Below, in pieces: positions 1 through 64,000 of a stretch of 64,000 nucleotides of DNA; within the stretch, counting starts at the first letter, position 1, and the number at the start of each line of letters is the position of its first letter. The notes under the pieces were generated by a model that saw only the letters and a program-made list of their open reading frames with translations, had not been told where the DNA came from and did not search any database. This DNA is from a virus, in the IMG/VR virus record IMGVR_UViG_3300010354_011858, positions 1 to 64,000 of that record. The stretch is one strand, 5' to 3'. A program made the translations under genes and the position numbers.

Positions 1-162
1 GATGACCATCAGAAGTGTTCTAACACCGAGGTCGTAGGTCGCACGGACTAACGATAGCAAAGCCGTGTCTCCACTTTCTTCTAACCTTACCATGTCTGGT
101 CTAATGACGGACAAGACCCTTTCACTCTCTGCCAGAACTTTCTCTAATTCTTCCCTAGTCAT
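1..162 (-). CDS. Hypothetical protein, 3' end cut by window edge
   Basis: An open frame runs leftward from an ATG at 162 to the window edge without a stop (54 codons). The start is preceded by a Shine-Dalgarno-like AAAGGA about six bases upstream. The peptide begins MTREELEKVLAESERVL and is charged and probably helical. It lies 19 bases downstream of the next small leftward gene, so it looks like part of one early operon. I do not recognise the family. Confidence 0.55.
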   Translation of the reverse strand, partial: MTREELEKVLAESERVLSVIRPDMVRLEESGDTALLSLVRATYDLGVRTLLMVI

Positions 163-181
163 GTCGTTATCCTTTCTTTCG

Positions 182-373
182 TTAGAGTTTCTCAATGTAA
201 CGTTCGGCAAGTTCACGGAAATCCCGTGCGCCTTCGCCTTCGGCCTTGCCGACGATAATTGCCAAGAGCAAGTATCCCCGGTCTTGTTCGGGAACTAACG
301 ATAGAAGTTCCACTACCTTGTCGGTCTCTGGATAGGTCAGAGTTTGGAATTCGAGAATGGCTTTGCGGTTCAC
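182..373 (-). CDS. Small hypothetical protein (63 aa)
   Basis: This acidic 63-residue protein starts at GTG (373), with AAAGGGAAG just upstream. The GTG overlaps the TGA stop of the gene before it (GTGA), which is a translational-coupling arrangement. The sequence (MNRKAILEFQTLTYPETDKV...) looks helical and has no cysteines or membrane segment. Its role is unknown. Operator-like TCTAACGATA motifs lie inside and around it. Confidence 0.55.
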   Translation of the reverse strand: MNRKAILEFQTLTYPETDKVVELLSLVPEQDRGYLLLAIIVGKAEGEGARDFRELAERYIEKL

Positions 374-504
374 TTGCTTCCCTTTCTAACGATACGGAGT
401 TTGCCGATGCCCCATACTTCACGGACAGTTCTAACGTAAGCCTCGCAGTCTGCGAGTTTGCCCTGATGGACAACCATACCATCGGGCCGGATTACCTGAA
501 ACAT
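370..504 (-). CDS. Small hypothetical protein (44 aa)
   Basis: A 44-codon frame starts at ATG (504) with a strong upstream GAGGAAAGGTAAGG. It ends in a TGA that overlaps the GTG of the following gene. The product begins MFQVIRPDGMVVHQGKL and ends basic (RIVRKGSK). The N-terminal pattern suggests a small beta-rich fold. The good ribosome site and stop/start coupling are the reasons for calling it. Function unknown. Confidence 0.5.
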   Translation of the reverse strand: MFQVIRPDGMVVHQGKLADCEAYVRTVREVWGIGKLRIVRKGSK

Positions 505-511
505 TAGAGCC

Positions 512-580
512 TTACCTTTCCTCGGTGACCTTCACCGATACCCATAGGGTAACCCATAGCCTACCCATGAGTCCAGTCAT
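512..580 (-). CDS. Possible leader peptide (22 aa)
   Basis: A 22-codon frame (MTGLMGRLWVTLWVSVKVTEER) begins at ATG 580 directly after GGAAGGA and stops just before the ribosome site of the 44-residue gene. It could be a leader peptide coupled to that gene or a chance frame. The Shine-Dalgarno-like sequence is almost touching the ATG, which weakens the call. Confidence 0.22.
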   Translation of the reverse strand: MTGLMGRLWVTLWVSVKVTEER

Positions 581-584
581 TCCT

Positions 585-790
585 TCCAACGTTAGAAAGT
601 TTTTTGAAATGTTAGAAGTTACCATAAAGGCTATGTCTATCGTTAGAAATGTAATAAAGTTGTAAGGTTCTCTAACGTTAGCACAGCCGGTGTTCTAACG
701 TTAAGCAGCCAACGTTAGAACACCGGCCCGTCTAACGTTAGAAGCACGGCACGAAAGAAGCCGGCCCGAAGGCCGGCTTCTAACGTTGGG
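585..790. repeat. Cluster of TCTAACGTTAGA operator-like palindromes
   Basis: Within 206 bases there are seven copies of a 12-bp palindrome with consensus TCTAACGTTAGA, each with at most two mismatches. They start at 585, 636, 671, 694, 708, 731 (exact) and 779. They lie in a gene-poor stretch upstream of the leftward genes at 1-504 and around a GC hairpin. The arrangement suggests binding sites for a phage regulator, comparable in style to repeated operators or stoperators. The protein that binds is not identified. Confidence 0.7.
757..780 (-). terminator. Rho-independent terminator hairpin
   Basis: A perfect 10-bp GC stem (GAAGCCGGCC/GGCCGGCTTC) has a 4-base loop. On the minus strand it is followed by TTTCGT. 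It lies downstream of the leftward gene ending at 898 and would end that transcript. The minus-strand T-run is short. Confidence 0.6.
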
Positions 791-897
791 CAGTTTCACG
801 ACATACCCAGGTCGGAATGGTTCTATTATTGCGAGCCTTGCCATACATTCATCAGGTAGGACCGCAGGCAGTTTATCGTCATGCCCAGGACGGTAGA

Positions 898-1158
898 TCA
901 CTCAGCCCATTCCCATCTTCCATCTTCCAACAGTCGAACGTTAGTCGGAGCCTGGCACTCGTAGACATTCACGATCTCGCCGTTGGTAGAGTTCCAGGTG
1001 AAGTCCCGCTCTAACGATACGGGGCAGAGGTTCTCATCGCTGGTGTCGATCCAGTCAGCGATCCGACTCAGACCGATGACCGCCAGAACAGCGACCACCG
1101 ACCAGAAGATCCATCTAACGATGGAGCGGGTCTGGTAGTAGGCCGGGGACTTCATCAC
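898..1158 (-). CDS. Small single-pass membrane protein
   Basis: This 86-residue protein has one clear hydrophobic segment near residues 17-33 (IFWSVVAVLAVIGLSRI). A short basic N-terminus precedes it and a hydrophilic C-terminal region with two cysteines follows, so it is probably membrane anchored. It starts at GTG 1158, overlapping the stop of the upstream gene; an in-frame ATG follows immediately at 1155. Two operator-like motifs (near 1010 and 1114) lie inside the coding region. Function unknown. Confidence 0.6.
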   Translation of the reverse strand: MMKSPAYYQTRSIVRWIFWSVVAVLAVIGLSRIADWIDTSDENLCPVSLERDFTWNSTNGEIVNVYECQAPTNVRLLEDGRWEWAE

Positions 1159-1388
1159 TCACCCCCGATCTTCAAGTCCCCGACCCGAACCCCGGCCCAG
1201 TCCCGACTGGTGTAGGTGTCGGACAACTCACGGGCGAAGAGCATGAGGGCGAAGTTGATCGCCTCGAACTTCTCCACTGTCGCCTTCTTTCCGGTGCGGT
1301 CGAAGGTGTAGATCTTCATCATGTCGTGGAGAACCTGATCGATCAGTTCACCCATTGTCTTGGTTCCATCGTTAGCAACTCGGCTCAT
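1155..1388 (-). CDS. Hypothetical early protein (77 aa)
   Basis: The start is set at ATG 1388 because AAAGGAG stands eight bases upstream; a longer in-frame start at 1415 lacks such a site. The 77-residue product (MSRVANDGTKTMGELIDQVL...) looks helical and ends in a short hydrophilic tail. It is coupled by a four-base overlap to the membrane protein downstream. Two operator-like motifs sit 76 to 108 bases upstream, suggesting repression. No family recognised. Confidence 0.65.
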   Translation of the reverse strand: MSRVANDGTKTMGELIDQVLHDMMKIYTFDRTGKKATVEKFEAINFALMLFARELSDTYTSRDWAGVRVGDLKIGGE

Positions 1389-1463
1389 TTGGAGCACTCC
1401 TTTCCTCAACCTCAAATCTACCCTCTCCCAATGGGTGAGTCAACGACCGAACCATTGGTTTTT

Positions 1464-1630
1464 TCTATCGTTATAAGAAATTTTTGTATCGTTAGAATCG
1501 CATAATAAAGCCGGGAGATCCTCTAACGTTAGAACAACTGGAGTGCAAGGCGGGGGTCATCGCCTTTTGCACTCCAGCCGCCGGCTCTAACGTTAGGCCG
1601 CATAAAGGTATTAAATTTCCTAACGTTAGA
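1464..1630. repeat. Second cluster of operator-like palindromes
   Basis: Five copies of the TCTAACGTTAGA-type motif start at 1464, 1485, 1522 (exact), 1586 and 1619. They lie in the intergenic stretch between the leftward genes ending at 1686 and starting at 1388. This region and the one near 620-660 share a minus-strand layout of CTTTATTA followed a few bases later by TTCTAACGATA, so the motif probably overlaps promoters. Confidence 0.65.
1538..1577. terminator. Long hairpin, probable terminator
   Basis: Bases 1538-1552 pair with 1561-1577 in a stem of about 15 bp with a two-base bulge and an 8-base loop. No long T-run follows on either strand, so it may be a terminator or an RNA structural element. 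It lies between the gene ending at 1686 and the operator cluster. Confidence 0.4.
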
Positions 1631-1652
1631 GACCATGCCTACCGTGGTGTGC

Positions 1653-1678
1653 GCCCTGACCGCCGAAGCGGTCAGGGC
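1653..1678. terminator. GC hairpin after the gene ending at 1686
   Basis: A perfect 11-bp stem GCCCTGACCGC/GCGGTCAGGGC with loop CGAA stands seven bases beyond the stop of the leftward gene. There is no T-run on the minus strand, so termination is inferred from position and stability only. Confidence 0.4.
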
Positions 1679-1685
1679 TTGGCTC

Positions 1686-2084
1686 TCACCAACCGCTCGG
1701 GGCTTCACCCTTCGTCACGGTTCCTACGGGAACGAGGTACGCCGTACCAACCGTAGCGGTCGTGGTGAAGTGACCGCCGTACACGGCGCATACGGTAATG
1801 CTCTCCCATTGCTCCTGCGAGAGAGCCGAACGCATGGCTCTCCATGCACGGTTGTAAACGGGAGACTCACCCTCGATGTTGGGGAGAGCGATAGCGTGAC
1901 CACGCTCGGCGCAGAAGTAGCAAGCGAGCAGAACGGCGAGCCGTTCCCAATTGGTACGGTTGGAACCTACGCCGTTCTCACGGTAGTAGGTGACGAGCTC
2001 GGACGCTGCACGAACGTCCGAAGCGGTCGGGGTGGATAGGGTCATGGGTTGGTTCCGCTGAGCGGTCACCTTCTTCGTTGCCAT
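1686..2084 (-). CDS. Hypothetical protein, paralogue of the gene at 2541-2954
   Basis: This 132-residue protein starts at ATG 2084; no clear ribosome site is visible. It shares with the product of 2541-2954 the pattern SNRxNxxRxAxVLA in its middle and Y-x-x-A-x-R-A-x-x-x-x-L-x-x-x-x-W further on. The two therefore look like diverged copies of one family. Nothing indicates an enzyme. Codon use is GC-rich compared with genes beyond 3.1 kb. Confidence 0.65.
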   Translation of the reverse strand: MATKKVTAQRNQPMTLSTPTASDVRAASELVTYYRENGVGSNRTNWERLAVLLACYFCAERGHAIALPNIEGESPVYNRAWRAMRSALSQEQWESITVCAVYGGHFTTTATVGTAYLVPVGTVTKGEAPSGW

Positions 2085-2160
2085 AAGTGAGAGACTAATC
2101 GAAACATTAGAGCAATGCAAGTCAATTGTAATTGCAGATGCAACGACATAAAGACTTGCT

Positions 2161-2172
2161 TCTATCGTTAGA
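2161..2172. promoter_or_regulatory. Operator-like site TCTATCGTTAGA
   Basis: A one-mismatch copy of the palindromic motif lies 77 bases upstream of the leftward start at 2084. A further copy with two mismatches is at 3007-3018, 53 bases upstream of the start at 2954. Both paralogous genes therefore have one such site in front. Confidence 0.5.
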
Positions 2173-2298
2173 AAATGGTATGCGCACCGAGCTGCATGAC
2201 CATGCATTCGTATGCATACTCAATCATTGCAGCATACAGCTATCGCCCCAGCGGGCGTGCGGGTGCGGGGATATTATACCCGCACGCCCGTCCACAGG

Positions 2299-2437
2299 TT
2301 TTCCACAGGCTGTGGATAACCCATGTGGACAGGCTGTGGATAAACTGGCGGGGTTGTGGATAAACCCTGTGGATAATGTGGTTGTCCACATGATGTGGAT
2401 AATGTGTGGGTAAAGGTGTTGATAAAGGTGTGGATAA
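2299..2437. other. DnaA-box array, probable replication origin
   Basis: Six exact copies of TGTGGATAA (complement of the DnaA box TTATCCACA) start at 2311, 2335, 2355, 2368, 2394 and 2429. Near copies are at 2405 and 2417. Opposite-strand matches to TTWTNCACA are at 2299, with a near match at 2382. Such density is typical of bacterial oriC regions and DnaA-dependent plasmid origins. The array fills most of the gene-free stretch 2208-2540. I see no obvious long AT-rich unwinding element next to it. Confidence 0.7.
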
Positions 2438-2502
2438 AGGTGTGCTCAAATCACGGTCCCCGGACCGGAACACCATGCCAGCCGCAGCTGGGGAACGGCA
2501 AA

Positions 2503-2528
2503 GGGCCGGGGACTTTCGCCCCCGGCCC
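2503..2528 (-). terminator. Terminator after the gene ending at 2541
   Basis: A perfect 9-bp stem GGGCCGGGG/CCCCGGCCC with an 8-base loop stands 13 bases past the leftward stop. On the minus strand it is followed by TTTGCC. Confidence 0.55.
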
Positions 2529-2540
2529 CCGGCCTGCCGG

Positions 2541-2954
2541 TCATTCTGCCGGTGCGATGAACAGCCGGACCCGGCCCACCTTGGCGGTGGTGCTTGTCTC
2601 GCCGGTGATGGTGGTCTTGGCGATGGTCACGGTGTCGGTGATCATCGGCACGATCCGAACCTTGTGCCAGTTCGGACGAACCAGGTCGGCAGACAGGGCA
2701 CGGTGTGCCAGGTGGTAGGCCGGTGCTGTCTGGGCCTTGCCGGTGGTCGGGTCGGTGGCAGGGAACAGGTCGGTGATCTCAACAGCCTGCCCGGTCTTGG
2801 TGACGGTGAGAACCCCGGCGAGAACCCCGGCCATGCGAGACAGGTTCGCCCTGTTGGAAAGCAGGCCATCGGCCTTGGCCTTGGCGACGATCTCGCCGGC
2901 CTGCTTTGCCAAGGCCGGTGAGACCTTGGCGACGGTGACGGTGGTGGTGGTCAT
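2541..2954 (-). CDS. Hypothetical protein, paralogue of the gene at 1686-2084
   Basis: The start at ATG 2954 is chosen because AAAGGAC stands seven bases upstream; the frame continues further upstream without a better site. The 137-residue product opens with a Thr/Val-rich stretch and then AKVSPALAKQAGEIVAKAK. It carries the SNRxNxxRxAxVLA motif shared with the 1686-2084 product. The C-terminal half is Thr/Val-rich and probably beta. It lies directly next to the DnaA-box array, which makes a replication or copy-control role possible, but nothing in the sequence shows it. Confidence 0.65.
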   Translation of the reverse strand: MTTTTVTVAKVSPALAKQAGEIVAKAKADGLLSNRANLSRMAGVLAGVLTVTKTGQAVEITDLFPATDPTTGKAQTAPAYHLAHRALSADLVRPNWHKVRIVPMITDTVTIAKTTITGETSTTAKVGRVRLFIAPAE

Positions 2955-3142
2955 TGTCTGTCCTTTCGTGTTCGGCGTGTTTGCCATGTCTCTATTCAAC
3001 CAACTCTCAAACGATAGATCAACCACCTCTTTTGACCCCCCTACATAACCCCTGGTCAGAGGCCGAATTTTCAAGCCTTACCATGATCGGATATATACTC
3101 AATTTTTTTTAAAAAGTGAGAGAATGCACCTTGGGGGGATTC

Positions 3143-3775
3143 TTAGAGATGGGGCGGCCAAAAGTCGGGGAGAAGACCACGGTATATCGGTCCACTAGGA
3201 GGTTCCCAGTCATCGATATCACAATGCGGGGTTGTAGAAGAGTGTTGTTCCCAAGATGTAGAGATCTTAGTTTGCGTCCAAGATGGGGGAAAGGCTTGGG
3301 TCTTGTTAAAATTCGGGGTTAAGGTTTCTTCAGGCCTAGATACGCTAATAATCGATATATTCGATGTTAATAATAGATCTACACAGTCTGACCATTGTTC
3401 ATAGGCGGGGTCTACATAATGTACCAGTCTAGTGACTCCAGATGACGCTATTAACTTACTACATCCATAGCAGGGGGGTCCATTGACAATGAGCGTTCCT
3501 CCTTGCCTAGCATAACTATCTGAATACAATAATGCATTAGCTTCTGCATGATTAGCTATACAATTATCGTAGGTAGATCCATGTGGGGAGTTTGAATGTA
3601 ACCGTGGGCATGCTCCCTGGTCGCAATGGGCGTGACCGGGCGGTGACCCGTTATAACCAAATCCTACAACCCGGCTATTAGGTGCGAGGACAAATGCTGC
3701 ATACTTTCTCTTATCGCATGTCGAAAAGATCTGAGCCATCTGATCGCATGCTGCAAGCCATTTCTCATTTTTCAT
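3143..3775 (-). CDS. Deoxycytidylate (dCMP) deaminase-like protein
   Basis: This is a zinc-dependent deaminase expected to convert dCMP to dUMP, feeding dTMP synthesis with the encoded ThyX. The zinc site is visible as HAEAN (His76, Glu78) and PPCYGC (Cys102, Cys105); a FGYNGSPPG substrate loop lies near residue 39. An extra insert with His and Cys residues between these fits the family's second zinc. The last 60 or so residues are Pro/Ser/Trp-rich and not part of the catalytic fold. The start at 3775 overlaps the upstream gene by 11 bases; an alternative ATG is at 3787. Ribosome sites are weak for both. Confidence 0.8.
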   Translation of the reverse strand: MKNEKWLAACDQMAQIFSTCDKRKYAAFVLAPNSRVVGFGYNGSPPGHAHCDQGACPRLHSNSPHGSTYDNCIANHAEANALLYSDSYARQGGTLIVNGPPCYGCSKLIASSGVTRLVHYVDPAYEQWSDCVDLLLTSNISIISVSRPEETLTPNFNKTQAFPPSWTQTKISTSWEQHSSTTPHCDIDDWEPPSGPIYRGLLPDFWPPHL

Positions 3776-4013
3776 CTCTTTGGCCATATCCTCGTACAAT
3801 ATGATACATGTCGTTTCCGTATCGGAGCATGCCACGACATTGATATTTCACAAACCCTAATATGCTGGGCTTATAGTCTTTTTTCGGTCCCACGAGGGGC
3901 GCACCTTCGTAACCACACTGCCCCGTGCCCTCATATGAGCACTGAGAGTCCCATGGTGTCATATCATAGATATCGCAATGAGGTTGACCGCAAGGGATTG
4001 ATTCCTCAACCAT
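3765..4013 (-). CDS. Small Cys-containing hypothetical protein
   Basis: This 82-residue frame starts at ATG 4013, eight bases inside the end of the previous gene, and ends inside the start of the deaminase. The N-terminal half has five cysteines in CGQPHC, QCSYEGTGQCGY and a later KYQC, compatible with metal binding. The close packing with both neighbours supports it as a gene. Function unknown. Confidence 0.45.
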   Translation of the reverse strand: MVEESIPCGQPHCDIYDMTPWDSQCSYEGTGQCGYEGAPLVGPKKDYKPSILGFVKYQCRGMLRYGNDMYHIVRGYGQRDEK

Positions 4014-4215
4014 TACCCCGGACCTTATCCCATTCGTCTAGAGCATCATCCCAACGCCCGGTACGGATGCCCTGGGCTAGGGCATCACCTGCTTTCCATA
4101 ATCTTTCAATCTCATCTGCCGTATCGAACATCAAAATTTCCCATTCCCTATTATCGGTTGGCAATTCTTGAATAACATATTTACGAAGTAACTTGGGGAT
4201 ATTCTCTGTTGTCAT
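4006..4215 (-). CDS. Small helical hypothetical protein
   Basis: This 69-residue acidic protein is predicted helical (MTTENIPKLLRKYVIQELP...). Its ATG overlaps the stop of the P450 gene upstream (TAATG), so the two are translationally coupled. I see no redox motif, so it is not a ferredoxin partner for the P450. Function unknown. Confidence 0.6.
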   Translation of the reverse strand: MTTENIPKLLRKYVIQELPTDNREWEILMFDTADEIERLWKAGDALAQGIRTGRWDDALDEWDKVRGNG

Positions 4216-5309
4216 TATTCAAACCTTAGTGGTAATTTTTTCGGTCCACGGACCTGGCCGACGCTCCATTCTACCTCACCGTCAAGAGAAAACTTCGGGT
4301 GCTTTTTGATAAATTCCTGGATGGCGACTTTCAATTCTAACTTACCCAGGTGAGCGCCAAGACAACGGTGAATACCCAGTCCAAAAGCGATGTGCTTGTT
4401 ATTTTTCCTATCGATAATAAACTCTTCGGGGTTCTCGAAGTGGTCAGGGTCACGATTTGCAGCGTTTAGCGGAATCAGGATCCACTGATTCTTCTTCATT
4501 TCGTATCCATGGAAGTTATAGTCTTCTTTTACTAACCGTGCTGTCGATACACCAGAGTGCATTCTTAATAACTCTTCTACCGCCGAATCAATGAGCTCAG
4601 GGTTATCTTGAAGTTTCTGTAGGTCATCCGGATGTGTAGCCAAATAGTGCAAACTATTGCCTATCGTGTACCAAGTTGTGTCAATGCTACCAATTGTCAG
4701 GAGCATTATCATACCCTGCAATTGCTCTCTTGAATAAGATCCGGCATTAATTAAGAAAGTTAATAAATTATCACCAGGGACATGGTTGTCAATTTGCTGA
4801 CCAACGTAGTCCATATAGACCATGATCTTCTCAAGGCTCTTCTCCGGTTCTAAATTGATATTCTCAAAGATGTCCGGGACCGCCGAACTAAAGAAGTCTG
4901 GATCGAATCCAAGCATGCCTGACATGGATTGTAGGGCGACATACAGACCGTAATCTGAGCCATCCGTGCCATCCCATGACTGACATATCCCTCTCAGTCG
5001 ATCTTCTAGTTTCTCCACCTCTTTGAAAGAGAATGGAGGCTGAACACGCTGTCTTGCCTCAAAGTGATAAGGAGGATCAGCGGTAATAGGGGGTGCACCA
5101 CCGCCAGGCATGTCAGGCGGAAGATCATTGCTTACCATGACACCACGATTACTAAAATGATCAGTGTCAAGCAAGATCTCTTTTATATATTCATATGTTA
5201 AAGGCATCCATGTGCCCCCATAGTTTTCTGTAAAACCCATGGGGTGGAAATCCTGCCAGTATTGTCTTATATTTTTATTAAAGTCAGGATTTGCGTGATC
5301 GAATGCCAT
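4215..5309 (-). CDS. Cytochrome P450 monooxygenase (P450-1)
   Basis: This is a soluble bacterial-type P450 of 364 residues, slightly shorter than the usual 400 or so. The heme-binding loop FGLGIHRCLG is canonical, with the thiolate Cys316. The ExxR motif is present (EELLR), and the I-helix segment TIGSIDTTW keeps the acidic-alcohol pair (Asp-Thr) needed for oxygen activation. No ferredoxin or reductase is visible nearby, so electrons would have to come from the host. The gene ends in a TAATG overlap with its downstream neighbour. Its base composition is less AT-rich than P450-2 and P450-3, suggesting a separate origin. Substrate unknown. Confidence 0.93.
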   Translation of the reverse strand: MAFDHANPDFNKNIRQYWQDFHPMGFTENYGGTWMPLTYEYIKEILLDTDHFSNRGVMVSNDLPPDMPGGGAPPITADPPYHFEARQRVQPPFSFKEVEKLEDRLRGICQSWDGTDGSDYGLYVALQSMSGMLGFDPDFFSSAVPDIFENINLEPEKSLEKIMVYMDYVGQQIDNHVPGDNLLTFLINAGSYSREQLQGMIMLLTIGSIDTTWYTIGNSLHYLATHPDDLQKLQDNPELIDSAVEELLRMHSGVSTARLVKEDYNFHGYEMKKNQWILIPLNAANRDPDHFENPEEFIIDRKNNKHIAFGLGIHRCLGAHLGKLELKVAIQEFIKKHPKFSLDGEVEWSVGQVRGPKKLPLRFE

Positions 5310-5313
5310 ATAT

Positions 5314-5958
5314 CTATTCTACATCATCAATGGCTAAATTAACCTTATTAGGCGACATGGGCGTAAGAAATTTATTCTTATATCTCTCGTCCTCATCAAG
5401 AATCATCAGGGCAATTGTAGAATATCCAATAATATCAATTAATGTATCAACAACTGTCTCACCGCCAACAGAGTTAGCCTGAATTGCTGATCTTAAATCA
5501 TAATTAGACTTCTCTATTAGATTATTAAGTCTGGCAATCTTATCAAACATTCTAACTATGATGCCGATTAGACCAAAACGCATAATATTCTCAGGACCAT
5601 AATCTTTTTGTTTTCTAATTAAAATATCGCTGATATAGTTCCAGTCAATATAATAATACATATCTAACTCTTCAATAATATATATTGCATAGCCGGCTAT
5701 ATCAAAAAATAGGGGATTGTCATCAACAGAGTTGATTATATTTTTAGTTAATGGCTTACTAAGCCCCTCTGTCTGATCTACAAGATAGTTGACCATCGCA
5801 TTAATCTGCTCAACTGGATATACATCTGTCATGTGAGTTGGATTGCTATACCACTGATAGTAATGGTCATAGATTTCCTTAACTTGCTGTTGGCAAACGT
5901 CTTCCCAGAAATAATCAACGTGTGAACTTCTCATATCAATATCTTCCATCATATCCAT
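5314..5958 (-). CDS. DUF1599 / nucleotide-modification-associated domain protein
   Basis: The C-terminal half (about residues 110-190) matches the pattern of the DUF1599 (Nmad1) family: KQKDYGPENIMRFG, then VRMFDKIARLNNL, then DTLIDIIGYSTIA. That family occurs in phages and is linked by genome context to modified-nucleotide metabolism. The N-terminal half is rich in Tyr and acidic residues and is unassigned. The start overlaps the upstream gene by 23 bases; an in-frame Met three codons later is also possible. Confidence 0.65.
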   Translation of the reverse strand: MDMMEDIDMRSSHVDYFWEDVCQQQVKEIYDHYYQWYSNPTHMTDVYPVEQINAMVNYLVDQTEGLSKPLTKNIINSVDDNPLFFDIAGYAIYIIEELDMYYYIDWNYISDILIRKQKDYGPENIMRFGLIGIIVRMFDKIARLNNLIEKSNYDLRSAIQANSVGGETVVDTLIDIIGYSTIALMILDEDERYKNKFLTPMSPNKVNLAIDDVE

Positions 5959-6457
5959 GTTTATTAATTCTATCTACCGAACTTTCAAAAGTTGAATACC
6001 CCTGGACCCCGTAAGATTCAACAATTCTATTGTAGAAATTAAATATACATATAACTGCAATTGCATCTTTTACCTCGTCTTTCGTCCAACCATCACTGTA
6101 GCATGTTTGAATATCATCATCACTAACAGATGGGGGATTTTGTGTAATTTTTTCTGCTAATTTAAATATAGAATAATATTTATTAGAATATGATTCTATT
6201 GTAAATTTATTATCAAAATTATTACTTAATGATTTAGTAAATTCTAAATGAGATTTATAACAAAAATCACAGTTATTTAATTTAGAAGTATATGTAGCAA
6301 TTATTTCTCTATCTAGTGGTGTCAAATAAGACTCTTCACGAAGAATTTCTTGGGCCATCGACAAAGCATTTGAATACATTTTTTTTCTATCATTAAATAT
6401 ATCGATAATACTAGATGGATTTCTATTGTTTGATAATAGACGACTATCTCTAGTCAC
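5936..6457 (-). CDS. AhpD-like / carboxymuconolactone decarboxylase family protein
   Basis: The motif NCDFCYKSH (Cys63, Cys66, His70), preceded by TPLDREIIATYTSKL, is the redox-active CxxCxxxH signature of AhpD-like peroxidase-related proteins. These are all-helical. The family includes alkylhydroperoxide reductases and proteins of unknown role. The 173-residue length fits. It may protect against peroxides generated by uncoupled P450 turnover, but that link is only context. It overlaps both neighbours by a few bases, so it belongs to the same leftward operon. Confidence 0.75.
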   Translation of the reverse strand: MTRDSRLLSNNRNPSSIIDIFNDRKKMYSNALSMAQEILREESYLTPLDREIIATYTSKLNNCDFCYKSHLEFTKSLSNNFDNKFTIESYSNKYYSIFKLAEKITQNPPSVSDDDIQTCYSDGWTKDEVKDAIAVICIFNFYNRIVESYGVQGYSTFESSVDRINKHGYDGRY

Positions 6458-6822
6458 ATTCCCATCCCTTCAAGTGCTTGGCTTATAAGACATTCATAAC
6501 AGAACGCCTTTAACCATCCAGATTTTGTTTTACGAATTTCTGATTTACCACCACAACTTTCACATATATTCTTAGAAAGAGTTTCTGCTTGTGCAACATA
6601 TCGCTGCATAGCTTCTTTAACTGCGCTTTGTGTTACTTCTGTTGTGTAATAGTATCTAAGTGATCCAAACTTTTCTTTAATTTGAATAATTTTATAATCC
6701 GGATCGAGCATTACTAATTTTTTATGTAAGTCTATAATTAAGTCATGCCAACCGTTACCTGGCAGGTAGTTGTCATGTGTCATTCTATTCTTAATATCTT
6801 CTAAGTAGTTAATGCTATTCAT
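6454..6822 (-). CDS. Zinc-ribbon phage protein of unknown function
   Basis: This 122-residue protein carries IKEKFGSLRYYY near residue 48, followed by CESCGG and, after a Trp-containing segment, CYEC, so four cysteines can bind zinc. This combination recurs in small phage and bacterial proteins without known function. It overlaps the next gene upstream by eight bases and the next one downstream by four. Confidence 0.65.
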   Translation of the reverse strand: MNSINYLEDIKNRMTHDNYLPGNGWHDLIIDLHKKLVMLDPDYKIIQIKEKFGSLRYYYTTEVTQSAVKEAMQRYVAQAETLSKNICESCGGKSEIRKTKSGWLKAFCYECLISQALEGMGM

Positions 6823-7582
6823 TAATTATCTCCATATCAATTTTTTTTTGATTCTTTTTATATAAGCCTTTAGTTTTTATAGATTTAAATAATTTACCAA
6901 AACTTTGGTGCCATAAAACTATATAAACAGAATCATCTCCAAGTAAAAATTTTAAATTTTTTTTTCTTTTAAATGGAATAATTTGTATTAATGGATCTTG
7001 AAAAGATATTTTAAAATCTTCTTTTATAAGTGGATTTATTACAATATTAATGTGGTGATAAGAATCCGTATTTATTACACCTGGCATTACTTCATATTCT
7101 TTTTTAGAATTCCAACTTACAGGAAGAATCAAACACGACCAGCCTTTTGGAGTTTTTATTGTCCATGGTGTAATTAATTTAATAAAGTTTGTTTTTTCTA
7201 GGTATCTTTTTTTAGTAACTGGACATGATCCTACTTGATCATAATCAAATGTTTCAATACCAAAGTTACCCTGCTGTGTGTTTAAATCATAAAAATGATT
7301 CCATGAATCACCTTCAAGAAAGAATTCAATGTCTGCCCACATAGGCATTGTATAGCCAAGCTTTAAATAATCCAAAACACCAGAACATGTACTTAAGGTT
7401 CCTTCGCCCCTTTTTAAATTGTTCCACCATTCTGGCAGTTTTTTGTTATTGTCAATTGGGAGTACACTGTTAGATATCATAAACATTGATTGTGGTGCAA
7501 ATACTATTGAATTTTTTAATTTAAAATTTTCTACGTCCATCGGAGTGGAAGCTCTAATTATTTTTTTATTTTTAAAAAACAT
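6815..7582 (-). CDS. Hypothetical protein, 255 aa
   Basis: I do not recognise this protein with certainty. It has a conserved-looking Trp/Pro-rich core (LPEWWNNLKRGEG, GYTMPMWADIEF, CPVTKKRY, LITPWTIKTPKGWSCL) and a Lys-rich C-terminus. It resembles phage proteins found near Fe/2OG oxygenases and halogenases, but I cannot name the fold. The gene is very AT-rich, like P450-2 and P450-3. It lies between the SDR gene (two bases upstream) and the zinc-ribbon gene. Confidence 0.6.
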   Translation of the reverse strand: MFFKNKKIIRASTPMDVENFKLKNSIVFAPQSMFMISNSVLPIDNNKKLPEWWNNLKRGEGTLSTCSGVLDYLKLGYTMPMWADIEFFLEGDSWNHFYDLNTQQGNFGIETFDYDQVGSCPVTKKRYLEKTNFIKLITPWTIKTPKGWSCLILPVSWNSKKEYEVMPGVINTDSYHHINIVINPLIKEDFKISFQDPLIQIIPFKRKKNLKFLLGDDSVYIVLWHQSFGKLFKSIKTKGLYKKNQKKIDMEIINE

Positions 7583-7584
7583 AA

Positions 7585-8322
7585 CTATAATGATCCTCCA
7601 CGATCAATATTAAATATTGCACCAGTAATATTCTTACATGGATCACTAGCAATATATAAATACATTTCAGCAACATCTTGAACTGGGATTAATTCATCTA
7701 TAAATCTAGTTAAGAGATTGAAGTCGGCATTATCAGGGAGTTTTTGTTTATCAATAAAAGGAGTTTGTACTCCACCAGGCGATACTGCATTAACTCTTAT
7801 ATTATTCTTTTTATACTCATATGCTAGTTCTTTTGTTAATCCAACAACGCCTGCTTTACTAGCAACATACGCAGCACTCCATGGCAAAACAGTATTATAT
7901 GCTAATGAAGTCGTATTGATAATACATCCATAATTTTGATTTATCATAAATGGAAGAGTATACCTAGATGTATAAAAAGAACCATTTAAGTTAGTAGATA
8001 TAATATTATCAAATTCATGTGGAGTTTGAAGATGAGTGTGCTGCATGGAATTAATTCCTGCTGTATTGATGAGTACATCAACTTTACCCATCTCTGCAAC
8101 TGAGAAGCGGATTGAATCTTCTACTGCAACATAGTCCTTCACATCGCACTTTACTGCGAATGAATTGGGTCCGGCAAGTCTTACTGTTTCTTGTGCGTTC
8201 TCAATCGTTTTGCTTAAACAAGCAACGGTCGCACCAGCATTTGCAAATTTTATAGCAACCTCACGACCAATACCTGTCCCTGATCCAGAAATAATGACAG
8301 CAGATCCAGCAAAATCACGCAT
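7585..8322 (-). CDS. Short-chain dehydrogenase/reductase (SDR)
   Basis: This is a classical NAD(P)-dependent SDR of 245 residues, the usual length. The cofactor motif GSGTGIG is at residues 13-19, NTAG at 86-89, the catalytic Ser139, and YVASK with Tyr152 and Lys156. The PGGVQTPF segment follows. It probably interconverts an alcohol and a ketone. Its place in the block with three P450s and a CoA ligase suggests it works on the product of a hydroxylation, as SDRs do in lipid and terpenoid pathways. FabG-like and steroid dehydrogenases share these motifs, so the substrate cannot be read from the sequence. Confidence 0.9.
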   Translation of the reverse strand: MRDFAGSAVIISGSGTGIGREVAIKFANAGATVACLSKTIENAQETVRLAGPNSFAVKCDVKDYVAVEDSIRFSVAEMGKVDVLINTAGINSMQHTHLQTPHEFDNIISTNLNGSFYTSRYTLPFMINQNYGCIINTTSLAYNTVLPWSAAYVASKAGVVGLTKELAYEYKKNNIRVNAVSPGGVQTPFIDKQKLPDNADFNLLTRFIDELIPVQDVAEMYLYIASDPCKNITGAIFNIDRGGSL

Positions 8323-8746
8323 TAAACTTTGCTTCTCTTCTCTGCTGTTGTGGATCTATAATCTCGTATGTTCCTCTGCTAACTTTCTTAAAGAAACCTC
8401 TATTTGCATTAATATAATTATACAAAGTAGGTGTAGTAATCTCACACATTTCAATTATTTCATTAGACTTAAGTGTTTTGCCAATATTCTGTTTAATAAA
8501 AGCATCAAGTTTAGATGTCTTAGCACCACGCTTCTTTTTCTCAACAGGCCTAACTTCTGAGAAGTTGAAATAGTCCCACCATTTATTGGATAATTCGTGT
8601 GAGAGGGAATAGTATGAAGTAATTTGGCTTAGAGTTTTGCCATCTCTAACACCAATAACAATGGAGCAGGCTGTTCTACGGTCTTCTTGGCTTATTTGTT
8701 TTGGAAGATTTTGTATTAGATTTTCTGCTTGAACCGGATTTAACAT
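8315..8746 (-). CDS. Putative winged-helix/HTH regulator
   Basis: This basic 143-residue protein has a C-terminal segment SNEIIEMCEITTPTLYNYI that reads like a helix-turn-helix. It is followed by GFFKKVSRGTYEI, like a wing. The middle contains a KKKRGAKTSK linker. It overlaps the preceding gene by 71 bases and the SDR gene by eight. It could regulate this block; no partner sites were identified. Confidence 0.5.
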   Translation of the reverse strand: MLNPVQAENLIQNLPKQISQEDRRTACSIVIGVRDGKTLSQITSYYSLSHELSNKWWDYFNFSEVRPVEKKKRGAKTSKLDAFIKQNIGKTLKSNEIIEMCEITTPTLYNYINANRGFFKKVSRGTYEIIDPQQQRREAKFNA

Positions 8747-9053
8747 TTAATGGTTTACCTTTCGTTTTTGTTGGTCTTCTAACCTCATCAAGGATAGCGT
8801 CTGCCTCCGTATACTTACGGAAGTTTAGCACACAGTTCTTCAAAACGGCGGATCCAGCAGAATATTTTTGCGAATCTAATTCGTATGTGCAGGCGATATA
8901 ATAGTAATCATCATCTTCTGCAACTAAGTATCCAACGGCACTTAAAATACACATTGTTTGAGGCGTTCCAATATCATACCAGTCATCATCAATACTGAAA
9001 TGATCTTCCCAAAAGACCTCAACAAGGGGCGGAAGCGGCGGGTATTTATTCAT
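8676..9053 (-). CDS. Hypothetical protein with basic tail
   Basis: The start is at ATG 9053, where GGAGGAAT stands immediately upstream; an in-frame Met at 9083 has no such site. Residues 1-80 look beta-rich (VEVFWEDHFSIDDDWYDIG..., VGYLVAEDDDYYYIA), a pattern common to small phage proteins of unknown role. The last 35 residues are Lys/Ser/Arg-rich, suggesting nucleic acid contact. The 71-base overlap with the next gene is unusually long. Confidence 0.6.
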   Translation of the reverse strand: MNKYPPLPPLVEVFWEDHFSIDDDWYDIGTPQTMCILSAVGYLVAEDDDYYYIACTYELDSQKYSAGSAVLKNCVLNFRKYTEADAILDEVRRPTKTKGKPLNVKSGSSRKSNTKSSKTNKPRRP

Positions 9054-9180
9054 TATTCCTCCAATAAGCAGAGCAGCCCCCACACCATAAATAAACTTTC
9101 GTAATACTTACAGCCAGGAACTGCCCTGCCAAAGATAGTATAACATCAATTCTGTATTTTCATCATATATATTTATTATA

Positions 9181-10323
9181 TTATTTAATATATTGACCGT
9201 ATATTGATTCAATTAGAGAGCCAGTTAAATTTCTTTCTTCTCTATATTGAATAGAATCGATACTAATATTTTTATAGTTATCAATCATATAATTTAAGAA
9301 GCAATTTAATTGTAAAATTGCTGTCTGAAAGCCGATGCATCTATACATGCCGTGACCAAATACTAAATTTGTTTTTTTATAATTTCTATATATATTAAAA
9401 TCTTTAGTGTGTTTACCAAATTTTGTTTCATCAAAATTAGCACTGCCTAATAAAAATGCAACAATATCACCCTTCTTAATATTTTTATTATGCAGTATGT
9501 GATCCGATGATGCAACTCTAATCAGATTAGTTTGTATAAAACTATATCTAAGTGTTTCTTGTATAAAATTATTTGATAGTTTTTTATTTTTAATGACATC
9601 AAGAAAATAATTATTATATTGATATATATTATTTAAAAAATTTGGGAATGTACCAGTTAATGAGCTTGATCCACCAAGCATCATTCCCATACAAAATGAT
9701 ATTGCTACATCCCTATCTCTACAGTTTGATACAAGAGGAGGAGGATTATTAATTATAAACTTATATGCGTTTTTGCATATATCTATTCTTTCTTGAATAC
9801 TTGCCCGTTTCATTAAACTACTGGTAATCTGGAAAACATCGTCGGCCATCTCGTGATCGTATCCCATGAGATCGCATATTGTTAACAGTGGTATTCGATT
9901 TGTTACTGTTTTTACTAAGTCCACGGGGCCAATATTTTCTATATTAGAAAAGATTTTATTAATATTTAAATTAATTTTTGACTCTAAATCACCGGCTATT
10001 GCGGAATGGTAGATATCTAATAATTTTTTTCTATGAATTGTATACTCAGGTGGCAACTGTATCTGAAAGAACTGTCTGTCCTTGTCAGATAGTAGTTCCG
10101 GATTATTTGTCATACATGTTAAATCTCTTATAACAATTGAATCGGTGGTATCATAAGTGTATAATTCATGGTTAGCCAAGCCATTAATTACATCTTGATA
10201 TCTACTAATAATCCAAGCTCTGTGATGATCGCTCCAATACACTGGCTCATATTTTCTAAGATCAGAATAAAGATTTAATAAATCTTCCTTCGGTGTTTTG
10301 TTAGTAAAGTTAAAATTTATCAT
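9181..10323 (-). CDS. Atypical cytochrome P450 (P450-2)
   Basis: This 380-residue P450-like protein has the heme loop FGHGMYRCIG with Cys329, and ExxR as ETLR. Two catalytic features are altered. The residue normally His or Arg two before the Cys is Tyr, and the I-helix reads GGSSSLTG, without the acidic-alcohol pair. It may be an altered monooxygenase, a peroxygenase or a substrate-presenting P450. The start is placed at ATG 10323, just after the stop of P450-3, with AAAGAG upstream; ATG 10341 is an alternative. The coding sequence is about 30 percent GC, with runs of Asn, Ile and Lys. Confidence 0.85.
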   Translation of the reverse strand: MINFNFTNKTPKEDLLNLYSDLRKYEPVYWSDHHRAWIISRYQDVINGLANHELYTYDTTDSIVIRDLTCMTNNPELLSDKDRQFFQIQLPPEYTIHRKKLLDIYHSAIAGDLESKINLNINKIFSNIENIGPVDLVKTVTNRIPLLTICDLMGYDHEMADDVFQITSSLMKRASIQERIDICKNAYKFIINNPPPLVSNCRDRDVAISFCMGMMLGGSSSLTGTFPNFLNNIYQYNNYFLDVIKNKKLSNNFIQETLRYSFIQTNLIRVASSDHILHNKNIKKGDIVAFLLGSANFDETKFGKHTKDFNIYRNYKKTNLVFGHGMYRCIGFQTAILQLNCFLNYMIDNYKNISIDSIQYREERNLTGSLIESIYGQYIK

Positions 10324-10327
10324 ATAT

Positions 10328-11467
10328 TTACTCTTTATCATTCCCTAGAAATCTCATATGTAGACTATCCCACATCATACCTGAGAGGTCGGCTTTGTTT
10401 CTTAGGACACCGGAAATTATTTCAAAGTTTGGAGATATTTCAACAATTGATTCGAGTATAGATGTCATTTCTAATCTAGCAAGCCTCTGGCCGGGACATG
10501 TGTGTGGACCGTATCCAAAAGCAAAGTTATGCTTATTAATCTCTCTATTAATTAAAAACTCATCAGGACTATCTTTTATAAATTCTTCATCAAATCCAGC
10601 AGATGCAGTTAAAAATAACACGGTATCTCCTGCTCGTATAAATTTATTATTTAATACATGATCAACTGTTGCTGTTCTTATAACAAATTGGGATAAATAT
10701 CTATGTCTTAGTGATTCTTCTACAAAAAGAGGAATAAGTTCGTTATTATTTAATATTCTATAATATTCTTCTGGATGTTTCTTGCAGTTATAGACTAGAT
10801 TTGCTAGTTCAGCAGAAATAGTTTCATAGCCGGCAATTGCAATTGATGTACAGAGTGTGCCAATAACTTTTTTTGTCAAATTTACATTTGAAAACTCTTT
10901 TTCTGCAATTTCTATAACCAAGCCTGGTGGATTCTTATAAAAAAATCCGGCCAAGTTCATTACAGCTTCTTTTTGCTCCTCCTTTGAGGAGAGATCAAAT
11001 AATTTCTTTGCTTGTTCTTTTATAAACTCTAAATGATCTTTATCTATTCCAAATATATCAAATATTACATATATAGGAAATAACATAAATAAACTATTTA
11101 TTATATCAATATCTTTATTTAAAATAGATTTTAATTCATTTGAAAAATTATTTTTTATTTTTAATTTTAATTCTTCACTAACCTGGCTTGAAATAATTCT
11201 ATTAATAATTTTTCTAAATTCAGTATGGGCCGGCGGGTCTAGTTCATAGAATGGTAGATTGTCATATAGTTCAGACCTTTTTGTTTCAAGGGTAGTTCCA
11301 TAATTTGCAGTATATTTACTATAGTCACGCAAACAAGATACAACATCTGTATATTTAGATACTATCCAAATTTTATGTTCATCATTCCAATGACATCCAT
11401 CTAAATGTCTTAGAAGTTTGTATTTTTTATAATTATCAAATGTAACTTCATATGGGTCGTAAATCAT
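10328..11467 (-). CDS. Cytochrome P450 (P450-3)
   Basis: This P450 of 379 residues has intact signatures: FGYGPHTCPG with Cys324, ESLR for ExxR, and the canonical I-helix AGYETI. It should therefore activate oxygen normally if given a redox partner. It resembles P450-2 over the N-terminal region (W-x-D/E-x-H-x-x-W-I-x-S-x-Y), and both are extremely AT-rich, pointing to an old duplication or joint acquisition. The start at 11467 overlaps the end of the CoA ligase gene by 20 bases; the longer in-frame start at 11509 has no better ribosome site. Confidence 0.92.
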   Translation of the reverse strand: MIYDPYEVTFDNYKKYKLLRHLDGCHWNDEHKIWIVSKYTDVVSCLRDYSKYTANYGTTLETKRSELYDNLPFYELDPPAHTEFRKIINRIISSQVSEELKLKIKNNFSNELKSILNKDIDIINSLFMLFPIYVIFDIFGIDKDHLEFIKEQAKKLFDLSSKEEQKEAVMNLAGFFYKNPPGLVIEIAEKEFSNVNLTKKVIGTLCTSIAIAGYETISAELANLVYNCKKHPEEYYRILNNNELIPLFVEESLRHRYLSQFVIRTATVDHVLNNKFIRAGDTVLFLTASAGFDEEFIKDSPDEFLINREINKHNFAFGYGPHTCPGQRLARLEMTSILESIVEISPNFEIISGVLRNKADLSGMMWDSLHMRFLGNDKE

Positions 11468-12989
11468 ACAATTCTTTAATTTTTTTATAATCAATTTTAC
11501 CAATTTCATTCCTTGGTATTAAATTTGATTTAATAAATTCTTTTGGAATCTTATAGTCAGCAAGATAATTTAAACAGAATTTTTTTAAACTAGCAAAGTC
11601 TATCTCTGTATCACAATTTATAACACAAGTTACTTGCTGACCCCATCTATCGTGGTGTTTACCTATTACAACTGCATCAGTGACTCCTGGGTACGACTTT
11701 ATTACTTCTTCAACTTCCTCTGGGTAAACCTTTTCTCCGCCAGTATTAATGCAATTGTTGTCTCTTCCAAGCAGAACAAGTTCACCAGATTCTGTTATAT
11801 ACCCAAGATCACCAGGTATACACCATCTCTTATCGTCAATTTCTTTAAATACCATATTCGTCTTTAGCGAATCACTGTAATAGCCAATTGGTAAATGACC
11901 GGTTTTAGCAATTTTACCAATAATGTTACAATCAACCTTATTATAATTATCGTCTACAATAATAGTATCTTCTGGAGATACAAAGGATGAGTCATTCACT
12001 TTAGCAACAACACCGCCTATTTCTGATCCGCCATATACATCCATTACCGAAATATGTGGAAGCAATTCAATTAATTTCTTTTTGTTTATTTCTGATAAAA
12101 ATGCTCCACCGTTATTAATAGAAAACAAATTTTTAAGATTATATGTATTCTTGCTTAATTCATCAATTAATGTTATTGCCATTCCGTCGCCAATTATACT
12201 CATTGAGTTTGCTTCGGATTTCTCTGCAAGGGATAAGCAGTGGTAGCCAGTAAATGTTTTATTTGTATACATGATATATGTAGCACCTAATACTAAAGCA
12301 CTACCCATTACCCATTGACCAGATGCATGCATCATTGGTGTTGTACACATTATTTTTGGAATAAATTGTTTGTTTAAACATTCAAGAGACAATTCTTTTA
12401 CTGAGTCAATTGGAGCATTATTTCTACCCTTATTCATAGCTGCAAGAATGAGATCTTCTTGCCTCCATACAACACCCTTTGGCATGCCAGTCGTACCACC
12501 GGTATATGTTATATATATGTCATCTCCTGATCTTTTTTCAAAGTTTCTTTGGCATCCAAATGATCTGACTGAGTTTTCATAGATCGACTCAAACTTACCA
12601 ACCCATTTTAATTTTGGTAAGTTTGAATATATTGAATACACATCATCATAAAATTCATCAGATACTAGTGTTGCAACAACATTAGCATTGTTATATAAAT
12701 ATAATAATTCATTTTTAGAATATCTATAATTTATATTAATGGGTACTGCTCGTATTTTCAAGCAAGCATAAAATGCATAAATCCATTCAATTCTATTTCT
12801 TGAATGAATAGCAATATGATCACCATAGCCAAATCCACAACTTTTTAAAAAGTTTGCAAGCCTTGTTGCTTCATTATCGATATATCCATAGGTATAAACA
12901 CAATCATCGGTGATAACAGCAATTCGATCACCAAATGTATCTGCATGGGATTCTAAAATATCCGCTAAATTAATTGAACCGTCACTCAT
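11448..12989 (-). CDS. Acyl-CoA synthetase-type AMP-forming ligase
   Basis: This 513-residue enzyme of the ANL superfamily activates a carboxylate with ATP, usually to the CoA thioester. All main motifs are intact: the P-loop YTGGTTGMPKG (162-172), YGGSEIGG, GDLGY, GRDNNCINTGGEKVYP, and the catalytic Lys498 in NEIGKIDYK. The N-terminal and C-terminal domains are both complete. It is the first gene of a leftward operon with P450-3 and P450-2. It is closest in character to fatty-acid/sterol-side-chain CoA ligases (FadD type), but substrate choice cannot be deduced. Confidence 0.92.
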   Translation of the reverse strand: MSDGSINLADILESHADTFGDRIAVITDDCVYTYGYIDNEATRLANFLKSCGFGYGDHIAIHSRNRIEWIYAFYACLKIRAVPININYRYSKNELLYLYNNANVVATLVSDEFYDDVYSIYSNLPKLKWVGKFESIYENSVRSFGCQRNFEKRSGDDIYITYTGGTTGMPKGVVWRQEDLILAAMNKGRNNAPIDSVKELSLECLNKQFIPKIMCTTPMMHASGQWVMGSALVLGATYIMYTNKTFTGYHCLSLAEKSEANSMSIIGDGMAITLIDELSKNTYNLKNLFSINNGGAFLSEINKKKLIELLPHISVMDVYGGSEIGGVVAKVNDSSFVSPEDTIIVDDNYNKVDCNIIGKIAKTGHLPIGYYSDSLKTNMVFKEIDDKRWCIPGDLGYITESGELVLLGRDNNCINTGGEKVYPEEVEEVIKSYPGVTDAVVIGKHHDRWGQQVTCVINCDTEIDFASLKKFCLNYLADYKIPKEFIKSNLIPRNEIGKIDYKKIKELYDLRPI

Positions 12990-12995
12990 CTCCCC

Positions 12996-13006
12996 AGTTT
13001 ACACCA
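12996..13006 (-). promoter_or_regulatory. Extended -10 promoter for the ligase/P450 operon
   Basis: On the minus strand TGGTGTAAACT ends six bases before the ATG at 12989. It matches the TGTGRTANNNT/TGGTGTANNNT class seen before several genes here. GGGGAG also lies directly before the ATG and could serve as a ribosome site. Confidence 0.45.
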
Positions 13007-13033
13007 CTGAAGAAAAGAATGACGGTTCAAAAA

Positions 13034-13264
13034 CTATTTTTTGTCGTTTAAATGCCAGATGATATGCTGATCAATCTTATTATCGACAGCGCTAACATCT
13101 GAGTCAAGATCATTAACTGCGTCCTTGAGGTCTTCAAGGACAGCCATCACAGCGTCGTGATCTTTCTTATTTTCATTTTTAAATTTTTGTATAATTGCTA
13201 CTATGATTCCACCAATTGTTCCAATAAATGCAACAATTATGGATGCAACAGCAGCATCCATCAC
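13034..13264 (-). CDS. Small membrane-anchored coiled-coil protein
   Basis: The N-terminus (residues 5-26, AVASIIVAFIGTIGGIIVAI) is a membrane helix. It is followed by a charged coiled-coil-like segment (VLEDLKDAVNDLDSDVSAVDNKI). The protein has 76 residues from GTG 13264, which overlaps the upstream stop; ATG 13261 is an alternative. The layout resembles small phage membrane proteins of the lysis or superinfection-exclusion kind, but no function can be assigned. Confidence 0.6.
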   Translation of the reverse strand: MMDAAVASIIVAFIGTIGGIIVAIIQKFKNENKKDHDAVMAVLEDLKDAVNDLDSDVSAVDNKIDQHIIWHLNDKK

Positions 13265-13629
13265 TCACCAAAAATCTTATCAACGAGTTCTTCAGGCGAC
13301 ATTCCAAGATCACCATACTCATCAATATGATCAGTAAGAATCTGAATCAGATCGGCTTTTTTAACAGGATCCAAAGGAACCTTTGTCGGAGCCGGTGCTG
13401 CCTTATCGGGCTGGTCAGTGGAGGAACCACGGGTTCCATATACCTGACCCGAGCGCTCTTCGGGATTCAACGGGACTTCCTTCATAGCTTTCCCGAGTTC
13501 CTCAGACTGCTCCGCATGCCACTCAGCTGCTAACTGATGCGACTTAGCCATGTCTTCATGCCATGCCTTCATAGCATCATGCTTTCTTTTGACAATCTGA
13601 ACGTTGTCATACGGTAACTGAATAATCAT
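13261..13629 (-). CDS. Hypothetical protein, 122 aa
   Basis: The N-terminal 60 residues are helical and His/Lys/Glu-rich. A Pro/Ala-rich linker (KAAPAPTKVPLDP) follows, then a short acidic domain ending in MSPEELVDKIF. It lies between the large Cys-motif gene (12-base gap) and the small membrane protein (overlap). No family recognised. AGGAGATAATAA precedes the ATG at 13629. Confidence 0.6.
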   Translation of the reverse strand: MIIQLPYDNVQIVKRKHDAMKAWHEDMAKSHQLAAEWHAEQSEELGKAMKEVPLNPEERSGQVYGTRGSSTDQPDKAAPAPTKVPLDPVKKADLIQILTDHIDEYGDLGMSPEELVDKIFGE

Positions 13630-13641
13630 TTTATTATCTCC

Positions 13642-15096
13642 TTATTTACTACTTTTAGGGTGACCTTTGGGTAAAAGATCATTATCGGTTGTATAATTTG
13701 GATTTGAAGGTCTTCCATTTCTCAAAAGATACAGATATGCATTAACTCTTGCCATGGCCCACTGTCCACGAGTCATTCCTGGACGGTGTGAGGTAGAGAA
13801 AGCGCCAGCACCACGGCGATAAACTGCTTTCAAAGCAGACATTGTTGCTTTCTTAGAGGCTGAATCTGCTTTTTTATTATGAGCTTCCATTTTTGCCTTT
13901 AAAGAAGAAGTAACTGCTTCACCAAATGTAACAGAAGCACCCGACTGTGCGGATCCTTTTGGATTTTTTCTTGATCCTCTGCGCCTCTCAGATGGCTTTG
14001 CAGGCGTTTTTCTGGGGTCGTTAGGTCCAGGACGACCATATGTAACCTTTTCAATGTCGGATTCTCCGCCAGATAGTAAATGCTCAGGAATAATCCACAA
14101 TTTACAGATTGCATTTGGATCAATTTGACCAGAAACTATCTCGCAACCTTGACCACCCTCATAAAAAACACAATTTGAACAAACTAACCCCTCATCTTTG
14201 AACGGGTTTTTATCTGCTGGGGCATAATGAGCACCGTTTCTCCCGGTCGTTTGATCAAACTTACCAAATTTTTCGACTATTGATTCATATCCTTCATATT
14301 GAGCGATCTGCATAGGGGAAAGTTCAGGATGTTCAGACATTTCTTCCTCTTCTTCACCATCCTCCTCATCCTCTTCAGCACCCTCTTCTTCATCTTCCAT
14401 CTCGTCGTCCTCAGGTTCCTCCTCAGAATCAATTAACGATATAAGAATTAAATCTGCTAAGTCAAACTTATCTAAAAACTCACTATAAGTATCCAATTCT
14501 TCCGCCATCAGCAAATCATTTAAGAAATCATAAGATGTTTCTTCTTCATAGCCCATATCTTCGTTCTCCTCATTATCGATTGAAACCACACCGTCAGGTA
14601 TAACAGCAAATCGACATTTGCCTTCCGGGTCAACTGAGGCTTCTATTATTTTACAAACTGAGCCTCCAGCATAGAGAACACAATTTGAGCACTTCACCCC
14701 GATTTCCTTTTCGTCGTTCTCCTCAGGGGTTTCGTAGCCAGCCCATATGCCGGTACCATCTTCATTAAATTTACCATACTTTTCAGCAATCGCTATTAGA
14801 GCCATAGCAAGCATGGCCTCATCTTGGGTTAAATCTTCTGCAACTTTTTTTACTTTAGGCTTTCTTTTTTTAGGATAACCTTGTTGAGGATTTTTTATGC
14901 CTGAACCCATAGATGTGGTCGTAATTTCATTTGCCCTTTGAATATCAATATCACCAATAGCGATACCCTGCGCTAGAGCTTTTCTTTTAGCAGCAGTTTT
15001 GGATTTGTTATTTCCTGGGGCATATGTATAGCACTTGCCAGCATCACCCCATTTATATCCTGGTTTGCCATTGTCTGAGCAAGAATTTACGGGCAT
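13642..15096 (-). CDS. Multidomain protein with duplicated HiPIP-like cysteine motifs
   Basis: This 484-residue mosaic starts with a short domain also seen in phage head-gene regions (MPVNSCSDNGKPGYKWG...). It has two copies of the pattern CSNCVxYxGGxxC...C, near residues 135-170 and 305-340, spaced like the iron-sulfur ligands of high-potential iron-sulfur proteins. Between them is a very acidic stretch (about residues 220-255). The C-terminus (AVYRRGAGAFSTSHRPGM, TRGQWAMARVNAYL, DNDLLPKGHP) is typical of domains fused to phage portal or protease proteins. It may be a head-morphogenesis accessory protein, but it lies 6 kb from the head genes on the other strand. Confidence 0.65.
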   Translation of the reverse strand: MPVNSCSDNGKPGYKWGDAGKCYTYAPGNNKSKTAAKRKALAQGIAIGDIDIQRANEITTTSMGSGIKNPQQGYPKKRKPKVKKVAEDLTQDEAMLAMALIAIAEKYGKFNEDGTGIWAGYETPEENDEKEIGVKCSNCVLYAGGSVCKIIEASVDPEGKCRFAVIPDGVVSIDNEENEDMGYEEETSYDFLNDLLMAEELDTYSEFLDKFDLADLILISLIDSEEEPEDDEMEDEEEGAEEDEEDGEEEEEMSEHPELSPMQIAQYEGYESIVEKFGKFDQTTGRNGAHYAPADKNPFKDEGLVCSNCVFYEGGQGCEIVSGQIDPNAICKLWIIPEHLLSGGESDIEKVTYGRPGPNDPRKTPAKPSERRRGSRKNPKGSAQSGASVTFGEAVTSSLKAKMEAHNKKADSASKKATMSALKAVYRRGAGAFSTSHRPGMTRGQWAMARVNAYLYLLRNGRPSNPNYTTDNDLLPKGHPKSSK

Positions 15097-15110
15097 AGTA
15101 AGACTATTTT

Positions 15111-15121
15111 ATCATACTACT
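15111..15121 (-). promoter_or_regulatory. -10 promoter element before the Cys-motif gene
   Basis: Minus-strand AGTAGTATGAT ends 14 bases before the ATG at 15096. It resembles CGTAGTATAAT upstream of 16713. There is no clear ribosome site in the 14 bases, consistent with a very short leader. Confidence 0.35.
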
Positions 15122-15404
15122 GATAAATTGTATAAAGATTCTCCTGTGACCATCTTTGAACGGGAATCTTTACATCACGGAAATATTCGAAAGCCTCCTC
15201 AGATGAGTAATAAACCCTGGCATAGGCTTTTCTCGCGCCCTCATCGTAGACCGGACATTTCGGATTGGGATCTAGATACAGTGCTTTAAAATGATATTTA
15301 TCTTGCTCATAATGAATAGCATTAACAACTGTTAAGATTGCATTACAGTACGGACATATCTTCTCTGGATAAGGAAAGTCTGGAATGATCCTCCCAATAA
15401 GCAT
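15117..15404 (-). CDS. Hypothetical protein with CPYC motif
   Basis: This 95-residue protein carries CPYC near residue 17 and a further Cys at about 50 (PKCPVYDEG). The first part resembles a zinc knuckle; the rest is Tyr-rich and probably helical. ATG 15404 overlaps the end of the upstream gene by one base. Function unknown. Confidence 0.6.
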   Translation of the reverse strand: MLIGRIIPDFPYPEKICPYCNAILTVVNAIHYEQDKYHFKALYLDPNPKCPVYDEGARKAYARVYYSSEEAFEYFRDVKIPVQRWSQENLYTIYQ

Positions 15405-15661
15405 CAGTCTTCACCATAAGGATTGCCGAATGTTTTGTTGTTAATAATAAAATCAATAACTTCACTAATTCTCTCTTGGGCAATTTCTATGCCATCCATC
15501 AGGGAGTGGAGCTCATCCAGAGTAAGAATATGATTATTGTCTGGTGATACGACAACAACGGCTGGTGCAAAGCCACCCTCGAAGGGGACAGACTTTACTA
15601 GGACATATAAAGAATTTATGTCCTCTAGATCATTCTTTTCTTTATATGGAATTATTCTCAC
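15404..15661 (-). CDS. Hypothetical protein, 85 aa
   Basis: This acidic protein has a predicted beta-strand N-terminus (VLVKSVPFEGGFAPAVVVV) and a helical C-terminus. It overlaps both neighbours by one to four bases, as expected in the ThyX operon. I do not recognise the family. Confidence 0.6.
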   Translation of the reverse strand: MRIIPYKEKNDLEDINSLYVLVKSVPFEGGFAPAVVVVSPDNNHILTLDELHSLMDGIEIAQERISEVIDFIINNKTFGNPYGED

Positions 15662-15834
15662 TTTTTACTAGTTTCCTTGAACAGCATTCCAATTAAAAGA
15701 AATGAATGCCATAAAAAAATTGGACCAATATATCCTGTATCTATATTAAATGATATATTAAATCCATATCTAAATAAAGCTGAGAATAGCATTACTATCA
15801 ATACATAGGTTATGATAGCGGATGTCCTGGTCAT
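15658..15834 (-). CDS. Small two-helix membrane protein
   Basis: The start is set at ATG 15834, preceded by GAAGGGAAT; the longer frame from 15861 lacks a good site. The 58-residue product has two hydrophobic segments (about residues 5-20 and 36-52) and ends KETSKK. It overlaps the thyX stop by four bases. Its role is unknown. Confidence 0.55.
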   Translation of the reverse strand: MTRTSAIITYVLIVMLFSALFRYGFNISFNIDTGYIGPIFLWHSFLLIGMLFKETSKK

Positions 15835-16526
15835 ATAGATTCCCTTCCGGTGAGCACCCACGCCTCGTAGGTAGCCGGCAGTGTAGCAGCAAACATATCT
15901 TCAATACCGGCTGCATACTTGGCGATTTCTAACTGTGCGTGCTCATCATTTCTTAAGCATAAGAAATTCATTAAACTTCTAGCATTAACTGTCCAAATAA
16001 ATTCTGTGTACTGCCCAACAGGGAGAACGGACCTGGCCAACTCCTTGGCTACTCCCATTTCTAGCATCTCTCTATAGGCCGCTTCAGCATGTTTGTAAAC
16101 AACTGCAAACTGTCTTGTAACTTCTGAGTAGGCAGCTTCTGGATATTCCATCGGCTTAAAACTGTAAGCGCCTGGCTTGCCAACTTGAGTTCTTACATCT
16201 TCTTGATCCGGGAAAAAGAAGTCAATCTTCTGAGGAACGTAATATCTCATACTCATCTCATTGAATGACGACCACCTATGCCTAAACCACTCTCTAGCAA
16301 CAAATATAGGACACTTGATATGAAATTTAAAAACAACATGTTCAAACGGCGTTGCATGCTTATTTTTAATTAAATAATTAATTAATCCCTTGGATTTATC
16401 GGTTAACTCAGAATCCTGAGAGGCGAAAGAAACTCTTGCAGCATTCACAATGCTAAGATCATCGCCAATAAAATCGATAAGGTTAATCTCACCAGCGTTT
16501 AAAACTTTTTTGTTGAATTCGGTCAT
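15831..16526 (-). CDS. thyX: FAD-dependent thymidylate synthase ThyX
   Basis: ThyX makes dTMP from dUMP using methylene-tetrahydrofolate, FAD and NADPH. The signature RHRxxSxNExSxRY is intact at residues 82-95 (RHRWSSFNEMSMRY), and the 231-residue length is normal. With the dCMP deaminase and the ribonucleotide reductase it provides thymidine nucleotides for phage replication. The ATG stands six bases after an extended -10 element and has no ribosome site, so the message is probably leaderless. Confidence 0.96.
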   Translation of the reverse strand: MTEFNKKVLNAGEINLIDFIGDDLSIVNAARVSFASQDSELTDKSKGLINYLIKNKHATPFEHVVFKFHIKCPIFVAREWFRHRWSSFNEMSMRYYVPQKIDFFFPDQEDVRTQVGKPGAYSFKPMEYPEAAYSEVTRQFAVVYKHAEAAYREMLEMGVAKELARSVLPVGQYTEFIWTVNARSLMNFLCLRNDEHAQLEIAKYAAGIEDMFAATLPATYEAWVLTGRESI

Positions 16527-16532
16527 GCTAGT

Positions 16533-16543
16533 ACTCTAGCACA
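16533..16543 (-). promoter_or_regulatory. Extended -10 promoter of thyX
   Basis: Minus-strand TGTGCTAGAGT matches the recurring TGTGNTANNNT element exactly in its fixed positions. It stands six bases from the ATG. No good -35 hexamer is seen at the usual distance. Confidence 0.55.
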
Positions 16544-16652
16544 TGGACCGCCAAAAAATTTTTTAAAAAAAATGGTTTTCTATCAGCAAGGGCGTGAAAA
16601 CGGTGATACCCTCAGTACGCCAGCACGCAAGATACTCCTAGTACTCTTTAAC

Positions 16653-16705
16653 GTATAAGCATATAAGCATGCTATGTATGCTTATTACAGAAAGCGTAGT
16701 ATAAT
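16653..16705 (+). promoter_or_regulatory. Promoter with overlapping operator-like repeats
   Basis: The repeat TATAAGCAT occurs twice in tandem (16654-16662 and 16662-16670). An inverted copy, ATGCTTATT, lies at 16678-16686 after a 7-base spacer. Directly downstream is a -10 element, TATAAT at 16700-16705, seven bases before the ATG at 16713. A dimeric repressor or activator would sit in the -16 to -60 zone. The rest of the intergenic stretch 16544-16650 shows no recognisable element. Confidence 0.5.
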
Positions 16706-16712
16706 GAAGAAT

Positions 16713-16952
16713 ATGGAAATCATCGCTTTTGCCGAGTCCGACGATTGCGGGCCTTTTGCCATAATGGACTCCGATCTGATTTCAATCATGAAAGTAGGGG
16801 ATTTATATCTCGCTGCCACCCGTTGTGCTTTTCGTAATACACCAATAACATGTGAAATTTCGAAAGAAGACGCAATGGTTTTATTCTCTAAAGGTGTACA
16901 ATGTTTGGATATCGAAAAGGAGAATATAGGCAGCTTTTATGAAGAAAATTAG
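16713..16952 (+). CDS. Small hypothetical protein at head of rightward operon
   Basis: The start at ATG 16713 is chosen because TATAAT ends seven bases before it, making a leaderless message likely; an in-frame ATG at 16704 overlaps the -10 element. The 79-residue acidic product (MEIIAFAESDDCGPFAIMD...) looks alpha/beta. It overlaps the glycosyltransferase start by 14 bases. Function unknown. Confidence 0.55.
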   Translation: MEIIAFAESDDCGPFAIMDSDLISIMKVGDLYLAATRCAFRNTPITCEISKEDAMVLFSKGVQCLDIEKENIGSFYEEN

Positions 16953-17949
16953 TTGGTTTAGTCTCAACAATGTTGATCTAAGCGGTGAACACTGGTTTAG
17001 CCAGGGATATCAAAATGCTGCTGTTAACTCCATTCTCGCCCTTCAGAATAAGGGCATAGGTGTTTTCTATAACAGAAAAGAAATACCTTTTCATGTTAAC
17101 TTTTGCCCACCGCATTACTATCAATTAGAAAATAGTTATGCAGTTGGTTATACACCATGGGAATCAACTATTGTTCCAGATAACTGGAAATATAACATGT
17201 CAAGATGCTCAGAAATATGGGCTACATCTGAATTTGTAAAAGATATTTATATAAAAAATAATATCCACCCCAATGTTCATGTAATTCCTCATGGCATATC
17301 TGATGAATTTCAGATATATGAAAGAGAGCTAACTGGTAAGTTTAATTTCCTTCATGTTGGTGGCGACTCCAAGAGGAAGAACGCTCAGATGGTTGTAGAC
17401 GCTTTCTTGGAGCTCTACGAAGATGATATGGATTATCAATTAATTCTTAAATATAATAAGTTCTGCTTCGCAGACGTATATCTTGACGGTCGAATTGTCC
17501 CCGCCTACAACCACCCACAGATTATCGGCATTCCAGATAATTTTTCTGTTGATCAATTAGTTCGTTTATACCATAAGTGCCATTGTCTAGTTTATCCGAC
17601 TAGTGGTGAAGGATTTGGAATGATTCCATTTGAAGCCATTGCAACAGGAATGCCAACAATATGTACAAACTTAACCGGGTGCGCAGACTTTGCACAAATG
17701 TCGATACCTCTGGCTGCAGAATGGGGTAAATCAGATTTTCACGAACATTTGTACGCATGTGATGTTGGTGATTGGGCTATACCAAATTATGATGAGTTGC
17801 TTGATTTAATGGAACATGTTGTTAATGAGTATGATGACTTTAAAAAATATACTCTCAAATCAGCAAGAATAATCCATTCTGAGATGTCCTGGTCGAACGT
17901 CGCTGATAAGATGATCAGCAGACTAGACGAGTTTGAAAAAAATCTCTAA
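16939..17949 (+). CDS. GT4-type glycosyltransferase
   Basis: This 336-residue protein has the C-terminal nucleotide-sugar site of GT-B (GT4 family) glycosyltransferases: SGEGFGMIPFEAIATGMP near residues 221-238, preceded by HGISDEF and FLHVGGDSKRKN. Phage enzymes of this type modify DNA bases, host surface glycans or virion proteins; the acceptor is not evident. The gene starts inside the previous one and is followed by a 73-base gap before the ribonucleotide reductase. Confidence 0.88.
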   Translation: MKKISWFSLNNVDLSGEHWFSQGYQNAAVNSILALQNKGIGVFYNRKEIPFHVNFCPPHYYQLENSYAVGYTPWESTIVPDNWKYNMSRCSEIWATSEFVKDIYIKNNIHPNVHVIPHGISDEFQIYERELTGKFNFLHVGGDSKRKNAQMVVDAFLELYEDDMDYQLILKYNKFCFADVYLDGRIVPAYNHPQIIGIPDNFSVDQLVRLYHKCHCLVYPTSGEGFGMIPFEAIATGMPTICTNLTGCADFAQMSIPLAAEWGKSDFHEHLYACDVGDWAIPNYDELLDLMEHVVNEYDDFKKYTLKSARIIHSEMSWSNVADKMISRLDEFEKNL

Positions 17950-18022
17950 TTAGCCTTAGCATTGTTTCTTGTTCTAGCAAGATCCAATTGATACGATTGA
18001 ATTTACCACTTTAGGAGGATCT

Positions 18023-19951
18023 ATGACTATATTATCTAATGAGTTTATAAACTCATATGCAGACAAAAAAGCCCCATGGGGTTTTAATGGACTTGGGGAA
18101 ATTGTTTACAAGAGAACATACTCACGAGATATTGAAGAACTTGGAAGAAAAGAACTTTGGCATGAGACCATTGGAAGATGCATCAATGGCGCTCAAGACA
18201 TCGGTGCAGGCTATACAAAAGATGAAGCCGAGAGATTGTTTGACTATATTTTTAATCTCAAGGGCATTTTTGCTGGAAGATGTTTATGGCAATTAGGAAC
18301 GCCTCTTGTTGAAAAGATGAGCGGTGTTTCGCTTGTAAATTGCTGGATGACTACTATTTCATCTGTCGAAGACTTTCAATTTCTTATGGACCATTTAATG
18401 GTCGGCGGAGGTGTTGGTTTTTCGGTTGAAAGATCAACTGTTTACAAGATGCCGAAGATCAAGAAAGTTGACTTTATTAGACATGAAAGAACCAACGACG
18501 CAGACTTCATTGTGCCAGATTCACGACAAGGATGGTCTGCTTTGCTTGGCAAGGTGCTTTCAAGTTATTTTGAAACAGGAGAATCTTTCACATATAGCAC
18601 AATATTAATTCGTGGATTTGGTGCACCTCTTAAGACTTTTGGTGGAACTGCATCTGGTCCTGAAGTCTTAATTGAAGGCATAAAAGATATTTGCAATATT
18701 CTTGATAAGAGAACTGGTAAAGATATTAGATCAGTTGATGCTCTTGATATTGCAAATATTATCGGAAAGATAGTTGTAGCCGGTTCAGCAAGAAGATCTG
18801 CTCAAATTGCCATCGGTGATCCAGATGACATTTTATTTTTAAGAGCAAAGAACTGGGGGCGTGGAGATATTCCTGGATGGAGAGCTAATTCAAATAACTC
18901 CATATTTGCAGACTCATATGATGAAATGATTGATGAGTTTTGGAAAGGGTATGATGGCTCTGGAGAGCCTTATGGTTTAATCAATAGAAAGTTGATTCGT
19001 AAGAATGGTCGTCTTGGTGAAAAGATAAATGATAATAAAGTAATTGGAACCAATCCGTGCGGTGAAATTGGTCTTGAAGACGGAGAGCCTTGCAATCTTG
19101 CGGAAATCTTTTTGCCAAATATCTCTTCTAAAGAAGAATTAATTGATATTAGTCGTCTTCTTTATAAAACACAAAAGGCTATTACAACACTTTGGTATCC
19201 ATACAAGAAAAGCCGTGATGTCATCTCTAGGAATCGTCGCCTTGGGCAGGGTATTACTGGCTGGCTCCAGGCAACAGAGGAGCAGTTGTCATGGGTTTCT
19301 GGCTCTTATCTTGCATTAAGAGACTTTGATAAAGAATGGTCTGAGTCAATTGGAATCAATCCATCTATTAAATTGACTACTGTGAAGCCAAGCGGAACTT
19401 TAAGTCTTCTTGCTGGCGTAACGCCAGGCATTCATCCTGCATATGCAAAATACTATATCCGCAGGGTGAGAATGGGCAGCAATGATCCGCTAGTTCAGTA
19501 CTGCCGTGATAAAGGATATACAGTTGTTTATGATGTTGGTCTTGATGGTAAGGAAAATCATATGATCTGCGTTGTAGAGTTTCCTTGTGAAACCCCCGAA
19601 CATGCCACTCTTGCAAAAGATCTTACTGCTGTCCAGCAACTGGAATGGGTTGTTAAAGCTCAGTCAGAATGGGCTGATAATAATGTTAGCGTAACTGTCT
19701 ATTATAGAAAAGATGAACTTGACGATATTAAACAGTGGTTGTCTAAGAACTACTCAAATAAAGTTAAGTCTGTTTCATTCTTGCTTCATAGTGAGCATGG
19801 TTTTAATCTTGCTCCATATGAGGAGATCTCAAAAGAAGAGTATAATAAGAAAAAGAATAAAATTAAAGATATTCAATTGCTAGTTGAAAATAGTAATAAT
19901 CTCTCAATTGAGAGCCTAGAGTGTGAAGGTGGAGCATGCCCGATAAAATAG
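18023..19951 (+). CDS. nrdJ: Adenosylcobalamin-dependent (class II) ribonucleotide reductase
   Basis: This 642-residue enzyme resembles the monomeric RTPR type that reduces ribonucleoside triphosphates using vitamin B12. Cys107 and Cys346 (in NPCGE) match active-site cysteines, and the C-terminal CEGGAC pair (Cys634/Cys639) is the swinging redox pair. No radical-storing beta subunit gene is nearby, consistent with class II. AGGAGG precedes the ATG. It supplies dNTPs for phage replication and implies that the host takes up or makes B12. No cobalamin riboswitch is recognisable in the 73-base leader. Confidence 0.9.
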   Translation: MTILSNEFINSYADKKAPWGFNGLGEIVYKRTYSRDIEELGRKELWHETIGRCINGAQDIGAGYTKDEAERLFDYIFNLKGIFAGRCLWQLGTPLVEKMSGVSLVNCWMTTISSVEDFQFLMDHLMVGGGVGFSVERSTVYKMPKIKKVDFIRHERTNDADFIVPDSRQGWSALLGKVLSSYFETGESFTYSTILIRGFGAPLKTFGGTASGPEVLIEGIKDICNILDKRTGKDIRSVDALDIANIIGKIVVAGSARRSAQIAIGDPDDILFLRAKNWGRGDIPGWRANSNNSIFADSYDEMIDEFWKGYDGSGEPYGLINRKLIRKNGRLGEKINDNKVIGTNPCGEIGLEDGEPCNLAEIFLPNISSKEELIDISRLLYKTQKAITTLWYPYKKSRDVISRNRRLGQGITGWLQATEEQLSWVSGSYLALRDFDKEWSESIGINPSIKLTTVKPSGTLSLLAGVTPGIHPAYAKYYIRRVRMGSNDPLVQYCRDKGYTVVYDVGLDGKENHMICVVEFPCETPEHATLAKDLTAVQQLEWVVKAQSEWADNNVSVTVYYRKDELDDIKQWLSKNYSNKVKSVSFLLHSEHGFNLAPYEEISKEEYNKKKNKIKDIQLLVENSNNLSIESLECEGGACPIK

Positions 19952-20607
19952 ACACAATATGTTTAATAACATATCAAAGAAGTGGTAGCACAATACTTAG
20001 ATATTTGTTAAATTGTTTTAATGATGTTTTTATTTCAATGGAGAATAATGGATTAGTAGTAAATTTGCTTGATTATTCATTGAATATTCAAGCAATGAAT
20101 TCTATTATAAATTATAGTAATGACGGAGATTTATTAGATACAAAAAGTTTTGGAATAAATCTAAATATAGATAACTTACAAAATGATATTAGAAATCTTT
20201 TAAATAATTCTTTTTTAAATTCTAATTATAAAATTAAAGGATGGAAAGAATTTAATATCTCACCATTTGTAGCAAATGAAAATAAATGCAATGTTTATTT
20301 AAATGAAATTAAATCTATTTATCAAAATTGCTTAATGATCTTTAATATTAGAGATCCATTGTCTACATCAAAAAGTGGTTTTTGGAAAACAATACCTAAT
20401 TCCTCAATTGTTATTGAAAAAAATAATAATTTTTTTTATGAATACTATTCTTATAACAAGGAAAAATCAATATTTTTAGACTTTAATACTTGGTCAAATA
20501 ATGAAAATGAATTAATTAATATTATGAAAAGTTATAATATTGATGTAAATTATGAATTATATAAAAAAAATTTTAATACTAAATTAAATCATTTAAAAGA
20601 TTGGTGA
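19936..20607 (+). CDS. Sulfotransferase-like P-loop protein
   Basis: The N-terminal TYQRSGSTILRYLL (residues 12-25) is the 5'-phosphosulfate-binding loop of PAPS-dependent sulfotransferases. NIRDPLSTSKSGFW at about 135-148 matches the 3'-phosphate motif. The 223-residue length is short for the family, and the C-terminus is very Asn-rich. It overlaps the reductase gene by 16 bases. A PAPS source is suggested by the APS kinase domain encoded at 43361. The acceptor could be a glycan, protein or small molecule. Confidence 0.75.
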   Translation: MPDKIDTICLITYQRSGSTILRYLLNCFNDVFISMENNGLVVNLLDYSLNIQAMNSIINYSNDGDLLDTKSFGINLNIDNLQNDIRNLLNNSFLNSNYKIKGWKEFNISPFVANENKCNVYLNEIKSIYQNCLMIFNIRDPLSTSKSGFWKTIPNSSIVIEKNNNFFYEYYSYNKEKSIFLDFNTWSNNENELINIMKSYNIDVNYELYKKNFNTKLNHLKDW

Positions 20608-20608
20608 A

Positions 20609-20818
20609 ATGAAATATAAAATAATTTTTAATATTGCAATTGAGGTTGAAAATTGTAGCTCTCCAAGAGAAGCGATGATTAAAGCAGCAGATATGTCAGA
20701 GAGGGTATACGGAGGATTTCGGCCAACGATACTACCAGCCATAATTTATGAAAATGATATTAATGGAAACACTTACTTTTACCACCCAGGATTATCAGAG
20801 TATAAAAAAATAAAATAA
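20609..20818 (+). CDS. Small hypothetical protein, 69 aa
   Basis: This small alpha/beta protein starts one base after the sulfotransferase stop, with a weak ribosome site inside that gene. The opening (MKYKIIFNIAIEVENCSSPREAMIKAADM) suggests a strand followed by a helix. A strong terminator follows. Function unknown. Confidence 0.6.
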   Translation: MKYKIIFNIAIEVENCSSPREAMIKAADMSERVYGGFRPTILPAIIYENDINGNTYFYHPGLSEYKKIK

Positions 20819-20837
20819 TTTCAACAGTGCGATTGGC

Positions 20838-20866
20838 AAAAAGCGTACCAAGTTGGTACGCTTTTT
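20838..20866 (+). terminator. Rho-independent terminator
   Basis: A 12-bp stem (AAAAAGCGTACC/GGTACGCTTTTT) with loop AAGTT ends in a T-run. It separates the nucleotide-metabolism operon from the head genes. Confidence 0.85.
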
Positions 20867-20894
20867 GTTATTTATCATGCTTTTTTATCAAAAT

Positions 20895-20905
20895 TGGTGT
20901 ATGAT
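20895..20905 (+). promoter_or_regulatory. Extended -10 promoter of the head operon
   Basis: TGGTGTATGAT ends seven bases before the ATG at 20913. There is no ribosome site in between, so the first head-operon message is probably leaderless. Confidence 0.5.
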
Positions 20906-20912
20906 ATCTTAA

Positions 20913-21242
20913 ATGGCCGGAGATTTTGTTAAGCAGAAGAGACTTTGGGTGCCTGAAAGGGCATTCGGTGTATGTATTTGGATCATGCCTGATGGTAAAC
21001 CGCTATCTGATGGTGATGGATACTTATCGGCTGAAGGCTTTGTTGGCGATGAAAGTATTGAAAAGAGAGTCGCTGAGGCCGCAAAGTACTGGACCGGCTC
21101 CTCAGAAGGCCAGGTTGCCTGGGTTCACGGAGCCAGAAAAGTTACAAATTCTGAACTAGACGATCAGAAGGCACGCCTGGCTGACGGTCTTGTGCCCGAT
21201 CCTTATGAAGATGCCATAGAATTTCAGGCTAGAGGTAGATAA
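20913..21242 (+). CDS. Hypothetical protein upstream of the portal
   Basis: This 109-residue protein contains VCIWIMPDGKPLSDGDGYLSAE and an acidic, helical C-terminus. It ends directly before the portal ATG. Proteins of this size occur ahead of portals in actinophages, but the role is not known. The expected terminase genes are absent here. Confidence 0.6.
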   Translation: MAGDFVKQKRLWVPERAFGVCIWIMPDGKPLSDGDGYLSAEGFVGDESIEKRVAEAAKYWTGSSEGQVAWVHGARKVTNSELDDQKARLADGLVPDPYEDAIEFQARGR

Positions 21243-22847
21243 ATGTCAACATCACATATTGAAGAAGTCGAAGATGGCATTGAGATAGATGAACTTACCT
21301 ATCTTCAAATAATGTCTAAAATTGAGAATAGCGATCCTTTTAAAAAGGTGAAGACTGGTAGTCTTTCGCCAAAAATGAAAAGAAAGTTCTATAACTTACA
21401 GAAAAAACTTACCGGAGAACCGGACTCAGTAGGAACTAAGTATGTGGACCCAGAGGAAGTCGATGGTTACTCTCTGTATGATGTTGTAACACCTCCATAT
21501 GATCAAGATACTCTTGCAAATTTATACGATCAAAGTGCAATTCATAACTCATCTGTAAACGCTAGAGTTATGAACACTGTTGGTCTTGGATATGAGTTTA
21601 TTGAGACAACTAAATCTAGAAGACTGCTAGAAAAGAATGCTTCAAATCCAGAAAGACTCTCAAGAACAAGAAAAACAATTCAAAATGAAAAAGAAAAGCT
21701 CGATGAAATTTTTGAAAATTTAAATGATGAGGAGACATTTCTTGAAACCATGATCAAAGTTTGGCTTGATGTCATGACTGTTGGTAATGGATATCTTGAA
21801 GTAGGTAGAAATAATGCTGGTAATATCGGCTATATTGGTCATGTACCTGCAACACTTGTTCGTGTTAGAAGAAAAAGAGATGGCTATGTGCAGATCGCTA
21901 AAAGTAATAAAATTCAAGCAGTCTTTTTCAGAAATTTCCAGGATAGTGAAACCATTGATCCAATCAATGGAGATCCAAATCCAAATGAATTAATACATTT
22001 TAAAGTTTACTCTCCGAATAATACATACTATGGTATACCATCTGCTGTATCAGCTGCTGCTGCAATAGTTGGAGATAAGTATGCTAAAGAGTATAATATT
22101 GATTATTTTGAAAATAAGGCGATTCCTAGATATGCAATTATTCTTAAGGGTGCAAAACTAAGCGCCAAATCAAAACAGGAATTGGTTAATTATTTTAGAA
22201 ATGAAGTCAAGGGTAGAAATCACGGAACGCTTGTTATTCCGATTCCTTCATCTATTGGATCTGATGCCGATATTAAATTTGAAAAACTCGAAGCTAATGT
22301 TCAAGATTCTTCATTTGATAAGTATAGAAAATCAAATAGAGATGAAATTCTCGTTGCCAACAGAGTTCCTGCACCAAAGGTTGGCGTGTATGACAATGCA
22401 AACTTAGCAGTTTCCCGTGATGCCGATAAGACATTTAAAACCCAAGTTATCGGACCGGATCAGGCAGTTATAGAAAAAAGAATTAATAAGATTATTCAAG
22501 AGTTTACTGATCTTGTTGTATTAAGATTTAAGAGAATTGATCTTGTTGATGAAGATATTCAATCTCGTATATATGATCGATATCTTCGTACTGAAGTCGT
22601 CAGTCCGAACGAAGTTAGAAGTGAACTTGGTCTTCCTGAAAGGGAAGATGGAGATGTGGTTCTTCCTTTCCCAACTAAAATTAAAAAAGAGGGACCGGGA
22701 GCTCCGCCAATGAATAGTAATAATCAATCCTCTGAGCCTCCTAAGGCAAGGGTTGATACGCCAGCAGGTGCAAGCGATGCTAATGCAACGGGCGATAGAT
22801 CAGAAAGAGGCGAACAGCAAGATGCTGGTCGTAACGAGGAGGTTTAA
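21243..22847 (+). CDS. Portal protein
   Basis: This is the dodecameric ring through which DNA is packaged and ejected. The 534-residue protein has the portal arrangement: an N-terminal region, the central VMTVGNGYLEVGRN segment, IGHVPATLVRVRR, YGIPSAVSAAAAIVGDKYAKEYN and PAPKVGV, which fit the PBSX/HK97-type portal family. The C-terminal 60 residues are polar and Gly/Pro/Glu-rich. It lies upstream of protease and capsid genes as expected. Confidence 0.88.
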   Translation: MSTSHIEEVEDGIEIDELTYLQIMSKIENSDPFKKVKTGSLSPKMKRKFYNLQKKLTGEPDSVGTKYVDPEEVDGYSLYDVVTPPYDQDTLANLYDQSAIHNSSVNARVMNTVGLGYEFIETTKSRRLLEKNASNPERLSRTRKTIQNEKEKLDEIFENLNDEETFLETMIKVWLDVMTVGNGYLEVGRNNAGNIGYIGHVPATLVRVRRKRDGYVQIAKSNKIQAVFFRNFQDSETIDPINGDPNPNELIHFKVYSPNNTYYGIPSAVSAAAAIVGDKYAKEYNIDYFENKAIPRYAIILKGAKLSAKSKQELVNYFRNEVKGRNHGTLVIPIPSSIGSDADIKFEKLEANVQDSSFDKYRKSNRDEILVANRVPAPKVGVYDNANLAVSRDADKTFKTQVIGPDQAVIEKRINKIIQEFTDLVVLRFKRIDLVDEDIQSRIYDRYLRTEVVSPNEVRSELGLPEREDGDVVLPFPTKIKKEGPGAPPMNSNNQSSEPPKARVDTPAGASDANATGDRSERGEQQDAGRNEEV

Positions 22848-22849
22848 CA

Positions 22850-23110
22850 ATGACGATGGGAATTATTTACAGCGGTATTATTAACAGTACCAATGGAGAA
22901 ATTACCTTTCCAGGGCATACATATGCTGTCTATTTGATTAATAAAGATCACAATGATTGGGTACAGGTCAAGATGAATGGTGGACCCCATAGCATTTGGC
23001 TTGCCGATGCAAATGGTCATGCTCATGCATACACCGAGGTTCCTGGTGATTACACCAAGATTCAAGTAATGACAGCCAGTGCCAATGTTGCTGTTTATGC
23101 CATAGGCTAA
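22850..23110 (+). CDS. Small putative virion protein
   Basis: This 86-residue, all-beta-looking protein (GIIYSGIINSTNGEITFPGHTY...) has a strong GAGGAGG ribosome site. It lies between portal and protease, a place used for head decoration or accessory proteins. Function is inferred only from position. Confidence 0.55.
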   Translation: MTMGIIYSGIINSTNGEITFPGHTYAVYLINKDHNDWVQVKMNGGPHSIWLADANGHAHAYTEVPGDYTKIQVMTASANVAVYAIG

Positions 23111-23111
23111 T

Positions 23112-23140
23112 TTGTATTTTAAATAAAAATACATTATTAT
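23112..23140 (+). promoter_or_regulatory. Sigma70-type promoter before the protease/capsid genes
   Basis: TTGTAT and TATTAT are separated by exactly 17 bases, ending 10 bases before the ATG at 23151. It could add transcription for the protease, scaffold and capsid genes. Confidence 0.5.
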
Positions 23141-23150
23141 AGAGGTTTAT

Positions 23151-24683
23151 ATGGAAGATTTTAATTTATCATTTCCAATTTCTTTTATTAAGAAAGAGGA
23201 AAGAATTGTTGTTGGAATAGCAACAGCAGACAATATTGATAAATCTGGCGATATTGTAGATTTTCAAGCTTCTCTTGAGGCATTCAATGAGTGGGCTGGA
23301 AATATTCGTGAAATGCACTCACCAGTTGCAGTTGGCAAAGCTATTAAATATGAGCCTGTCAAAATAAAGGGTGATGATGGTCAAGATTATAATGCCATGA
23401 GAGTTGAGGCCTATATTTCTAAGGGCGCTCAGGACACATGGGAAAAAGTTCTTGACGGGACACTTCGTGCATTCTCTATTGGCGGTCGAATTCTTGAGAG
23501 AGAGATTGATTCAAAAAAGATGTTTAGAGGCAGACCTGCCTCAATTATTAAAAAATACATACTTGGTGAATTAAGTTTAGTTGATAACCCTGCTAATCAA
23601 AATGCAATAATTGATATTGTTAAGAGAGCAGATGATGGCAACCTTGATTACATTCTCAAAATTGCCTGCGATGATATCAACCTAACCATTCCCGAATCGG
23701 TCCAGCGTATGGCCAGAATTGGCTTAGAACAAAGAAAAGAACACGGTCGTGGTGGAACTAGCGTTGGCCTTGGATCTGCTCGTCGTCTTGCTGCTGGCGG
23801 AACTGCAAGCCCAGAATTTGTTAGAAAGGTAGCAAGATATTTTCCTCGTCATGCCGTTGATCTAAGAGCAACTGGCGCTGATCCCGGAGATGATGGCTAT
23901 CCGTCGAACGGTAGAATTGCTTGGAACTTATGGGGTGGAACACCTGGTTGGGTCTGGGCAAGATCGAAAGTTCGTCAATTAGATAACTGCACTACTAAAT
24001 CAGAAATAAATGAATTTGAGAAAACTTGTTCATGTGGATGCAATAATTGCGAAGAATATGATATTATAAAAGAACTCGAATTACTAGATCAGATTTTAGA
24101 AATGGATTCGCTTGACAAAGAAACTATAAACAGTTTGCAAAATGATGATAATTATGATAGGGTGAATACTATGGATTCATCTGAAGATAGTAAACTTTCG
24201 TTGATGAAGAGATTCATCAATTGGTTGGTTCCAGATGAAGAGATTTCTAAATCTGAAGATACCGAAGTAATTGCTTCAACCGAAACCGTTGAAGCGGAAA
24301 ATGACACACTGGAGGAAAATATGGATATTGACATCCTGAAGGAAGCCCTCGGTACTGTCATTGATCAGAGGCTCACCGATTTTGCCGCTTCTATTAAGGA
24401 AGAGGTTGATGCCAGTGTTGCTGCTAAGATTGATGATCTGACCAAGGGTTTAGAAGCCAAGAATGCTGAGCTTGCTGAGAAGCTTGATTCGGCAGAAAAG
24501 GCACTTGCTGAGCAGACTGAGAAGGTTGATGCCTTCGCTACTGCCGGCGCTATTAAGAAGAGTGTAGATCCCGAAGACGATGATGACGCTGATGGCGAAG
24601 ACCTCAAGAAGTCGGACAAGTCGTTCTGGGGCAATGTTTACCTGCCAGAGGCACTGATTAAGTCCCTTGGCTACAAGTCATGA
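23151..24683 (+). CDS. Prohead protease fused to scaffold
   Basis: Residues 1-165 are an HK97-type prohead protease. The likely catalytic His56 lies in EMHSP and Ser109 in AFSIGG, followed by LGELSLVDNPAN. Residues 185-290 carry a domain found in other phage head proteins (HGRGGTSVGLGSARRLAAGG, GRIAWNLWGGTPGW). After an acidic linker, residues 391-510 form an Ala/Glu/Lys-rich coiled coil typical of scaffolds. The protease would trim scaffold and capsid during head maturation. GC content rises in the scaffold part. Confidence 0.85.
   Translation: MEDFNLSFPISFIKKEERIVVGIATADNIDKSGDIVDFQASLEAFNEWAGNIREMHSPVAVGKAIKYEPVKIKGDDGQDYNAMRVEAYISKGAQDTWEKVLDGTLRAFSIGGRILEREIDSKKMFRGRPASIIKKYILGELSLVDNPANQNAIIDIVKRADDGNLDYILKIACDDINLTIPESVQRMARIGLEQRKEHGRGGTSVGLGSARRLAAGGTASPEFVRKVARYFPRHAVDLRATGADPGDDGYPSNGRIAWNLWGGTPGWVWARSKVRQLDNCTTKSEINEFEKTCSCGCNNCEEYDIIKELELLDQILEMDSLDKETINSLQNDDNYDRVNTMDSSEDSKLSLMKRFINWLVPDEEISKSEDTEVIASTETVEAENDTLEENMDIDILKEALGTVIDQRLTDFAASIKEEVDASVAAKIDDLTKGLEAKNAELAEKLDSAEKALAEQTEKVDAFATAGAIKKSVDPEDDDDADGEDLKKSDKSFWGNVYLPEALIKSLGYKS
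24321..24683 (+). CDS. Nested scaffolding protein from internal start
   Basis: Inside the protease gene, codon 391 is an in-frame ATG preceded by GGAGGAAAAT, a better ribosome site than that of the full-length gene. Starting there would give a 120-residue coiled-coil protein (MDIDILKEALGTVIDQRL...), comparable to the lambda C/Nu3 arrangement where scaffold is made separately in excess. An earlier in-frame ATG at 24171 also has a moderate site. Separate expression is inferred. Confidence 0.55.
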   Translation: MDIDILKEALGTVIDQRLTDFAASIKEEVDASVAAKIDDLTKGLEAKNAELAEKLDSAEKALAEQTEKVDAFATAGAIKKSVDPEDDDDADGEDLKKSDKSFWGNVYLPEALIKSLGYKS

Positions 24684-24703
24684 TTTTAGGAGGATTATAA
24701 ATA

Positions 24704-25735
24704 ATGGCAACTCAAGAAGAAATTTTAGCAAAAGCTAATGAAGTTACCACCAGCGTTGTTGGCAATGCTTCTGGTGGTCTCCTGAATGCTGAGCAGGCTA
24801 ATCGTTTTCTCGATTTCGTGATCGATCAGTCCGTGCTTATGCAGAACTCGCGTGTCGTTCGTATGCGCACCCCGTCGATGGATATCGACAAGCTCTCGGT
24901 TGGCACCCGCCTGTTGGCTAAGGCTACTGAGGCTACCGACACCGGCTCGAATGCCGCTGTTACCTTTACTAAGGTTTCGCTGTCCAGCGTTAAACTGCGT
25001 CTGGATTGGGAGATCAGCACTGAGTCCCTTGAGGACAACATTGAGGGACCGTCGCTTGAGGATCATATCGCTCAGGTGATGGCTCGTCAGACCGCTAACG
25101 ACATGGATGACCTGCTTATCAACGGCAACACCTCGTCGTCTAACGCTCTGTTGAAGGCTCTTGATGGTTTCGTGAAGTTGGCCCTTGCTAACGGCACGAC
25201 CGTCGATGAGGGTGGAAACAACATTTCTCGTGCAACGTTTGATCGTGTTCTCCGTAACATGCCGACGAAGTACTTGCAGCGTCGTAATGACCTGCGCTTC
25301 TTCTCCGGCTCTGGCCTTGTGCAGGACACCATCTTCAGCCTCAGCAACCCGAACTCGGCTACTGTGGCTACCGCTGGTGCTCCGTCGCCCGGATCGACCA
25401 TTGGTGATCAGGCTTTCTTGACTGGCGCTATGCGTGCAAATGGTGGCGCTGGTTCGACTGGTATCTCGCCGTTCGGTATTCCGCTCATTGAGGTTCCGTT
25501 GATGCCTGAGACTGTCTCGGGTGACTACTCTGGTGCTGCTGGTTCGCATGGTTATGTCGAACTGACTCAGCCCAATAACAGAATTGTCGGTCTGCATCGT
25601 GACATCACGGTGTACCGCCAGTTCCAGCCGAAGACTGACACCATTGAGTACACGCAGTTCATGCGAGTTGCTTCGAACATTGAGAATGCTGCTTCGTATG
25701 TCATTGCTAAGAACGTCAAGTTGCGTTCGCTCTGA
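24704..25735 (+). CDS. Major capsid protein
   Basis: This 343-residue protein has the character of an HK97-fold capsid protein: a helical N-arm, DIDKLSVGTRLLAKATEATD, WEISTESLEDNIEG, ISRATFDRVLRNMP and a C-terminal ITVYRQFQPKTDTIEYTQFMRV. AGGAGG precedes the ATG. Codon use is clearly shifted to G/C-rich, translation-optimal codons relative to neighbours, fitting very high expression. A terminator follows directly. Confidence 0.88.
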   Translation: MATQEEILAKANEVTTSVVGNASGGLLNAEQANRFLDFVIDQSVLMQNSRVVRMRTPSMDIDKLSVGTRLLAKATEATDTGSNAAVTFTKVSLSSVKLRLDWEISTESLEDNIEGPSLEDHIAQVMARQTANDMDDLLINGNTSSSNALLKALDGFVKLALANGTTVDEGGNNISRATFDRVLRNMPTKYLQRRNDLRFFSGSGLVQDTIFSLSNPNSATVATAGAPSPGSTIGDQAFLTGAMRANGGAGSTGISPFGIPLIEVPLMPETVSGDYSGAAGSHGYVELTQPNNRIVGLHRDITVYRQFQPKTDTIEYTQFMRVASNIENAASYVIAKNVKLRSL

Positions 25736-25768
25736 TCTTAGGACTGTTATAGTTACAACTTAAGAACG

Positions 25769-25805
25769 CCAAGGGTCGGACAAAAAATCCGGCCCTTGGT
25801 GTTTT
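25769..25805 (+). terminator. Rho-independent terminator after the capsid gene
   Basis: CCAAGGGTCGGA pairs with TCCGGCCCTTGG (one G-T pair) around a CAAAAAA loop and is followed by TGTTTT. Confidence 0.8.
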
Positions 25806-25816
25806 ATAATTAAAAT

Positions 25817-25827
25817 TGTGGTAGTAT
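25817..25827 (+). promoter_or_regulatory. Extended -10 promoter after the capsid terminator
   Basis: TGTGGTAGTAT lies directly behind the terminator and ends eight bases before the ATG at 25836. It probably restarts transcription for the fibre genes. Confidence 0.5.
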
Positions 25828-25835
25828 TTACTAAT

Positions 25836-26183
25836 ATGAGTGAAAACGTTATTAAATCAGAAGATGTAGCACCGAAAAAGCAAACAAAAACTGCTAAATC
25901 TGCTACTGAAACAGAAAAAATTAATGAAGATTCAAAAGAAGAGGTTGAGAAAAAACCTAAGAAATCTTCTTCAAATAAGAAAGTCGCACAGGCTTCGCCT
26001 GGCAAAAAGTTCGTATATTTTTCAAGCGGATCTGGATACGTCACTAGATCAGGATTTAGATTTAGCGCAGAAAAAAGAATTTATGAACTTGATATTGAAG
26101 AAGCAGATCATCTGCTGAGTCTTGATAACTTCCGACTTCCTGATCAACTTGAGTTGGAAGATTATTATAAGGAGAATAACTAA
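25836..26183 (+). CDS. Lys-rich small virion-associated protein
   Basis: This 115-residue protein from ATG 25836 has a long Lys/Thr/Ser/Glu-rich disordered N-terminal half and a C-terminal domain (GKKFVYFSSGSGYVTRSGFRF..., ELDIEEADHLLSLDNFRLP). The C-terminal part resembles small head-tail or capsid-associated domains, but this is weak. An in-frame GTG at 25818 overlaps the promoter element and is less likely. Confidence 0.55.
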   Translation: MSENVIKSEDVAPKKQTKTAKSATETEKINEDSKEEVEKKPKKSSSNKKVAQASPGKKFVYFSSGSGYVTRSGFRFSAEKRIYELDIEEADHLLSLDNFRLPDQLELEDYYKENN

Positions 26184-26566
26184 TGGCCGGTAATCTTAGT
26201 GATTATTTAGAGAATAAACTTCTTGATCATTTTCTTGGCACTACTTCATATACAATGCCAACACCTATTTATGTTGCATTGTATACTGCTGCACCTAACG
26301 ATGCTGGCGGTGGAACCGAAGTTGCTGGTGGATCATACGCCCGACAGACAGCGACATTTGATGCTGCTGCAAGCGGTGCAACACAGAATGATACGGATAT
26401 AGATTTTGTCAATATGCCTTCATGCACTGTTGTTGCTATTGGAATTCATGATGCTTTAAGCGGTGGCAATCTTCTTGTTCATGGAACTTTGACTGCCAAT
26501 AAGAGCCTTGACGCTGGTGACACACTGAGAATTGCCACCGGTGATCTTGATATAAGTATTAACTAA
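26183..26566 (+). CDS. Phage tail fibre/structural protein
   Basis: This 127-residue protein matches a common phage structural family by its pattern: LLDHFLGTTSYTMPTPIYVALYT, then PNDAGGGTEVAGGSYARQT, then GIHDALSGGNLLVHGTL and DTLRIATGDLDI. Such proteins are annotated as tail-fibre or virion components. It overlaps the previous gene by one base. Confidence 0.75.
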   Translation: MAGNLSDYLENKLLDHFLGTTSYTMPTPIYVALYTAAPNDAGGGTEVAGGSYARQTATFDAAASGATQNDTDIDFVNMPSCTVVAIGIHDALSGGNLLVHGTLTANKSLDAGDTLRIATGDLDISIN

Positions 26567-26575
26567 TAGGTTGAG

Positions 26576-26926
26576 ATGGAAAGAAGAGAGATACTTGGAA
26601 GCGTAGTTTTTACCTCATCGTCAGGTCCAGTTCTTTCTTCTGACATGTCAATTGTTGCTGTTGATGCGTCCACATTTCCAAGTGGATCAAGTGGAAAACC
26701 ATTTGTTATTGTTTTAAATAGAGGAACACCACTTGAGGAAAAAGTTTTATGCTCTGCAAGAGCATCAAACACTTTCACTGTCTCACAAAGAGGTTATGAT
26801 GGAACTATAGCAAATAATCATGCAAATGGTGTAAAAATAGATCATGTTCTTGATGCAACAGCAATGGAGGACATGAATGATGCAGTATACGATACACAAA
26901 TAATGTATTGGATGGAGGCTTCCTGA
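26576..26926 (+). CDS. Minor structural protein
   Basis: This 116-residue beta-type protein has SGKPFVIVLNRGTPLEEKVLC, FTVSQRGYDGT and NGVKIDHVLDATAMEDMN, a pattern recurring in small phage structural proteins near fibres. Its stop overlaps the next start (TGATG). Confidence 0.65.
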   Translation: MERREILGSVVFTSSSGPVLSSDMSIVAVDASTFPSGSSGKPFVIVLNRGTPLEEKVLCSARASNTFTVSQRGYDGTIANNHANGVKIDHVLDATAMEDMNDAVYDTQIMYWMEAS

Positions 26927-27258
26927 TGGCAACATTAAAACCAAAGCTTATGTATCAAGGTAATGCTACAGCTGCAAATGCATACACTGTTGCTAATGTT
27001 TCTGGAAATTACTCTATAATAAAATCAATTAACATCTGCAATACCAGCAACACAGCGAATGCTACCGCATCTGTTCATATTTTGAGCAATGGAGCATCTC
27101 CTAGCGCAAGTAATAAAATTATTAGCAATGCTAATGTTATTAGAGATGACGTTTTGTATTACAATACATCAATTGTTATACCGGCCAATAGCAATATATA
27201 TGTATCAAGTTCATCCAATACTGTAACATTTACAATTAGCGGGGTAGAGTATGCCTAA
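26926..27258 (+). CDS. Small beta-rich virion protein
   Basis: The start is set at ATG 26926, coupled to the previous stop and preceded by GGAGG; a longer in-frame start at 26908 is less likely. The 110-residue product is Asn/Ser/Thr-rich (SIIKSINICNTSNTANATASVHIL, IVIPANSNIYVSSSSN), typical of small phage structural or decoration proteins. Exact role unknown. Confidence 0.6.
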   Translation: MATLKPKLMYQGNATAANAYTVANVSGNYSIIKSINICNTSNTANATASVHILSNGASPSASNKIISNANVIRDDVLYYNTSIVIPANSNIYVSSSSNTVTFTISGVEYA

Positions 27259-27658
27259 TTTAGTTAATAACGGCTCAAGTTCTGTATCTAATCCAACTTT
27301 GATTAGAACATGGGATCCTTCGGTTGAAGAGATTCAAATTGGTGATAAATTTTATGGTATAAAATACTATCAATCAAATGGAAAACTTGTTATTCAAGAA
27401 ATAAATGATTCAACAGTTCCGATTGATATACCTGATTATAGAGTTGGAGATTCACTTATAACAGGAAATATTACTACATATCAAGGTGGAGAGACATTAG
27501 CTAATGCTATCTCTAACTTAGATGAAGGCGATATATTTGAGCCTTACAACGAAGAGGTCTACAAGAATTGGTTTACCAGTTATACCAGAGTATCATTTTC
27601 ATGGTATACTAGTGGAGGCGGTAGCAAGCCTGGTCACTTACTTATGGAGTTTGAATAA
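27251..27658 (+). CDS. Hypothetical structural protein, 135 aa
   Basis: This acidic, Tyr-rich protein lies between two fibre-type genes and overlaps both by one to eight bases. Segments such as FYGIKYYQSNGKLVIQEIND suggest beta structure. A virion role is inferred from position. Confidence 0.55.
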   Translation: MPNLVNNGSSSVSNPTLIRTWDPSVEEIQIGDKFYGIKYYQSNGKLVIQEINDSTVPIDIPDYRVGDSLITGNITTYQGGETLANAISNLDEGDIFEPYNEEVYKNWFTSYTRVSFSWYTSGGGSKPGHLLMEFE

Positions 27659-30036
27659 TGTCACAATCAATAGACTTAGGTAGAATTAGGTTCTACTATA
27701 GAGATGCATATAATGCAAATACAACTTATGAAATTAACGATGTTGTTTCATACGGTGGTAGCGCATATGTCTACAAGTATGCTACCAATGCCTCCGGAAA
27801 TTTGCCTACCGATACAACTTACTGGTCGAAACTAGCAGAAGGAACGGATTTTAGAGGAACATGGTCATCAACCACTGCTTATTATCCAAATGATATCGTT
27901 GTATATGCCAATGCTGTATATATTGCAGTAGTTGCTCACACATCCAATGCCTCAGCCACAGGGTTTTATGTAGATTTCGCAGCAATGAAGTGGATGCTTT
28001 TAACGTATGGATTCAAATGGGAAGGTGCCTGGGCCGCAAATACAATGTATCATCCATATGATATTGTTTCTTATGGTGGTAATACATATCTTGCAAATTC
28101 TCAATTTACTTCAAACTCTGTAAGTTTTGCTAATGATACAGAATGGCTCCTTTTTGCTCAGGGTTCTGCCGGTGGTGAAGTTGCTACGCAGACTTCTAAC
28201 TCTGGAAAACTTCTTTCTACAAATGGCACTGTCACTGAGTGGGTTAGTAATATTTCGGTAGCAGATATATCTGCCATGCAAATCACTGGTACTGGTGATC
28301 TTAATATCGGAGCAGATGCCACATCGTTCTCCGCAAACTTGACAAACCCCAGGGCCGTATTTCAGACAGACAATGATGACTTTGCTCAAATAGCATTTAG
28401 AAATCTTGGCACAAATGCAAATAGTTCCACAGACATAATTTGCTACTCGGATGTCGGTGATGACGATACTGGCTGGATAGATATGGGCATCACCTCTAGC
28501 AACTTCAATGATCCTGGATTCACTATTACAGGTATTCATGATGGTTATCTATTTGTTGAAGCCCCGGCAAACTCTGCCGGTGGTGGAAATCTTGTTCTTG
28601 CAACTGGTAATAATGGAACAGATAACGCAATTATTTTTGCTGCAGGAGGTCTTCAGTCTGACAATACTCAGATGACGATCTTCCCCGATCAGAACGTTCA
28701 TATTGAAATTGCTACCAACTCTACGTCGCCCACTACTGGTGCTTTGACGGTTGTTGGTGGTATCGGTACGCAGGGTAATGTCAATATCCTTGGTGATATC
28801 AGTATTCAAGGTTCTTTGACGGTCTCTGGTGGTGCTTTTGAAGCACAGACGATTCAATCAACCAGTCCGGTCTTTACAACGGGATCTGGTGCAACTGATG
28901 ATCTTATTGATAGAGGATTCCTTGCTGAATATAAGAGAGGAACAAGCTCCTCAACATTCCAAATTGGATCTGTTCAATCAAGTAATACTACTCTTACAAT
29001 TAGAAGATTAGCTTATACTACATCTACTAAGGTATTAACAAGTAACGTTGCTACCATTGACTTCGGTGCAGCACACGATATTTCAACAGGGGATACAATT
29101 GTTGCAACCAATCTTGGCTCGCCCTTTGATGGAACCTTTACTGTAACTGGCACTACTGCAAATACAATTTCATATACTGCAAACGGAACAAACGTAACAC
29201 TTATTCAAGATCTTGACGGTCTTATTGCACCAAACATTAGCAACGTATCCTTCCAGAATGGAGATAGAATTACAATTGCTAACTCTAATGTTGCCACCAT
29301 CAATGGAAATAGAGACTTTGTAATCACTGTTTCTGGTAATACATTAACTGCTAACTTTGCAACTGTAATTTCAAACACCGCTGCTAATGGTACTGTTACT
29401 GTCAATACAAAGACAGCATATGCTGGTCTTGTTAGACAAGATGGTGGAACTTGGTATCTTCTTGCCAACATTGCCCCAGTTCTTGCAAGCAATGTTTATG
29501 GACCGCCGACAGATAGTATCGATGTAACTGCTAATACACTGACTAGACCCACACTTTATACTGGTGATCTCAATGTTGGTAATAGCAATGTTGTTGTTTA
29601 TTCTAATGGAACTATCGCTGGTAATGTCACCTTCGCAGGAAGTCCGATCTTTACTGGCGGTATTAGAGTCCAGGAAATGTTTGAAGATGTTGTTGATGTT
29701 TCTATAACAGGAAATGTCGCCACACTCACTTATACTGATGGAAACATTTTCTATATCGATGCATCAGGTCAGTCTGCAAACTTCCAGGCTAATATTGCAT
29801 CTGCTCCGACCGATAATGGTCGTATTTTTACAATCAACATGATTGTAAACCAGGGTGCTACTGGCAGATTCCCGAACACTTGTAATATTAACGGAGCATC
29901 GACAACCATTAAATGGGCAGGAGGGAGCGCCCCTACGCCTACATCCAGCAACGGTAAATTGGATATATTCAACTTTACAGTCTTAAGAAGAGCAAATGCT
30001 TATACTGTATTTGGTGCTTCAAACTTAAACTTCTAA
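27658..30036 (+). CDS. Tail fibre with carbohydrate-binding modules
   Basis: This 792-residue protein begins with three tandem repeats, about 55 residues each, of the CBM5/12 (chitin-binding-like) type. Each has the pattern W/Y...Y..ndiV.Y.g..Yv......N....TT.W (for example YEINDVVSYGGSAYVYK and YPNDIVVYANAVYIAV). The remainder is a long Gly/Ser/Thr/Asn-rich beta fibre. Binding to host cell-surface glycans is the likely role. It heads a run of four adhesin-like genes. Confidence 0.8.
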   Translation: MSQSIDLGRIRFYYRDAYNANTTYEINDVVSYGGSAYVYKYATNASGNLPTDTTYWSKLAEGTDFRGTWSSTTAYYPNDIVVYANAVYIAVVAHTSNASATGFYVDFAAMKWMLLTYGFKWEGAWAANTMYHPYDIVSYGGNTYLANSQFTSNSVSFANDTEWLLFAQGSAGGEVATQTSNSGKLLSTNGTVTEWVSNISVADISAMQITGTGDLNIGADATSFSANLTNPRAVFQTDNDDFAQIAFRNLGTNANSSTDIICYSDVGDDDTGWIDMGITSSNFNDPGFTITGIHDGYLFVEAPANSAGGGNLVLATGNNGTDNAIIFAAGGLQSDNTQMTIFPDQNVHIEIATNSTSPTTGALTVVGGIGTQGNVNILGDISIQGSLTVSGGAFEAQTIQSTSPVFTTGSGATDDLIDRGFLAEYKRGTSSSTFQIGSVQSSNTTLTIRRLAYTTSTKVLTSNVATIDFGAAHDISTGDTIVATNLGSPFDGTFTVTGTTANTISYTANGTNVTLIQDLDGLIAPNISNVSFQNGDRITIANSNVATINGNRDFVITVSGNTLTANFATVISNTAANGTVTVNTKTAYAGLVRQDGGTWYLLANIAPVLASNVYGPPTDSIDVTANTLTRPTLYTGDLNVGNSNVVVYSNGTIAGNVTFAGSPIFTGGIRVQEMFEDVVDVSITGNVATLTYTDGNIFYIDASGQSANFQANIASAPTDNGRIFTINMIVNQGATGRFPNTCNINGASTTIKWAGGSAPTPTSSNGKLDIFNFTVLRRANAYTVFGASNLNF

Positions 30037-30048
30037 TAGGAGATTTGC

Positions 30049-30873
30049 ATGCCCTTTGTAAACAGTGCACGAGGAGTATTCGGAGTTCAGTCTGGCGTAA
30101 CTTCAGCCGGTCTGATATTAGATCTAATTACTGGTGGTACAATTACAACTTCTGGTGACTACCGTATACATACTTTCACCACATCTGGTACTTTTAGTAC
30201 ATATACTACGCTTCCTGTTGAATATCTTGTTGTTGGTGGTGGTGGCAATGGATATGTACACCCAGATTATAGCGGTGGAGGGGGTGGCGGAGGTCAGGTT
30301 TCTACTGGCAATGCAAACATAACAAACACTGGCGCTACGATCGTTGTCGGAGGGCCAGCCACACCAAGTTCGTTATCAGCACCAGGCTCCTTTCAGGTAA
30401 CCGCTACTGCCGGTGGCAATGCCCCTCCCCCTGGTAGAGATGCTCGTGCTGGTGGAACTTCTGGTAATGGCAATATTGGTAATGATTATTCAAACTCCGG
30501 TTATACAGGTGGTGGAGGAGGCGGAGCAGGCCAAGCTGTTGGGCCTTCTACGACAAATAGAGATGGTGGTCAAGGTGTACAGTCTAATATAACAGGAGCA
30601 AGTGTTTGGTATGGTGGTGGTGGTGCTTCTGGTGCTGTGAATAGACCACCGTATAATACTGGGCCAAAGCATTCACCAACACCTGTTGCTGGTTGGACAT
30701 ATGGTTTTGGCATAGGCGGTCTTGGTGGTGGAGGCAATGCACCAGATAACCCTGGCGTTTATAACGGTAAACCAAATACTGGTGGTGGAGGCGCAGGTGG
30801 GTCTGTCTATGGTTATAATACTACATACACAGGTGGACCTGGTGTAGTTATTGTGAGGTATAAGTATAAATGA
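30049..30873 (+). CDS. Glycine-rich tail adhesin
   Basis: This 274-residue protein opens with YRIHTFTTSGTFSTYTTLPVEYLVVGGGGNG. Many Gly-rich loops follow (GGGGGGGQ, GGGGGAG, GGGGASGA) to the end, the signature of the glycine-rich domain in phage adhesins, where polyglycine II helices carry variable receptor loops. It probably sits at the fibre tip. It overlaps the next gene by four bases. Confidence 0.75.
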   Translation: MPFVNSARGVFGVQSGVTSAGLILDLITGGTITTSGDYRIHTFTTSGTFSTYTTLPVEYLVVGGGGNGYVHPDYSGGGGGGGQVSTGNANITNTGATIVVGGPATPSSLSAPGSFQVTATAGGNAPPPGRDARAGGTSGNGNIGNDYSNSGYTGGGGGGAGQAVGPSTTNRDGGQGVQSNITGASVWYGGGGASGAVNRPPYNTGPKHSPTPVAGWTYGFGIGGLGGGGNAPDNPGVYNGKPNTGGGGAGGSVYGYNTTYTGGPGVVIVRYKYK

Positions 30874-31817
30874 TTGTAGATGATCCTTCAAATAGACCGC
30901 CGATGAATCTGTATTTCACTGGCCATAACATCATGTCACCATCTAGAAAAATACAAAATGCTGTCTGGAATAGTGAAAAAAAAGCATGGATGCACAGATG
31001 GTGTGTTGAAGATATTGATGGAAGCGGTAACTTTTTTGAAAAAGAAAACACTAGGAATAGTGGTATCTTTATTTTGTATAAAGCACAACCAGTCGAATCT
31101 GCATTAATGCACAGTGATTTATTTCCAAACTTTAAAGTATTATGCAATGATTATATTGGTAAATATATAAGCGTCCATCCCGACTGGGAAGATGGATATA
31201 TTGATCCGATCTTTAGACCAGGTGGATTTGGTGCACCATATGGTGCGGAAATTCATAATGAAAATCATAATTTATCTCATCAAAAATGGAGAGTCGTATA
31301 TGATGGTGCACCGTTTTTCTATATTGCATTTACTAATTTAGTAGATTTAAATAAACTGATTGAATATCCAATAAATACTGATCGATATATTCAAGAGACA
31401 GAAAAGTATGAAATATCTCTAGAACTAGAGAATCTTTATATATCGCAACATCCATTTTATGCCGCAAGAACACTTGGTGAACTTTTTAAGTTAATAATGG
31501 ACTGGGATATCTGTTATAATGAATTTAATAATAGAGAAAACATTGCAGTTCTTTGTCATAATGTTATGAGAGCAGTAAATATGCCTCAAAATGTTTATGA
31601 TTCAATATATAACTCACTGCCTGATACTTGTATTGCAAAATATTTAAAAGGAATAGAAAATTTTGATCAATATGGGGATAAGGGTGAAACACCAAACTGT
31701 GCCATAGAATGGTTTAAAGAGAAATATTGGGATCTTCAATCTACACTATCCAACTCGCCTAATATAGAAAATACTGACGAGTTCTACTACAGAAAAAGAG
31801 TTCTATTTACTAGATAA
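30870..31817 (+). CDS. Fibre-associated family protein, copy 1
   Basis: This 315-residue protein has a C-terminal region (ISQHPFYAARTLGELFKLIMDWDICY, ENIAVLCHNVMRAVNMPQNVYDSI) clearly shared with the next gene and with the product of 60259-61368. The N-terminal half contains VHPDWEDGYIDPIFRPGG and YDGAPFFYIAF, also shared with copy 2. Each copy follows an adhesin-type gene, so it may be a fibre chaperone or attachment protein. The family itself is not recognised. Confidence 0.65.
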   Translation: MIVDDPSNRPPMNLYFTGHNIMSPSRKIQNAVWNSEKKAWMHRWCVEDIDGSGNFFEKENTRNSGIFILYKAQPVESALMHSDLFPNFKVLCNDYIGKYISVHPDWEDGYIDPIFRPGGFGAPYGAEIHNENHNLSHQKWRVVYDGAPFFYIAFTNLVDLNKLIEYPINTDRYIQETEKYEISLELENLYISQHPFYAARTLGELFKLIMDWDICYNEFNNRENIAVLCHNVMRAVNMPQNVYDSIYNSLPDTCIAKYLKGIENFDQYGDKGETPNCAIEWFKEKYWDLQSTLSNSPNIENTDEFYYRKRVLFTR

Positions 31818-31818
31818 A

Positions 31819-32988
31819 ATGTCATTAGCTGTAAGACTTGATAGCCATAATAGAGTTGTACAATGTATTGAAATACCCGATGACCAAGATGGTGACGCAT
31901 CAAATTTTATTAATTTTACTCTTAACTTGAAGGGCACATGGCTATCTGTATCTAGTTGTCATATAGAACACAATCAAAATATATCTGTTGGGTTCACATA
32001 TCTCCCAGATAAAAATAAGTTTATAACTCAACAACCATTTGATGACTGGATTCTTGATGAAAATAATTGCTGGATACCGCCAATTAAAAATAATCTTAGA
32101 AATATGAGTTATGGTTATGAAAACGAGATCTCCGATGGACCGTCATTTTTTTGGAATCAAGAAAAAAAGATGTGGGGACATTCGGGGGTTGAATATAATA
32201 TTTTAAATCAAAATAATAAAGATAATGGAGTATATTTTATATCTAAAGCAATACAGGTTACTAATCAAGAGTACGCTTCAGATTTTGTGAAAGAACTAAA
32301 TGTGCAATGCAATGGTCGTGCATATAAGTATGTTGATGTACATCCCGACTGGGATCAGAACTTCATCTACCCAGTATTTAGAGAAACATTTGCTACTAAA
32401 TATGGAGTAGTTGACTCAAATCCAGATAGATTTCATTGTTATGAAAATTATATAATGCCATTTGATGGTGCCCCCTATTTTTTCATTCATTATTCTAACT
32501 TGTGTGATTTGACTAAAAAAAGAAATGTTAAAATTAAACACGAAGCTGTGCAAGATCATCTTTATGAAATTTCAGTAGATTTTGAAAGAGAATTCATCTG
32601 CCAGCATCCATATATTGCTGCAAGAACTCTGAGTGAGCTTTTCAAGTTAATAATGGATTGGGACATTTGTTATCATATATTTAATAATAGAGAAAACACA
32701 GCTATTTTATGTCATAACATTATGTCAGGAATTCAGATGCCAAATGATATATGTGATCTTATATACCATTCTACGCCTCCATCAATTATAGAAAAATATT
32801 TAAGAGGAGATCCTGATTATCTTAATATTGGCGAAAGACCCATTGAAGATGAAAGAGTAATGAGATGGTTTGCAGAGAAGTATTGGGATCTTAGATATTT
32901 AAAGTATCATGAAACAGTTAATATTATAGAATTAAATGAGGATCACTATATTCCTTTTTCTCTTATGAATAATAATGCTTCTTTGTGA
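31819..32988 (+). CDS. Fibre-associated family protein, copy 2
   Basis: This 389-residue protein is a paralogue of the previous gene product. It shares VHPDWDQNFIYPVF, FDGAPYFFIHYSNLCDL and QHPYIAARTLSELFKLIMDW, plus an additional N-terminal domain of about 90 residues. It starts one base after copy 1 stops. Its 3' end overlaps the convergent halogenase gene by 43 bases. Confidence 0.65.
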   Translation: MSLAVRLDSHNRVVQCIEIPDDQDGDASNFINFTLNLKGTWLSVSSCHIEHNQNISVGFTYLPDKNKFITQQPFDDWILDENNCWIPPIKNNLRNMSYGYENEISDGPSFFWNQEKKMWGHSGVEYNILNQNNKDNGVYFISKAIQVTNQEYASDFVKELNVQCNGRAYKYVDVHPDWDQNFIYPVFRETFATKYGVVDSNPDRFHCYENYIMPFDGAPYFFIHYSNLCDLTKKRNVKIKHEAVQDHLYEISVDFEREFICQHPYIAARTLSELFKLIMDWDICYHIFNNRENTAILCHNIMSGIQMPNDICDLIYHSTPPSIIEKYLRGDPDYLNIGERPIEDERVMRWFAEKYWDLRYLKYHETVNIIELNEDHYIPFSLMNNNASL

Positions 32989-34388
32989 GAAATAAAACTT
33001 TCTGTGCTCTCATAAATTGAATATGAATTAATTATTCGATTAGCATAATCTTGATATTGTATAGGTATTTTATTGTACTCATTTCGAATACTCTCGGTAT
33101 TAAACATATCAAGGCCAGACATTATTTGTATAAAATTCCAGTCCCAAAATAAGCAATAATCACTGTTTTGATTGAAATCATCATGCCTTGGTAATCGATG
33201 GACCCAAACTTTTAACATTTCCTCTAAGTCATTTGGTAATTTAATAGATGCACTATCTATCCAAAATTTTGTGTTTTGTTTTTTAGTTAAATAATGAACT
33301 ATTAAAAAATCTCGTATATTGGAGATTATATTTGAATAAATTTTATTATAAGAATTTTGGTTCCATTTATCTGTTAATAGATTATTTGCTAAAATAAAAC
33401 ACTGTTGAATAGTGGAACTGATTGCAGTAGCCTCTAAAGGCTCTACAAAACTAGCACTAAGACCCACAGCACAGCAGTTATTAATCCAAACTTTATCTAA
33501 TGTTCCTGGTGTAAATGTAAACTCTTTGCCAAAAGTTATTTTCCTTTTCAAATATTTTTGAATTTCTTCTTTAGCTATATCATGTGATATGTAATTCTTG
33601 TCAAAAATATAGCCATTACCATATCTACCCCATACTGGGGTTTTGAACATCCATCCGTAATCCATAGCGGTCGATAAAGTTGAGATATTATAGGTCTCTT
33701 CTTCTTCTGTTTGAAAAACAACAGCTGCATTTACCTTAAGAAAGTCCTCAAATGAAACATACTTTGCTCCCAGTTTCGAAATTAATTTTCTAGAAAATCC
33801 AGTGCAATCTATATAAAAATCGTATTTATATTCTTTTTTTTCACCTAAAATAGAGTTTATATATCCATTTGAATTTAATTTAATATCTAATATTAGATCT
33901 TCATATAGTATGATATTATTTTTAATAGCAATTTTTTTTAAAAAATCAATAAATTTAAATGTATTAAAATTATATTGATTGAAAATTATTTCTTCATTTT
34001 TTAATTTAGAATATGGAATAAGATTCTGTTTAGTCCATTTTGGATTAATATAATTTGAATCATATGAAATTTGTCTTCCATATATATAATTATATTGTCC
34101 AAGAGTATAAGTAAAAGGATCACATACATAATTAATGTAATCTTTATTAGACCAATTTTTAAATTTAATTGATGATTTAAAAGTGGCATCGCACTCGTTT
34201 ATCATATCTTCTTGGCTTATTTCTGCACACTTCATAAATTCAAAAAAATGCTCAGTTGCAGCTTCGCCAACACCAATTGTCTGTACTTGATTTGAATATA
34301 CTAGGTCAACAGAATGACTAGTCATTTTTTTAATAATTATGGAGGCTACTAGTCCAGCAGTGCCTCCTCCTACTACTAATATTTTCAT
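32946..34388 (-). CDS. FAD-dependent halogenase (tryptophan-halogenase-like)
   Basis: This 480-residue flavin enzyme would halogenate an organic substrate using FADH2, oxygen and a halide. It has the FAD motif GGGTAG at the N-terminus, GVGEAATEHF, and Lys71 in ATFK, probably the catalytic lysine. FVEPLEATAI (312-321) supplies the family's glutamate. The WxWxIP motif is present in altered form as WMFKTP (244-249). Flavin halogenases that deviate here are known, including a viral one from a cyanophage. It needs a flavin reductase, not seen here. Its start overlaps the stop of the upstream oxygenase gene by four bases. Confidence 0.85.
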   Translation of the reverse strand: MKILVVGGGTAGLVASIIIKKMTSHSVDLVYSNQVQTIGVGEAATEHFFEFMKCAEISQEDMINECDATFKSSIKFKNWSNKDYINYVCDPFTYTLGQYNYIYGRQISYDSNYINPKWTKQNLIPYSKLKNEEIIFNQYNFNTFKFIDFLKKIAIKNNIILYEDLILDIKLNSNGYINSILGEKKEYKYDFYIDCTGFSRKLISKLGAKYVSFEDFLKVNAAVVFQTEEEETYNISTLSTAMDYGWMFKTPVWGRYGNGYIFDKNYISHDIAKEEIQKYLKRKITFGKEFTFTPGTLDKVWINNCCAVGLSASFVEPLEATAISSTIQQCFILANNLLTDKWNQNSYNKIYSNIISNIRDFLIVHYLTKKQNTKFWIDSASIKLPNDLEEMLKVWVHRLPRHDDFNQNSDYCLFWDWNFIQIMSGLDMFNTESIRNEYNKIPIQYQDYANRIINSYSIYESTESFISHKEALLFIREKGI

Positions 34389-34987
34389 GATGTATAAATA
34401 ATATATTTTTTATCTTTTTTATTTTTCTGGGGGAATCCGATGAACTCTCTTTCATCATATTTTAAATTTGAAAATTTACCATATTTATTGACATAGTGTA
34501 GAAATACTTGAATGTGGTATTCATTATCTAAACAGTTTAGAGTATTTCTCCAATGAGATAGTTCGCATCCCTTGTACACAGCCATATCACCGCTACATAG
34601 ATATATCGGTTCCCCGTCAATGAAAAGTTCCCAGGGGTCACCAGGGTAATTATAATCTAGAGCCAAAGTCGCAGAGATCTCACAAGATTCTCGGTCCAAG
34701 TGTCTTCTGAGATATTGCCCATTGCGGTATATCCTATAATATGAATATGTAGGATATAATTCTAATCCAGTATGTTGTTCAATAACAGGCTGCATTTTTA
34801 ATAATAATGACTCCATCAGGGGATCAGCGTAAGATGAATGCGCATCAGCTACCTGGGGGTCTCCCGGTGAAAAATTAGATAATTCATCAAAAATGGCATA
34901 TTGACTAACTAACTGTACAAAATCTTTATCTAGAGCTGATTTTATAATCGTATATTTATTTTTTTCAAAGTTGTTTATTGTATCCAT
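34385..34987 (-). CDS. Fe(II)/2-oxoglutarate oxygenase-like protein (1)
   Basis: This 200-residue protein has a facial-triad pattern: His96 and Asp98 in RRHLDRE, and a distal His145 in ELSHWR followed by basic residues. Upstream, YPTYSYYRIYRNGQYL matches the strand before the first His in prolyl-hydroxylase-like enzymes. It probably hydroxylates a protein side chain or small molecule. It overlaps both the halogenase and the second oxygenase gene. Confidence 0.75.
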   Translation of the reverse strand: MDTINNFEKNKYTIIKSALDKDFVQLVSQYAIFDELSNFSPGDPQVADAHSSYADPLMESLLLKMQPVIEQHTGLELYPTYSYYRIYRNGQYLRRHLDRESCEISATLALDYNYPGDPWELFIDGEPIYLCSGDMAVYKGCELSHWRNTLNCLDNEYHIQVFLHYVNKYGKFSNLKYDEREFIGFPQKNKKDKKYIIYTS

Positions 34988-35607
34988 CTATCTTTTATCC
35001 AAGTTACTATTGCATATTTTGTACCACTTACAACAGGATGCGCAATATGTCTATAAGCGTAATTAGATGGGAAAAGAAGCAACATTCCTGGCTCTGGTTT
35101 AATTTTTATACCAAAATTAACAAATTCAATTTCCCCGCCGATATAATCATTATTTAAATATACTATTGCTGAAATTGATCTTCCATCCGATGTTGAGCCG
35201 TCATAGTGAGCGTCATATTTTTGACCGGATGAATACTTCAAAACATTGTAATATTCATGCATAAATTCGCCGTAAATGGAATACTTCTCGGTGTATGGAG
35301 TAAGTGCTGCAGTTAATAAAAAATACATTTGATTATGTAAATTTTTTGCCAACTGATTGCCGTATATATCACCACATGTTGTTAAACATAGATCATAATT
35401 TGTTCTTACACTTTGATATTGACCATCGCCAAATGTAGATGCTTTTGACCATTTTAAATCAGATTCTATATTAGAGCACTCAAGTTCAAGAGCTTCAATT
35501 GTTTCTGCCGGATTTGGCCAAGCATTTTCAAATATATCTATACAACCAGCAACAGTTGTATCAGGTATTAATCTTCCTTGGAAGATGCCCATTGTAAATT
35601 TATTCAT
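34975..35607 (-). CDS. Fe(II)/2-oxoglutarate oxygenase, prolyl-4-hydroxylase type (2)
   Basis: This 210-residue protein has HYDGST (His134, Asp136), IVYLNNDYIGGEIEF, PEPGMLLLFPS, a distal His190 and Lys197 in SGTKYAIVTWI for the 2-oxoglutarate carboxylate. All prolyl-4-hydroxylase-type signatures are intact. It is the first gene of the leftward three-gene operon with its own extended -10 promoter. Possible targets are a virion protein, a halogenated product or a host protein. Confidence 0.85.
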   Translation of the reverse strand: MNKFTMGIFQGRLIPDTTVAGCIDIFENAWPNPAETIEALELECSNIESDLKWSKASTFGDGQYQSVRTNYDLCLTTCGDIYGNQLAKNLHNQMYFLLTAALTPYTEKYSIYGEFMHEYYNVLKYSSGQKYDAHYDGSTSDGRSISAIVYLNNDYIGGEIEFVNFGIKIKPEPGMLLLFPSNYAYRHIAHPVVSGTKYAIVTWIKDRWIQ

Positions 35608-35627
35608 AGGTCTCGCTTTCCACAGAT

Positions 35628-35638
35628 ATTATACCTCA
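35628..35638 (-). promoter_or_regulatory. Extended -10 promoter of the halogenase operon
   Basis: Minus-strand TGAGGTATAAT ends 20 bases before the ATG at 35607. The same 11-mer occurs at 61551. A rightward TATAAT at 35689-35694, twelve bases before the ATG at 35707, makes this a divergent promoter region. Confidence 0.5.
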
Positions 35639-35706
35639 TATGATAGAGAGTGTTGGGTTAATTCTTATCGTTTTAGCTTGAAATAACTTATAATATAGTT
35701 TGGACT

Positions 35707-37104
35707 ATGTTTAGAAACAAATTCAAACTTATAAGACTTCTTCCCGTGACTCTTTGGATTCTGATGTGGCCAATAGGCTCTACAAGAGTTCAAGCATCAG
35801 AAGTTCCTGGGCTTATGTATGAGACATATGAATCTTTTGGTGGATCACCCGAAATACCCGGCCCAGAGTCAACAGTTCTATCGTCTGGTGTTGTGTCTGG
35901 AATTGATTTCAACTGGGGAGGGGGTGTCATTCTTGATTCTGGTCGCTGGGATGGCGTGATTGTTAAGTTTGAAGGATGGATCTTACCACCCGAACAGTTG
36001 ACATATTATGTATGCGCTTATACAGATGATGGTTTTCAACTATTCATTGATGGTCAACTTGTTATTCCCGACTGGTGGGACAGGGGGCCGAGTTGTGGAA
36101 ATACGGCAGATATAGACTTCTCTGACGGTCAACCAAAGCAGTTAACTGCTTACTACTACGAAAATGGCGGTGGTGCTGTCGCACAGTTGATGTACTTTAC
36201 AGGTGATGGTATCTGGCAGGTTATACCAGATAGTTGGTATACAACTACTGAGCCGGTCACAACTACGACAACCACCACAGAGCCAGAACAGACAACCACC
36301 ACACAGCCAGAAGAAACAACTACTACTACGCAACCAGAAGAAACAACGACGACTACTGAACCTGAGCAAACAACTACTACAACGGAGCCTGAGACAACTA
36401 CAACACCTGCCCCCGCTACAACTCAACCACCACCCCCGCCTGCACCAGAACCAGACCCAACGCCCAGCCCCGAGCCAGATCCTGAACCCGCTCCTGAACC
36501 GACACCGGAACCTGAGCCGGAGCCTACCCCTGAACCAGAACCCACACCTGAACCTACCCCTGAACCAACACCAGAACCAGAGCCTGAACAGCCCTCAGAG
36601 ACCCCTGAGGAGCCTTCTGAGCCTTCTATAGAAGAGCCAGAGCCTTCGACACCCCCTGAAGAGCCTACAGAGCCTGAAGAACCCGTGGAGGAGCCGGCTG
36701 AGGAGTTAACCCCCGAACCAGAGGCGGAACTGAGCACTGAAGAAATTGTGTCTGAAATTGAAACAATTGAAGTTAATAATTTAACAACAGAACAAATTAA
36801 TCAAGTATTTAGCACTGAAGTTCTTGAGCAGTTGTCCGATGATCAGATAGAAGAATTGATTTCCTCAATCGAAGTTGACGACCTGTCAGATGAACAGGCT
36901 GAAGCCCTGGCAGAGCAACTATCTGCTGCTCCAGAAAATGTAAAGAAGGAATTTGAAAGTCAAATAAATATCTTTGGCGGTCAATTCGATTCATATGTAC
37001 CAACAGGATCTGTAATAACAGTTGGTCAAAGAAGAGTGATAGTCGCAGTAGCAGCAATCACAATGATTGCTCCTGCTCCTGTCATGTCTTCAAGGAGAAA
37101 ATAA
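35707..37104 (+). CDS. Secreted PA14-domain surface protein with Thr and Pro/Glu repeats
   Basis: A signal peptide (about residues 1-30) precedes a PA14-like carbohydrate-binding domain (about 32-160; YTDDGFQLFIDGQLVIPDWW). A Thr-rich segment of TTTTTEPEQ repeats and a long Pro-Glu repeat to about residue 345 follow. Next comes an acidic helical stretch with repeated LSDEQ-like motifs, and last a hydrophobic helix with a basic end. The layout is that of a wall-spanning surface protein rather than a virion protein. It may alter the infected cell surface. Confidence 0.7.
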   Translation: MFRNKFKLIRLLPVTLWILMWPIGSTRVQASEVPGLMYETYESFGGSPEIPGPESTVLSSGVVSGIDFNWGGGVILDSGRWDGVIVKFEGWILPPEQLTYYVCAYTDDGFQLFIDGQLVIPDWWDRGPSCGNTADIDFSDGQPKQLTAYYYENGGGAVAQLMYFTGDGIWQVIPDSWYTTTEPVTTTTTTTEPEQTTTTQPEETTTTTQPEETTTTTEPEQTTTTTEPETTTTPAPATTQPPPPPAPEPDPTPSPEPDPEPAPEPTPEPEPEPTPEPEPTPEPTPEPTPEPEPEQPSETPEEPSEPSIEEPEPSTPPEEPTEPEEPVEEPAEELTPEPEAELSTEEIVSEIETIEVNNLTTEQINQVFSTEVLEQLSDDQIEELISSIEVDDLSDEQAEALAEQLSAAPENVKKEFESQINIFGGQFDSYVPTGSVITVGQRRVIVAVAAITMIAPAPVMSSRRK

Positions 37105-37289
37105 TGAAAAAGTTACTTAAAAAGTTTTTTAAAGAATCATATTCATTGTTATGGACAATAGCAGGGACTGCTCTTGTTTTAATCACAATGTCTGGTGATG
37201 TTTTGAAATATGCACTGTGGATTAGCGGTGCTGGATTAGCAATACATTTCTTTGGCTTGCTGTTCATGAAGGAGGAAGAAAATGAATAA
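37104..37289 (+). CDS. Small membrane protein, holin candidate
   Basis: This 61-residue protein has a basic N-terminus (MKKLLKKFFKE), two hydrophobic segments (about 14-32 and 36-54) and an acidic C-terminus (EEENE), a typical class II holin layout. It overlaps its neighbours by one and eight bases and lies four genes upstream of the endolysin. Confidence 0.55.
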   Translation: MKKLLKKFFKESYSLLWTIAGTALVLITMSGDVLKYALWISGAGLAIHFFGLLFMKEEENE

Positions 37290-37530
37290 ATTACAAACGA
37301 TCTCACAGAGAATTGCCGCAGTTTTTGTGGTGTCATCGTTGCCCATTATCGGTGGGTCATCAGTTATTGGTGGTATTCCTGTTTGGAAGGCCGCACTTCT
37401 TGCTGGGTTTACGGCATGCACAGATGTTTTCATCAAACTTGCTAAGGCATCCCTTGATGGAGAGTTAACCATGGAAGAAATCAACGAGGCTTTCTTAGGA
37501 GGAAAGGCTGCTGATAAAGAGGTGAAATAG
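37282..37530 (+). CDS. Holin-like protein
   Basis: This 82-residue protein has two hydrophobic stretches (about 9-30 and 36-50) followed by LAKASLDGELTMEEINEAF. That ending is characteristic of small phage holins of the r1t/phi-29-like kind in Gram-positive phages. GGAGG precedes the ATG. With the previous gene it may form a holin pair releasing the endolysin. Confidence 0.65.
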   Translation: MNKLQTISQRIAAVFVVSSLPIIGGSSVIGGIPVWKAALLAGFTACTDVFIKLAKASLDGELTMEEINEAFLGGKAADKEVK

Positions 37531-38813
37531 TGAGAATAACTAAATATATTCCTCTTGTTATTTTACCGTTTCTTTTAGTTGGAAGTATTAAATCAGCTGA
37601 CGCAGATACGGTCTCCAATGCAGACTTTGAGTCTGGAAACTTTACCGGATGGGAGAAAGGCGCACAGACCGGGAATATGGCTCCAACGATTACTGGAAGT
37701 GGAACCGGTGTTTCTATAATAAATGGAACTGTAACCTTTAATGCACCGCCAGGTAACCAAGTAGGAACACCTGGTTCTCAATACTATCAACCCGCAACTC
37801 CGGCTGCAGTCTGGAAGTTCTCCCCGTATGGCTCATATGCTGCTGCTCTTCAGCCGGCTGGTCAGGCAAATTTTAATACCGCTACCTCAGCACTTGGTTT
37901 ATCAAGCGCTGAAAATACATCATTAAGAGGTGTTATGACATCTCAGGCATCAGCAAGCAAATGGGGACAAGGCAACCCGACTGATGCTGCTTGGATTACT
38001 AGAAACGTAACATTAAGTGCTGGCGTGACATACACAATGTCATGGAACTATATTGGAACTGATTATGTTCCTTTTAATGATGGATCTATAACGTCATTGA
38101 CTCCTATTGATGCAACGTCATCTGCAACTATTACTGTTAATAATCAGGTGCAAAGGTATGCTCTTCTTGGCTTCACAAATCCCGGAACGGGCGACTATTC
38201 AACAGGAACATATGGCTCTACTGGCTGGCAGGTATCAACATACCAAGTTTCTGCAACAGGTGAGTACAAGCTGGGTTTTGCCGTTTTCAACTTGGATGAT
38301 AACGCCCTATCTCCGGTTCTGCTTGTTGATAGCGAGCCAGGCGGTACTTTGAAGAATGATCAGCAATTTGGTGCTGTCCCACCGAACAACTCTAATGCAC
38401 CGACTGTGCCACCGACCACACAGGCTACTACAACAACAGAAGCACCGACCACAACTACAACTGAACCTGAAGTTACAACAACGACAGAACCGGAAGTTTC
38501 AACAACCGTTCCTGAAACTACAACAACTGTTATAGAAACTACAACCACAGCCCCGGCACCAACTACTGAAGCACCGAGACCGATCTACATACCCTCACCA
38601 GTAGTCACTGTTGAAACAACCACAACAACAATTCCTGATACAACAACGACAATTATTGAAGATACTATCCCAAATGATACTATCCCGATTGATAGTATTC
38701 CAATAAGTGAATTGCCAAAAACCGGATCCAGTAGTCAATTATTTAATATTGGGGCTGGTCTTATTATAATTGGATTATTTATATCTTACATAAGAAAATG
38801 GTTGTATTCCTGA
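37530..38813 (+). CDS. Secreted LPXTG cell-wall-anchored protein
   Basis: This 427-residue protein starts at GTG 37530, coupled to the previous stop. It has a signal peptide (about 1-25), a beta-type domain to about residue 285 (SNADFESGNFTGWEKG, later GWQVSTYQVSATGEYKLGF) resembling bacterial surface adhesion domains, and a Thr-rich TTTTEAP linker. The sorting signal LPKTG at 395-399 is followed by a hydrophobic helix and a basic tail. A host sortase would link it to the peptidoglycan, so it acts on the host surface, not in the virion. It implies a Gram-positive host. Confidence 0.8.
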   Translation: MRITKYIPLVILPFLLVGSIKSADADTVSNADFESGNFTGWEKGAQTGNMAPTITGSGTGVSIINGTVTFNAPPGNQVGTPGSQYYQPATPAAVWKFSPYGSYAAALQPAGQANFNTATSALGLSSAENTSLRGVMTSQASASKWGQGNPTDAAWITRNVTLSAGVTYTMSWNYIGTDYVPFNDGSITSLTPIDATSSATITVNNQVQRYALLGFTNPGTGDYSTGTYGSTGWQVSTYQVSATGEYKLGFAVFNLDDNALSPVLLVDSEPGGTLKNDQQFGAVPPNNSNAPTVPPTTQATTTTEAPTTTTTEPEVTTTTEPEVSTTVPETTTTVIETTTTAPAPTTEAPRPIYIPSPVVTVETTTTTIPDTTTTIIEDTIPNDTIPIDSIPISELPKTGSSSQLFNIGAGLIIIGLFISYIRKWLYS

Positions 38814-38815
38814 AC

Positions 38816-38844
38816 TTTACAAAAAACGTCAAAAGTTCTAAAAT
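38816..38844 (+). promoter_or_regulatory. Sigma70-type promoter of the endolysin gene
   Basis: TTTACA and TAAAAT are separated by exactly 17 bases. AAAGGAG follows before the ATG at 38868. Confidence 0.6.
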
Positions 38845-38867
38845 ATAGTTAAAAGGAGTGTGTAAAA

Positions 38868-39680
38868 ATGACTTTACCGTATATGAAACTCGTCGTTCCG
38901 TCTGCTTTGAAGCAGTACAAGAATGGACAACTTGCCGAAAGTGTTCTCGCCAAAGTGAAGACTGGTGGAAGAATGTATGCCCCAGTTGCAGAAGAGTTTA
39001 ACAAGATGTATGACGCAGCTCTTGCAGCTGGGTATAAATTAAGAAATGTTGGGGATTATAGATCATTCGAAGGTCAGCTTCAAATGTTTATGGATCGCTA
39101 CACAACTACAGATCAGGGACGCAAACCGCAGGTTACCCGTCAGTATGAGGGGAAAACCTGGTATTTGAAGCCTGGCAAGGCTCCGTCTGCAGCCCCCGAT
39201 CCGACCGGAGCTAAGGGTTCTAATCATGGTTGGGGTTTAGCAATAGATCTTGGCTATGAAGTTAATGGAAAACTTGTTGCTATGGGTGGCGGATGCTTTG
39301 ATTGGATGTGCGTCAATGCACCCAAGTATGGTTTTTATCTTCAGACCGATAATCGCCAGTCAAAAGAATTTGAAGCATGGCACTGGCAGTATTGTCTTGG
39401 TGATAGCAAGCCTGATGGCAAGGCTTATATTCCGCCCGCAGGCACTCCGCCCGCATCTGCCTCGGCACCTTCTGGTACGCTTGAATTTAAGTATCCTGGC
39501 ACTCCGGTTAAATTAGGTTCTAAGGGCACCGATGTTATGCTCGTTCAGGCCTTGCTTGGTTTGAAGTCTGATGGTGATTTTGGCCCCAAGACTGATGCTG
39601 CTGTTAAGGCATGGCAGACCGCTAATGGTTTGAAGGCTGATGGTGTGATCGGACCCATCACATGGGACAAGATGTTCTGA
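38868..39680 (+). CDS. Endolysin: M15 (VanY-like) peptidase with peptidoglycan-binding domain
   Basis: Residues 40-178 form an M15 L,D-carboxypeptidase domain with the zinc site SNHGWGLAID (His120, Asp127) and EAWHW (Glu169, His172). A Pro/Ala linker leads to a peptidoglycan-binding type 1 domain (about 212-270; GTDVMLVQALLGLKSDGDFGP...). It cleaves peptide bonds in the cell wall at lysis. No signal peptide is seen, so it depends on a holin. Codon use is G/C-rich, like the capsid gene, indicating high expression. Confidence 0.92.
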   Translation: MTLPYMKLVVPSALKQYKNGQLAESVLAKVKTGGRMYAPVAEEFNKMYDAALAAGYKLRNVGDYRSFEGQLQMFMDRYTTTDQGRKPQVTRQYEGKTWYLKPGKAPSAAPDPTGAKGSNHGWGLAIDLGYEVNGKLVAMGGGCFDWMCVNAPKYGFYLQTDNRQSKEFEAWHWQYCLGDSKPDGKAYIPPAGTPPASASAPSGTLEFKYPGTPVKLGSKGTDVMLVQALLGLKSDGDFGPKTDAAVKAWQTANGLKADGVIGPITWDKMF

Positions 39681-40042
39681 TGGATAGATTTTTCTATGAA
39701 GCCGAAGTTGTGAAAGTTATTGATGGCGACACCATAGATCTTATGATCGATCTTGGCTTCGACATCCACCATGCAGTTCGTGTGAGACTCTATGGCTTAA
39801 ACACTCCTGAGTCAAAAACGTCCGATGAACTGGAGAAGGCCAGAGGCTTAGCTGCGAAATCATATACATCGGATTGGATCAAGAAAACAGATCGTATATT
39901 TATACAAACTGTAAAAGATAAAACTGAAAAATACGGTCGAATTCTGGCCAAAGTTTACGCAGACGAAAAGTGCTCTATTTGTTTAAATGACGATCTAATT
40001 AAAAGTGGAAATGCTGTTGAGTATTTTGGGGGCAAAAGATAA
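39680..40042 (+). CDS. Staphylococcal-nuclease-like protein
   Basis: This 120-residue SNase (thermonuclease) fold has the calcium/active-site residues IDGDTID, RLYGLNTPE (Arg36, Glu44) and KYGRILA (Arg87). It would hydrolyse DNA or RNA to nucleotides, perhaps recycling host nucleic acid. The ATG overlaps the endolysin stop (TGATG). No signal peptide, so it is probably cytoplasmic. Confidence 0.85.
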   Translation: MDRFFYEAEVVKVIDGDTIDLMIDLGFDIHHAVRVRLYGLNTPESKTSDELEKARGLAAKSYTSDWIKKTDRIFIQTVKDKTEKYGRILAKVYADEKCSICLNDDLIKSGNAVEYFGGKR

Positions 40043-40057
40043 ATACCTGAAAGCGTA

Positions 40058-40068
40058 TGGTATATAAT
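40058..40068 (+). promoter_or_regulatory. Promoter before the Cys-rich peptide
   Basis: TGGTATATAAT with a consensus TATAAT -10 ends 14 bases before the ATG at 40083. AGTGAGGA in between can serve as a ribosome site. Confidence 0.5.
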
Positions 40069-40082
40069 ATAGTGAGGAATAT

Positions 40083-40160
40083 ATGAGAAGTAAAAGTTGT
40101 GATTGTGGTTGTGAATGTGAGGAGCATTGTACTTGCGGTTGCGAGGAATGCGACTGCTAA
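40083..40160 (+). CDS. Cysteine-rich micro-protein (25 aa)
   Basis: The frame encodes 25 residues with ten cysteines in CxC and CxxC spacing: MRSKSCDCGCECEEH then CTCGCEECDC. It has its own promoter and ribosome site (AGTGAGGA) and stands alone in the 145-base gap between the nuclease and connector genes. The composition is that of a metallothionein-like metal-binding peptide. It is very short, but the regular Cys pattern and context argue against chance. Confidence 0.55.
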   Translation: MRSKSCDCGCECEEHCTCGCEECDC

Positions 40161-40187
40161 TTACAATTCCTCAATTGGAGAATTAAA

Positions 40188-41114
40188 ATGGATGATGTAA
40201 AAATTAATACATCAAAGACACTGACACTCACACTTCCTAGCGATGCTGATTCGAATACTGTCACTGTAAATTTGATACATGAATTTGGCGATACTGTTAA
40301 ATCCAATGTTGCTGCCACGAGAACTGCTCTTGGTGTCTATGCTGTTACTTTTGGTCAAGAAGCATCTGGTATTTATGTTTTAAATTGTGCCGGGAAGCAT
40401 AGGGCTGTCTTCAACTATGCTATATCAAATACTTCATACTCCCAGTCTCAGTACATGAATGTCTATACCCCGTATGTTACATCAACCGAATTCTTTGGCA
40501 ACTACCCAGAACTTCAAACAGATTTTTCTGCCAAGTTTGATACATACGAAAAGAGGGCTAGAAATATTATAAATACATACTGCGGTCAGTCATTCGATGC
40601 CTATCCAGAGAAAAGTTTTACAATAGATGGCAATAATCATACTAATCTGCATTTGCCATTAGCTATAAATTCTTTAACAAAAGTAACTATGAATTATGGT
40701 GATGGAGATGAAGAAGTCATACATGACTCTACTGATTCAACCTTGAATAATATTGAAAAAGTAAGACAACCTTTTAATTTTGAATCTTCATACTTTTTGA
40801 GATTTAAAGCAACTGTAATACAATCATCGTCTAATAGATTGCTTGGAAGTAAATTTAAGAATGGATCTGATTACAAGGTTGAGGGTGATTTTGGCTGGAG
40901 ATTCGTACCAGATAATGTTAGACAGGCAGCTAATTTAATCATTGCCGATCTTATGAATGATGACTCTGAGTATAGAAGACATGCTATTACGAATATAAGC
41001 ATGGACACCACATCATTCAGCATGTCTGGAAATTTCTATGAATCGACAGGTAACATCGAAGCCGATGTGCTTTTGATGGATTATATGATGTTTATCATGG
41101 ATTATGTTGTCTGA
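40188..41114 (+). CDS. Head-tail connector (adaptor) protein with N-terminal extension
   Basis: The C-terminal 200 residues look like a gp6/gp15-type adaptor: YVTSTEFFGNYPELQ, a helical FDTYEKRARNIINTYCGQSF, and PDNVRQAANLIIADLMND. The first 90 residues add a beta domain (TLTLTLPSDADSNTVTVNLIHEFG). It should bind under the portal ring. The order adaptor, stopper, completion, terminator, tube in the next genes is the standard one. Confidence 0.75.
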   Translation: MDDVKINTSKTLTLTLPSDADSNTVTVNLIHEFGDTVKSNVAATRTALGVYAVTFGQEASGIYVLNCAGKHRAVFNYAISNTSYSQSQYMNVYTPYVTSTEFFGNYPELQTDFSAKFDTYEKRARNIINTYCGQSFDAYPEKSFTIDGNNHTNLHLPLAINSLTKVTMNYGDGDEEVIHDSTDSTLNNIEKVRQPFNFESSYFLRFKATVIQSSSNRLLGSKFKNGSDYKVEGDFGWRFVPDNVRQAANLIIADLMNDDSEYRRHAITNISMDTTSFSMSGNFYESTGNIEADVLLMDYMMFIMDYVV

Positions 41115-41485
41115 TGGCACAGGGTACATTTTTAAAATTTCATCATCGCATAGATGTTTATGCTAAAACGACGACAGTAAACGCTGCTGGTCAGAGAGCA
41201 GTGACTTTTGCTAAATCAAAGACAATCCCTGTATTTGCACAATGGACTCAATCAGATATTGTTAATCAACCGTATATTGCTAACTTTGAACAGTTAGATA
41301 TTTTTGTACCAAAAAATAACGTATCTGACATTAGTTATGATATTAGATTAAAAGATCTAAAAGATAGATATGGAAATACAATCGATGCCTCATATTACGA
41401 GGTCATCGGGATCCAGAAAAAAATGCAATTTAATGGGAAAGTCCACCATCTTGTTGTAGGTCTTCGAAGGGTGGTGGAAGACTAA
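41114..41485 (+). CDS. Head closure (stopper) protein
   Basis: This 123-residue protein has the small-barrel layout of SPP1 gp16-like head-closure proteins: FHHRIDVYAKTTT near the N-terminus, then LDIFVPKNNV and a C-terminal HHLVVGLRRV. It overlaps both neighbours by one base in the connector operon. Confidence 0.65.
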   Translation: MAQGTFLKFHHRIDVYAKTTTVNAAGQRAVTFAKSKTIPVFAQWTQSDIVNQPYIANFEQLDIFVPKNNVSDISYDIRLKDLKDRYGNTIDASYYEVIGIQKKMQFNGKVHHLVVGLRRVVED

Positions 41486-42072
41486 TGTTTAGAACATCAG
41501 TAGATAGAAGTCAGTTAAAAAATATTGAAAATTTAGCAATTTTTTTAGAAACATCTCCTGCGAAAATTCAAAGAGCAAATGATCGTGCCGCTAAATCTGC
41601 TAAAAAAAAGATAGAGGAAAATCTAAGAAGAAGGGGTCGCCCTGGTCGATTTATTGAAATGGACTATAAAAAGTATGGCCCATTAGGTCTGAAGTTTTCA
41701 TTTGAGATAAGACCTGGGAAAGGCGGTTATCGTGGAGGGTCTGCTAGTAGAAAATATAGCGCCCTTATTGCATCAAGAATATTTCTTTTCTCCGAGCAAG
41801 GTGTGACTGGTAGAAAAGCCTTTACCTTACCTAGCAAAAAGCAAAAAAGTGGTGAGACTAAAAGATATGTTATTTCTCACTCTAGTGGTGAATGGAGAAA
41901 AGGTCAAAAACTTGTTGGGCCGCTAAGAATACCCGCAATTGGTCCGTTCTATTTTAGCTCTAAGTCTGGAATGCCCAGGAAGAAGATTCAAAAAATGGCA
42001 GCAGAAATTATTAGAGATGAATTAGATAAGCAGTATAAAAAAGAATTCGGAAAGATTATGAGGGCATCATGA
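41485..42072 (+). CDS. Tail completion / HK97 gp10-like protein
   Basis: This basic 195-residue protein has a helical N-terminus (SPAKIQRANDRAAKSAKKKI) and a late FYFSSKSGMPRKKIQKMAAEII segment. These features and the position between stopper and tail terminator fit gp10-like neck proteins. A large basic insert makes it longer than usual. Confidence 0.6.
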   Translation: MFRTSVDRSQLKNIENLAIFLETSPAKIQRANDRAAKSAKKKIEENLRRRGRPGRFIEMDYKKYGPLGLKFSFEIRPGKGGYRGGSASRKYSALIASRIFLFSEQGVTGRKAFTLPSKKQKSGETKRYVISHSSGEWRKGQKLVGPLRIPAIGPFYFSSKSGMPRKKIQKMAAEIIRDELDKQYKKEFGKIMRAS

Positions 42073-42488
42073 CAACAGTAAGTGTATATAACATTAACTC
42101 ATATATTCAGAATGACGCTACCATATCAAATATTGCTGGTAAGACAATTGATATATTTCCAACAATCGGTTACGGCAATGCCACCCCGCCGTTTATTGTT
42201 TATTACTTCTCACCGGGTATTCCTAATGTAGAGGCGTTCTGGTATAGAAGCGATGCTGTTCTTTATTCTATCTATGATACAAACGCTGTTAGAGCTCTGG
42301 ATTTAACAGAAAGAATAATTGAAATGCTGGGGAAGGGCGATCAGATATCTCAGCCCGGAGGGGTTGCCGGTACAGATTTTAGAATTCTTTCTACTGAACT
42401 GACAGATACAGCCTTGGAAGCCCCAGAGGAAAGAGATGGCTGGTATCGGGCAGATTTAGAGTTTCTTATCCATCATGTTAAAAGATAA
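42069..42488 (+). CDS. Tail terminator protein
   Basis: This 139-residue protein has a profile of terminator-type neck proteins: a short N-terminal helix, PPFIVYYFSPGIPN, a central helix VRALDLTERIIEML and a final beta strand YRADLEFLIHHV. It caps the tail tube. It overlaps the previous gene by four bases. Confidence 0.65.
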   Translation: MTTVSVYNINSYIQNDATISNIAGKTIDIFPTIGYGNATPPFIVYYFSPGIPNVEAFWYRSDAVLYSIYDTNAVRALDLTERIIEMLGKGDQISQPGGVAGTDFRILSTELTDTALEAPEERDGWYRADLEFLIHHVKR

Positions 42489-42499
42489 TGTGATATGAT
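42489..42499 (+). promoter_or_regulatory. Extended -10 promoter before the tail tube genes
   Basis: TGTGATATGAT starts at the stop of the terminator gene and ends seven bases before ATG 42507. No ribosome site is seen. Confidence 0.5.
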
Positions 42500-42506
42500 G
42501 TTTAAT

Positions 42507-42701
42507 ATGGATTATGTTACTATTACATATATAGGTAAAAATTCGGGCTTTATAGCGAAAGTTGATTCTAGAATCTATGAGTTCGAATGGAATAAAGGTC
42601 TCGGCATAGGAAGGCGACTTGGAGAAGTTAGTCCCGATCATGCTAAAAAAATTGCCAAATGGCGCGATAAGAGAGGCAAAAAGATTTTTGTCTGTGAATA
42701 G
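42507..42701 (+). CDS. Small hypothetical protein before the tail tube gene
   Basis: The start at ATG 42507 (MDYVTITYIGKNSGF...) is chosen because the -10 element ends seven bases before it; an upstream in-frame ATG overlaps the element. The basic 64-residue product has a KIAKWRDKRGKKIF C-terminus and a beta-like N-terminus. Small proteins of this kind occur next to tail tube genes, with no known role. Confidence 0.6.
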   Translation: MDYVTITYIGKNSGFIAKVDSRIYEFEWNKGLGIGRRLGEVSPDHAKKIAKWRDKRGKKIFVCE

Positions 42702-42712
42702 GAGGATATAAA

Positions 42713-43303
42713 ATGCCTGGTGCTAATACAGTTACTACCGCCAATATTGTTGTCGGTGAAGCAGAGGTTAAAATTGGTACGTCGAATACCGCTATGACGA
42801 ATAGCGATTTCGATAACCTTACTTCCGTTGGTGGTACCCAGGGTGGAGTTGAAATCACCTGGGAACCCGATATGGTGGATATTGAAGTCGATCAGTATGG
42901 CGATGCTGCCAAAGTGATTCAGTCGAAGGTTAAAGTGATGGTTAAGACCACGCTTGCTGAGGCTACCTTAAACAACTTGGCTCTTGCTTGGAGCTATGAT
43001 AGTTCGACCGGTGGTTCCGATGTTCTTGTGAACAACGATGGTGGCAACACCAAGACGTTCCTGTTCGGTGTGCAGAATGTGTACCCGTTCGAGAAGGCTA
43101 TTCAGATTGTGGGTAATGCCCCTGGATCTGACGCTGCAACGACCAAGACTCGTAAGTTCAATACTAAGCGTGCAATTTCGATGGAGTCGTCAACCATTTC
43201 GATGAAGCGTGCAGAGGCTACCGTCTTCGCCGTTTCGTTCCGTATTCTTCCCGTCAGTGCTGACGTTGGATATGAGTATGGTAAGATCATCGATCAGACC
43301 TGA
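42713..43303 (+). CDS. Major tail tube protein
   Basis: This 196-residue protein has the features of tail tube proteins: NIVVGEAEVKIG, GGVEITWEPDMVDIEVDQYGDAAK, VKTTLAEATLNNLALA and a final FAVSFRILPVSADVGYEYGKI. AGGAGG precedes the ATG. Codon use is G/C-rich, like the capsid gene, consistent with hundreds of copies per virion. A strong terminator follows. Confidence 0.85.
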   Translation: MPGANTVTTANIVVGEAEVKIGTSNTAMTNSDFDNLTSVGGTQGGVEITWEPDMVDIEVDQYGDAAKVIQSKVKVMVKTTLAEATLNNLALAWSYDSSTGGSDVLVNNDGGNTKTFLFGVQNVYPFEKAIQIVGNAPGSDAATTKTRKFNTKRAISMESSTISMKRAEATVFAVSFRILPVSADVGYEYGKIIDQT

Positions 43304-43323
43304 TAGATATCTATAAAAATTAA

Positions 43324-43360
43324 GCCTCAGGTGTGGTAAACTGCACCTGAGGCTTTTTTT
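43324..43360 (+). terminator. Strong terminator after the tail tube gene
   Basis: The perfect 10-bp stem GCCTCAGGTG/CACCTGAGGC is followed by seven T and then directly by the ATG of the next gene. The loop carries TGTGGTAAACT (43332-43342), a match to the extended -10 class, so a promoter seems to sit inside the terminator. Confidence 0.85.
43332..43342 (+). promoter_or_regulatory. Extended -10 element inside the terminator
   Basis: TGTGGTAAACT lies in the hairpin loop and its left stem, 18 bases before ATG 43361. It would allow separate expression of the kinase fusion gene. Confidence 0.4.
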
Positions 43361-44107
43361 ATGATTATATTGATAATTGGATTATCTGGTTCTGGTAAGA
43401 CTGCTCTTACTAAAGAATTAGCGCCAAGAATTAATGCAACTGTTCTAAACGGTGATGATGTTCGTGAATCTTTGAGCTCTGATTTAGGATTCTCACATGA
43501 AGATAGAATAGAACACGCCAGAAGAATGGGGTCTGTTGCAAAAATTTTAAGCGATCAAGGACAGACTGTGATAGCAGATTTTATATGTCCTACAAATCAA
43601 ACTCGTGAAGCGTTTGGAGATCCAGATATATTAATCTGGGTTAATAGAATTGATTCTTGTAAATTTGAGGATACAAATAAATTATGGGAAAATCCAGATG
43701 CCGATTTAGAGATTGGGTCTGGTATGACTATAAAAGAAGAGGCCGACATGGTTATAAATTGCTTCAGCCTATTTGATTGGACAGCGCCAACAGCATTGAT
43801 GCTCGGACGCTATCAGCCATGGCATGATGGTCATTCTGCCCTAAGAGATGCCGCCATGATGCAGTCTGACCAGGTGGTTATTGGTGTCAGGAATACACAC
43901 AAAACTTCAGAAAAAGATCCTTTAAATTTTGAACAAGTTTGTGGTTATATCAAGGAAAAAATAATTAATCCTTTTATTATAAAAATGCCCAATATTACAA
44001 GAATTGTGTACGGTAGAGATGTTGGCTATTCGATAGAAAAAATTGACTTAGACCAAGAAATTGAGGCTATTTCTGCAACAAAGCAAAGAAAAGCTATGGG
44101 GCTTTAA
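43361..44107 (+). CDS. APS kinase-like domain fused to nucleotidyltransferase
   Basis: Residues 1-115 match adenylylsulfate kinase (CysC): P-loop GLSGSGKT (7-14), NGDDVRESLSSDLGFS, DRIEHARRMGSVAKI and ADFICPTNQTRE, which would make PAPS from APS and ATP. Residues 145-248 are a nucleotidyltransferase of the NMNAT/cytidylyltransferase type, with GRYQPWHDGH (149-158) and ISATKQR (237-243). The joint role may be coenzyme or sulfur-donor metabolism. It interrupts the tail module directly behind a terminator, so it looks like an inserted cargo gene. Confidence 0.8.
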   Translation: MIILIIGLSGSGKTALTKELAPRINATVLNGDDVRESLSSDLGFSHEDRIEHARRMGSVAKILSDQGQTVIADFICPTNQTREAFGDPDILIWVNRIDSCKFEDTNKLWENPDADLEIGSGMTIKEEADMVINCFSLFDWTAPTALMLGRYQPWHDGHSALRDAAMMQSDQVVIGVRNTHKTSEKDPLNFEQVCGYIKEKIINPFIIKMPNITRIVYGRDVGYSIEKIDLDQEIEAISATKQRKAMGL

Positions 44108-44123
44108 GAAAGTACATCATTGA

Positions 44124-44134
44124 TGTGATAGAAT
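44124..44134 (+). promoter_or_regulatory. Extended -10 promoter before the tail chaperones
   Basis: TGTGATAGAAT matches the recurring element. It stands 40 bases before the TTG start at 44175 and overlaps a short inverted repeat, ACATCATTGATGT, at 44113-44125. Confidence 0.4.
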
Positions 44135-44174
44135 ATCCCTAGGCTTTTTGCCGTGTATACACTGGAGGAATAAA

Positions 44175-44480
44175 TTGGCTAATAAAGATATCCATGAGGG
44201 AAAGGCTATTGTCTTTGCTGATGGTAAGACGAGAGTTGTTAAGCCGTTAACAATTCGTCAACTCAGAAAGTTCATGAAGATTACAAACCAGCTTCAGGCT
44301 AAGTCTGAGGCTGACATGACTGATGATGATATTGATACGATGGTTGAGGCAGCAAGTATTGCGCTTGCAAAGGTTGATCCCGAACTGTCGGAAGACCTAG
44401 ATGCACTTGAAGACATTTTGGATTTGAAGTGCTTTGCTGAGCTCATGGCTGCAGCAATGGGTAATGACCCAAACGCCTAG
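44175..44480 (+). CDS. Tail assembly chaperone, short form (gpG-like)
   Basis: This acidic helical protein of 101 residues starts at TTG 44175, chosen because GGAGG lies six bases upstream; an in-frame ATG at 44148 has no site. Content (LTIRQLRKFMKITNQLQAK, DLDALEDILDL) and position before the tape measure fit the gpG role: coating the tape measure protein during tail assembly. It ends in PNA-stop, just after a slippery sequence. Confidence 0.8.
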   Translation: MANKDIHEGKAIVFADGKTRVVKPLTIRQLRKFMKITNQLQAKSEADMTDDDIDTMVEAASIALAKVDPELSEDLDALEDILDLKCFAELMAAAMGNDPNA

Positions 44481-44803
44481 AGGGGGGTTCTGACGAAGAA
44501 GGGATTTCTTGGTCAGACATCCCCCTTTTAAAATATGAAGCGGAATTATTTGTTAGTTGTTCTGCTTGGAAAAGTATAGAAGAATTGGAGGAACAGTTAA
44601 CCATGGAGGAACTGTTCCTCCTTTATAACGCATCTAAGCATCAATTTACAATGACTTTGAAGGCCCAGGCTGCCGCCATGGGTGCAGACATCGACTGGGA
44701 CGAAGATTGGTATGACCCAGAACCTCCAAAGAAACCTGAGGCTATAGGTGGAAGTGAAGTGAAATTCCTTCCGATAGGGCTTGGTTATGAGGCAGGTAAT
44801 TAA
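44175..44803 (+). CDS. Tail assembly chaperone, -1 frameshift product (gpGT-like)
   Basis: A -1 shift at CCCAAAC (44468-44474) would join 100 residues of the short form to 109 residues read in the -1 frame to 44803. The added part includes SWSDIPLLKYEAELFVSCS, MEELFLLYNASKHQFTMTLKA and ends GLGYEAGN. The -1 frame opens at 44468 and has no own start with a good site, so frameshifting is the simplest way to express it. This is conserved in siphovirus tail assembly. Confidence 0.8.
44468..44474 (+). other. Programmed -1 ribosomal frameshift site (CCCAAAC)
   Basis: In the zero frame the codons are GAC CCA AAC GCC TAG. The heptamer C CCA AAC fits X XXY YYZ, allowing tandem slippage to CCC AAA. 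A run of six G follows about eight bases downstream and could take part in a stimulatory structure. Confidence 0.8.
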
Positions 44804-44832
44804 TTGCATTTTTATTAAAAAAATGCGATAAT
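44804..44832 (+). promoter_or_regulatory. Sigma70-type promoter of the tape measure gene
   Basis: TTGCAT and GATAAT are separated by exactly 17 bases, directly after the stop of the long chaperone form and 14 bases before the ATG at 44847. Confidence 0.6.
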
Positions 44833-44846
44833 TAACGTGGTGATCT

Positions 44847-47800
44847 ATGAACAATAATATTGATATTAATGTTATTGTAACTGGCGAAGAGCAACTAAAA
44901 AGCCTATCTGTAACGCTACGCCGAATGATCCTAGAGATCAATAACAATGGCAAGGCAGTTGCCGCTCTAGATGCTAGACAGAGAGCCTTAAATGCAGCGC
45001 TGGGTGCAACAGGAAGATCATTCAATGATCACGCCAAAAATCTTCGTCAAGTATCCGCAAATCAGGCAGCTTTTAGTCAAGAAATTAAAAAAACAACTCA
45101 AGAATTAAAAATGCTCAAAAGAGCGACTGCTAGTGGTGCTGGTGGAATAGGTCTTGCTAATTTAACATCAGATTTAGAAAAAACATCTAATGCATTAAAA
45201 AGAATAAAAGCTAGAGCATTTGCCTCTGATTTAAGATCAGTCGGTACGGAAATGAAGCGCCTTGGTAAGGACGCTCAATTCGTCGGTAGAAGTCTGATTA
45301 TTGGTATAACTACTCCTATCATGGCATTCGGTCGCATAGGCGTACAAAACTTTTATGCTGTTGAAAAACAGGTCACAAGACTTAAGAAGTTACTTGCAGA
45401 AACTAACGTTGAACTTGGTAAATCTGGTCCTAAGTTAAAAGCGATAGAAAGTGCAACAAAGTCAATGAGTTATGAGTTTGGCATTGCTCACGAACTATTG
45501 ATGGGGATAGCAGGGGATTTTGCAGAATTAGGCATTAACTCTGAAGAGGTTATTAGTGGTCTAACAAAAGTTGCTGCTCAATTCACAATTTTGGGCGATA
45601 TGGATGCATCTGGTGCACAAGATCTAACGCAAACACTTTACCTTGGTTCTTTAAGAGCATTTGAAATGACGGGCCGAATGAATGAATTCAAGACAGCTCT
45701 TGAAGCACAAACTGCTGCTCTAGCCAATGCAAGAGGTCAATTAACAATGTTTAATGCTATTGAAAATGCAACAGCATTATCAATGCGTGAAATAGCAGAG
45801 ACACTACCTGAAATTTCTGCTGCTGGTCAAACATTCGGTTTGAATTTTAATGAAATGGTTGCAATTCTTGCACCAATGAAAGCTGTGGGTATTGATGTAG
45901 GCGCTGCCGCAACTGGTATGAAAGTCTCCTTCCAGAAAGTTGTTAATCCAACAATTAAGATGCAAAAAGAGTTGGCACGACTTTCTGAAGAGGCTGAAAA
46001 ATTTGGCAATGCTGGTTTAGCAGAGGCCTATCTCGGCATACAAAATGTTGGCATGGAGTCCATTCAGTCACTTATCACAATCACAGATGAACTTGGTAAG
46101 CGTGCAACTGATGAGGAACTTTTAAGTTTTTATTCTAAACTTTTTGATGATAGACAGGCACCAAGAATGTTGGTTGCAATGCAAGATCTCGCAGCATTTC
46201 AAAATAGAATGTTTTTGGAAATGGGTGTAAATTCTAAAGTTGCAGAAAGTAGATTTACTTCAGTAATTAATGAAAGCCTGAAAGGTACTGGTTTAATGGT
46301 CAAGAATATTCAAGACCTATCGGCAATAACCGCCATTGCCAATGCCACTCTCAAAAAAGGTGCTGATTCTGTTTTTATTGAAGCCCTTCAGAGAGAAGTT
46401 ACTGCAGCAGAAATTGAGGCTGCTCAAAAAGCCAGAAAAGATATGGTTGACTTAATTAGAGCAGAGGGGCCAGGATTAATTGAAGGTATAACATCAGAAG
46501 GTGGAAAAGTATTAGCAATAAATTTTGCTGGTGTTGCTGGTGCGATGGAGCAGGCAAACAATGAATTAGCAGTGGCTAAGGCATCTACTACAATGTCCAT
46601 AGATCGCATTAAAGTCGCATTCAAAAACCTCTCCGCAGATTTTATAAGAACATTAGCCCCCACCATCGAATCCGTTTCTCAGAAATTTTTGGCGTTTGTA
46701 CAAAGCATAGAAAGAATGTCGCCGGAAATGAAGAAATTAATAGTCGGTGTTGCAGCAGCAGTTGCTGCAATAGGTCCACTCGTATTTATATTTGGTCAAG
46801 TTCGTTTGGCTGGTGGTGTTCTATTAGAATCAATTATGAAATTGGTTCCTGGACTTAAATCACTTTCACCAACAGCAGTCGCTAGTTCCACAGGTCTTCT
46901 TCGTTTAAAGAACGGGTTAACTGTAACTGGAGATACTATTGTTAATACTAATAGTAGATTTGCTACATTTATTGCAACTATAGCAAGTGGTAATGGCCCA
47001 ATTGCAAAAATGGCAAATCAATTCGGTCAGCTTACTGGTATTTTAGATAAAACAAGAACTGCTAGCGATGATGTTATGAGAAAGATTGGGCAAGTGAGTA
47101 ATACTGGCGGAACCTTGCTCAAGACAACTGCTGCATCGGCAACACCAACGTCTTTCCAAGGGCAATCAACATCTCAAATTTTAGCACAAAAAACTGCTAA
47201 AAATATGAGAGCAATGGGAATAACTGTTGCAGAAAAACAACTTGCTCAAGGAGTAACATTTGATCCAACTGCTGGTAGATTTAGAACGCAGTCTGGTCAG
47301 TTTGCATCAAAAGCACAAGTTGATGCAGTTACAAGAATCCATCAAGCTCGCATGGCTGCCGAGCAACAGTATCGATCAGAACTGGCAAAAACAGCCAAGC
47401 AAAGACTCAAGGATCCGTTCTACTCAGAAAAAGGAGTCACAAGAGTTACACCACAGCGTGGTGAAAATCAGAGGCAAAAAGAATTATTTGATACTTTTTC
47501 ATATAAGGATAGGCAAATATCAAGAAGAAGTGCTGACCGAATTGCCTATGGTGGTGTGGGTGGTGCTTTTGAAAAAGCCAAGATATCAACAGTAGGTGCA
47601 GTTAAAGATGTTGGTGCTAAGGCCAAAGGGTTTGCAGCAGGCCCAATTAAGAATTATAAGAGTTCCGTCGATAGCGCTAGAAATGCAGTAGCACAATTAA
47701 GCGCTAAAAATGCTATGTTTGGCAGATCTGCCCCTGGGATGTTTGGTAAGGCATCAACGGCAGCTCTCGCTTTTACTAAGTCAATTCTTAGCGGTAGTAA

Positions 47801-50800
47801 AGCTTTCCAATTACTTCGAATGACTATGATGGCATCTGGAATAGGCATTCTTGTTCTTGGCATAGCAGCAGCGGTTGCTCTTGTTGTGAAGAACTTCGAC
47901 AAGATTAGAACAGCCGCTGCTCCAGGCATTGAGATGCTTAAGTCTGCATTTGGAACCCTTATTGAAATTGGTAAAGCATTACTCGCTCCATTTCTAGATT
48001 TCTTTGCAGCAATTGGTGGTGCAGATAAAGGAGCCAGTAAAGCAAATGATATTGCTACTGCATTTAATAAAATAGCATTAGTTGTTAAAAAAGTAGCAGA
48101 AGTTGTTCAGTCATTTGTTAATAAATATGTTGTACCTCTGCTTTATAAAGTTTTAGGGGCAGTATTCGGTGTGATTAAGGGGATAATGCAATTTATTAAA
48201 GGCATTATTAAATTAAAAGATAACTGGAAGCAAGGTCTTAAAATGATGTGGGATGGTCTCAAAAAGATTGGTGGGGCTATTCTTGGTTTCTTTGTTGGAA
48301 CAGTCCTTAGAGGAATAGTTATTGGTGTATTTGAAGTTGTTAAATTAATACTTAAAGCGTTTGTCGCTGCTGCTAAGGGTGTTGTAAATATATGGAGAGA
48401 AGCTGCAAAACTAAATATTGAGATATTATTTGGTATAGCACAGGGTGGAGTTGATGTTGTTGACTTTATTTTGTCTGCCTTCGCACTACTTCCTAGAGGA
48501 ATAGGTAACGCTGTTGAGGCAGGCGCAAATATTTTTGCTGACTTTATAGATGGAATTGTTGATGCTGTTCGTGGCACACCATTGATCGGCTGGCTTGCTG
48601 ATCAAGCAGGTCTTGTTGGTGCCGCTCGTAGCGGTGCTAACGCAATTAGAAATATTGGAAAATCAATTGGCGATGCTGGTCGTGGTGTTGCAGATTTTGT
48701 TTCTGGATTAATTGACCCACTAAGGGGAACGCTCGATGGTTTAAAGGCCGATGCAATTAGTATTGTCAATTCCGTTGCTGATGGCATCAATGGATTCCTT
48801 GATTCTATACCGGAGATGGCTGATGATCTTGGTGATTGGGTCGCTGGTGTTCTTGGAGAATTTGGTCAAGGAGAGCAAATTGGTCGTGGTGCTGGACAAG
48901 AACTAGTCGATAATACCAAAAAAGAAGTTGAAGATAATCTTGGTGATGAATTAACAGATCCATTCATTGATGCTGGAAGTTCTGCTGGTGAAGCCGGTGG
49001 TGAGGCTGCTGGCGAAAGTATGCTAGCAAAGATTGCTGAAATAGTTAAGGAACTACAGCAGAAATTTGTTGATCTTGTTCTTGACTCTGTGAAGGGCGCT
49101 CTTGATGAGGCAACAGAGCAATTGCAGGAGGCTCTTGAGAAGCAGAAAGAGCAGGCTCTTAAAGTTTATGATACACAATTAAAGACACTTGAAGCATTAG
49201 AGAAAGCAGAAGAGTCTTTGACTAAAGAGAAAGAATATCAGGCTAATCGTCGTAGAATTATTGATGAAAGAGAACTTCAGCGTGCCAATTATCAGAGAAA
49301 TCGTGCCCTGGCTATTTATGAAGGAAGAATCGATGATGCAAGAGTTCTTGGCTTAGAGGATCAAAAAAATCAAACAGATTTTCAAGAAAATCTTGCAAAA
49401 ACAGATGAAGAGCGAAGAAGAGATCTTGTAAAAGAAAATCTTGATTATCTTAAGGATGCAATAAAACAGTCTCAGGAAGAGACTGAAAAAATGCTTGACG
49501 AGCAAATTAAAGCATTCCAGAATGCTGCTAAAGAGATCACCAAGTTCCCGCCTCTAACCATTGAAGAATATACATCTCAACTCGGTCAACTGAATGACGC
49601 TGCTCAAAAGATCGCTGGAGAGAATGGCGATATTTTGAAGACAATGATGACAAAGATGAAAGACACTCTCAAGATGCCAAATGAGAATGTCGGGGTCTTT
49701 GCAACAGGTCTTGATGAACTTGTAAGGGTTGCTCAGCAAAAATATGGATTAACTGCTACATCGGCTGATAATACTATTGTTGGTGCAACTATTGGAATGT
49801 TGGCAGGTATTAATGGTCAAATAGTTGGGAATAGAGGAGTTATCGTAGGAGCATTCCAGGGAATCGTTGATGATGTATTTAATGTATCCACTGGGTTTGC
49901 AAATATCAAAGATCAAGTTATTAGCCCTGCTCTTGATGAGATTGCAAAAATATTTAAAGAAAAGGATCCATTCAAAGTATTTGAAAAAGCATTCCTTGAT
50001 GCCAATGAAACCATTCTCAGAGAGATGCAGGCAACCGTTGGACATATTGCAAGCAAAGTCGGTGATATTGCCAAGCATATTGATGATGCCCTGATCAAGT
50101 TGGCAGTTGGACAGGCAAAAGCAGAAGGCGCTCTTGGTGGCACTCCTGGTACCCCCAGTACTCCTGGTACGCCTGGTACACCTGGAACCCCTGGAACCCC
50201 TGGCACTCCGGGAACCCCTCTGCCATCAAGAACTGCTCTTATACTTCAAGCAGTTAATCAAGCATTTGCTTCTGGAATAGGCAATATGCTTAAGATTGAA
50301 GAAAAGAATTATCTTAAGCAATTTACAATAAATTCTTTAACACGATCATTCACAGAGCCAGGGTTTGGCATGGCTCATGCAAATACTTTAATGAGAAAAG
50401 CAAATGCTGGCGATATTTTCTCAAAAATTTCCTTACAACTTTGGAATTTTGCATCCAAAAAACTCAATCTTCCAGTCGCCAATACTGGCTCTATTGCTGG
50501 CGCTGTTCTTGGTCCCGGAGTAACTCCCGCAATGGCTCAGGCATTAGCCAATCTTGCTCCTGGAACAGACCTCACGGCTTCACGAGGACAACACCAAATG
50601 ACATCTAGTAATTACTTTGGTGGGCTTGTTAGAAGGGGCTTTGGTGGCGTAGTCCCCGGATTTACATCTCAAGGTGTTAATGCTCTTCTCCATGGTGGAG
50701 AATACGTTGTTAATGCAAAAGCAGTAAAAAATATTGGGTATGCAACGTTAGAAGCATTAAATAATATGAAGTATGCAACTCCAGGGAAAATGTCTGCACC

Positions 50801-50987
50801 AGCAAGCACTATTGTCAATGAAACACAAAATGTTAATATTTATGTGGATACTTTTATCGGGGAAGAACAGTGGTTTGAATCAATGATGAAAGACTATAAC
50901 CTTAAAGTTGTCCCTCGAAATCAAAAAACTGCTGGGGTTCAATCAAGGACGGTATCTTCCTATAATGGATTAAATAGAGGAATGTAA
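44847..50987 (+). CDS. Tape measure protein
   Basis: This 2046-residue protein is the ruler that sets tail length; at the usual 1.5 angstrom per residue it fits a tail near 300 nm. The N-terminal 300 residues are helical. The middle has several hydrophobic segments (near 635-655, 990-1015, 1100-1200) that may insert in the host membrane at ejection. About residues 1370-1560 form a long Glu/Lys coiled coil. Near 1765-1795 is a GTP (Gly-Thr-Pro) tandem repeat linker, followed by a C-terminal domain with GLVRRGFGGVVPGF and HGGEYVVNAKAV typical of tape measures. Confidence 0.93.
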   Translation: MNNNIDINVIVTGEEQLKSLSVTLRRMILEINNNGKAVAALDARQRALNAALGATGRSFNDHAKNLRQVSANQAAFSQEIKKTTQELKMLKRATASGAGGIGLANLTSDLEKTSNALKRIKARAFASDLRSVGTEMKRLGKDAQFVGRSLIIGITTPIMAFGRIGVQNFYAVEKQVTRLKKLLAETNVELGKSGPKLKAIESATKSMSYEFGIAHELLMGIAGDFAELGINSEEVISGLTKVAAQFTILGDMDASGAQDLTQTLYLGSLRAFEMTGRMNEFKTALEAQTAALANARGQLTMFNAIENATALSMREIAETLPEISAAGQTFGLNFNEMVAILAPMKAVGIDVGAAATGMKVSFQKVVNPTIKMQKELARLSEEAEKFGNAGLAEAYLGIQNVGMESIQSLITITDELGKRATDEELLSFYSKLFDDRQAPRMLVAMQDLAAFQNRMFLEMGVNSKVAESRFTSVINESLKGTGLMVKNIQDLSAITAIANATLKKGADSVFIEALQREVTAAEIEAAQKARKDMVDLIRAEGPGLIEGITSEGGKVLAINFAGVAGAMEQANNELAVAKASTTMSIDRIKVAFKNLSADFIRTLAPTIESVSQKFLAFVQSIERMSPEMKKLIVGVAAAVAAIGPLVFIFGQVRLAGGVLLESIMKLVPGLKSLSPTAVASSTGLLRLKNGLTVTGDTIVNTNSRFATFIATIASGNGPIAKMANQFGQLTGILDKTRTASDDVMRKIGQVSNTGGTLLKTTAASATPTSFQGQSTSQILAQKTAKNMRAMGITVAEKQLAQGVTFDPTAGRFRTQSGQFASKAQVDAVTRIHQARMAAEQQYRSELAKTAKQRLKDPFYSEKGVTRVTPQRGENQRQKELFDTFSYKDRQISRRSADRIAYGGVGGAFEKAKISTVGAVKDVGAKAKGFAAGPIKNYKSSVDSARNAVAQLSAKNAMFGRSAPGMFGKASTAALAFTKSILSGSKAFQLLRMTMMASGIGILVLGIAAAVALVVKNFDKIRTAAAPGIEMLKSAFGTLIEIGKALLAPFLDFFAAIGGADKGASKANDIATAFNKIALVVKKVAEVVQSFVNKYVVPLLYKVLGAVFGVIKGIMQFIKGIIKLKDNWKQGLKMMWDGLKKIGGAILGFFVGTVLRGIVIGVFEVVKLILKAFVAAAKGVVNIWREAAKLNIEILFGIAQGGVDVVDFILSAFALLPRGIGNAVEAGANIFADFIDGIVDAVRGTPLIGWLADQAGLVGAARSGANAIRNIGKSIGDAGRGVADFVSGLIDPLRGTLDGLKADAISIVNSVADGINGFLDSIPEMADDLGDWVAGVLGEFGQGEQIGRGAGQELVDNTKKEVEDNLGDELTDPFIDAGSSAGEAGGEAAGESMLAKIAEIVKELQQKFVDLVLDSVKGALDEATEQLQEALEKQKEQALKVYDTQLKTLEALEKAEESLTKEKEYQANRRRIIDERELQRANYQRNRALAIYEGRIDDARVLGLEDQKNQTDFQENLAKTDEERRRDLVKENLDYLKDAIKQSQEETEKMLDEQIKAFQNAAKEITKFPPLTIEEYTSQLGQLNDAAQKIAGENGDILKTMMTKMKDTLKMPNENVGVFATGLDELVRVAQQKYGLTATSADNTIVGATIGMLAGINGQIVGNRGVIVGAFQGIVDDVFNVSTGFANIKDQVISPALDEIAKIFKEKDPFKVFEKAFLDANETILREMQATVGHIASKVGDIAKHIDDALIKLAVGQAKAEGALGGTPGTPSTPGTPGTPGTPGTPGTPGTPLPSRTALILQAVNQAFASGIGNMLKIEEKNYLKQFTINSLTRSFTEPGFGMAHANTLMRKANAGDIFSKISLQLWNFASKKLNLPVANTGSIAGAVLGPGVTPAMAQALANLAPGTDLTASRGQHQMTSSNYFGGLVRRGFGGVVPGFTSQGVNALLHGGEYVVNAKAVKNIGYATLEALNNMKYATPGKMSAPASTIVNETQNVNIYVDTFIGEEQWFESMMKDYNLKVVPRNQKTAGVQSRTVSSYNGLNRGM

Positions 50988-51406
50988 TGAGCGTCATACA
51001 AAATCAACAAACAGGATTGTTGGCGCTACTATCGATCAACTCCGCAGAGATCACCGAGGGTGCAAGAACTTATAGTAATTCATCATTTCAAGTGGTCAGC
51101 GATGTAGAAACAGTATCTGGAAGAATAAAAAGATTCTATAAAAAAAGTAAGAATGTCATGTCTATATCCTTTTCATATATAGCATCAAATAGCGATAAAA
51201 CTGTGGATGGCAAGGAGGGCAGGGATTATATATATAATTTAGCTATGAATTCTCCTTATGTGTCGGTCTCATACAAAGATCAACCGGATCAGCCAATAAA
51301 AAGTTTTTATGGATATATATCAAGTTATACTGAATCAATAAAAAGAAGAGACTTGCAAAATCAATGCATATATTATGAACTTTCTTTTTCAATAGAGGAG
51401 AAGTAA
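50987..51406 (+). CDS. Distal tail-type protein A
   Basis: This 139-residue protein has a beta-sandwich-like profile: RIKRFYKKSKNVMSISFSYI, GREGDYI-like KEGRDYIYNLA, and a final YTESIKRRDLQNQCIYYELSFSIEE. The same pattern recurs at the C-terminus of the next gene product. Position after the tape measure fits a distal tail or hub-associated protein. It overlaps the tape measure stop by one base. Confidence 0.65.
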   Translation: MSVIQNQQTGLLALLSINSAEITEGARTYSNSSFQVVSDVETVSGRIKRFYKKSKNVMSISFSYIASNSDKTVDGKEGRDYIYNLAMNSPYVSVSYKDQPDQPIKSFYGYISSYTESIKRRDLQNQCIYYELSFSIEEK

Positions 51407-51407
51407 T

Positions 51408-53021
51408 ATGGCAGAAGCATGGAATGATTCTTACTATTCAGTAAGTTTTAATGCTAATGGGTATAAGTTCTACGGTTTAGACGTAGAGCCATCTATTGCT
51501 CAAGCCGCCATATTCATTACATCCAATCTAACAGTAACAGCGATTGAAATTCTCCATGCTTCGGCATCCGTATCAGGTAGTGTTGTTGCTTTCGGTACAG
51601 CAAAAGAAATACAATATGCTCGGATATCTATTGATGGCCTGCTGTCTACTGCTATATTAACACTTGAAGAGCAAAGGGCTAAAGCATCTATCTCAATAGA
51701 GTCAAGCCTCATTGCTACAACTTACAAAGATGCTTATGCTGCATCATCGCTGTCTGGTGATCTTAACGTCACTCCGTCACCGATAGAGATTCAGTATGCT
51801 AGTTCATCAATGTCTGCAACAGCAGATTGCACCCCGACTGCAATTGAAATTTTGTACGCAGACCCAGAAGATCAAAGTATCGAATCTAATTTCACAGCAA
51901 ATGCAATTAGAGCAAGATTGGTCTCTGTTTCGATATCAATCGAATCTAGTGTAAATGTTGGAACTTATAAGTTTGCTAGAGCATTAATTAATAATCTTGG
52001 TGATGCAGAATTAACTGTTACAACCTATAAGGATGCCTATGCAAACTTCTCTGGTAGCGCTGATGTAACAACGACACCATCCGCTATTGAAATTCTCTAT
52101 GCAGATATTGATCCGATGGAGTCCAATTCAAGTGTGCTTGTTAGCGCCATAGAAATTCTTTTGGCCGGCTCCGAGATCAGTATTGACTCCAATACGACTA
52201 TCACAGCGTATGAAATACTCTTTGCTAAGTCTGATTTGGCAATTGAGGGATATGTTTTAACACTTGGCAAAGAGATTCTATATCCGACAGTATCTATTTC
52301 TGGAACACTAGATCTTAACGCAACAGCTTATAAGATTGCTAAAGCTAATAGCGCTCCGTCTTCTGATGTAAGTGTGTCATCCGCTTCTTATAAGATTGCC
52401 TATGCAAAGCAAGAAACAGCAATCACATCAGAAGTGATTGCAGAAGCAATGGAGATTTTGTTTGCAAAGATTGTCCTAGATGGTACAGCAATAAATGTCA
52501 CCGTAGGAAAAGAAATCCTGTTGGCAAAGATCACCGTCAGTGCAGAAACAGCATTTCTTGTTCTATCACCGACAAGATTTAGTAGCAATATAACTGAAGA
52601 TACACAAAATATTAGGACTTTGTTATTAATAAATAATAAACCAATAACAGAGCATAATAGAACGTTCTCGTCAGGTGTTATTCAACCAATGTATGAAAAT
52701 ATAAACTGGAAAACAACAAGATCTAGGTATTATAAGTCAGCATCTGGTAGAAGAACATTCTCACTATCCTGGAGTATGGTGCCAAATTCTAGAGAAAACA
52801 CTGTAGACTTAAAGTTTGGTAGAGATTTAATAAGCGAGATAGGACATGACCCGGATGTTCATAGCGTAAAAATATTGAATATTGACTCGGATGGCACAAC
52901 TCCACACTCAGAAGAAGAGTATAATGTAATAGTTAAAAACTATAGTGAAACATTAAGAAGAAGAGATCTTGTTGGTAGTGAATATTGGTGGGACTGTAGT
53001 TTAGAATTGGAAGAGGTCTGA
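51408..53021 (+). CDS. Tail protein with tandem repeats and a duplicated C-terminal domain
   Basis: Residues 25-385 are made of more than a dozen short repeats of about 20-25 residues. Each contains a variant of A-x-E-I-L-Y-A or T-Y-K-x-A-Y-A followed by a Ser/Ile-rich strand (for example AIEILYAD, TYKDAYAN, AYKIAKAN). They probably form an elongated beta solenoid. Residues 390-537 are a paralogue of the previous gene product (RSRYYKSASGRRTFSLSW, YSETLRRRDLVGSEYWWDCSLELEE). A tail-tip fibre or spacer role is likely. Confidence 0.7.
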   Translation: MAEAWNDSYYSVSFNANGYKFYGLDVEPSIAQAAIFITSNLTVTAIEILHASASVSGSVVAFGTAKEIQYARISIDGLLSTAILTLEEQRAKASISIESSLIATTYKDAYAASSLSGDLNVTPSPIEIQYASSSMSATADCTPTAIEILYADPEDQSIESNFTANAIRARLVSVSISIESSVNVGTYKFARALINNLGDAELTVTTYKDAYANFSGSADVTTTPSAIEILYADIDPMESNSSVLVSAIEILLAGSEISIDSNTTITAYEILFAKSDLAIEGYVLTLGKEILYPTVSISGTLDLNATAYKIAKANSAPSSDVSVSSASYKIAYAKQETAITSEVIAEAMEILFAKIVLDGTAINVTVGKEILLAKITVSAETAFLVLSPTRFSSNITEDTQNIRTLLLINNKPITEHNRTFSSGVIQPMYENINWKTTRSRYYKSASGRRTFSLSWSMVPNSRENTVDLKFGRDLISEIGHDPDVHSVKILNIDSDGTTPHSEEEYNVIVKNYSETLRRRDLVGSEYWWDCSLELEEV

Positions 53022-53022
53022 T

Positions 53023-56000
53023 ATGTTAGTAAATGATATTTACGGCAAACAATTAAGTAATGTATTCAATTCTAAAATAGTATCTGCATCACAAAGAATA
53101 AAGCCAAAAGTTTTAATAGACTGGCTAGATAGTAGACATATTACAGGATTAACAGTCACAACAAATAGTGCACACGCAAACTCTTCTATTGGTAATATTG
53201 GATATTACTTTGCACCTCAACAGGCTGTTAATGGAATTGAAAGGCAGTCTTATACATGGGGAGTTGCGGGGGCATTAGACAAGAATGGCAAGGTTATAAC
53301 ACCAAATGGTCAATGGCATGCAATGCCTAAAAATTTATCTAATAATTATGAATTTGGGTGGTGGTCTGGAACGAAGTCAACATCCAATACTCATAATACA
53401 TACAGCGGATATCAGTTTACTGTAAGCCCTACGCTTACTATGCAATTTGATGATAGAAAGTGTAATCTTATTAGAGTTGTTACATCAGAATTTTATGGTC
53501 AAATAGATACATACACTATTGTTGTAAGAACTAACGATCCTGGCGCTGCTGATCCTATCTTTACAGAAACTTCAAGAATAGAAGATGACACATATTTTTG
53601 CGAGCATTATTTACCGCCCTCTGTCGGGCATCAAACCATAGATAGAATTGAAATAACAGTTCATACAACAAAGAATCCCCAAGACTATGCACGCATTCAA
53701 GAAGTTAATGTTGTATATCAAACAGATATATCGGATTATGTAATTTCATACGATATGACAAAAACTAGAGATCTACATGACTCCAGCCTGCCTATTGCTG
53801 GGTCATCTTCCGGCAGTGCATCCATTACGCTTGATAATACAGATAAGGATTTTAATTTGCTTGGAAGCAGCTCTCCGTATGGTCAGTATATGAAAAAGGA
53901 TTTAAAAGTTAGAATAACATCAGGATGGCAGATATCAAAAGATGACAATGAGTATATAGATAAAACTCTAAGGACACCCATAAATTCATCCGCATCGTCG
54001 CTTTCAATATCTAATACAGATGACCTACCAGCGTCTAATAATCAATTTATTTTAACTATAGATCCAGACACATCATCTAAAGAAATTATTCTATGCTCCT
54101 CAATTTCAGGAACATATGATGTAAATGTTGAACAGAGAGGATTTGCCAATACAATCGCAAGATCTCATAATACCGGTGCGACGGTTAGATATGAAACATT
54201 TGAATATCCGTCATTTGTTGAAATGTATGTTGATGAATGGTCGTCCACTACGGAGGGTATGACAACAACTGTTACGCTAAGTGATTGGTCAAAGTATATG
54301 TCAGAAAAAGTTATTACTGGTGGATTCTTTTTAGAGAAGTCAACGGTTTCCGATGCTTGTGAAAGTTTATTAATGATGTCAAACTTCCCTAAGGCTGATA
54401 TAGATAATCTTAATAAATATAATTTGAAAGCAAAAAAAAGCGGTGCTATCCTGCATTTTGATTTTAATGAATCAACTGTTGACAGATCAGGAAACCAGAT
54501 AAGCGTTCAGGATGGTCTAAGGGCGAGATTTTTTGGTATGCCAGCATCTGCTTTAAATAAAGTTACTGATATTAAAGCAGATGCCTTAGACAGGGAGTTG
54601 TCAGAACTTGAAAAAGCCCTGGGCGAACTGAGCTTTGTGTCACCAGATTATGTGATTAATACTGCAAATATATCCACAAACTCTCTTGCTCTTGAAATTG
54701 GTGATGATTCACCATATTCTTTTACTGGTAAGAATGGAACTACATATAGTGAATATTTTAATGCTGTCTTTGATGGATTTTATATCCCAAATGAAGATGG
54801 CGAGCAGTACATTGTTGTAGAAATTGCAAATGGCGGATGCCGTGTCTATCTAGATGATGTTCTCATTATTAATGAATGGAGGATACACCCAGTATCAACT
54901 GGTGCTTACTTTACAGCAGAATCAGTCCCTGTAATACTGGATGCAGGTCGTCCATATAAACTTAGAATAGAAGCATTCCATAAGTCAGGTGAGTTTGCCA
55001 TTAGACTGGGGTATGCTGTCGGCCTATCACCTGCTGATTATGTTACTCCTGATATGGTTAAAACCATTGCTGTCTTAGACAAAATTGGATCGATGGATTC
55101 ATCATATCAAACTGGCGTATTAAATAGAAATCATCAAAATAACTTTGCGCTGTATCTCGGTGGTGGAAATATTGGTCTATCTGGTGGAATAGTATCGGAT
55201 ATTGAAAATAAATCATGTGAATTAGGTGGAACAAAATATATTAGATTACCATATCATTCTTCGTGGGATATGAGTGATGCAAACAGTGTTAATTATACTG
55301 GGTCATGGACGATTGAGTTTATTGCTAAATTACCATCTGTTTATTCTAATAATGGTGAGTACTTGAGTACATGGATCGATTCAGGTGCAAGCTCTTCTGG
55401 CTTCGAGTTTTTCAGTAATTCGTCAAGTCATGGAGTAAAGATAGTAACAACTTCTGGTATAGAAACACTATCTTCTAATACAAGTATATCAACATCCAAT
55501 TGGACACATTTTATAGCATCATTTGATGGATCATATTTAAAATATTATGTTAATGGTGTTCTTCTTGATACTTCTAATTCGATAGCATCTATCGATTCAT
55601 GGGATGGTCTTGATCTTACATTTGGTGGGCGAGGTGCTTCCTATAACACATCAACCGGCTCTGAGGTGCCACCTGCTGTCATTAGAAATATTTATTTTGA
55701 TGAATTTATTATTTATAATACATGTTTGACATCAAAACAGGCTGCCGACAGATATACAGAAATGAAGATGGAGGGGCTTAGTGTTTATCCATTTTTATAT
55801 GGAGGCGAAGAATCAATTCGTCAAGTAATTGATGAAATAACACTTGCTGATCTTGGAAGATTCTATATAGATGAAGAAAATATTGCTAAATATGAGCATT
55901 ACAATAGATTCTTTGAATCAACCATTGATCAGCATGCAAATATACAAGCAACTATAAATGATGATAGTCATATACTAGCAGCAGATTATAATGTTCAATT

Positions 56001-56898
56001 GCAAGCTAATAAAGTAGTGGTAAAAATAGCCGGGGTTGCATCTAATTTAGTGGGCACACAATCCCTGTGGAGGGCTTCTGATCCAACGACACTTGCCGTT
56101 GTAAATCTAGAAAGTAATGTATCTGCCAATTCAAATACTATATATGTTTCAACAACTGTTGATCCGCCTTTTGCAAAGGCGGGATATTTAGTCATAGATA
56201 ATGAGATTATTAAATATAATTCAAAGACACCGAATTCTTTTAATAGCATAGAAAGAGGATATTTCAATACAACTGCTGCATCTCATACTGCAAACACGGC
56301 GGTAAGAGAAGTTAGATATTGGGATCTCAAATATGATAAGGCTCCCGCATTTCAGGTTAAAAATCCATTTATAACGGGTATTCTTTTTGAAGAACCGGAT
56401 CAAATTTCAATTATTAGATTTGTACCATCAAGTTATGGTGCAGAACTAATTATTGCTGCAAGTAATAATGTTTCAAAGGGTGGAATTGTATTTGCCGAAG
56501 GGACCAATCCGGTAACAGGAAAGGTTAACTATACAGCAATCGCCGGTATTCCTGTTGTTATAACAGAGCAAAGTAGCCAGGTGACTGAGCAGGTTGCTAA
56601 TCTTCAAGATAATATTAGGCTTTATGGCCTAAAAGAAATTGTTATTGAAAATAAATTTATTACAGACTTTCAACACGGTCAAAAAATTGCTAATTTTATA
56701 ATTAGCAAAATGAGTAATCCAGTGCCAATTATTAATATTAGTACTATTCCAACTCCAAAAGTTAAACTTGGAGATCGTATTAGAATATCTAGTCTTGATG
56801 CTTTTGATATAATAAATGGTGATTACTGGGTAGTGTCTAGATCATACCAATATGGTGACTCGCCCTCCCAGAATATGATGTTAAGGAAGGTTGTCTGA
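53023..56898 (+). CDS. Large tail-tip protein with PA14 and lectin domains
   Basis: This 1291-residue protein starts with a domain of tail-hub type (residues 1-420; TDISDYVISYDMTKTRDL, ASITLDNTDKDFNLLG). A PA14-like domain (about 540-665; VYLDDVLIINEWRIHP, PYKLRIEAFH) follows. After it is a LamG/concanavalin-like lectin domain (about 725-905; WTIEFIAKLPS, WTHFIASFDGSYLKYYVNGVL), and the C-terminus returns to hub-like segments. The sugar-binding modules inserted in a hub protein suggest receptor recognition. Confidence 0.8.
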   Translation: MLVNDIYGKQLSNVFNSKIVSASQRIKPKVLIDWLDSRHITGLTVTTNSAHANSSIGNIGYYFAPQQAVNGIERQSYTWGVAGALDKNGKVITPNGQWHAMPKNLSNNYEFGWWSGTKSTSNTHNTYSGYQFTVSPTLTMQFDDRKCNLIRVVTSEFYGQIDTYTIVVRTNDPGAADPIFTETSRIEDDTYFCEHYLPPSVGHQTIDRIEITVHTTKNPQDYARIQEVNVVYQTDISDYVISYDMTKTRDLHDSSLPIAGSSSGSASITLDNTDKDFNLLGSSSPYGQYMKKDLKVRITSGWQISKDDNEYIDKTLRTPINSSASSLSISNTDDLPASNNQFILTIDPDTSSKEIILCSSISGTYDVNVEQRGFANTIARSHNTGATVRYETFEYPSFVEMYVDEWSSTTEGMTTTVTLSDWSKYMSEKVITGGFFLEKSTVSDACESLLMMSNFPKADIDNLNKYNLKAKKSGAILHFDFNESTVDRSGNQISVQDGLRARFFGMPASALNKVTDIKADALDRELSELEKALGELSFVSPDYVINTANISTNSLALEIGDDSPYSFTGKNGTTYSEYFNAVFDGFYIPNEDGEQYIVVEIANGGCRVYLDDVLIINEWRIHPVSTGAYFTAESVPVILDAGRPYKLRIEAFHKSGEFAIRLGYAVGLSPADYVTPDMVKTIAVLDKIGSMDSSYQTGVLNRNHQNNFALYLGGGNIGLSGGIVSDIENKSCELGGTKYIRLPYHSSWDMSDANSVNYTGSWTIEFIAKLPSVYSNNGEYLSTWIDSGASSSGFEFFSNSSSHGVKIVTTSGIETLSSNTSISTSNWTHFIASFDGSYLKYYVNGVLLDTSNSIASIDSWDGLDLTFGGRGASYNTSTGSEVPPAVIRNIYFDEFIIYNTCLTSKQAADRYTEMKMEGLSVYPFLYGGEESIRQVIDEITLADLGRFYIDEENIAKYEHYNRFFESTIDQHANIQATINDDSHILAADYNVQLQANKVVVKIAGVASNLVGTQSLWRASDPTTLAVVNLESNVSANSNTIYVSTTVDPPFAKAGYLVIDNEIIKYNSKTPNSFNSIERGYFNTTAASHTANTAVREVRYWDLKYDKAPAFQVKNPFITGILFEEPDQISIIRFVPSSYGAELIIAASNNVSKGGIVFAEGTNPVTGKVNYTAIAGIPVVITEQSSQVTEQVANLQDNIRLYGLKEIVIENKFITDFQHGQKIANFIISKMSNPVPIINISTIPTPKVKLGDRIRISSLDAFDIINGDYWVVSRSYQYGDSPSQNMMLRKVV

Positions 56899-58070
56899 TG
56901 AGGGCTACAAGAACTGGTGCAATATCAGAAAGTGGTGTTGTATTCTTTTCTGCTGGTGGTCATAATCATGATGGACAAAGTTCATCTCTTATAGACACAA
57001 GTAAATACTCTGTTTTTGATTTTAACTTTTCTTATGTAGGTAATAATCCGGATAGGACAAATAGACAGATTATTAATCAAATAGCATTTAAAAATTATTT
57101 GATTAAAACAATCAATGAATCTGTATTGGAACCTGCCGGCATCGTTCTTCAAGATAATATCATTAATTCCAGAAATATTATCTCTGGCTCTATTACGGCA
57201 AATGAAATTGCAGCAAATACAATAACTGGCAACAATATTGCAGCTGGTACAATAACCGGCAATAATATTGCAGCAGGTACAATTACAGCAAATCTCATTG
57301 ATGCGAATGCTCTTATTGTTAGTTCAATCTTATTGGATAACGGAGATTACTGGAATGATTCAAATGGATTCCAACTAGGTGGTGCTAATGGAATTGTTTA
57401 TAATGGCAATAGCATAGCAATTGGTACAAATGTTACAATTAATGCTGAATTAAATGCAGATAGTATTACCGTTGGAGTTGGCGGTAATATTCTTGAAATC
57501 GATGACGACCTTCAGTCCGGGACAAAGGCAGGCCTAGAGATTGGTGGTGGTACTTATAACTACTGGTATACAGATGGAACATTCCGTGTTGGTGGTGCTT
57601 ATTCTTTTATGGAGTGGGATGGCACATCATTTAGAATCAGAGGCGGATTCGACTCAGGTGAAGAAGAAGATAAGATTGAATTAGAAGGAATTATCTTCTC
57701 AACAAGGCCATTGAGTGATCCAAGTTTTTCTACATATGGCGCTGTTAGACTGACACCAGCAGAATATTCTGGAACTGGCGGAAATGATGCAATAAGATTT
57801 TACTACGGCTCAGCCCTTGAAGATGATAGTAATACGGCATCTATCCGTGCACTAGATGGTGGTGAATTAAGAATATCTGGATCTGCTGCCGCTGAGTCAG
57901 TATCCTTTGCATCTGTTACCAACGGTGTATCATTTAATGGTCCAGCGTGGGCTAGTTCATATAGTAATACTTCAATAAATGAAGGTTCATATTTTAGAAA
58001 TATATCATATGGCAACACAAAGCCAGCATCACCAATCGTCGGTGATATACACTTTAGTCCAACGAGTTAA
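56898..58070 (+). CDS. Minor tail / fibre protein with short beta repeats
   Basis: This 390-residue protein begins with a region containing GGHNHDGQSS, common in tail-spike N-termini. Repeats of the type ITGNNIAAGTITGNNIAAGTIT (about residues 105-135) follow, as in phage fibres. The rest is a Gly/Ser-rich beta structure. It overlaps the previous stop by one base. Confidence 0.7.
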   Translation: MRATRTGAISESGVVFFSAGGHNHDGQSSSLIDTSKYSVFDFNFSYVGNNPDRTNRQIINQIAFKNYLIKTINESVLEPAGIVLQDNIINSRNIISGSITANEIAANTITGNNIAAGTITGNNIAAGTITANLIDANALIVSSILLDNGDYWNDSNGFQLGGANGIVYNGNSIAIGTNVTINAELNADSITVGVGGNILEIDDDLQSGTKAGLEIGGGTYNYWYTDGTFRVGGAYSFMEWDGTSFRIRGGFDSGEEEDKIELEGIIFSTRPLSDPSFSTYGAVRLTPAEYSGTGGNDAIRFYYGSALEDDSNTASIRALDGGELRISGSAAAESVSFASVTNGVSFNGPAWASSYSNTSINEGSYFRNISYGNTKPASPIVGDIHFSPTS

Positions 58071-58072
58071 TT

Positions 58073-60262
58073 ATGCCTATTGAAGTAAGAGGACCGAGCG
58101 GTTGGGATACATACTACGATCCCGAGATATACACGAGTTCAGGCTGGACTGACATAAATTTTGGTGAGATATATACTGCCGAGGGCTGGAAATATTTCTA
58201 CGCTAGAATAAATGCAGTAGCCCCAGCAATAACTTTAAACTCAAGAACTACAACATCTATTACAGTTAATGTAACACACCCAAACGTCGATGCTAATATT
58301 ATTCGTGTATTTATATATAGAGTTGGCGATCAAGCAAACGGTCAGTACAAGCCATCAGGCTTAGGAACAACATCTCCTGTATCATCAACGTTCCAATCTA
58401 CCGGTTTGACAATGAATACATCGTACACGTTCAGGGCGTATGCTGAATATTTTGATGGTAATGGAAATTTGATCACCACAAGTGCCGTCACAGAAGAAAC
58501 ATTCACTACAGTAAATATTAATACTGTTGCTCCGACATTATCTCTGGACTCCAGATCTACATCTGCAATTACATTAAATGTAACTCACCCCGGAGCATCT
58601 GGTGCATATAATGTTAGAGTTGCTGTATACCGTGTTGGTAATGAAATAGGAACAGAGTATAAACCAAGTACATCAGGAACAACTAGTTCTATTACATCTA
58701 CATTCACACAAACTGGTCTTGCTCAAAATACATCATATACTTTTAGAGCTTATGCTGAATACAGAGATATATCAACGCTTGATTTATTAGCTACAAGTTC
58801 GACTACGCAACTTGTGCAAGCGACTTCAAACTACAATTTATGGACTGCAAGTAATCCAACTGGTTCCACTGGCTATGAAGAGATAAGTTCTACTTACTAT
58901 GGGACTCTGACTCTCACGTCAACCGCTAATCCGCAATATTCTATAAATGGTAGTACGTCACGAATTATATTTGAAATAACAAACTTTGGTATTGGAACAT
59001 ATACCGCAGATAGTATTGCACTCACTAATAACGACACCCTCCAGTCAAGAAGTGTTACATTTAGTAAAAATAATAATACTGGTGGTATTGGTCTTCCTCT
59101 GGGAACAACCTGGATATGTAGAGCACGAGTTTATTATCCAACAATTGATGAATTTGGTCCGTGGTCTGGTTACTCCACGTTCACTCTTCCCAATTGGACA
59201 TTAAAAACTATACCATCAAATAGCACATGGGCGCATATGAGAAATAACTCAACATATTTTGATGGATTTAGTTCGTTTGCTACAAGTATCAAAAGTGCAA
59301 ATGAATCATCATTATATGCATCTGATGGCGACTCCTCTACTCAATGGATATCAGATCCTTATGAATTACAGCAGCAACAAACTAATCAAAATAGAAGTAT
59401 AAATACCATCTCTACTGGGTTTGGAGTTGCCCAGTATACTACTTCATCAAGTCATAATATTGTTACTGGAGTGAATGGCACAGTTGATATTTCTTCAATA
59501 ACATATTATGGATCAAAAACCTATACTGATGCTACATTTATAGTAATTGAGATCAGTACTACAGGTCAGCCGGCTCCTGGCGGTTCTGCCACTATATTCG
59601 GAAGCGGAATTCCTGGTGTTGATGGTGTATCAAGATCTATTCAAAATACATCTGTAAGTGGAACAACAAGATCTGTTAGATTCCTTAGAGGCAGTGCTAC
59701 TGCGAATCAAATCGGCAATAGTGGGCGTTTAGTTATGTTCTCTGGCGGTACAGTTGGCGGTGTTACCGTTGGATCTCTTGGCGGTTCAGGGCAATTAACT
59801 AGAGTTGATTCAAGTACATTCTATAGGACCGAGACTAGTCAGCCATCACCTGCTTTAGGTCAAAGCGAATGTACTGGCGATGTTACTTATCCCGTAACTG
59901 AACTCGTTCAGGTGCCGAAAGGTTCCGGGTCAGAAATTCTTACGCTATGGGCAAGCCCAAATCTTCCTGCGGGTGCTGTTAGAAATGCTAGACTATTAAA
60001 CATATATTATCAACAGGGGCCATTCAGCACCCCGGCTAGGTCTATATCTGTAAACGGCGTTGTTACTACGGTCGGATCTGTATCTGCAAACGCTACAACG
60101 ACTACATCAACATCTGCTATAGCACCAGACAGAAGTTCATCAAATGGTTCAGGCGATGGTTGGTATATAACTGTCAATCAAGATAGAAGTTTGAATAGTG
60201 GTCTATATTATGCTAGTGTTAAAGAAGTTCAACTAAGATATAGTTATGAGGTTATAGAGTGA
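58073..60262 (+). CDS. Fibronectin-type III tail protein
   Basis: This 729-residue protein has an N-terminal segment like small tail adaptor domains (PSGWDTYYDPEIYTSSGW). Two successive FN3-like repeats (about 45-150 and 150-250) share the strand TSYTFRAYAEY. A Ser/Thr/Gly-rich beta C-terminal half follows. FN3 domains are frequent in phage tail proteins and may bind surface carbohydrate. Its stop overlaps the next start. Confidence 0.75.
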   Translation: MPIEVRGPSGWDTYYDPEIYTSSGWTDINFGEIYTAEGWKYFYARINAVAPAITLNSRTTTSITVNVTHPNVDANIIRVFIYRVGDQANGQYKPSGLGTTSPVSSTFQSTGLTMNTSYTFRAYAEYFDGNGNLITTSAVTEETFTTVNINTVAPTLSLDSRSTSAITLNVTHPGASGAYNVRVAVYRVGNEIGTEYKPSTSGTTSSITSTFTQTGLAQNTSYTFRAYAEYRDISTLDLLATSSTTQLVQATSNYNLWTASNPTGSTGYEEISSTYYGTLTLTSTANPQYSINGSTSRIIFEITNFGIGTYTADSIALTNNDTLQSRSVTFSKNNNTGGIGLPLGTTWICRARVYYPTIDEFGPWSGYSTFTLPNWTLKTIPSNSTWAHMRNNSTYFDGFSSFATSIKSANESSLYASDGDSSTQWISDPYELQQQQTNQNRSINTISTGFGVAQYTTSSSHNIVTGVNGTVDISSITYYGSKTYTDATFIVIEISTTGQPAPGGSATIFGSGIPGVDGVSRSIQNTSVSGTTRSVRFLRGSATANQIGNSGRLVMFSGGTVGGVTVGSLGGSGQLTRVDSSTFYRTETSQPSPALGQSECTGDVTYPVTELVQVPKGSGSEILTLWASPNLPAGAVRNARLLNIYYQQGPFSTPARSISVNGVVTTVGSVSANATTTTSTSAIAPDRSSSNGSGDGWYITVNQDRSLNSGLYYASVKEVQLRYSYEVIE

Positions 60263-61368
60263 TGCTTATTTTATTTAATGCCAGTGATGAGTTTAATTAT
60301 GAAGATCATATTTCATATAAAACATTTTTATTTGATATTAATGACGGTCAGTTAATCATATGTGAACCGATTGATGATTTTGATATTAATTCAATTGAGC
60401 CATGGAAGATTAATGTATTCAATATAAGATTATTAACATTTGAAGAGGCTAGTAATATTATTTTGAATGAAACGAGAAATCTTCTTATACAAGAAGAAAG
60501 TGGTGGTTATACATTACAAAGACCGCTGTTTGATGAAGATGTTGATTATAAAGATAAATTGACGCAACCATATGAAGGCTGGGTTTGGGATAAAGATCTC
60601 TTACACTGGAAGGCACCGAAGCCAAGGCCAGACTGTGATTTGACTTTCAGGGTTAAATGGAATAATCAATGGCAAGATTGGGAGATGAGGTACGGTAGAG
60701 ATGACCTACCCAGAGAAAGAAAATCTTATCAATTATGGTATTCACAAGAGGTTGATGGTTCTTCTATGTTCCACAATGCCTGTTCTACTGTTGATTACAT
60801 GATTAAACCTTTTGAGAATATTACACATAATACAAAAAATATAGAAAATTTAATTAAATCATATAATGACCAAATAGCAAGTACAAGTGAAATAGTTAGA
60901 CCTTACATGTCAATTGGTGGACATCTTGTAGTTATTGATCTATCACCGTTTGCTCTAATCACATATTCGGAATGTCACGAAGATGCAGTAGATATGTTTA
61001 ATGAACTATACTCAATGCATCCACAATTCTTATCAAGAACACCTTGGGAACTTTTTAGATTAATAATAGAATGGGCCTACTCACACTCCGATCTAGGTAA
61101 TAATGAATTAGCAGCAGTTACATGCCATAGAGTTCTACAGGCAGTACAGATGCCTAAGAGTATTCGTGATAGTCTCATAGCTATGCCAGCTCAGCAAGTC
61201 GGTAAATATCTAGAAAATAATCTTAATGCTCTTTCTGAAGATACTGAAGGCCCAGAGGCACCGGAAGGGTTTGATAAATGGATTAATACTGTTTATTATC
61301 ATTATCCTCACCTTAAAAAAGGCCAAGAACCTCATATAGACTCACTACCAAATGAATATCCAACATGA
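60259..61368 (+). CDS. Fibre-associated family protein, copy 3
   Basis: This 369-residue protein shares its C-terminal region (HPQFLSRTPWELFRLIIEW, NELAAVTCHRVLQAVQMPKSIRDSL) with the products of 30870-31817 and 31819-32988. Its N-terminal half differs. Like the others it follows an adhesin-type gene. It starts at GTG 60259, coupled to the previous stop, or at ATG 60262. A chaperone or tip-protein role is inferred only from context. Confidence 0.65.
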   Translation: MMLILFNASDEFNYEDHISYKTFLFDINDGQLIICEPIDDFDINSIEPWKINVFNIRLLTFEEASNIILNETRNLLIQEESGGYTLQRPLFDEDVDYKDKLTQPYEGWVWDKDLLHWKAPKPRPDCDLTFRVKWNNQWQDWEMRYGRDDLPRERKSYQLWYSQEVDGSSMFHNACSTVDYMIKPFENITHNTKNIENLIKSYNDQIASTSEIVRPYMSIGGHLVVIDLSPFALITYSECHEDAVDMFNELYSMHPQFLSRTPWELFRLIIEWAYSHSDLGNNELAAVTCHRVLQAVQMPKSIRDSLIAMPAQQVGKYLENNLNALSEDTEGPEAPEGFDKWINTVYYHYPHLKKGQEPHIDSLPNEYPT

Positions 61369-61374
61369 TATAAT
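61364..61374 (+). promoter_or_regulatory. -10 promoter six bases before an ATG
   Basis: CATGATATAAT with a consensus TATAAT ends six bases before ATG 61381, overlapping the end of the previous gene. The message would start at or next to the ATG. Confidence 0.5.
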
Positions 61375-61380
61375 TATCAT

Positions 61381-61560
61381 ATGGAAGATTTAGATGTTGA
61401 ATTGTTAATCAGTATGTATAACGATAGAGTTGGCAAATTAATGGCCGAACTCATAGTAAAAGAGACAGTTATAAAGCAGTTAGAGAGAAAAGTGCACGCC
61501 CTCACCGCATCGCTTAAACCACATCAGGTTGAAAATGCACTTAAAGGTAATGAGGTATAA
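61381..61560 (+). CDS. Small coiled-coil protein (59 aa)
   Basis: This 59-residue helical protein (MEDLDVELLISMYNDRVGKLM... QLERKVHAL) has the heptad-like character of small phage coiled-coil proteins. It is leaderless by position of the -10 element. Its own 3' end carries the promoter element for the next gene. Function unknown. Confidence 0.6.
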   Translation: MEDLDVELLISMYNDRVGKLMAELIVKETVIKQLERKVHALTASLKPHQVENALKGNEV

Positions 61561-61561
61561 T
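61551..61561 (+). promoter_or_regulatory. Extended -10 promoter TGAGGTATAAT
   Basis: The 11-mer ends six bases before ATG 61568. It is identical to the element of the halogenase operon at 35628-35638 on the other strand. Confidence 0.55.
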
Positions 61562-61567
61562 AAATAA

Positions 61568-62224
61568 ATGGCTTACGAAAATTATAGATTTATATCATGG
61601 ACTGATGGGACTCCCATTACGGGCGAAAGACTTGCTCAGATGTCTACAAATATTGAGCAAGTTAAAGATGCAACAGACGATAGACCCCAGGGTGTTATCC
61701 AATTACATCAAATAACTGCTGATGTTCCTAATGCAACTGGATATTCAGATTTTGCTGAGTATGAGTTAATTTCTTTAAAAGAAGATCCGCCTGCTGATAG
61801 AAGAGTTAGTGTGGATGGTAATCGTTACTATAAACTCTCGCTCCACTTTCCTGGGTTCCTTGTGAAGGCTAGAGGCGCTGAGGACTCAACTTTCCTCATC
61901 AAATTCTATCAAGGAACATTTGGCAACGCTTCCACATTATTGAATACTTGGAAGGTAACACCACCAATATTTTCTTTTTATGATGTTTCTGCAAATGCAT
62001 CTACGACAACTGTAAGTGTTAAATCTAATGGATATCCGACTAGATTTGGTGCTGGTGATTACTCAATCATTCTGTCATCCTCATCGTCAGGCCTGACGGT
62101 GGAATCTTTTTATGTCACTGTAAAAAGAGATCAGGGTGCTAATACAACAAATGCTCCCGCATATTATATTCCAAGTGGTGGCACTGTTATGCAATTTTAT
62201 GTTGAGGATGTCGGCGGAGTCTGA
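61568..62224 (+). CDS. Putative tail structural protein
   Basis: This 218-residue protein begins RFISWTDGTPITGERLAQMSTNIEQV, a pattern common at the N-terminus of phage minor tail proteins. A beta-rich domain (YYKLSLHFPGFLVKA, GAGDYSIILSSSSSGLTVESFYVTV) follows. Its role in the tail tip is inferred. Confidence 0.65.
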   Translation: MAYENYRFISWTDGTPITGERLAQMSTNIEQVKDATDDRPQGVIQLHQITADVPNATGYSDFAEYELISLKEDPPADRRVSVDGNRYYKLSLHFPGFLVKARGAEDSTFLIKFYQGTFGNASTLLNTWKVTPPIFSFYDVSANASTTTVSVKSNGYPTRFGAGDYSIILSSSSSGLTVESFYVTVKRDQGANTTNAPAYYIPSGGTVMQFYVEDVGGV

Positions 62225-62664
62225 TGCGTAGACGAGAGCTTGCTTCTCAAAGAAAAGATATAAAGTGGACACCCAGGAATAACACTGGCGCTAGCAACCC
62301 TAACTTTGCTGGTGGGAAGTACATTGACGATAAAGGATATGTTCGTCTGCTCAGGCCGGAACATCCAAGAAATATTCGTGGATATGTATATGAACATCGT
62401 TTGTTAATGGAAGAGTATATGGGGCGGTATTTAGAGCCTTGGGAGACTGTTCATCATATTAATGAGATCAAAACAGATAATCGTATAGAAAATTTCTTTC
62501 TGTGTACGCATAAAGAACACAGTGCAGTTCACATGGAAGGAAGAAAATCAACAATACAGCAAAAAGATAAATTAAGAGAAAATATTAAAAATACAAAACC
62601 CCATACGAGAAAGCGTGATTTTTCAAGAAAAAGTATCTCCAGAAAAAACTATCCTAATGACTGA
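62224..62664 (+). CDS. HNH endonuclease
   Basis: This basic 146-residue protein has the HNH-type motif: YEHRLLMEEYMGRYLEPWETVHHINEIKTDN..., with His-His and Asn, then CTHKEHSAVHM. It is preceded by an NxNF/KYIDDKGY DNA-contact segment. Such enzymes are usually homing endonucleases inserted between phage genes. It overlaps the previous stop (TGATG). Confidence 0.85.
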   Translation: MRRRELASQRKDIKWTPRNNTGASNPNFAGGKYIDDKGYVRLLRPEHPRNIRGYVYEHRLLMEEYMGRYLEPWETVHHINEIKTDNRIENFFLCTHKEHSAVHMEGRKSTIQQKDKLRENIKNTKPHTRKRDFSRKSISRKNYPND

Positions 62665-62680
62665 TTTTTCTCACCCAGGG

Positions 62681-62691
62681 TGTGGTAACAT
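62681..62691 (+). promoter_or_regulatory. Extended -10 promoter of the phosphoesterase gene
   Basis: TGTGGTAACAT matches the recurring element and ends 22 bases before ATG 62714. AGGAGT follows as ribosome site. Confidence 0.5.
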
Positions 62692-62713
62692 TGACCAACC
62701 ACTAGGAGTGATA

Positions 62714-63886
62714 ATGAAAAAATGTGAAGGTCAGGGCTGTGATATCGAATTCGAGCCTAATACGGCTAATCAGAGATATGCACAACCTACTTGTCGTAAG
62801 TCTATAGACTCTTTGGGCTTGTGTAAATACAGAAAAGACAATGGCCTGTTTGACATACCAGGAGTAGATAGTATTTGCGATAGCACTTCTGAGGCAGATC
62901 TTAGAGTTGCTTATGCAAAATTGCTTTCTGAATATGAGAAGGTCAAGGGCAAACAGGATGAACTAGCATCGGCTGTTTATCGTGCCGTGAAAGATACTGT
63001 TGCATCCCAGCCCCCTGTAAAACTGGTGGATGGCTTTACGCCGGTTAAAAGCAAGAAATCATTGAAGGACCAAGAAGTTGCTGTCGCAGTCCTTGCTGAC
63101 TGGCAATTAGCAAAAGTTACACCTGACTATGATTCTTCCGTGTGTGAAGAAAGAATTGATAGATACGCCGATAAGGTAATTCAGCTTACCAATATTCAAC
63201 GAGCAGATCATCCTGTTAATGAAATACATATATGGTGCCTCGGTGATATTGTCGAAGGCGAACTGATATTTCCGGGCCAGAGTTTTCTTGTAGATGGCGG
63301 TCTTTATCGTCAAGTGACTGTTGATGGACCACGCATTATGCGTAAGTTTATTAACAGGATGTTGGAGAACTTTGAGAAAGTTACATTCGTTGGCGTTATA
63401 GGGAATCATGGTGCTATCGGCGGTCGTAGTAGAAGAGACCATGACCCAGAAACAAATGCAGATAGAATGTTGTATAGAATCGTACAGTTGATGTATGAAA
63501 ATGAAAAGAGGATTTCTTTTAACATACCGGATGGTAGAGGTGAAAGAAATTGGTATGCCATAGATTCGATTGGCAACTACAAGTCGCTGTTAATACACGG
63601 CGATCAGTTTGGAAGTCTATCAACACTGTATGCCTTCCAGAAAAAGGTGTATGGTTGGAAGGTTGGGGCAATCCAGGAAGAGTTCAATGATGTTTATTGT
63701 GGTCACTTCCACACTCCGACAAAGATGACGTTCAATACTGTGCAATTCAGAATCTCTGGTAGCCCAGAATCTACAAACACATATGCAATGGAGAGCCTGG
63801 CTGCAATTGGCCAGCCTTCCCAACCATTGATGTTTGTTCATCCCGAAAAGGGAATTGTAACAGCAGAATATAACTGCTGGTTATAG
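62714..63886 (+). CDS. Calcineurin-like metallophosphoesterase
   Basis: The start is set at ATG 62714 after AGGAGTGATA; a longer frame from 62615 overlaps the HNH gene and lacks a site. The 390-residue protein has a short Cys-containing N-terminal zinc-finger-like segment (CEGQGC, PTC). The metal-site motifs of metallophosphoesterases follow in order: ADWQLAK, LGDIVEGE, GNHGA, HGDQ and GHFHTP. It may be a nuclease (Mre11/SbcD-like) or nucleotide phosphatase. Confidence 0.85.
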   Translation: MKKCEGQGCDIEFEPNTANQRYAQPTCRKSIDSLGLCKYRKDNGLFDIPGVDSICDSTSEADLRVAYAKLLSEYEKVKGKQDELASAVYRAVKDTVASQPPVKLVDGFTPVKSKKSLKDQEVAVAVLADWQLAKVTPDYDSSVCEERIDRYADKVIQLTNIQRADHPVNEIHIWCLGDIVEGELIFPGQSFLVDGGLYRQVTVDGPRIMRKFINRMLENFEKVTFVGVIGNHGAIGGRSRRDHDPETNADRMLYRIVQLMYENEKRISFNIPDGRGERNWYAIDSIGNYKSLLIHGDQFGSLSTLYAFQKKVYGWKVGAIQEEFNDVYCGHFHTPTKMTFNTVQFRISGSPESTNTYAMESLAAIGQPSQPLMFVHPEKGIVTAEYNCWL

Positions 63887-63894
63887 GAGGATAT

Positions 63895-64000
63895 ATGTTA
63901 GATAAAGGATTATTAAAAGACGTTGCTGAAAGAGCGTTGTGGACAGCGGCTCAGGCTTTTGTTGCTGTCTATACCGTTGGTGGTGTTGACGAGGCAAAGT
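63895..64000 (+). CDS. Holin-like protein, 3' end cut by window edge
   Basis: ATG 63895 follows GGAGG. The 35 residues available (MLDKGLLKDVAERALWTAA, then QAFVAVYTVGG) match the opening of small holins common in actinophages, where a short amphipathic helix leads into the first membrane segment. The remainder lies outside the window. Confidence 0.6.
   Translation, partial: MLDKGLLKDVAERALWTAAQAFVAVYTVGGVDEAK

Follow-up and report, generated by a model that had tools for sequence, protein, structure and literature searches.

An operator-like palindrome in repeated promoter modules of a phage small-gene array

The window analysed here spans 64,000 nucleotides (bases 1-64000 of a virus record of 70,341 bases), and its left 3 kb are the truncated edge of a longer array of small genes, which extends further in relatives and measures about 8 kb there. 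A 12-bp palindrome recurs there in a module shared by unrelated genes, and one relative carries a different palindrome at the same places. We lean towards reading these palindromes as upstream binding sites for a regulator, encoded by the phage and probably dimeric, that probably activates early genes in the manner of a class I activator. Most of the small array genes would then be units of their own, split by the modules, with distal sites and a hairpin giving cooperativity or insulation.

Motif array

The initial annotation listed 19 copies of the palindrome confined to the left 3 kb. All 19 were found with at most two mismatches, those at 731 and 1522 exact. Across the window there are 24 matches at this cut-off, 19 of them inside 1-3018; in 100 dinucleotide-preserving shuffles the mean was 2.94 (sd 1.69), and the highest count, 6, fell short of 24. 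Region 1-3018 has 6.30 copies per kb vs 0.074 per kb elsewhere, so the equal density that the annotation had named as telling against a confined array was not seen. The final 6.3 kb of the record hold no further copy with at most two mismatches. The first 3.2 kb contain the hexamer CTAACG/CGTTAG 26 times, the remainder of the record 10 times. Scored against gene calls made in this analysis, 15 of the 19 sites are intergenic and four are coding (294, 430, 934, 1114). The consensus is its own reverse complement and has no spacer; exact copies number two in the window and 14 in the relative G001.

Repeated module

Most small array genes are their own transcription unit, with modules between them. 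The module, common to the window and its relatives, keeps one order: a terminator comes first, then sites grouped around a hairpin, then more sites, and last the promoter and its gene. By name, these are the terminator, O1, a hairpin usually containing O2 and O3, O4, O5-O7 and a sigma-70-type promoter. The module recurs beside unrelated genes. The features of the window are as follows:

1-3018, no strand: truncated edge of the operator-hairpin array, containing 19 sites (two mismatches or fewer); the array continues in G001-G004
585-781, minus strand: complete module upstream of the gene starting at 504, with the element order of the G001 modules
756-781, minus strand: terminator-like hairpin of the preceding gene, called from sequence; a degenerate site (779-790) lies at the hairpin base (fold 745-800, z -4.2)
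671-742, no strand: symmetric block of site 731-742, hairpin 686-727 (sites 694 and 708 in the stem) and site 671-682 (single-strand fold z -7.3)
636-647, no strand: site O5, the CTAACGATAG form on the minus strand (motif match)
585-617, no strand: sites O6 (degenerate, 606-617) and O7 (585-596) (motif matches)
1464-1679, minus strand: second module, sites 1464, 1485, 1522, 1586 and 1619 (motif matches, folds)
1538-1577: hairpin of the second module, stem without operators (fold 1510-1600, z -6.5)
near 1653-1679: terminator-like hairpin of the second module (fold 1570-1680, z -6.6)
1415-1443, minus strand: promoter-like TTGACT-17-TAGATT, located downstream of the second module, with the nearest site centred at about -62
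2161-2172, no strand: single site upstream of the gene 1686-2084 (motif match)
3007-3018, no strand: single degenerate site upstream of the gene 2541-2954 (motif match)
1155-1388, minus strand: small array gene, 52% identity to a G002 array gene
1686-2084, minus strand: small array gene related to G001 706-1161
2541-2954, minus strand: small array gene related to G001 706-1161

Stem-loops are present in many modules and fold far more strongly than shuffles. Their arms covary, in counts that omit G003 as a near-duplicate of G002 and that retain the near-duplicates L134 and L140 with only identical hairpins removed. The hairpin pattern was found in 29 stretches of a genome collection, known here by their titles alone. 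At the DNA level, the window array had no match in the phage collection, and one G001 module had none in the phage or plasmid collections. Possible likenesses are the N4-type hairpin promoter and the SPO1 late -35 word CGTTAGA. A start-associated translation signal was ruled out because the site positions do not fit. An integron-like cassette array, suggested by TCTAAC/GTTAGA boxes and hairpins, is not favoured: PF00589, the profile for a tyrosine recombinase such as IntI, had no match in four of four records (possibly fragments), and the TA class of site alters the boxes.

Word change between relatives

G004 carries TGTAATATTACA at the same places (54 sites), so the word has changed throughout the array. 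Its array holds 54 TA-class and five CG-class sites; those of G000-G003 hold no TA-class site. At a second locus, where 80 loci were kept of 153 found, 17 had the CG word, 32 the TA word, 31 neither (some of these stretches covering little intergenic DNA) and none both. G004 has only degenerate half-sites there. Concerted change of a dense, clustered palindrome between relatives fits the sites of a trans-acting protein, and "operator-like", the term of the initial annotation, is well supported. The different word at the same places in related phages suggests that each phage makes its own protein to read it. How dozens of operators came to be exchanged as a set is puzzling, because every partly exchanged array would be expected to leave some of the regulon non-functional.

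Cultured Streptomyces phages

In its position the array corresponds to an 11 kb terminal repeat found in cultured Streptomyces phages. The repeat of LilMartin is exact at 11,126 bp; lineage contigs either end within the array or span it. The window-lineage portal is closest to Stanwilliamsviridae siphoviruses, and the array resembles the Stanwilliamsviridae type in having small genes at the same map position and a phage-specific palindrome in the gaps. As in the Boydwoodruffvirinae (cluster BE, e.g. LilMartin and Tomas), it keeps its place relative to ThyX and portal, its small minus-strand genes have their own promoters and raised GC, and a palindrome lies upstream of the promoter in each gap. 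A GC step is noted in PMC8612146. BE gaps differ in having one longer palindrome with a 3-bp centre, whereas the lineage here has several 12-bp palindromes per gap. BE repeats also encode Lsr2-like and ParB-like proteins, but the Lsr2 and ParB_N (PF02195) profiles matched nothing in five of five lineage records (possibly fragments).

At the terminal-repeat place, six Samistivirus phages carry TGTCCGN3CGGACA and Tomas carries TGACCGN3CGGTCA. Among gaps of 60 bp or more, the word is present in 14 of 15 in LilMartin and in 16 of 17 in Tomas. Separation of the two words rests on matches with at most one mismatch, since at two mismatches they overlap (10 Tomas-type copies in LilMartin, four LilMartin-type copies in Tomas). 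The word tracks phage genus, not host: a single word is common to the Samistivirus phages, which come from four Streptomyces hosts, and Tomas and Cross, from the same host, differ. Six of the 13 cultured phages examined had neither palindrome in numbers, four at the terminal-repeat place and two of another subfamily. A single TGACCG-type copy occurs in each of Karimac, BoomerJR and MindFlayer, and none in Riptide; no repeated 6+6 palindrome stood out in Wakanda or Moab.

Promoter geometry

Promoters were scored with ad hoc weights of this analysis, and the geometry test covered promoters scoring at least 7.0 (cultured, 110 starts given) or at least 7.5 (lineage without G004). In seven cultured phages, none of 75 palindromes overlaps a scored core promoter. 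The palindromes are phased at about 11 bp, with centres near -47, -58, -69, -80 and -89; LilMartin alone gives R 0.72 at 11 bp (n=12, p ~0.002, three periods tried). In the window lineage, the eight best-scored promoters are free of overlap and their 15 sites are phased (R 0.68 at 10.5 bp, p 0.001); phasing of the nearest sites alone is not significant (n=7, p 0.10-0.12). Sites that share a module are not independent of one another, nor are orthologous promoters in related phages. Among 24 lineage modules, taken from records other than G004 and without eight further starts (those of genes that follow another gene in their unit, and of the two second-locus genes), eight have no clear promoter; six of the remaining 16 have an overlapping site, all six scoring 7.0 or below.

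Interpretation

In the activator reading, the regulator would bind immediately upstream of the core promoter, always on the same helix face, and would most likely help host RNA polymerase start the early array genes together, with the distal sites and the hairpin adding cooperativity or insulation. The reader is probably phage-encoded, because the word follows phage genus rather than host. The array probably corresponds to the terminal repeat and would be expressed early. A counterpoint to activation is that first-injected genes would have no phage activator unless one is carried in the virion.

The same phage-encoded reader might instead be a silencer, made early and shutting the array by cooperative binding, looping or bridging between modules. 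We regard this as a serious but unlikely alternative. The many sites per module, including those at terminator feet and in coding DNA, suit bridging; some promoters look usable unaided (TTGACC-17-TAGGAT); and the core overlaps in six of 16 scored modules and the Lsr2-like protein of BE repeats point the same way. Against silencing stand the upstream phasing and lack of core overlap in cultured phages and the missing Lsr2 match in the lineage. It is improbable that the hairpin is the working part, as an extruded cruciform or RNA stem serving replication, processing, packaging or insulation, with the words as companions: the arms covary and the folds far exceed shuffles, but matched arms could also result from arm-to-arm correction, a single palindrome per promoter persists in cultured relatives, and no such hairpin was noted with the sites at the second locus.

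The initial annotation had proposed stoperators of a lysogenic immunity or maintenance region, combining the palindromes with an origin-like array. The many copies in intergenic and coding DNA and the nearby DnaA boxes recall such a region, and cluster A stoperators are likewise a short site repeated many times within a phage. Stoperators, however, are asymmetric, oriented with transcription and found in temperate phages, as described in PMC4351075, whereas the sites here are symmetric and most lie in a fixed terminator-promoter module. Profiles for integrase (Phage_integrase, PF00589) and HTH_3 (PF01381) matched in none of four records (possibly fragments), and ParB_N was absent as above. The six exact DnaA boxes (window 2311-2437) are not conserved: G001-G003 have none, and G004 has one at 22237, outside its array. 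A link between the palindromes and the origin-like array is not supported. We consider lysogenic immunity very unlikely. Sites of a host transcription factor, for which the palindromes have an ordinary length, are rejected as barely credible, because the word goes with phage genus.

Beyond the activator reading, we tentatively raise the possibility, in which we have rather limited confidence, of a private regulatory code in each phage: one phage-encoded reader, some 50-70 copies of its word, a co-selected hairpin, and modules beside unrelated genes. The word would be replaceable throughout the array (TCTAACGTTAGA, TTTAACGTTAAA, TGTAATATTACA; TGTCCG and TGACCG arms in cultured kin) with module and map position kept, and the hairpin would act in that switch as an additional element, recognised by its structure. 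The two word states at homologous places, with a simpler version in LilMartin, Tomas and Cross, make the replacement of the word a question that can be tested at the bench. The activator reading would also give a role to the intergenic gaps in the long BE terminal repeats; BE1 terminal-repeat genes other than lsr2 are of unknown function (PMC5764925).

Comparison with known systems

No description of these palindromes was found in an open-access literature search covering titles and abstract openings, and the string "palindrom" does not occur in the available parts of PMC8612146 and PMC13191466. PeSL cassettes of T4-type phages, reportedly the subject of work by Arbiol et al. in 2010, are said to place a sigma-70 promoter and stem-loop between small unrelated ORFs. 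We know of no PeSL cassettes with arrays of one operator word. Judged by sequence, the modules appear similar, with stem-loops in many, promoters scored in 16 of 24 and small unrelated ORFs alongside; the phage types differ, the portal here being siphovirus-like.

According to the portion of PMC4351075 available, cluster O mycobacteriophages (Corndog-type) have more than 30 copies of a 17-bp palindrome of unknown function, many intergenic, and no integrase. The array here likewise holds many palindrome copies, most of them intergenic in the window, and the integrase profile had no match in its four scanned records (possibly fragments). Cluster O repeats differ in being genome-wide with 7-bp arms and a 3-bp spacer, and that portion describes no hairpin module for them. 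Cluster K SAS/ESAS repeats are tied to individual genes, with an inverted-repeat consensus that differs between phages (PMC3203893). Gene linkage and a phage-specific inverted-repeat consensus are shared with the array here. The SAS, however, lacks symmetry and is found 3-7 bp from start codons, whereas the sites here are symmetric and mostly far upstream of starts.

Candidate reader proteins

One candidate reader lies in the window:

8318-8746, minus strand: 143-residue protein predicted to contain a three-helix HTH and a winged helix, with homologues in G004 and at two further loci

Its predicted structure (pLDDT 81.8, pTM 0.43) gives winged-helix matches at Z ~7. For the RGRK family of the array, three scanned members had no match above the Pfam cut-off, one member had none in the phage collection, PHROG matches were weak (best E 0.002) and no PDB sequence matched. 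The family's model (pLDDT 81.3) is a good match to one uncharacterised phage protein. Separately, G001 36134-36445 encodes a 103-residue HTH protein.

Extent of the palindrome array

The 12-bp palindrome TCTAACGTTAGA (the CG word) matches the window 24 times at up to two mismatches, and 19 of these matches lie within 1–3018. The initial annotation had described about twenty operator-like palindromes confined to the left 3 kb and suggested a count against shuffled sequence. Every position it listed carries a site within two mismatches; dinucleotide shuffles of the window gave a mean of 2.94 matches (maximum 6). The left 3 kb has 6.30 sites per kb, against 0.074 per kb in the remainder of the 70,341-base virus record, whose initial 64,000 bases make up the window. 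Its proposal of a stoperator-type role in lysogenic immunity is not supported, and we read the operator-like sites as upstream regulator sites.

The array palindromes are real and larger in extent than first described. Scanning viral contigs for two close copies of the word returned 37 stretches, with dense arrays on three contigs: G001 (77 sites), G002 (73) and G003 (60), at up to two mismatches. Inside the arrays proper lie 70, 70 and 56 sites, respectively; G002 and G003 are near-duplicates. Together with the window record (G000), these contigs are collinear over long gene runs and share DnaB-like helicases 91–93% identical, and by sequence comparison form one phage lineage whose gene order appears to close into a circle. 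GC content is raised in the arrays; the lineage genomes are 37–39% GC. Homology joins the left end of the window to the right-hand end of the G002 array, and the window sites are therefore the truncated end of a more extensive array. The lineage also encodes a C5 cytosine DNA methylase (PF00145; L073:18404-19849, equal to G001 38404-39849), whose target could bear on the CG-containing word.

Module structure

Sites recur in a module between successive small genes, with elements ordered along transcription.

Elements of the module and its copies in the window
Element 1: terminator-like hairpin, a degenerate site lying at its base
Element 2: site O1
Element 3: hairpin, usually with O2 and O3 inside the stem
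Element 4: site O4
Element 5: site O5, sequence CTAACGATAG
Element 6: site O6, often also O7
Elements 7–9: promoter, then leader, then gene
585–781, minus strand: full module copy
1464–1679: second module, hairpin stem without operators

The commonest site spacings in G001 are recurrent (31, 35, 20, 49, 23 and 17 bp). Downstream genes vary from module to module, and some modules serve two genes; the G001 genes at 4007, 4605, 5475 and 6719 had no match in the other records (E 1e-4).

Hairpins were located by their outer anchors only, and inner pairing was then asked, to limit circularity. Among 31 non-identical hairpins of the TA class (from relatives with another word, below), inner positions 1–5 were paired in 29, 29, 28, 28 and 26, against 11.1, 9.6, 22.1, 19.7 and 12.0 expected with independent sides; position 6 was paired in 7 (8.8 expected). 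For the CG class a site core was additionally required on each flank, and positions 1–7 were paired in 18, 18, 18, 18, 17, 17 and 18 of 18 hairpins (10.3–13.0 expected). The arms thus covary. Matched arms could come from arm-to-arm correction instead of selection on folding; single-strand folding is much stronger than in shuffles for the two window hairpins (z −7.3 and −6.5) and one G001 hairpin (−9.9), and not for the O5–O7 stretch (−0.7).

Change of word between phages

A scan with an array protein family found G004 (105,669 bp), whose array at 82.3–90.5 kb holds 54 copies of TGTAATATTACA (the TA word) and five of the CG word. The TA word is absent from the arrays of G000–G003. Nine further loci with lineage array proteins carry 18–48 TA-class sites each.

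Two to three tight word copies also lie at a second conserved locus in G001–G003 and ten further contigs, next to a 290-aa gene that reads as a putative glycosyltransferase. We kept 80 of 153 relatives of this gene, several of them near-identical. Downstream of it, 17 loci were CG class, 32 TA class (a single site being enough for the count) and 31 neither, and no locus had both; four of the 17 CG-class contigs are closer to TTTAACGTTAAA. Because all sites change together, the pattern points to a trans-acting reader of the word. At one such locus (L225), repeated CTAACCTAAC and CTAACAGCCGA words, and no palindrome, lie ~140–330 bp past the match end.

Comparison with cultured phages

The lineage portal is 43–47% identical to portals of Streptomyces Stanwilliamsviridae (20 best matches), and the map order of array, ThyX, RNR-like gene (so called by length and position alone) and portal is common to both. 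The LilMartin array forms an exact direct terminal repeat of 11,126 bp. BE1 phages have terminal repeats of ~11 kb (PMC5764925), described as higher in GC than the rest of the genome (PMC8612146).

At up to two mismatches, TGTCCGN3CGGACA occupies 14 of 15 LilMartin gaps of at least 60 bp; the repeat has 17 copies, one in a gene, and the following 12.9 kb none. Tomas has TGACCGN3CGGTCA in 16 of 17 gaps. At one mismatch, TGTCCGN3CGGACA is common to all six Samistivirus phages, from four hosts, whereas Tomas and Cross share one host yet differ in word. Neither word occurs more than once in Karimac, BoomerJR, MindFlayer or Riptide (one mismatch), and no palindrome stood out in Wakanda and Moab.

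Promoter geometry and mode of action

Promoters were scored on an ad hoc scale (cut-off 7.0) at 110 gene starts in seven cultured phages. None of 75 palindromes overlapped a core promoter scoring at least 7.0; counted from the presumed start, 71 centres fell between −100 and 0, mostly near −47, −58, −69, −80 and −89. Sites were phased in LilMartin alone (n = 12, R 0.72 at 11 bp, p ~0.002, three periods tried) and Tomas (n = 8, R 0.74 at 10 bp, p 0.012). Pooling gives p 8e-13, an overstatement because orthologues are not independent. At the eight window-lineage promoters scoring at least 7.5 there was likewise no overlap, with nearest centres at −51 to −66 in seven and −184 in one (the second locus). 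Phasing also holds for the 15 lineage sites at −110 to −41 (R 0.68 at 10.5 bp, p 0.001); for the seven nearest by themselves it is not significant.

An activator touching polymerase would be expected to give phasing immediately upstream of the core, and the geometry fits one, short of proof. We somewhat favour an early-gene array controlled by a phage-encoded regulator, probably activating, bound at its upstream sites. The main rival, that the regulator silences instead, we consider fairly unlikely. Overlaps with a site do occur at lower-scored lineage promoters (6 of the 16 scored modules). Among dispersed phage operator systems, this one stands out for its concerted word change and covarying hairpin.

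Candidate reader, array proteins and neighbouring features

A 143-residue window protein (8318–8746), with homologues in G004 and two other loci, has a predicted three-helix HTH and winged helix and is a candidate reader of the word; its structure matches are weak (Z ~7). Small basic proteins with an invariant RGRK are repeated in the arrays, with three members in 10 of 12 loci (L072, L078, L091, L120, L122, L127, L131, L137, L142, L144) and two in the others (L134, L140). None was found in the window's portion of the array, and the family has no named relative among the matches.

Six exact DnaA boxes (TGTGGATAA) lie within 127 bp at window 2311–2437; G001–G003 have none, and G004 a single one outside its array. 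A TTCTAACGTT...AACGTTAGAA hairpin pattern, possibly an unrelated repeat, occurs in one Spirochaetes bin in seven stretches (L045, L047, L048, L052, L060, L064, L070) on six contigs. A dCMP deaminase gene (3143–3835) adjoins the window array. An accessory block of low GC that flanks the array holds three related proteins of 364–393 aa (4215–5309, 9181–10341 and 10328–11509; 24–26% identical), putatively cytochrome P450-like, with weak tblastn matches in G004.

Follow-up and report, generated by a model that had tools for sequence, protein, structure and literature searches.

Here we describe a viral genome in which three insertions into a conserved block of phage genes carry genes for cytochromes P450, for a ligase of the AMP-forming acyl-CoA-synthetase type and for an SDR. 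Cytochromes P450 are iron-haem enzymes that oxidise oily molecules, and few oxidising enzymes are as versatile. In the virus record IMGVR_UViG_3300010354_011858 (70,341 bp), two of their genes, P450-3 and P450-2, are arrayed at an insertion site whose position is fixed, near an insertion holding the SDR and a dUTPase-fold gene, and both insertions occur together in a related virus, IMGVR_UViG_3300036770_003780 (hereafter G002). The ligase has joined the array in the former virus, where a further P450, P450-1, was separately acquired. The window that was analysed comprises the first 64,000 nucleotides of the record, in which the three intact P450 genes, the ligase and the SDR, all complete ORFs, run leftward within 4215-12989; no other PF00067 P450 exists in the whole record. 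The host of this virus is probably an aquatic actinobacterium, the pointers to actinobacteria being a phage WhiB and a capsid resembling a Streptomyces-phage capsid. GC content varies along the record, and a flavin-dependent halogenase and a 2OG oxygenase are found elsewhere in it as unrelated cargo.

An earlier note on this DNA had recognized three P450s with heme-Cys motifs, a complete ligase and a complete SDR, and all of them are present where it placed them. Against PF00067, whose cut-off is 22.8 bits, P450-1 (4215..5309, minus strand, 364 aa; P450cin-like, E=9e-41 to P450cin) scores 102.4 bits, P450-2 (9181..10341, minus strand, 386 aa) 45.7 bits and P450-3 (10328..11509, minus strand, 393 aa, with an alternative ATG at 11467) 76.9 bits. 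Their haem loops read FGLGIHRCLG, FGHGMYRCIG and FGYGPHTCPG, respectively; the FGxGxxxCxG haem-thiolate loop is found in these three proteins and in the three P450s of G002, one of them with CxA. Furthermore, the ExxR motif of helix K and the haem cysteine are kept in all six phage P450s, and E261/R264 of ExxR are invariant in an alignment of 18 rows. By these sequence features, P450-1 and P450-3 classify as members of the P450 superfamily. The acid-alcohol pair of the I-helix is kept in P450-1 (GSIDTT) and P450-3 (AGYET). In P450-2 the helix reads GGSSS, with no acidic residue, P450a and P450b of G002 have lost the acid, and P450c is either canonical or devoid of the pair altogether. Despite the missing acid, P450-2 is confidently predicted to adopt the P450 fold, as the structural modelling proposed in the earlier note indicates: the AlphaFold2 model (pLDDT 84.9, pTM 0.86) has more than 1,600 PDB matches at E<=0.001, all of them P450s among the matches listed, the best being CYP109/CYP106/CYP134 (TM 0.72-0.79). 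The nearest structures are P450s of the steroid, fatty-acid and terpenoid type, namely CYP109, CYP106, CYP125 and CYP153.

The ligase (11448..12989, minus strand, 513 aa; PF00501 148.8 bits, PF13193 37 bits) presents the AMP-binding domain, the P-loop and the C-terminal lysine, with the motifs YTGGTTGMPKG, GDLG and a C-terminal NEIGK. Judging from its profile scores it belongs with the acyl-CoA synthetases, reaching 506 bits against NF005863, just under the cut-off of 543. Its best plasmid match comes from Rhodococcus (36%); matches in phage records were set aside as phage relatives, since they are mostly unannotated fragments that resemble bacterial DNA. A specific assignment to steroid catabolism was likewise dropped, the score for NF052580 (steroid-24-oyl-CoA synthetase) being 181 bits for a cut-off of 750, and the CYP125-type matches being scattered through a large set of distant P450s. 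In Mycobacterium branderi, a bacterial relative of the ligase is clustered with a P450, a ferredoxin, an SDR and an alcohol dehydrogenase, and in Croceicoccus another is clustered with a P450, a ferredoxin and acyl-CoA dehydrogenases. This agrees with the note's statement that bacterial pathways combine these enzyme classes, one of the clusters also including SDRs.

The classical SDR oxidoreductase (7585..8322, minus strand, 245 aa; PF13561 167.7 bits) carries the glycine-rich SGSGTGIG and N110-S138-Y151-K155, conserved with its orthologue in G002. Beside it, the phrog_7084 protein (6815..7582, minus strand, 255 aa; phrog_7084 103 bits) shows dUTPase-fold similarity (PF00692 26.1 bits, cut-off 22), and its predicted structure has no usable confidence (pLDDT 36). 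A search of 397 actinobacterial genomes, run without a positive control, returned no match to it, and its viral matches besides G002 are remote only. An AhpD/carboxymuconolactone-decarboxylase-like protein with CxxCxxxH (5936..6457, minus strand; PF02627 26.2 bits) scores 61 bits against TIGR01926, below the cut-off of 81.8, and its PDB matches are peroxidase-related proteins.

The arrangement of these genes is that of three insertions. The first, with the ligase, P450-3 and P450-2, lies between two core phage genes, one at 13034..13264 (minus strand) on the left in transcription order and one at 8676..9083 (minus strand; 36-89% in relatives) on the right, which adjoin each other in relatives where the site is empty. 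The second, with the SDR and phrog_7084, comes after a conserved phage gene (8315..8746, minus strand) and before a phage gene with zinc-ribbon-like Cys pairs (6454..6822, minus strand). The third comprises the lone P450cin-like P450-1, behind the conserved phage gene phrog_1485 (5314..5958, minus strand; also in relatives), plus the AhpD-like gene, and the block ends in a dCMP deaminase (3143..3835, minus strand; phrog_174) that relatives conserve. Six other genes, several of them conserved phage genes, thus interrupt the five, which, together with a relative that lacks two of them and the separate origin of P450-1, goes against the single five-gene cassette of the earlier note, in which the AhpD-like, dUTPase-fold and zinc-ribbon-like genes and the intervening phage genes had been missed. 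Its remark that all five run leftward is true but not distinctive: the entire unit, which spans about 16.5 to 3.1 kb, runs leftward, and the common strand is therefore not special to the P450, ligase and SDR genes. The coupled overlaps it described exist between ligase and P450-3 (62 nt, shortened to 20 nt if the following ATG is the start) and between P450-3 and P450-2 (14 nt), whereas the SDR shares 8 nt with a phage gene and P450-1 begins 4 nt behind the preceding phage gene. Promoter and terminator scans gave scores no better than those of shuffles. A reading as a defence system was dropped, there being no match to PADLOC models among ten proteins of the P450-carrying unit.

Only one of the 79 scanned relatives, G002, was found to carry P450s. 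Its RNR is 92% identical to that of the virus described here, and it holds P450a-P450b-P450c at the same insertion site, followed in the same order by the SDR and phrog_7084. Protein identity between the two carriers is 27-64%: P450-2 has an orthologue at 46%, P450-3 is 34% identical to the first P450 of G002, and the orthologues of the SDR, in the same position, and of phrog_7084 reach 64% and 61%. G002 has no ligase, no P450cin-like gene and no AhpD-like gene. Because it shares only the core, the P450 array, the SDR and phrog_7084 can be taken as conserved and the ligase and P450-1 as optional, so that the co-occurrence in relatives that the note had proposed to look for extends to P450s and SDR and stops short of the other two. 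The insertion site is empty in six related records, where P450-2, a P450-3-like gene, the SDR and phrog_7084 were all unseen, and the SDR is absent from nine other related records.

Beyond these relatives, IMG/VR was scanned with P450-3, P450-1 and the ligase as individual proteins without any match, and alignment scans returned only G002 and one weak SDR match with the array-P450 and SDR profiles, and nothing with the P450-1 profile; as these scans use short peptide patterns, their sensitivity is limited. Three P450 queries found no P450 in 50,697 phage records, which supports the view, already expressed in the note, that P450s are very rare in phages. Single phage P450s are already known; a phage P450 array has, to our knowledge and in the literature searched, not been described previously.

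In the phylogenetic tree, the two array P450s and the three of G002 form one phage clade (support 100/100), with P450-1 outside. The I-helix acid is missing in three of these five members, P450-3 alone being clearly canonical, and no close bacterial relative was found for P450-2 and P450-3. A Nonomuraea P450 related to P450-1 is 38.7% identical to it and adjoins aldehyde and alcohol dehydrogenases, and the GC3 of P450-1 is 0.45 versus 0.19-0.23. Judging from composition and phylogeny, P450-1 is of separate origin, and it was probably acquired later than the phage-clade P450s. This different home and GC3, the three separate insertion points, the ligase missing from G002 and the unrelated halogenase and 2OG oxygenase would all suit independent cargo, that is, separate metabolic genes that settled at two or three permissive places in an accessory region, with no common pathway. 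Nevertheless, both carriers have P450-2, a P450-3-like gene, the SDR and phrog_7084 in one common order, none of these genes was seen in the six empty-site relatives, and we consider independent cargo fairly unlikely.

On balance, we lean slightly towards reading these genes as an auxiliary metabolic module, in which host electron carriers would serve the oxidation of some hydrophobic metabolite of the host or the environment. Against it count that the one other carrier found lacks the ligase and P450-1, that the I-helix acid is missing in most of the phage clade and that the genome encodes no redox partner. At the centre of this actinobacteriophage module would stand soluble, class-I-like P450s of a family proper to the phage lineage. 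During infection, host haem would load the P450s and a host ferredoxin and reductase would supply their electrons; a hydrophobic compound from the host or the environment, such as a terpenoid, a steroid or a fatty acid, would be hydroxylated or otherwise oxidised, the SDR would convert the alcohol so formed to a ketone or back and, in the phage described here, the ligase would turn a carboxylate into an acyl-AMP/acyl-CoA. Such a logic parallels that of actinobacterial P450-SDR-ligase catabolic clusters, and the product might be fuel, an altered envelope lipid or a signal. These proteins share little sequence identity with characterised enzymes, and the assignment of a substrate is therefore weak. 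A bolder proposal, possible but tentative, is that duplication gave an aquatic actinobacteriophage lineage a P450 family of its own, with a partly changed proton-relay site, and that with the SDR and the dUTPase-fold protein it constitutes an undescribed pathway making or remodelling a small molecule in infection.

Instead of consuming or altering a host lipid, the module could also make or tailor a small bioactive compound of peptide, amino-acid or polyketide-like nature. Biosynthetic clusters often contain P450 arrays, the best NCBIfam family for P450-2 and P450-3 is that of cyclodipeptide-synthase-associated P450s, though far below cut-off, CYP134/CypX is among the best folds, and the genome encodes a flavin-dependent halogenase. 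However, no carrier protein, NRPS, PKS, cyclodipeptide synthase or terpene synthase is found among the annotated genes, and the ligase sorts with acyl-CoA synthetases, which makes a biosynthetic role distinctly unlikely.

For the oxidative module we favour, redox partners and haem are expected from the host. A motif scan of ORFs of at least 40 aa detected no ferredoxin or flavodoxin and PF00258 (flavodoxin) had no match in the record, in agreement with the earlier note, which had seen no ferredoxin; a class I P450 system would thus not be encoded in cis. Haem supply by a ferrochelatase, suggested by PHROG labels at 34385-35607, was discarded, PF00762 being absent from the record; 34385-34987 matches no Pfam family and its neighbour gene is the 2OG oxygenase. 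The lack of an encoded partner, the AhpD-like gene in the unit and the I-helices GGSSS, GGSNS, SGAKT or without the pair in four of the six phage P450s could mean that the P450-2 clade consists of haem proteins for nitric-oxide or peroxide handling or the like, acting with the AhpD-like protein, rather than of monooxygenases. This seems quite improbable, given the canonical I-helices of P450-3 and P450-1 and the missing AhpD in G002; several P450s, P450cin and EryF for example, work despite departing from the acid-alcohol pair. Finally, a chimera of phage and bacterial DNA with non-viral P450s, which the GC differences along the record might evoke, is scarcely credible and was dropped on synteny, the same arrangement recurring with diverged sequences in G002, where GC content rises in a similar way past the dCMP deaminase. 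The position between conserved phage genes, the syntenic relative and the empty sites in others support a truly viral nature of the P450 and SDR genes, and viral flanks with an empty site in relatives are the setting of an auxiliary module.

Because a related virus holds a similar set, it appears that some phages supply the cells they infect with oxidative chemistry of their own. If a phage lineage indeed keeps a diverged P450 array of its own with an SDR at fixed sites, viruses would be able to subject actinobacteria to oxidative chemistry of lipids or secondary metabolites, and they would offer a source of soluble, compact P450s whose active site is unusual. Previously known phage P450s are isolated examples only, and the question can be addressed in laboratory strains with four or five cloned genes.

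Among known systems, the P450-ferredoxin-SDR-acyl-CoA synthetase cluster of the Mycobacterium branderi plasmid pJCM12687 has the same enzyme classes adjoining; in contrast to clusters of this type, the phage shows, among its recognised genes, no ferredoxin and no alcohol/aldehyde or acyl-CoA dehydrogenases, and its genes sit in separate insertions. P450cin (CYP176A1) is the best solved relative of P450-1, with ENYGG-like and IHRCLGAHL stretches in common, but alignment gives less than 40% identity, the usual value within one CYP family, the I-helix is GSIDTT instead of GGIDNT and, unlike in the P450cin system, the genome has no flavodoxin (cindoxin) gene, which places P450-1 outside the P450cin/CYP176 family. 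CYP109, CYP106 and CYP134, bacterial steroid, fatty-acid and diketopiperazine P450s, are among the best sequence matches of P450-2 and P450-3, although identity to P450-2 is about 18-20% over the fold and P450-2 has no I-helix acid. The best viral fold match of P450-2 is A0A6J5NCR8 ("CypX cytochrome P450", uncultured Caudovirales phage, BFVD; TM 0.74, E 1.6e-14), similar in length but 18% identical, and with no known array. Mycobacterium phage Adler carries a single CYP102-type P450, CYP102L1, said to derive from its M. abscessus host (Lamb et al. 2019, as reported in PMC9405906 and PMC11814380), and is likewise an actinobacterial phage with a P450 and no separate redox partner described. The virus analysed here, on the other hand, encodes an SDR and a ligase besides its three stand-alone P450s, and two of these P450s belong to a phage-lineage clade. 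As in phage auxiliary metabolic genes at cargo-exchange hot spots, variable metabolic genes lie between conserved phage genes; unlike the hot-spot cargo described so far, as far as we know and in the literature searched, this cargo includes P450 arrays.

The three cytochromes P450, the AMP-forming ligase and the SDR described in the earlier note are real and complete, with coordinates as claimed, and the entire 70,341-bp viral record, whose first 64 kb form the window, holds exactly three P450 genes. P450-1 (4215-5309), P450-2 (9181-10341) and P450-3 (10328-11509), all on the minus strand, keep both the ExxR motif and the haem-binding Cys loop, while the ligase (11448-12989, -) presents both AMP-binding domains and the SDR (7585-8322, -) the complete N-S-Y-K set. 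That gene list overlooked, however, an AhpD-like protein gene (5936-6457, -) and a gene with dUTPase-fold similarity, phrog_7084 (6815-7582, -), both within the unit, as well as conserved phage genes and a zinc-ribbon-like gene. Since the phrog_7084 protein carries GVINTD at the position of dUTPase motif III, whose consensus is GVIDxD (Asn replaces Asp), it is unlikely to be a dUTPase of the ordinary kind. This gene accompanies the SDR, and distant relatives of it occur in haloarchaeal viruses and cyanophages.

Relatives were gathered by scanning IMG/VR with the class-II-type ribonucleotide reductase (RNR) of the window phage. Among all the parent records of the 79 loci obtained (50, then a further 29, mostly short fragments), P450s were found in only one relative, G002 (IMGVR_UViG_3300036770_003780; 35,385 bp), so that the known carriers are two only, pattern-based scans being liable to miss diverged P450s; most related records are fragments. 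The G002 RNR is 92% identical to that of the window phage, and its three P450s (P450a, P450b and P450c) stand in tandem. Gene-by-gene comparison revealed clear synteny. In the window, a phage gene at 13034-13264 (-) is followed by the ligase, P450-3, P450-2, phage genes at 8676-9083 (-) and 8315-8746 (-), the SDR, phrog_7084, a phage gene at 6454-6822 (-), AhpD, a phage gene at 5314-5958 (-), P450-1 and, further on, dCMP deaminase. In G002, the counterpart of the first gene is followed by P450a, P450b, P450c, the same two phage genes, the SDR, phrog_7084, a 65-aa ORF, the counterparts of 6454-6822 and 5314-5958 and, further on, dCMP deaminase. In six related records (G004, G005, G028, G032, G034 and G044, of which G004 and G005 look like one virus, though counted separately), the 13034-13264 gene directly adjoins the 8676-9083 gene, and neither the SDR, sought also by profile, nor phrog_7084 was found after the 8315-8746 gene. 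Therefore, the P450 array and the SDR with phrog_7084 are two separate insertions, each at a fixed site; P450-1 and AhpD are additional insertions, found only in the window phage among the phages compared. The same synteny and empty sites exclude, for practical purposes, a chimeric assembly. Left of dCMP deaminase, GC jumps to 52-61% (positions 1-3100); as a similar rise occurs at the corresponding end of G002, this looks like a genuine variable region and not a join error.

The co-occurrence of all five genes in relatives, which the earlier note proposed to seek, is thus partial: the P450 array and the SDR recur in G002, but neither the ligase nor a counterpart of P450-1 was found there. Protein identities between both carriers are 64% for the SDR, 61% for phrog_7084, 46% for P450-2/P450b and 34% for P450-3/P450a, and this divergence, accompanied by intact frames and mostly intact catalytic residues, argues that the shared genes have been kept by selection. 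P450-2, P450-3 and all three G002 P450s form a single clade (100/100), well supported only relative to the rows of a tree that samples few bacterial P450s and has phage rows of odd composition. P450-1 groups with a Nonomuraea P450 (100/100; 38.7% identity), and its third-position GC is 0.45, versus 0.19-0.23.

The solved folds nearest to the predicted P450-2 model (pLDDT 84.9, pTM 0.86) are CYP109, CYP106, CYP134 and CREJ, with CYP125 and CYP153 lower in the list (TM 0.72-0.79); these neighbours are soluble P450s acting on steroids, fatty acids, terpenoids, alkylphenols and diketopiperazines. The closest match of P450-1 is P450cin, and its Nonomuraea relative adjoins an aldehyde dehydrogenase and an alcohol dehydrogenase. 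The best family of the ligase is NF005863, acyl-CoA synthetases (506 bits, against a cut-off of 543); its Croceicoccus relative is clustered with a P450, a 2Fe-2S ferredoxin and acyl-CoA dehydrogenases, and that of M. branderi with a P450, a ferredoxin, SDRs and NDMA-dependent alcohol dehydrogenases. Judging from these families, the most economical reading would be an oxidative processing running from P450 to SDR to ligase: the P450s would oxidize a hydrophobic molecule, the SDR would perform redox at the oxygen newly placed by a P450 and the ligase, in the window phage only, would activate an acid. Electrons for the P450s would be supplied by the host, as the record shows no ferredoxin or flavodoxin motif, in agreement with the initial observation that no ferredoxin was visible. 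Identities are too low to name any substrate responsibly. The I-helix acid is replaced by Ser/Asn in P450-2 (GGSSS) and in its G002 orthologue (GGSNS), P450a reads SGAKT and P450c is without the pair; P450-3 and P450-1 look canonical. The P450s with an altered I-helix may be monooxygenases using another proton route, may catalyze another reaction type or may be haem binders.

The chief clue to an actinobacterial host is a WhiB-family protein, encoded beyond the window at record positions 64910-65155 (PF02467, 46.8 bits) and also by G002 and G034; to our knowledge, this group is otherwise restricted to actinobacteria and their phages. The best isolate matches of the capsid protein are Streptomyces phages (51%), and some phages of aquatic actinobacteria are described as carrying WhiB genes (PMC7771536, PMC10205998). 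The host is likely a low-GC aquatic actinobacterium.

Other features were also observed. Amid the structural genes, at 32946-35607 (-), lie a flavin-dependent tryptophan-halogenase family gene (PF04820, 270 bits) and two small genes, one of them a 2OG-Fe(II) oxygenase (PF13640); G002 retains the two small genes and lacks the halogenase. The PHROG label "ferrochelatase" at 34385-34987 (-) is unsupported, the protein having no Pfam match and PF00762 being absent from the record, and was probably given in error to an oxygenase-like family. A sulfotransferase-like gene at 19936-20607 (+; weak PF13469, 20% GC) overlaps the end of the RNR gene and has a 38% homologue in G002, and the product of 43361-44107 (+; phrog_10255) is APS-kinase-like in its N-terminal half and nucleotidyltransferase-like in its C-terminal half. 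In several "phage" records, such as OR846883, OR848481 and CAKLQH020000001, the metabolic genes present (fatty-acid CoA ligases, SDRs) are of an ordinary bacterial kind; these records look like host DNA that was deposited under a phage label.

Three P450 queries, one of them ordinary bacterial, returned no match among 50,697 phage records. Phage P450s are not unprecedented: CYP102L1 of Mycobacterium phage Adler is reported as host-derived (PMC9405906, PMC11814380), and BFVD contains one further example, A0A6J5NCR8, which comes from a tailed phage that is uncultured. No description of phage P450 arrays was found in the literature searched, which covers only a minority of subscription journals. 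Since single phage P450s are known and arrays were not found described, we regard this P450 array, specific to its phage lineage and accompanied by an SDR module at a conserved site, as a new variation on phage auxiliary metabolism.

Follow-up and report, generated by a model that had tools for sequence, protein, structure and literature searches.

A flavin halogenase and two Fe/2OG oxygenases beside a glycine-rich tail gene: a candidate set for modification of a phage tail adhesin

Gene layout at the locus

The stretch of DNA analysed here (the window) comprises 64,000 nucleotides of the IMG/VR virus record IMGVR_UViG_3300010354_011858. Three leftward genes, HAL, OXY2 and OXY1, lie in it between tail fibre and lysis genes (Table 1). 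The open reading frame coordinates agree with an earlier note on this DNA, which had described three overlapping leftward genes at 32946-35607. HAL and OXY2 share 4 bp (ATGA), OXY2 and OXY1 share 13 bp, and HAL overlaps the convergent F4 on the fibre side by 43 bp. As the note had also stated, the neighbours on both sides run rightward. The Pfam and PHROG matches that identify the trio and its neighbours are far above the chance level. The orientation of the trio opposes that of the late genes, as in unrelated 'moron' cassettes. The trio is AT-rich, HAL having 27% GC against 40-53% for FIB, GLY, MCP and TMP, and the GC content of F3 and F4 is also low (31-32%).

Table 1. Positions of the trio and of the features around it, with the evidence for each
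Feature	Position	Strand	Description	Basis
FIB	27658..30036	+	tail fibre protein, 792 aa	phrog_9851 tail fibre, E 1.7e-24; CBM_5_12 repeats, E 3e-12
GLY	30049..30873	+	Gly-rich tail protein (Gly_rich_2), 274 aa	PF21722, E 4.4e-12; phrog_2295, E 1e-21
F3	30870..31817	+	orphan protein	40% identity to F4
F4	31819..32988	+	orphan protein	phrog_7759, E 7.3e-10
HAL	32946..34388	-	flavin-dependent halogenase, 480 aa	PF04820, AF2 model, catalytic residues
OXY2	34385..34987	-	Fe/2OG-type oxygenase, prolyl-4-hydroxylase-like fold, 200 aa	phrog_2954, model, HxD...H
OXY1	34975..35607	-	Fe/2OG oxygenase, 210 aa, first gene of the unit	PF13640
Divergent intergenic region	35608..35706	.	99 bp	minus-strand TATAAT
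PA14 protein	right of the trio	rightward		Pfam/PHROG
VanY endolysin	38868-39680	rightward		Pfam/PHROG

An extended -10 promoter that had been proposed for the trio found no support. An exact minus-strand TATAAT is present upstream of OXY1 and ends 20 nt before the ATG, and it is preceded by AGG, not by TGN. No -35 was listed by the promoter scan upstream of OXY1, and the promoter-like sites in the region (25, against a shuffle mean of 32.4) are not above shuffles.

GLY is the only open reading frame of the record with at least 30% Gly over an 80-aa stretch. No solved relative of it is convincing, the best being an oxidoreductase (E 0.018), and for this reason the gp38 adhesin fold is not claimed. 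F3 had no match in Pfam or PHROG. In other phages, small proteins encoded 3' of Gly-rich genes bear a weak resemblance to the N-terminal ~90 aa of F4 (hhalign probability 82, E 1e-5). Single-sequence searches with F4, OXY2 and F3 each gave zero relative loci.

Fold and catalytic residues of the three enzymes

By family and fold HAL is a flavin halogenase, as had been recognised earlier. It matches PF04820 (E 5.2e-80; 270 bits, cut-off 21) and phrog_2928 (E 4.8e-92), and its AF2 model (pLDDT 94) has the fold of solved members, with AbeH, Xcc4156 and PyrH as the best structural matches (Z about 44). The GxGxxG nucleotide motif is present as GGGTAG at 7-12, with G7, G9 and G12 in 50/50 aligned halogenases. 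The catalytic Lys and Glu, K71 and E319, which we take to be the counterparts of PrnA K79 and E346, are likewise kept in all 50. WxWxIP is absent from HAL, which reads WMFKTP; across the same alignment the second W is replaced by F in 41/50 and the I by T in 5/50. This departure lowers the claim of HAL to be a textbook member, while the fold and the catalytic residues stay. Together with the Ala at position 322, which is Ser in most relatives, it could suggest that the trio consists of decaying or non-functional remnants. Decay is extremely improbable, however, as the three open reading frames are full-length with coupled overlaps, and neither K71 and E319 nor the HxD...H of OXY2 (30/30) has been lost.

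The Trp4 motif listed for Trp-FDH groups A and B (YYHGxxxYS or the group A form; PMC8269204, excerpt) was not seen in HAL, where the aligned region is SDYCLFWDWNF. Because this motif is missing, HAL is, judged by its sequence, not a canonical free-tryptophan halogenase, and that label was rejected. Activity on free tryptophan or a simple indole would agree with the PF04820 family and with the top structural matches, which are tryptophan 5/6/7-halogenases. It is nevertheless highly improbable, in view of the missing Trp4 motif, the WMFKTP and the description of most enzymes without Trp4 (MibH, BrvH, VirX1, Xcc) as non-Trp halogenases; an exception within this group is KrmI, for which Trp is a substrate (PMC8269204, excerpt). 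MibH, a lanthipeptide Trp halogenase (5uao), shares the fold of HAL (Z 39.3) and indicates that PF04820-type halogenases can act on peptides (same excerpt), but it is a bacterial RiPP enzyme with 19% identity to HAL. VirX1 of cyanophage Syn10 (PDB 6qgm) is viral like HAL, has the PF04820 fold (Z 37.6, rmsd 3.2, 459 aligned) and is also placed in the class without Trp4; it differs in having about 20% identity and in lying on a separate branch of the halogenase tree. VirX1 was assayed on synthetic substrates, with iodide preferred, and the table of a 2021 review lists no natural product or pathway for it (PMC8407142, excerpt). The open active site of Xcc4156 was proposed to take peptides (PMC7336383, excerpt).

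The claim of two Fe/2OG oxygenases holds, for OXY1 by PF13640 (E 2.9e-15) and for OXY2 because its predicted model matches such enzymes. OXY1 has the HxD...H triad (HYD at 134; H187) and K197 at +10 from the distal His, where Fe(II)/2OG oxygenases as a rule carry a basic residue. OXY2 had no Pfam match. Its phrog_2954 match (E 9.4e-46) is labelled 'ferrochelatase', which is doubted; there was no ferrochelatase among the matches listed, which alone excludes nothing. Over residues 1-180 the model (pLDDT 92.5) matches the double-stranded beta-helix of Fe/2OG oxygenases, prolyl-4-hydroxylases and PHD2 included. Its fold is that of P. putida P4H (4j25; Z 17.1, rmsd 2.7, 164 aligned) and of vCPH from Paramecium bursaria Chlorella virus (5c5t), at 12-18% identity, and the small-molecule enzymes SnoN, SnoK and OkaE reach a Z equal to that of the protein prolyl hydroxylases. 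H96xD98 and H145 are invariant across 30 sequences, and so is R147. Unlike P4H and vCPH, OXY2 has no conserved Lys/Arg at +10 from H145 in this alignment, and thus the anchoring of 2OG may differ. By the fold of its model OXY2 may be a protein prolyl hydroxylase, and small-molecule 2OG enzymes fit equally well.

Recurrence of the enzyme classes beside glycine-rich genes

In a search for the trio among other phages, 7/95 loci had both an OXY2-like and an OXY1-like gene no more than 3 kb from a HAL gene. Close orthologues of all three are present in 2/95 (L018, L020), and of HAL and OXY1 in L019. The description of the enzymes as a tailoring type is supported for the enzyme class, and the classes recur together in other phages; in viral relatives they form clusters, in which halogenases number as many as five and 2OG oxygenases are numerous. 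Precedent for viral halogenases, which the note had mentioned, does exist in VirX1 and in jumbo cyanophage clusters. The unit had been called unfamiliar, and as a class it is not, since clusters of halogenase and 2OG oxygenases are published for jumbo cyanophages (PMC7824862, excerpt). The parts of the trio are already known; its setting beside a tail-tip gene is new.

The jumbo cyanophage halogenase/carbamoyltransferase cluster (S-SSM6a AGH07740, AGH07741) resembles the trio in its clustered halogenase and 2OG oxygenases, whereas the present record has three genes only, inverted and beside fibre genes. Iyer et al. 2021 read the cyanophage cluster as making a secondary metabolite or capsule, not as acting on an adhesin (PMC7824862, excerpt). 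Likewise the product of the trio might be a metabolite bearing halogen and hydroxyl groups, such as an antibiotic, a signal or a toxin, made inside infected cells and perhaps with the help of P450, SDR and adenylating enzymes from other parts of the record. This record does encode an SDR, an AMP-binding (adenylating) enzyme and three P450s. In the jumbo cyanophage S-SCSM2R, the genes around the halogenase include those for glycosyltransferases, an amidinotransferase and a radical SAM enzyme. We regard a small-molecule product as somewhat unlikely, because the record, possibly a fragment, has 0 matches to the carbamoyltransferase C-terminal domain PF16861 and no NRPS condensation domain, and because it would not account for the recurrent placement next to Gly-rich genes. 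In addition, P450 genes occur in 1/46 halogenase-bearing records, this record alone, and are therefore not tied to the trio; a general trio-P450 link was rejected.

The earlier description of the trio as inserted in the structural genes is correct for position. It understates the setting, because trio-type genes flank a Gly-rich tail gene in several unrelated phages. A Gly-rich open reading frame (at least 35% Gly in 80 aa) lies within 10 kb in 7/14 halogenase lineages (60% identity, flanks of at least 4 kb) as compared to 0/37 control segments from the same genomes (Fisher p 3e-5), a contrast that shrinks with laxer cut-offs (7/14 vs 2/37 at 30%; 8/14 vs 5/37 at 25%). The order beside Gly-rich genes is co-directional in L095, L097, L085, L092 and HTVC033P. 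The distance from the OXY2 homologue to the nearest Gly-rich open reading frame is 3512 bp in this record, 1537 bp in HTVC033P, 1454 bp in HTVC023P, 997 bp in HTVC008M and 1229 bp in Mosig, and for this record and the four Pelagibacter isolates the combined rotation p is 0.005. Taken singly, this record does not reach significance for closeness (rotation p 0.12 for OXY2, 0.09 for HAL), and per-record distance tests in 25 IMG/VR records were weak (p 0.09-1.0). The rotation set is 25 of 36 records, the other 11 being without a PF21722 or phrog_4205 match; partial PF04820 matches (G023, G026) and second overlapping PF21722 pieces (G006, G007) were left out.

Twelve cyanophage records, hand-picked out of 69 with a match, were examined over stretches of unequal length (14-21 kb; 50 kb for syn9). 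A Gly-rich open reading frame (at least 35%) was found in seven, S-SRM01, Sf-CH11, S-WAM1, P-TIM40, Syn10, syn9 and S-H38, of which syn9 and Syn10 are near twins; in Sf-CH11 the Gly-rich stretch belongs to a baseplate gene 6 kb away on the opposite strand. None was found in the stretches of S-PM2, S-MbCM6, S-SSM6a (28%), S-SCSM2R and P-SSM2. In S-SRM01 the halogenase is immediately 5' of a gene annotated 'adhesin tip complex', and in syn9, Syn10, S-WAM1 and P-TIM40 halogenases are directly 3' of fibre/Gly-rich genes. The syn9 gp42, which matches VirX1 over its full length (1271 bits), follows the fibre/Gly-rich genes and precedes 2OG genes and an OXY2 homologue; the virion genes of the window differ in not being of the T4-like cyanophage set observed in syn9. 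The Pelagibacter phage HTVC008M has the layout of the trio, with an OXY2 homologue and four 2OG/PhyH genes inverted between Gly-rich and neck genes. It differs in being a T4-like marine phage with more oxygenases, and its halogenase lies 6 kb further on, separate, between terminase genes. A bacterial TonB/SapC halogenase cluster, presumed to be an analogue of the trio, was dropped, as the literature search gave no paper on point.

Halogenases of other lineages lie in unrelated regions: amid DNA polymerase, UvsX, RuvC and terminase genes in the L022 lineage (5 loci), close to SbcC in L062, and in hli/psbA/tRNA regions in S-PM2 and S-MbCM6. This, with the sporadic presence, the low GC and the reversed orientation between the tail genes and the lysis genes, would suit a cassette of the moron type in a permissive location. 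It would hydroxylate or halogenate a host target, be it a surface protein, a glycan or a defence factor, for instance to shut out other phages, and its position by the tail genes would be incidental. Such a cassette is unlikely, since the same enzyme classes recur beside Gly-rich genes in several phage types, and co-directionally too.

A possible role in maturation of the tail adhesin

The reading that we favour, at a probability of about 0.4, is that the trio forms a set hydroxylating and halogenating the phage's own tail adhesin. OXY1 and OXY2, as prolyl-hydroxylase-like Fe(II)/2-oxoglutarate oxygenases, would hydroxylate adhesin residues, and HAL would add halogen to exposed aromatics of the adhesin (Tyr, Trp or His), with FADH2, 2OG, Fe(II), O2 and halide supplied by the host. 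The candidate substrate would be the Gly-rich tail-tip protein GLY, 2 kb away, or the adjoining fibre. We infer a protein substrate and its identity as the adhesin, as well as the residues and halogen used and an effect on stability or receptor binding.

The adhesin reading draws on the excess of Gly-rich open reading frames near halogenase lineages, the closeness of OXY2 homologues to them in the combined test, and the same layout in the cultured phage HTVC008M. Halogenases adjoin fibre/adhesin genes in S-SRM01, syn9, Syn10, S-WAM1 and P-TIM40. Protein prolyl hydroxylases are among the best fold matches of OXY2, where small-molecule 2OG enzymes tie with them; HAL is without Trp4, like MibH and VirX1, and the Xcc4156 site is proposed to accept peptides; and the record is without an NRPS condensation domain. 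Counted against it are the p for this record alone, the laxer Gly cut-offs, the halogenases in replication and photosynthesis regions, the small-molecule fold matches of OXY2, the inverted AT-rich layout, and the P450s with the adenylating enzyme.

It is tentatively suggested, as a broader possibility, that many aquatic tailed phages mature Gly-rich tail-tip adhesins by dedicated hydroxylases and flavin halogenases, and that VirX1-type viral halogenases could have a protein as their substrate, namely the adhesin whose gene adjoins theirs. A full-text search of open-licence PMC papers found no report of phage halogenation of a host-range protein. If the broader possibility is true, virions of many aquatic tailed phages would carry halogenated, hydroxylated receptor-binding proteins, and phage halogen chemistry would act on the protein that decides host range. 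The gene order gives a concrete candidate substrate for viral halogenases in the cultured phages syn9, Syn10 and HTVC008M, and their natural role is therefore testable by virion mass spectrometry.

Enzymes encoded by the inverted genes

The window covers 64 kb of an IMG/VR virus record that is 70.3 kb long and has portal, tape-measure, fibre and VanY-endolysin genes. Three leftward open reading frames, those of a halogenase (HAL) and two oxygenases (OXY1 and OXY2), lie exactly where an earlier note had placed them, and overlaps of 4 bp and 13 bp couple them tightly. The extended -10 promoter that it had assigned to them found no support in a promoter scan or in the upstream sequence.

Features of the window discussed in the text
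Feature	Position	Strand
Deaminase-like gene	3143-3835	
Cytochrome P450	4215-5309	minus
CMD-family gene	5936-6457	minus
SDR	7585-8322	minus
Cytochrome P450	9181-10341	minus
Cytochrome P450	10328-11509	minus
AMP-binding enzyme	11448-12989	minus
FIB, tail fibre	27658-30036	plus
GLY, Gly-rich tail protein	30049-30873	plus
F3, orphan protein	30870-31817	plus
F4, orphan protein	31819-32988	plus
HAL	32946-34388	minus
OXY2	34385-34987	minus
OXY1	34975-35607	minus
PA14 protein	35707-37104	
LPKTG-ended protein	37530-38813	

Family profile matches bear out HAL as a flavin-dependent halogenase. All 50 of the aligned viral halogenases, HAL included, retain the nucleotide motif as well as the catalytic Lys and Glu; in 41 of them, F replaces the second W of WxWxIP. 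The HAL model (pLDDT 94) is matched by AbeH, Xcc4156 and PyrH at Z of about 44. According to excerpts of PMC8269204, the Trp4 motif marks free-tryptophan halogenases, and both the lanthipeptide-acting MibH and VirX1 are without it; it was not found in the aligned region of HAL. An open site, with peptides proposed as substrate, is described for Xcc4156, and BrvH and two Xanthomonas enzymes have Ser at a site in the region of HAL position 322 (excerpts of PMC7336383). This position is Ala in the window and Ser in most of the viral set. Flavin reductases of PF01613 were looked for in the record, possibly a fragment, and not found.

Both oxygenases are of the Fe/2OG type, OXY1 by a Pfam match and OXY2, which has no Pfam match, by its predicted fold. 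The AlphaFold2 model of OXY2 (pLDDT 92.5) resembles prolyl-4-hydroxylase of P. putida (Z 17.1, rmsd 2.7 Å, 164 residues); SnoN, an enzyme that acts on small molecules, ties with it (Z 17.0), and PHD2 comes next. The HxD and distal His are invariant among 30 aligned sequences. OXY2 matches phrog_2954, labelled 'ferrochelatase', yet has a 2OG-oxygenase fold by model; this PHROG label, and those of phrog_274 ('DNA endonuclease V') and phrog_1644 ('minor coat protein') on genes inside these oxygenase clusters, therefore look doubtful.

Proximity to Gly-rich tail genes

Halogenases were collapsed into lineages at 60% identity, and 11 of 25 lineages were left out for flanks shorter than 4 kb. A Gly-rich ORF lies within 10 kb in 7/14 lineages and in 0/37 control segments of the same genomes (Fisher 3e-5), several control segments coming from one genome and so not being fully independent. 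Laxer Gly thresholds gave 7/14 versus 2/37 (30%) and 8/14 versus 5/37 (25%). OXY2 or its homologue lies 1.0-3.5 kb from a Gly-rich gene in this record and in the four Pelagibacter isolates HTVC033P, HTVC023P, HTVC008M and Mosig; the Fisher-combined rotation p for these five is 0.005, the gene order of HTVC023P, alone among them, having been known before the choice. The position in this record alone is not significant (p ~0.1).

The same inversion is seen in HTVC008M, with a Gly-rich gene on one side and neck genes on the other. Among 12 cyanophage records, the fetched stretch holds a Gly-rich ORF in seven and lacks it in five. In S-SRM01 the halogenase directly precedes a gene annotated 'adhesin tip complex'. 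In syn9, gp41/gp42 come after fibre and Gly-rich genes and before a set of 2OG genes, the last of them an OXY2 homologue; gp42 matches VirX1 across 530 residues.

Some halogenases count against a link with adhesins. They lie amid hli, psbA and tRNA genes in S-PM2 and S-MbCM6, near SbcC in one further locus, and beside ferredoxin in the replication module in the L022 lineage. In the latter (L022:9405-12091; relatives L025, L041) a single halogenase has a RuvC-like resolvase on one side and, on the other, a ferredoxin-family gene that might serve as a built-in electron donor.

The low GC and reverse orientation of the trio would also fit a moron cassette, but F3 and F4 are equally AT-rich. These two orphans are 40% identical to each other and without close viral relatives; the extra N-terminal domain of F4 bears a weak likeness to small proteins encoded downstream of Gly-rich genes. 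Positions 1-4000, which hold the deaminase-like gene, have 52% GC against 29-46% per 2-kb window elsewhere, and may have been acquired recently or form another module. Between the trio and the endolysin, the PA14 and LPKTG-ended proteins carry long Thr/Pro/Glu linkers. The LPKTG-like C-terminus (PF00746, E 0.023, below the cut-off) and the VanY endolysin hint that the host may be Gram-positive.

Halogenase clusters in other viruses

A first IMG/VR scan gave 12 loci at 44-49% identity. A profile scan matched at least 587 stretches, with the 80 best retained for analysis. The closest relatives of the trio are L018, L019 and L020, and HAL groups with L019 in the halogenase tree. Two or more PF04820 matches, fragments counted, occur in 25/36 records of at least 25 kb, this one included. 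In L005, L009, L010, L011 and L031, four or five divergent flavin halogenases form an array that shares one phage region with many 2OG-type genes; clusters of the L005, L010 and L031 type include several 2OG families (PF13640, PF13759, DUF6445-labelled, phrog_274) and are bordered by a tail-fibre assembly chaperone on one side and Gly_rich_2 proteins on the other.

L048, L068 and L069 encode three Gly/Cys-rich 279-aa proteins (phrog_4205) with a tail assembly chaperone, 2OG enzymes, a carbamoyltransferase, a halogenase, a HAD phosphatase and a T4 gp9/10-like protein. In these loci and in L049 and L052, the tandem triplet of Gly/Cys/Trp-rich ~279-aa proteins adjoins oxygenase/halogenase genes; its Cys content is unusual for a virion protein. 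Two more halogenase relatives come from contigs that bear the labels of Maricaulis and Verrucomicrobia MAGs and likewise have Gly-rich ORFs nearby; these are probably viral contigs binned with bacteria.

Possible substrate of the trio

As the likeliest reading, with a probability of roughly 0.4, we propose that OXY1 and OXY2 would hydroxylate, and HAL would halogenate, the Gly-rich tail-tip protein, with cofactors supplied by the host. That the trio instead makes a small-molecule product is considered less likely. The P450, SDR and AMP-binding genes of this record speak for it, but P450 genes occur in only 1/46 halogenase records, and a search of this record for condensation and carbamoyltransferase domains found none. 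Of the three P450 genes, all but the one at 9181-10341 keep the motif F..G.H.C.G.

Viral halogenases and halogenase/2OG clusters have already been published, as excerpts of PMC7824862, PMC10452541 and PMC8407142 indicate; no statement linking them to tail adhesins was found in searches of open-licence PMC papers. Modification of the Gly-rich tail-tip protein is a testable, and possibly important, hypothesis for the substrate of the trio.
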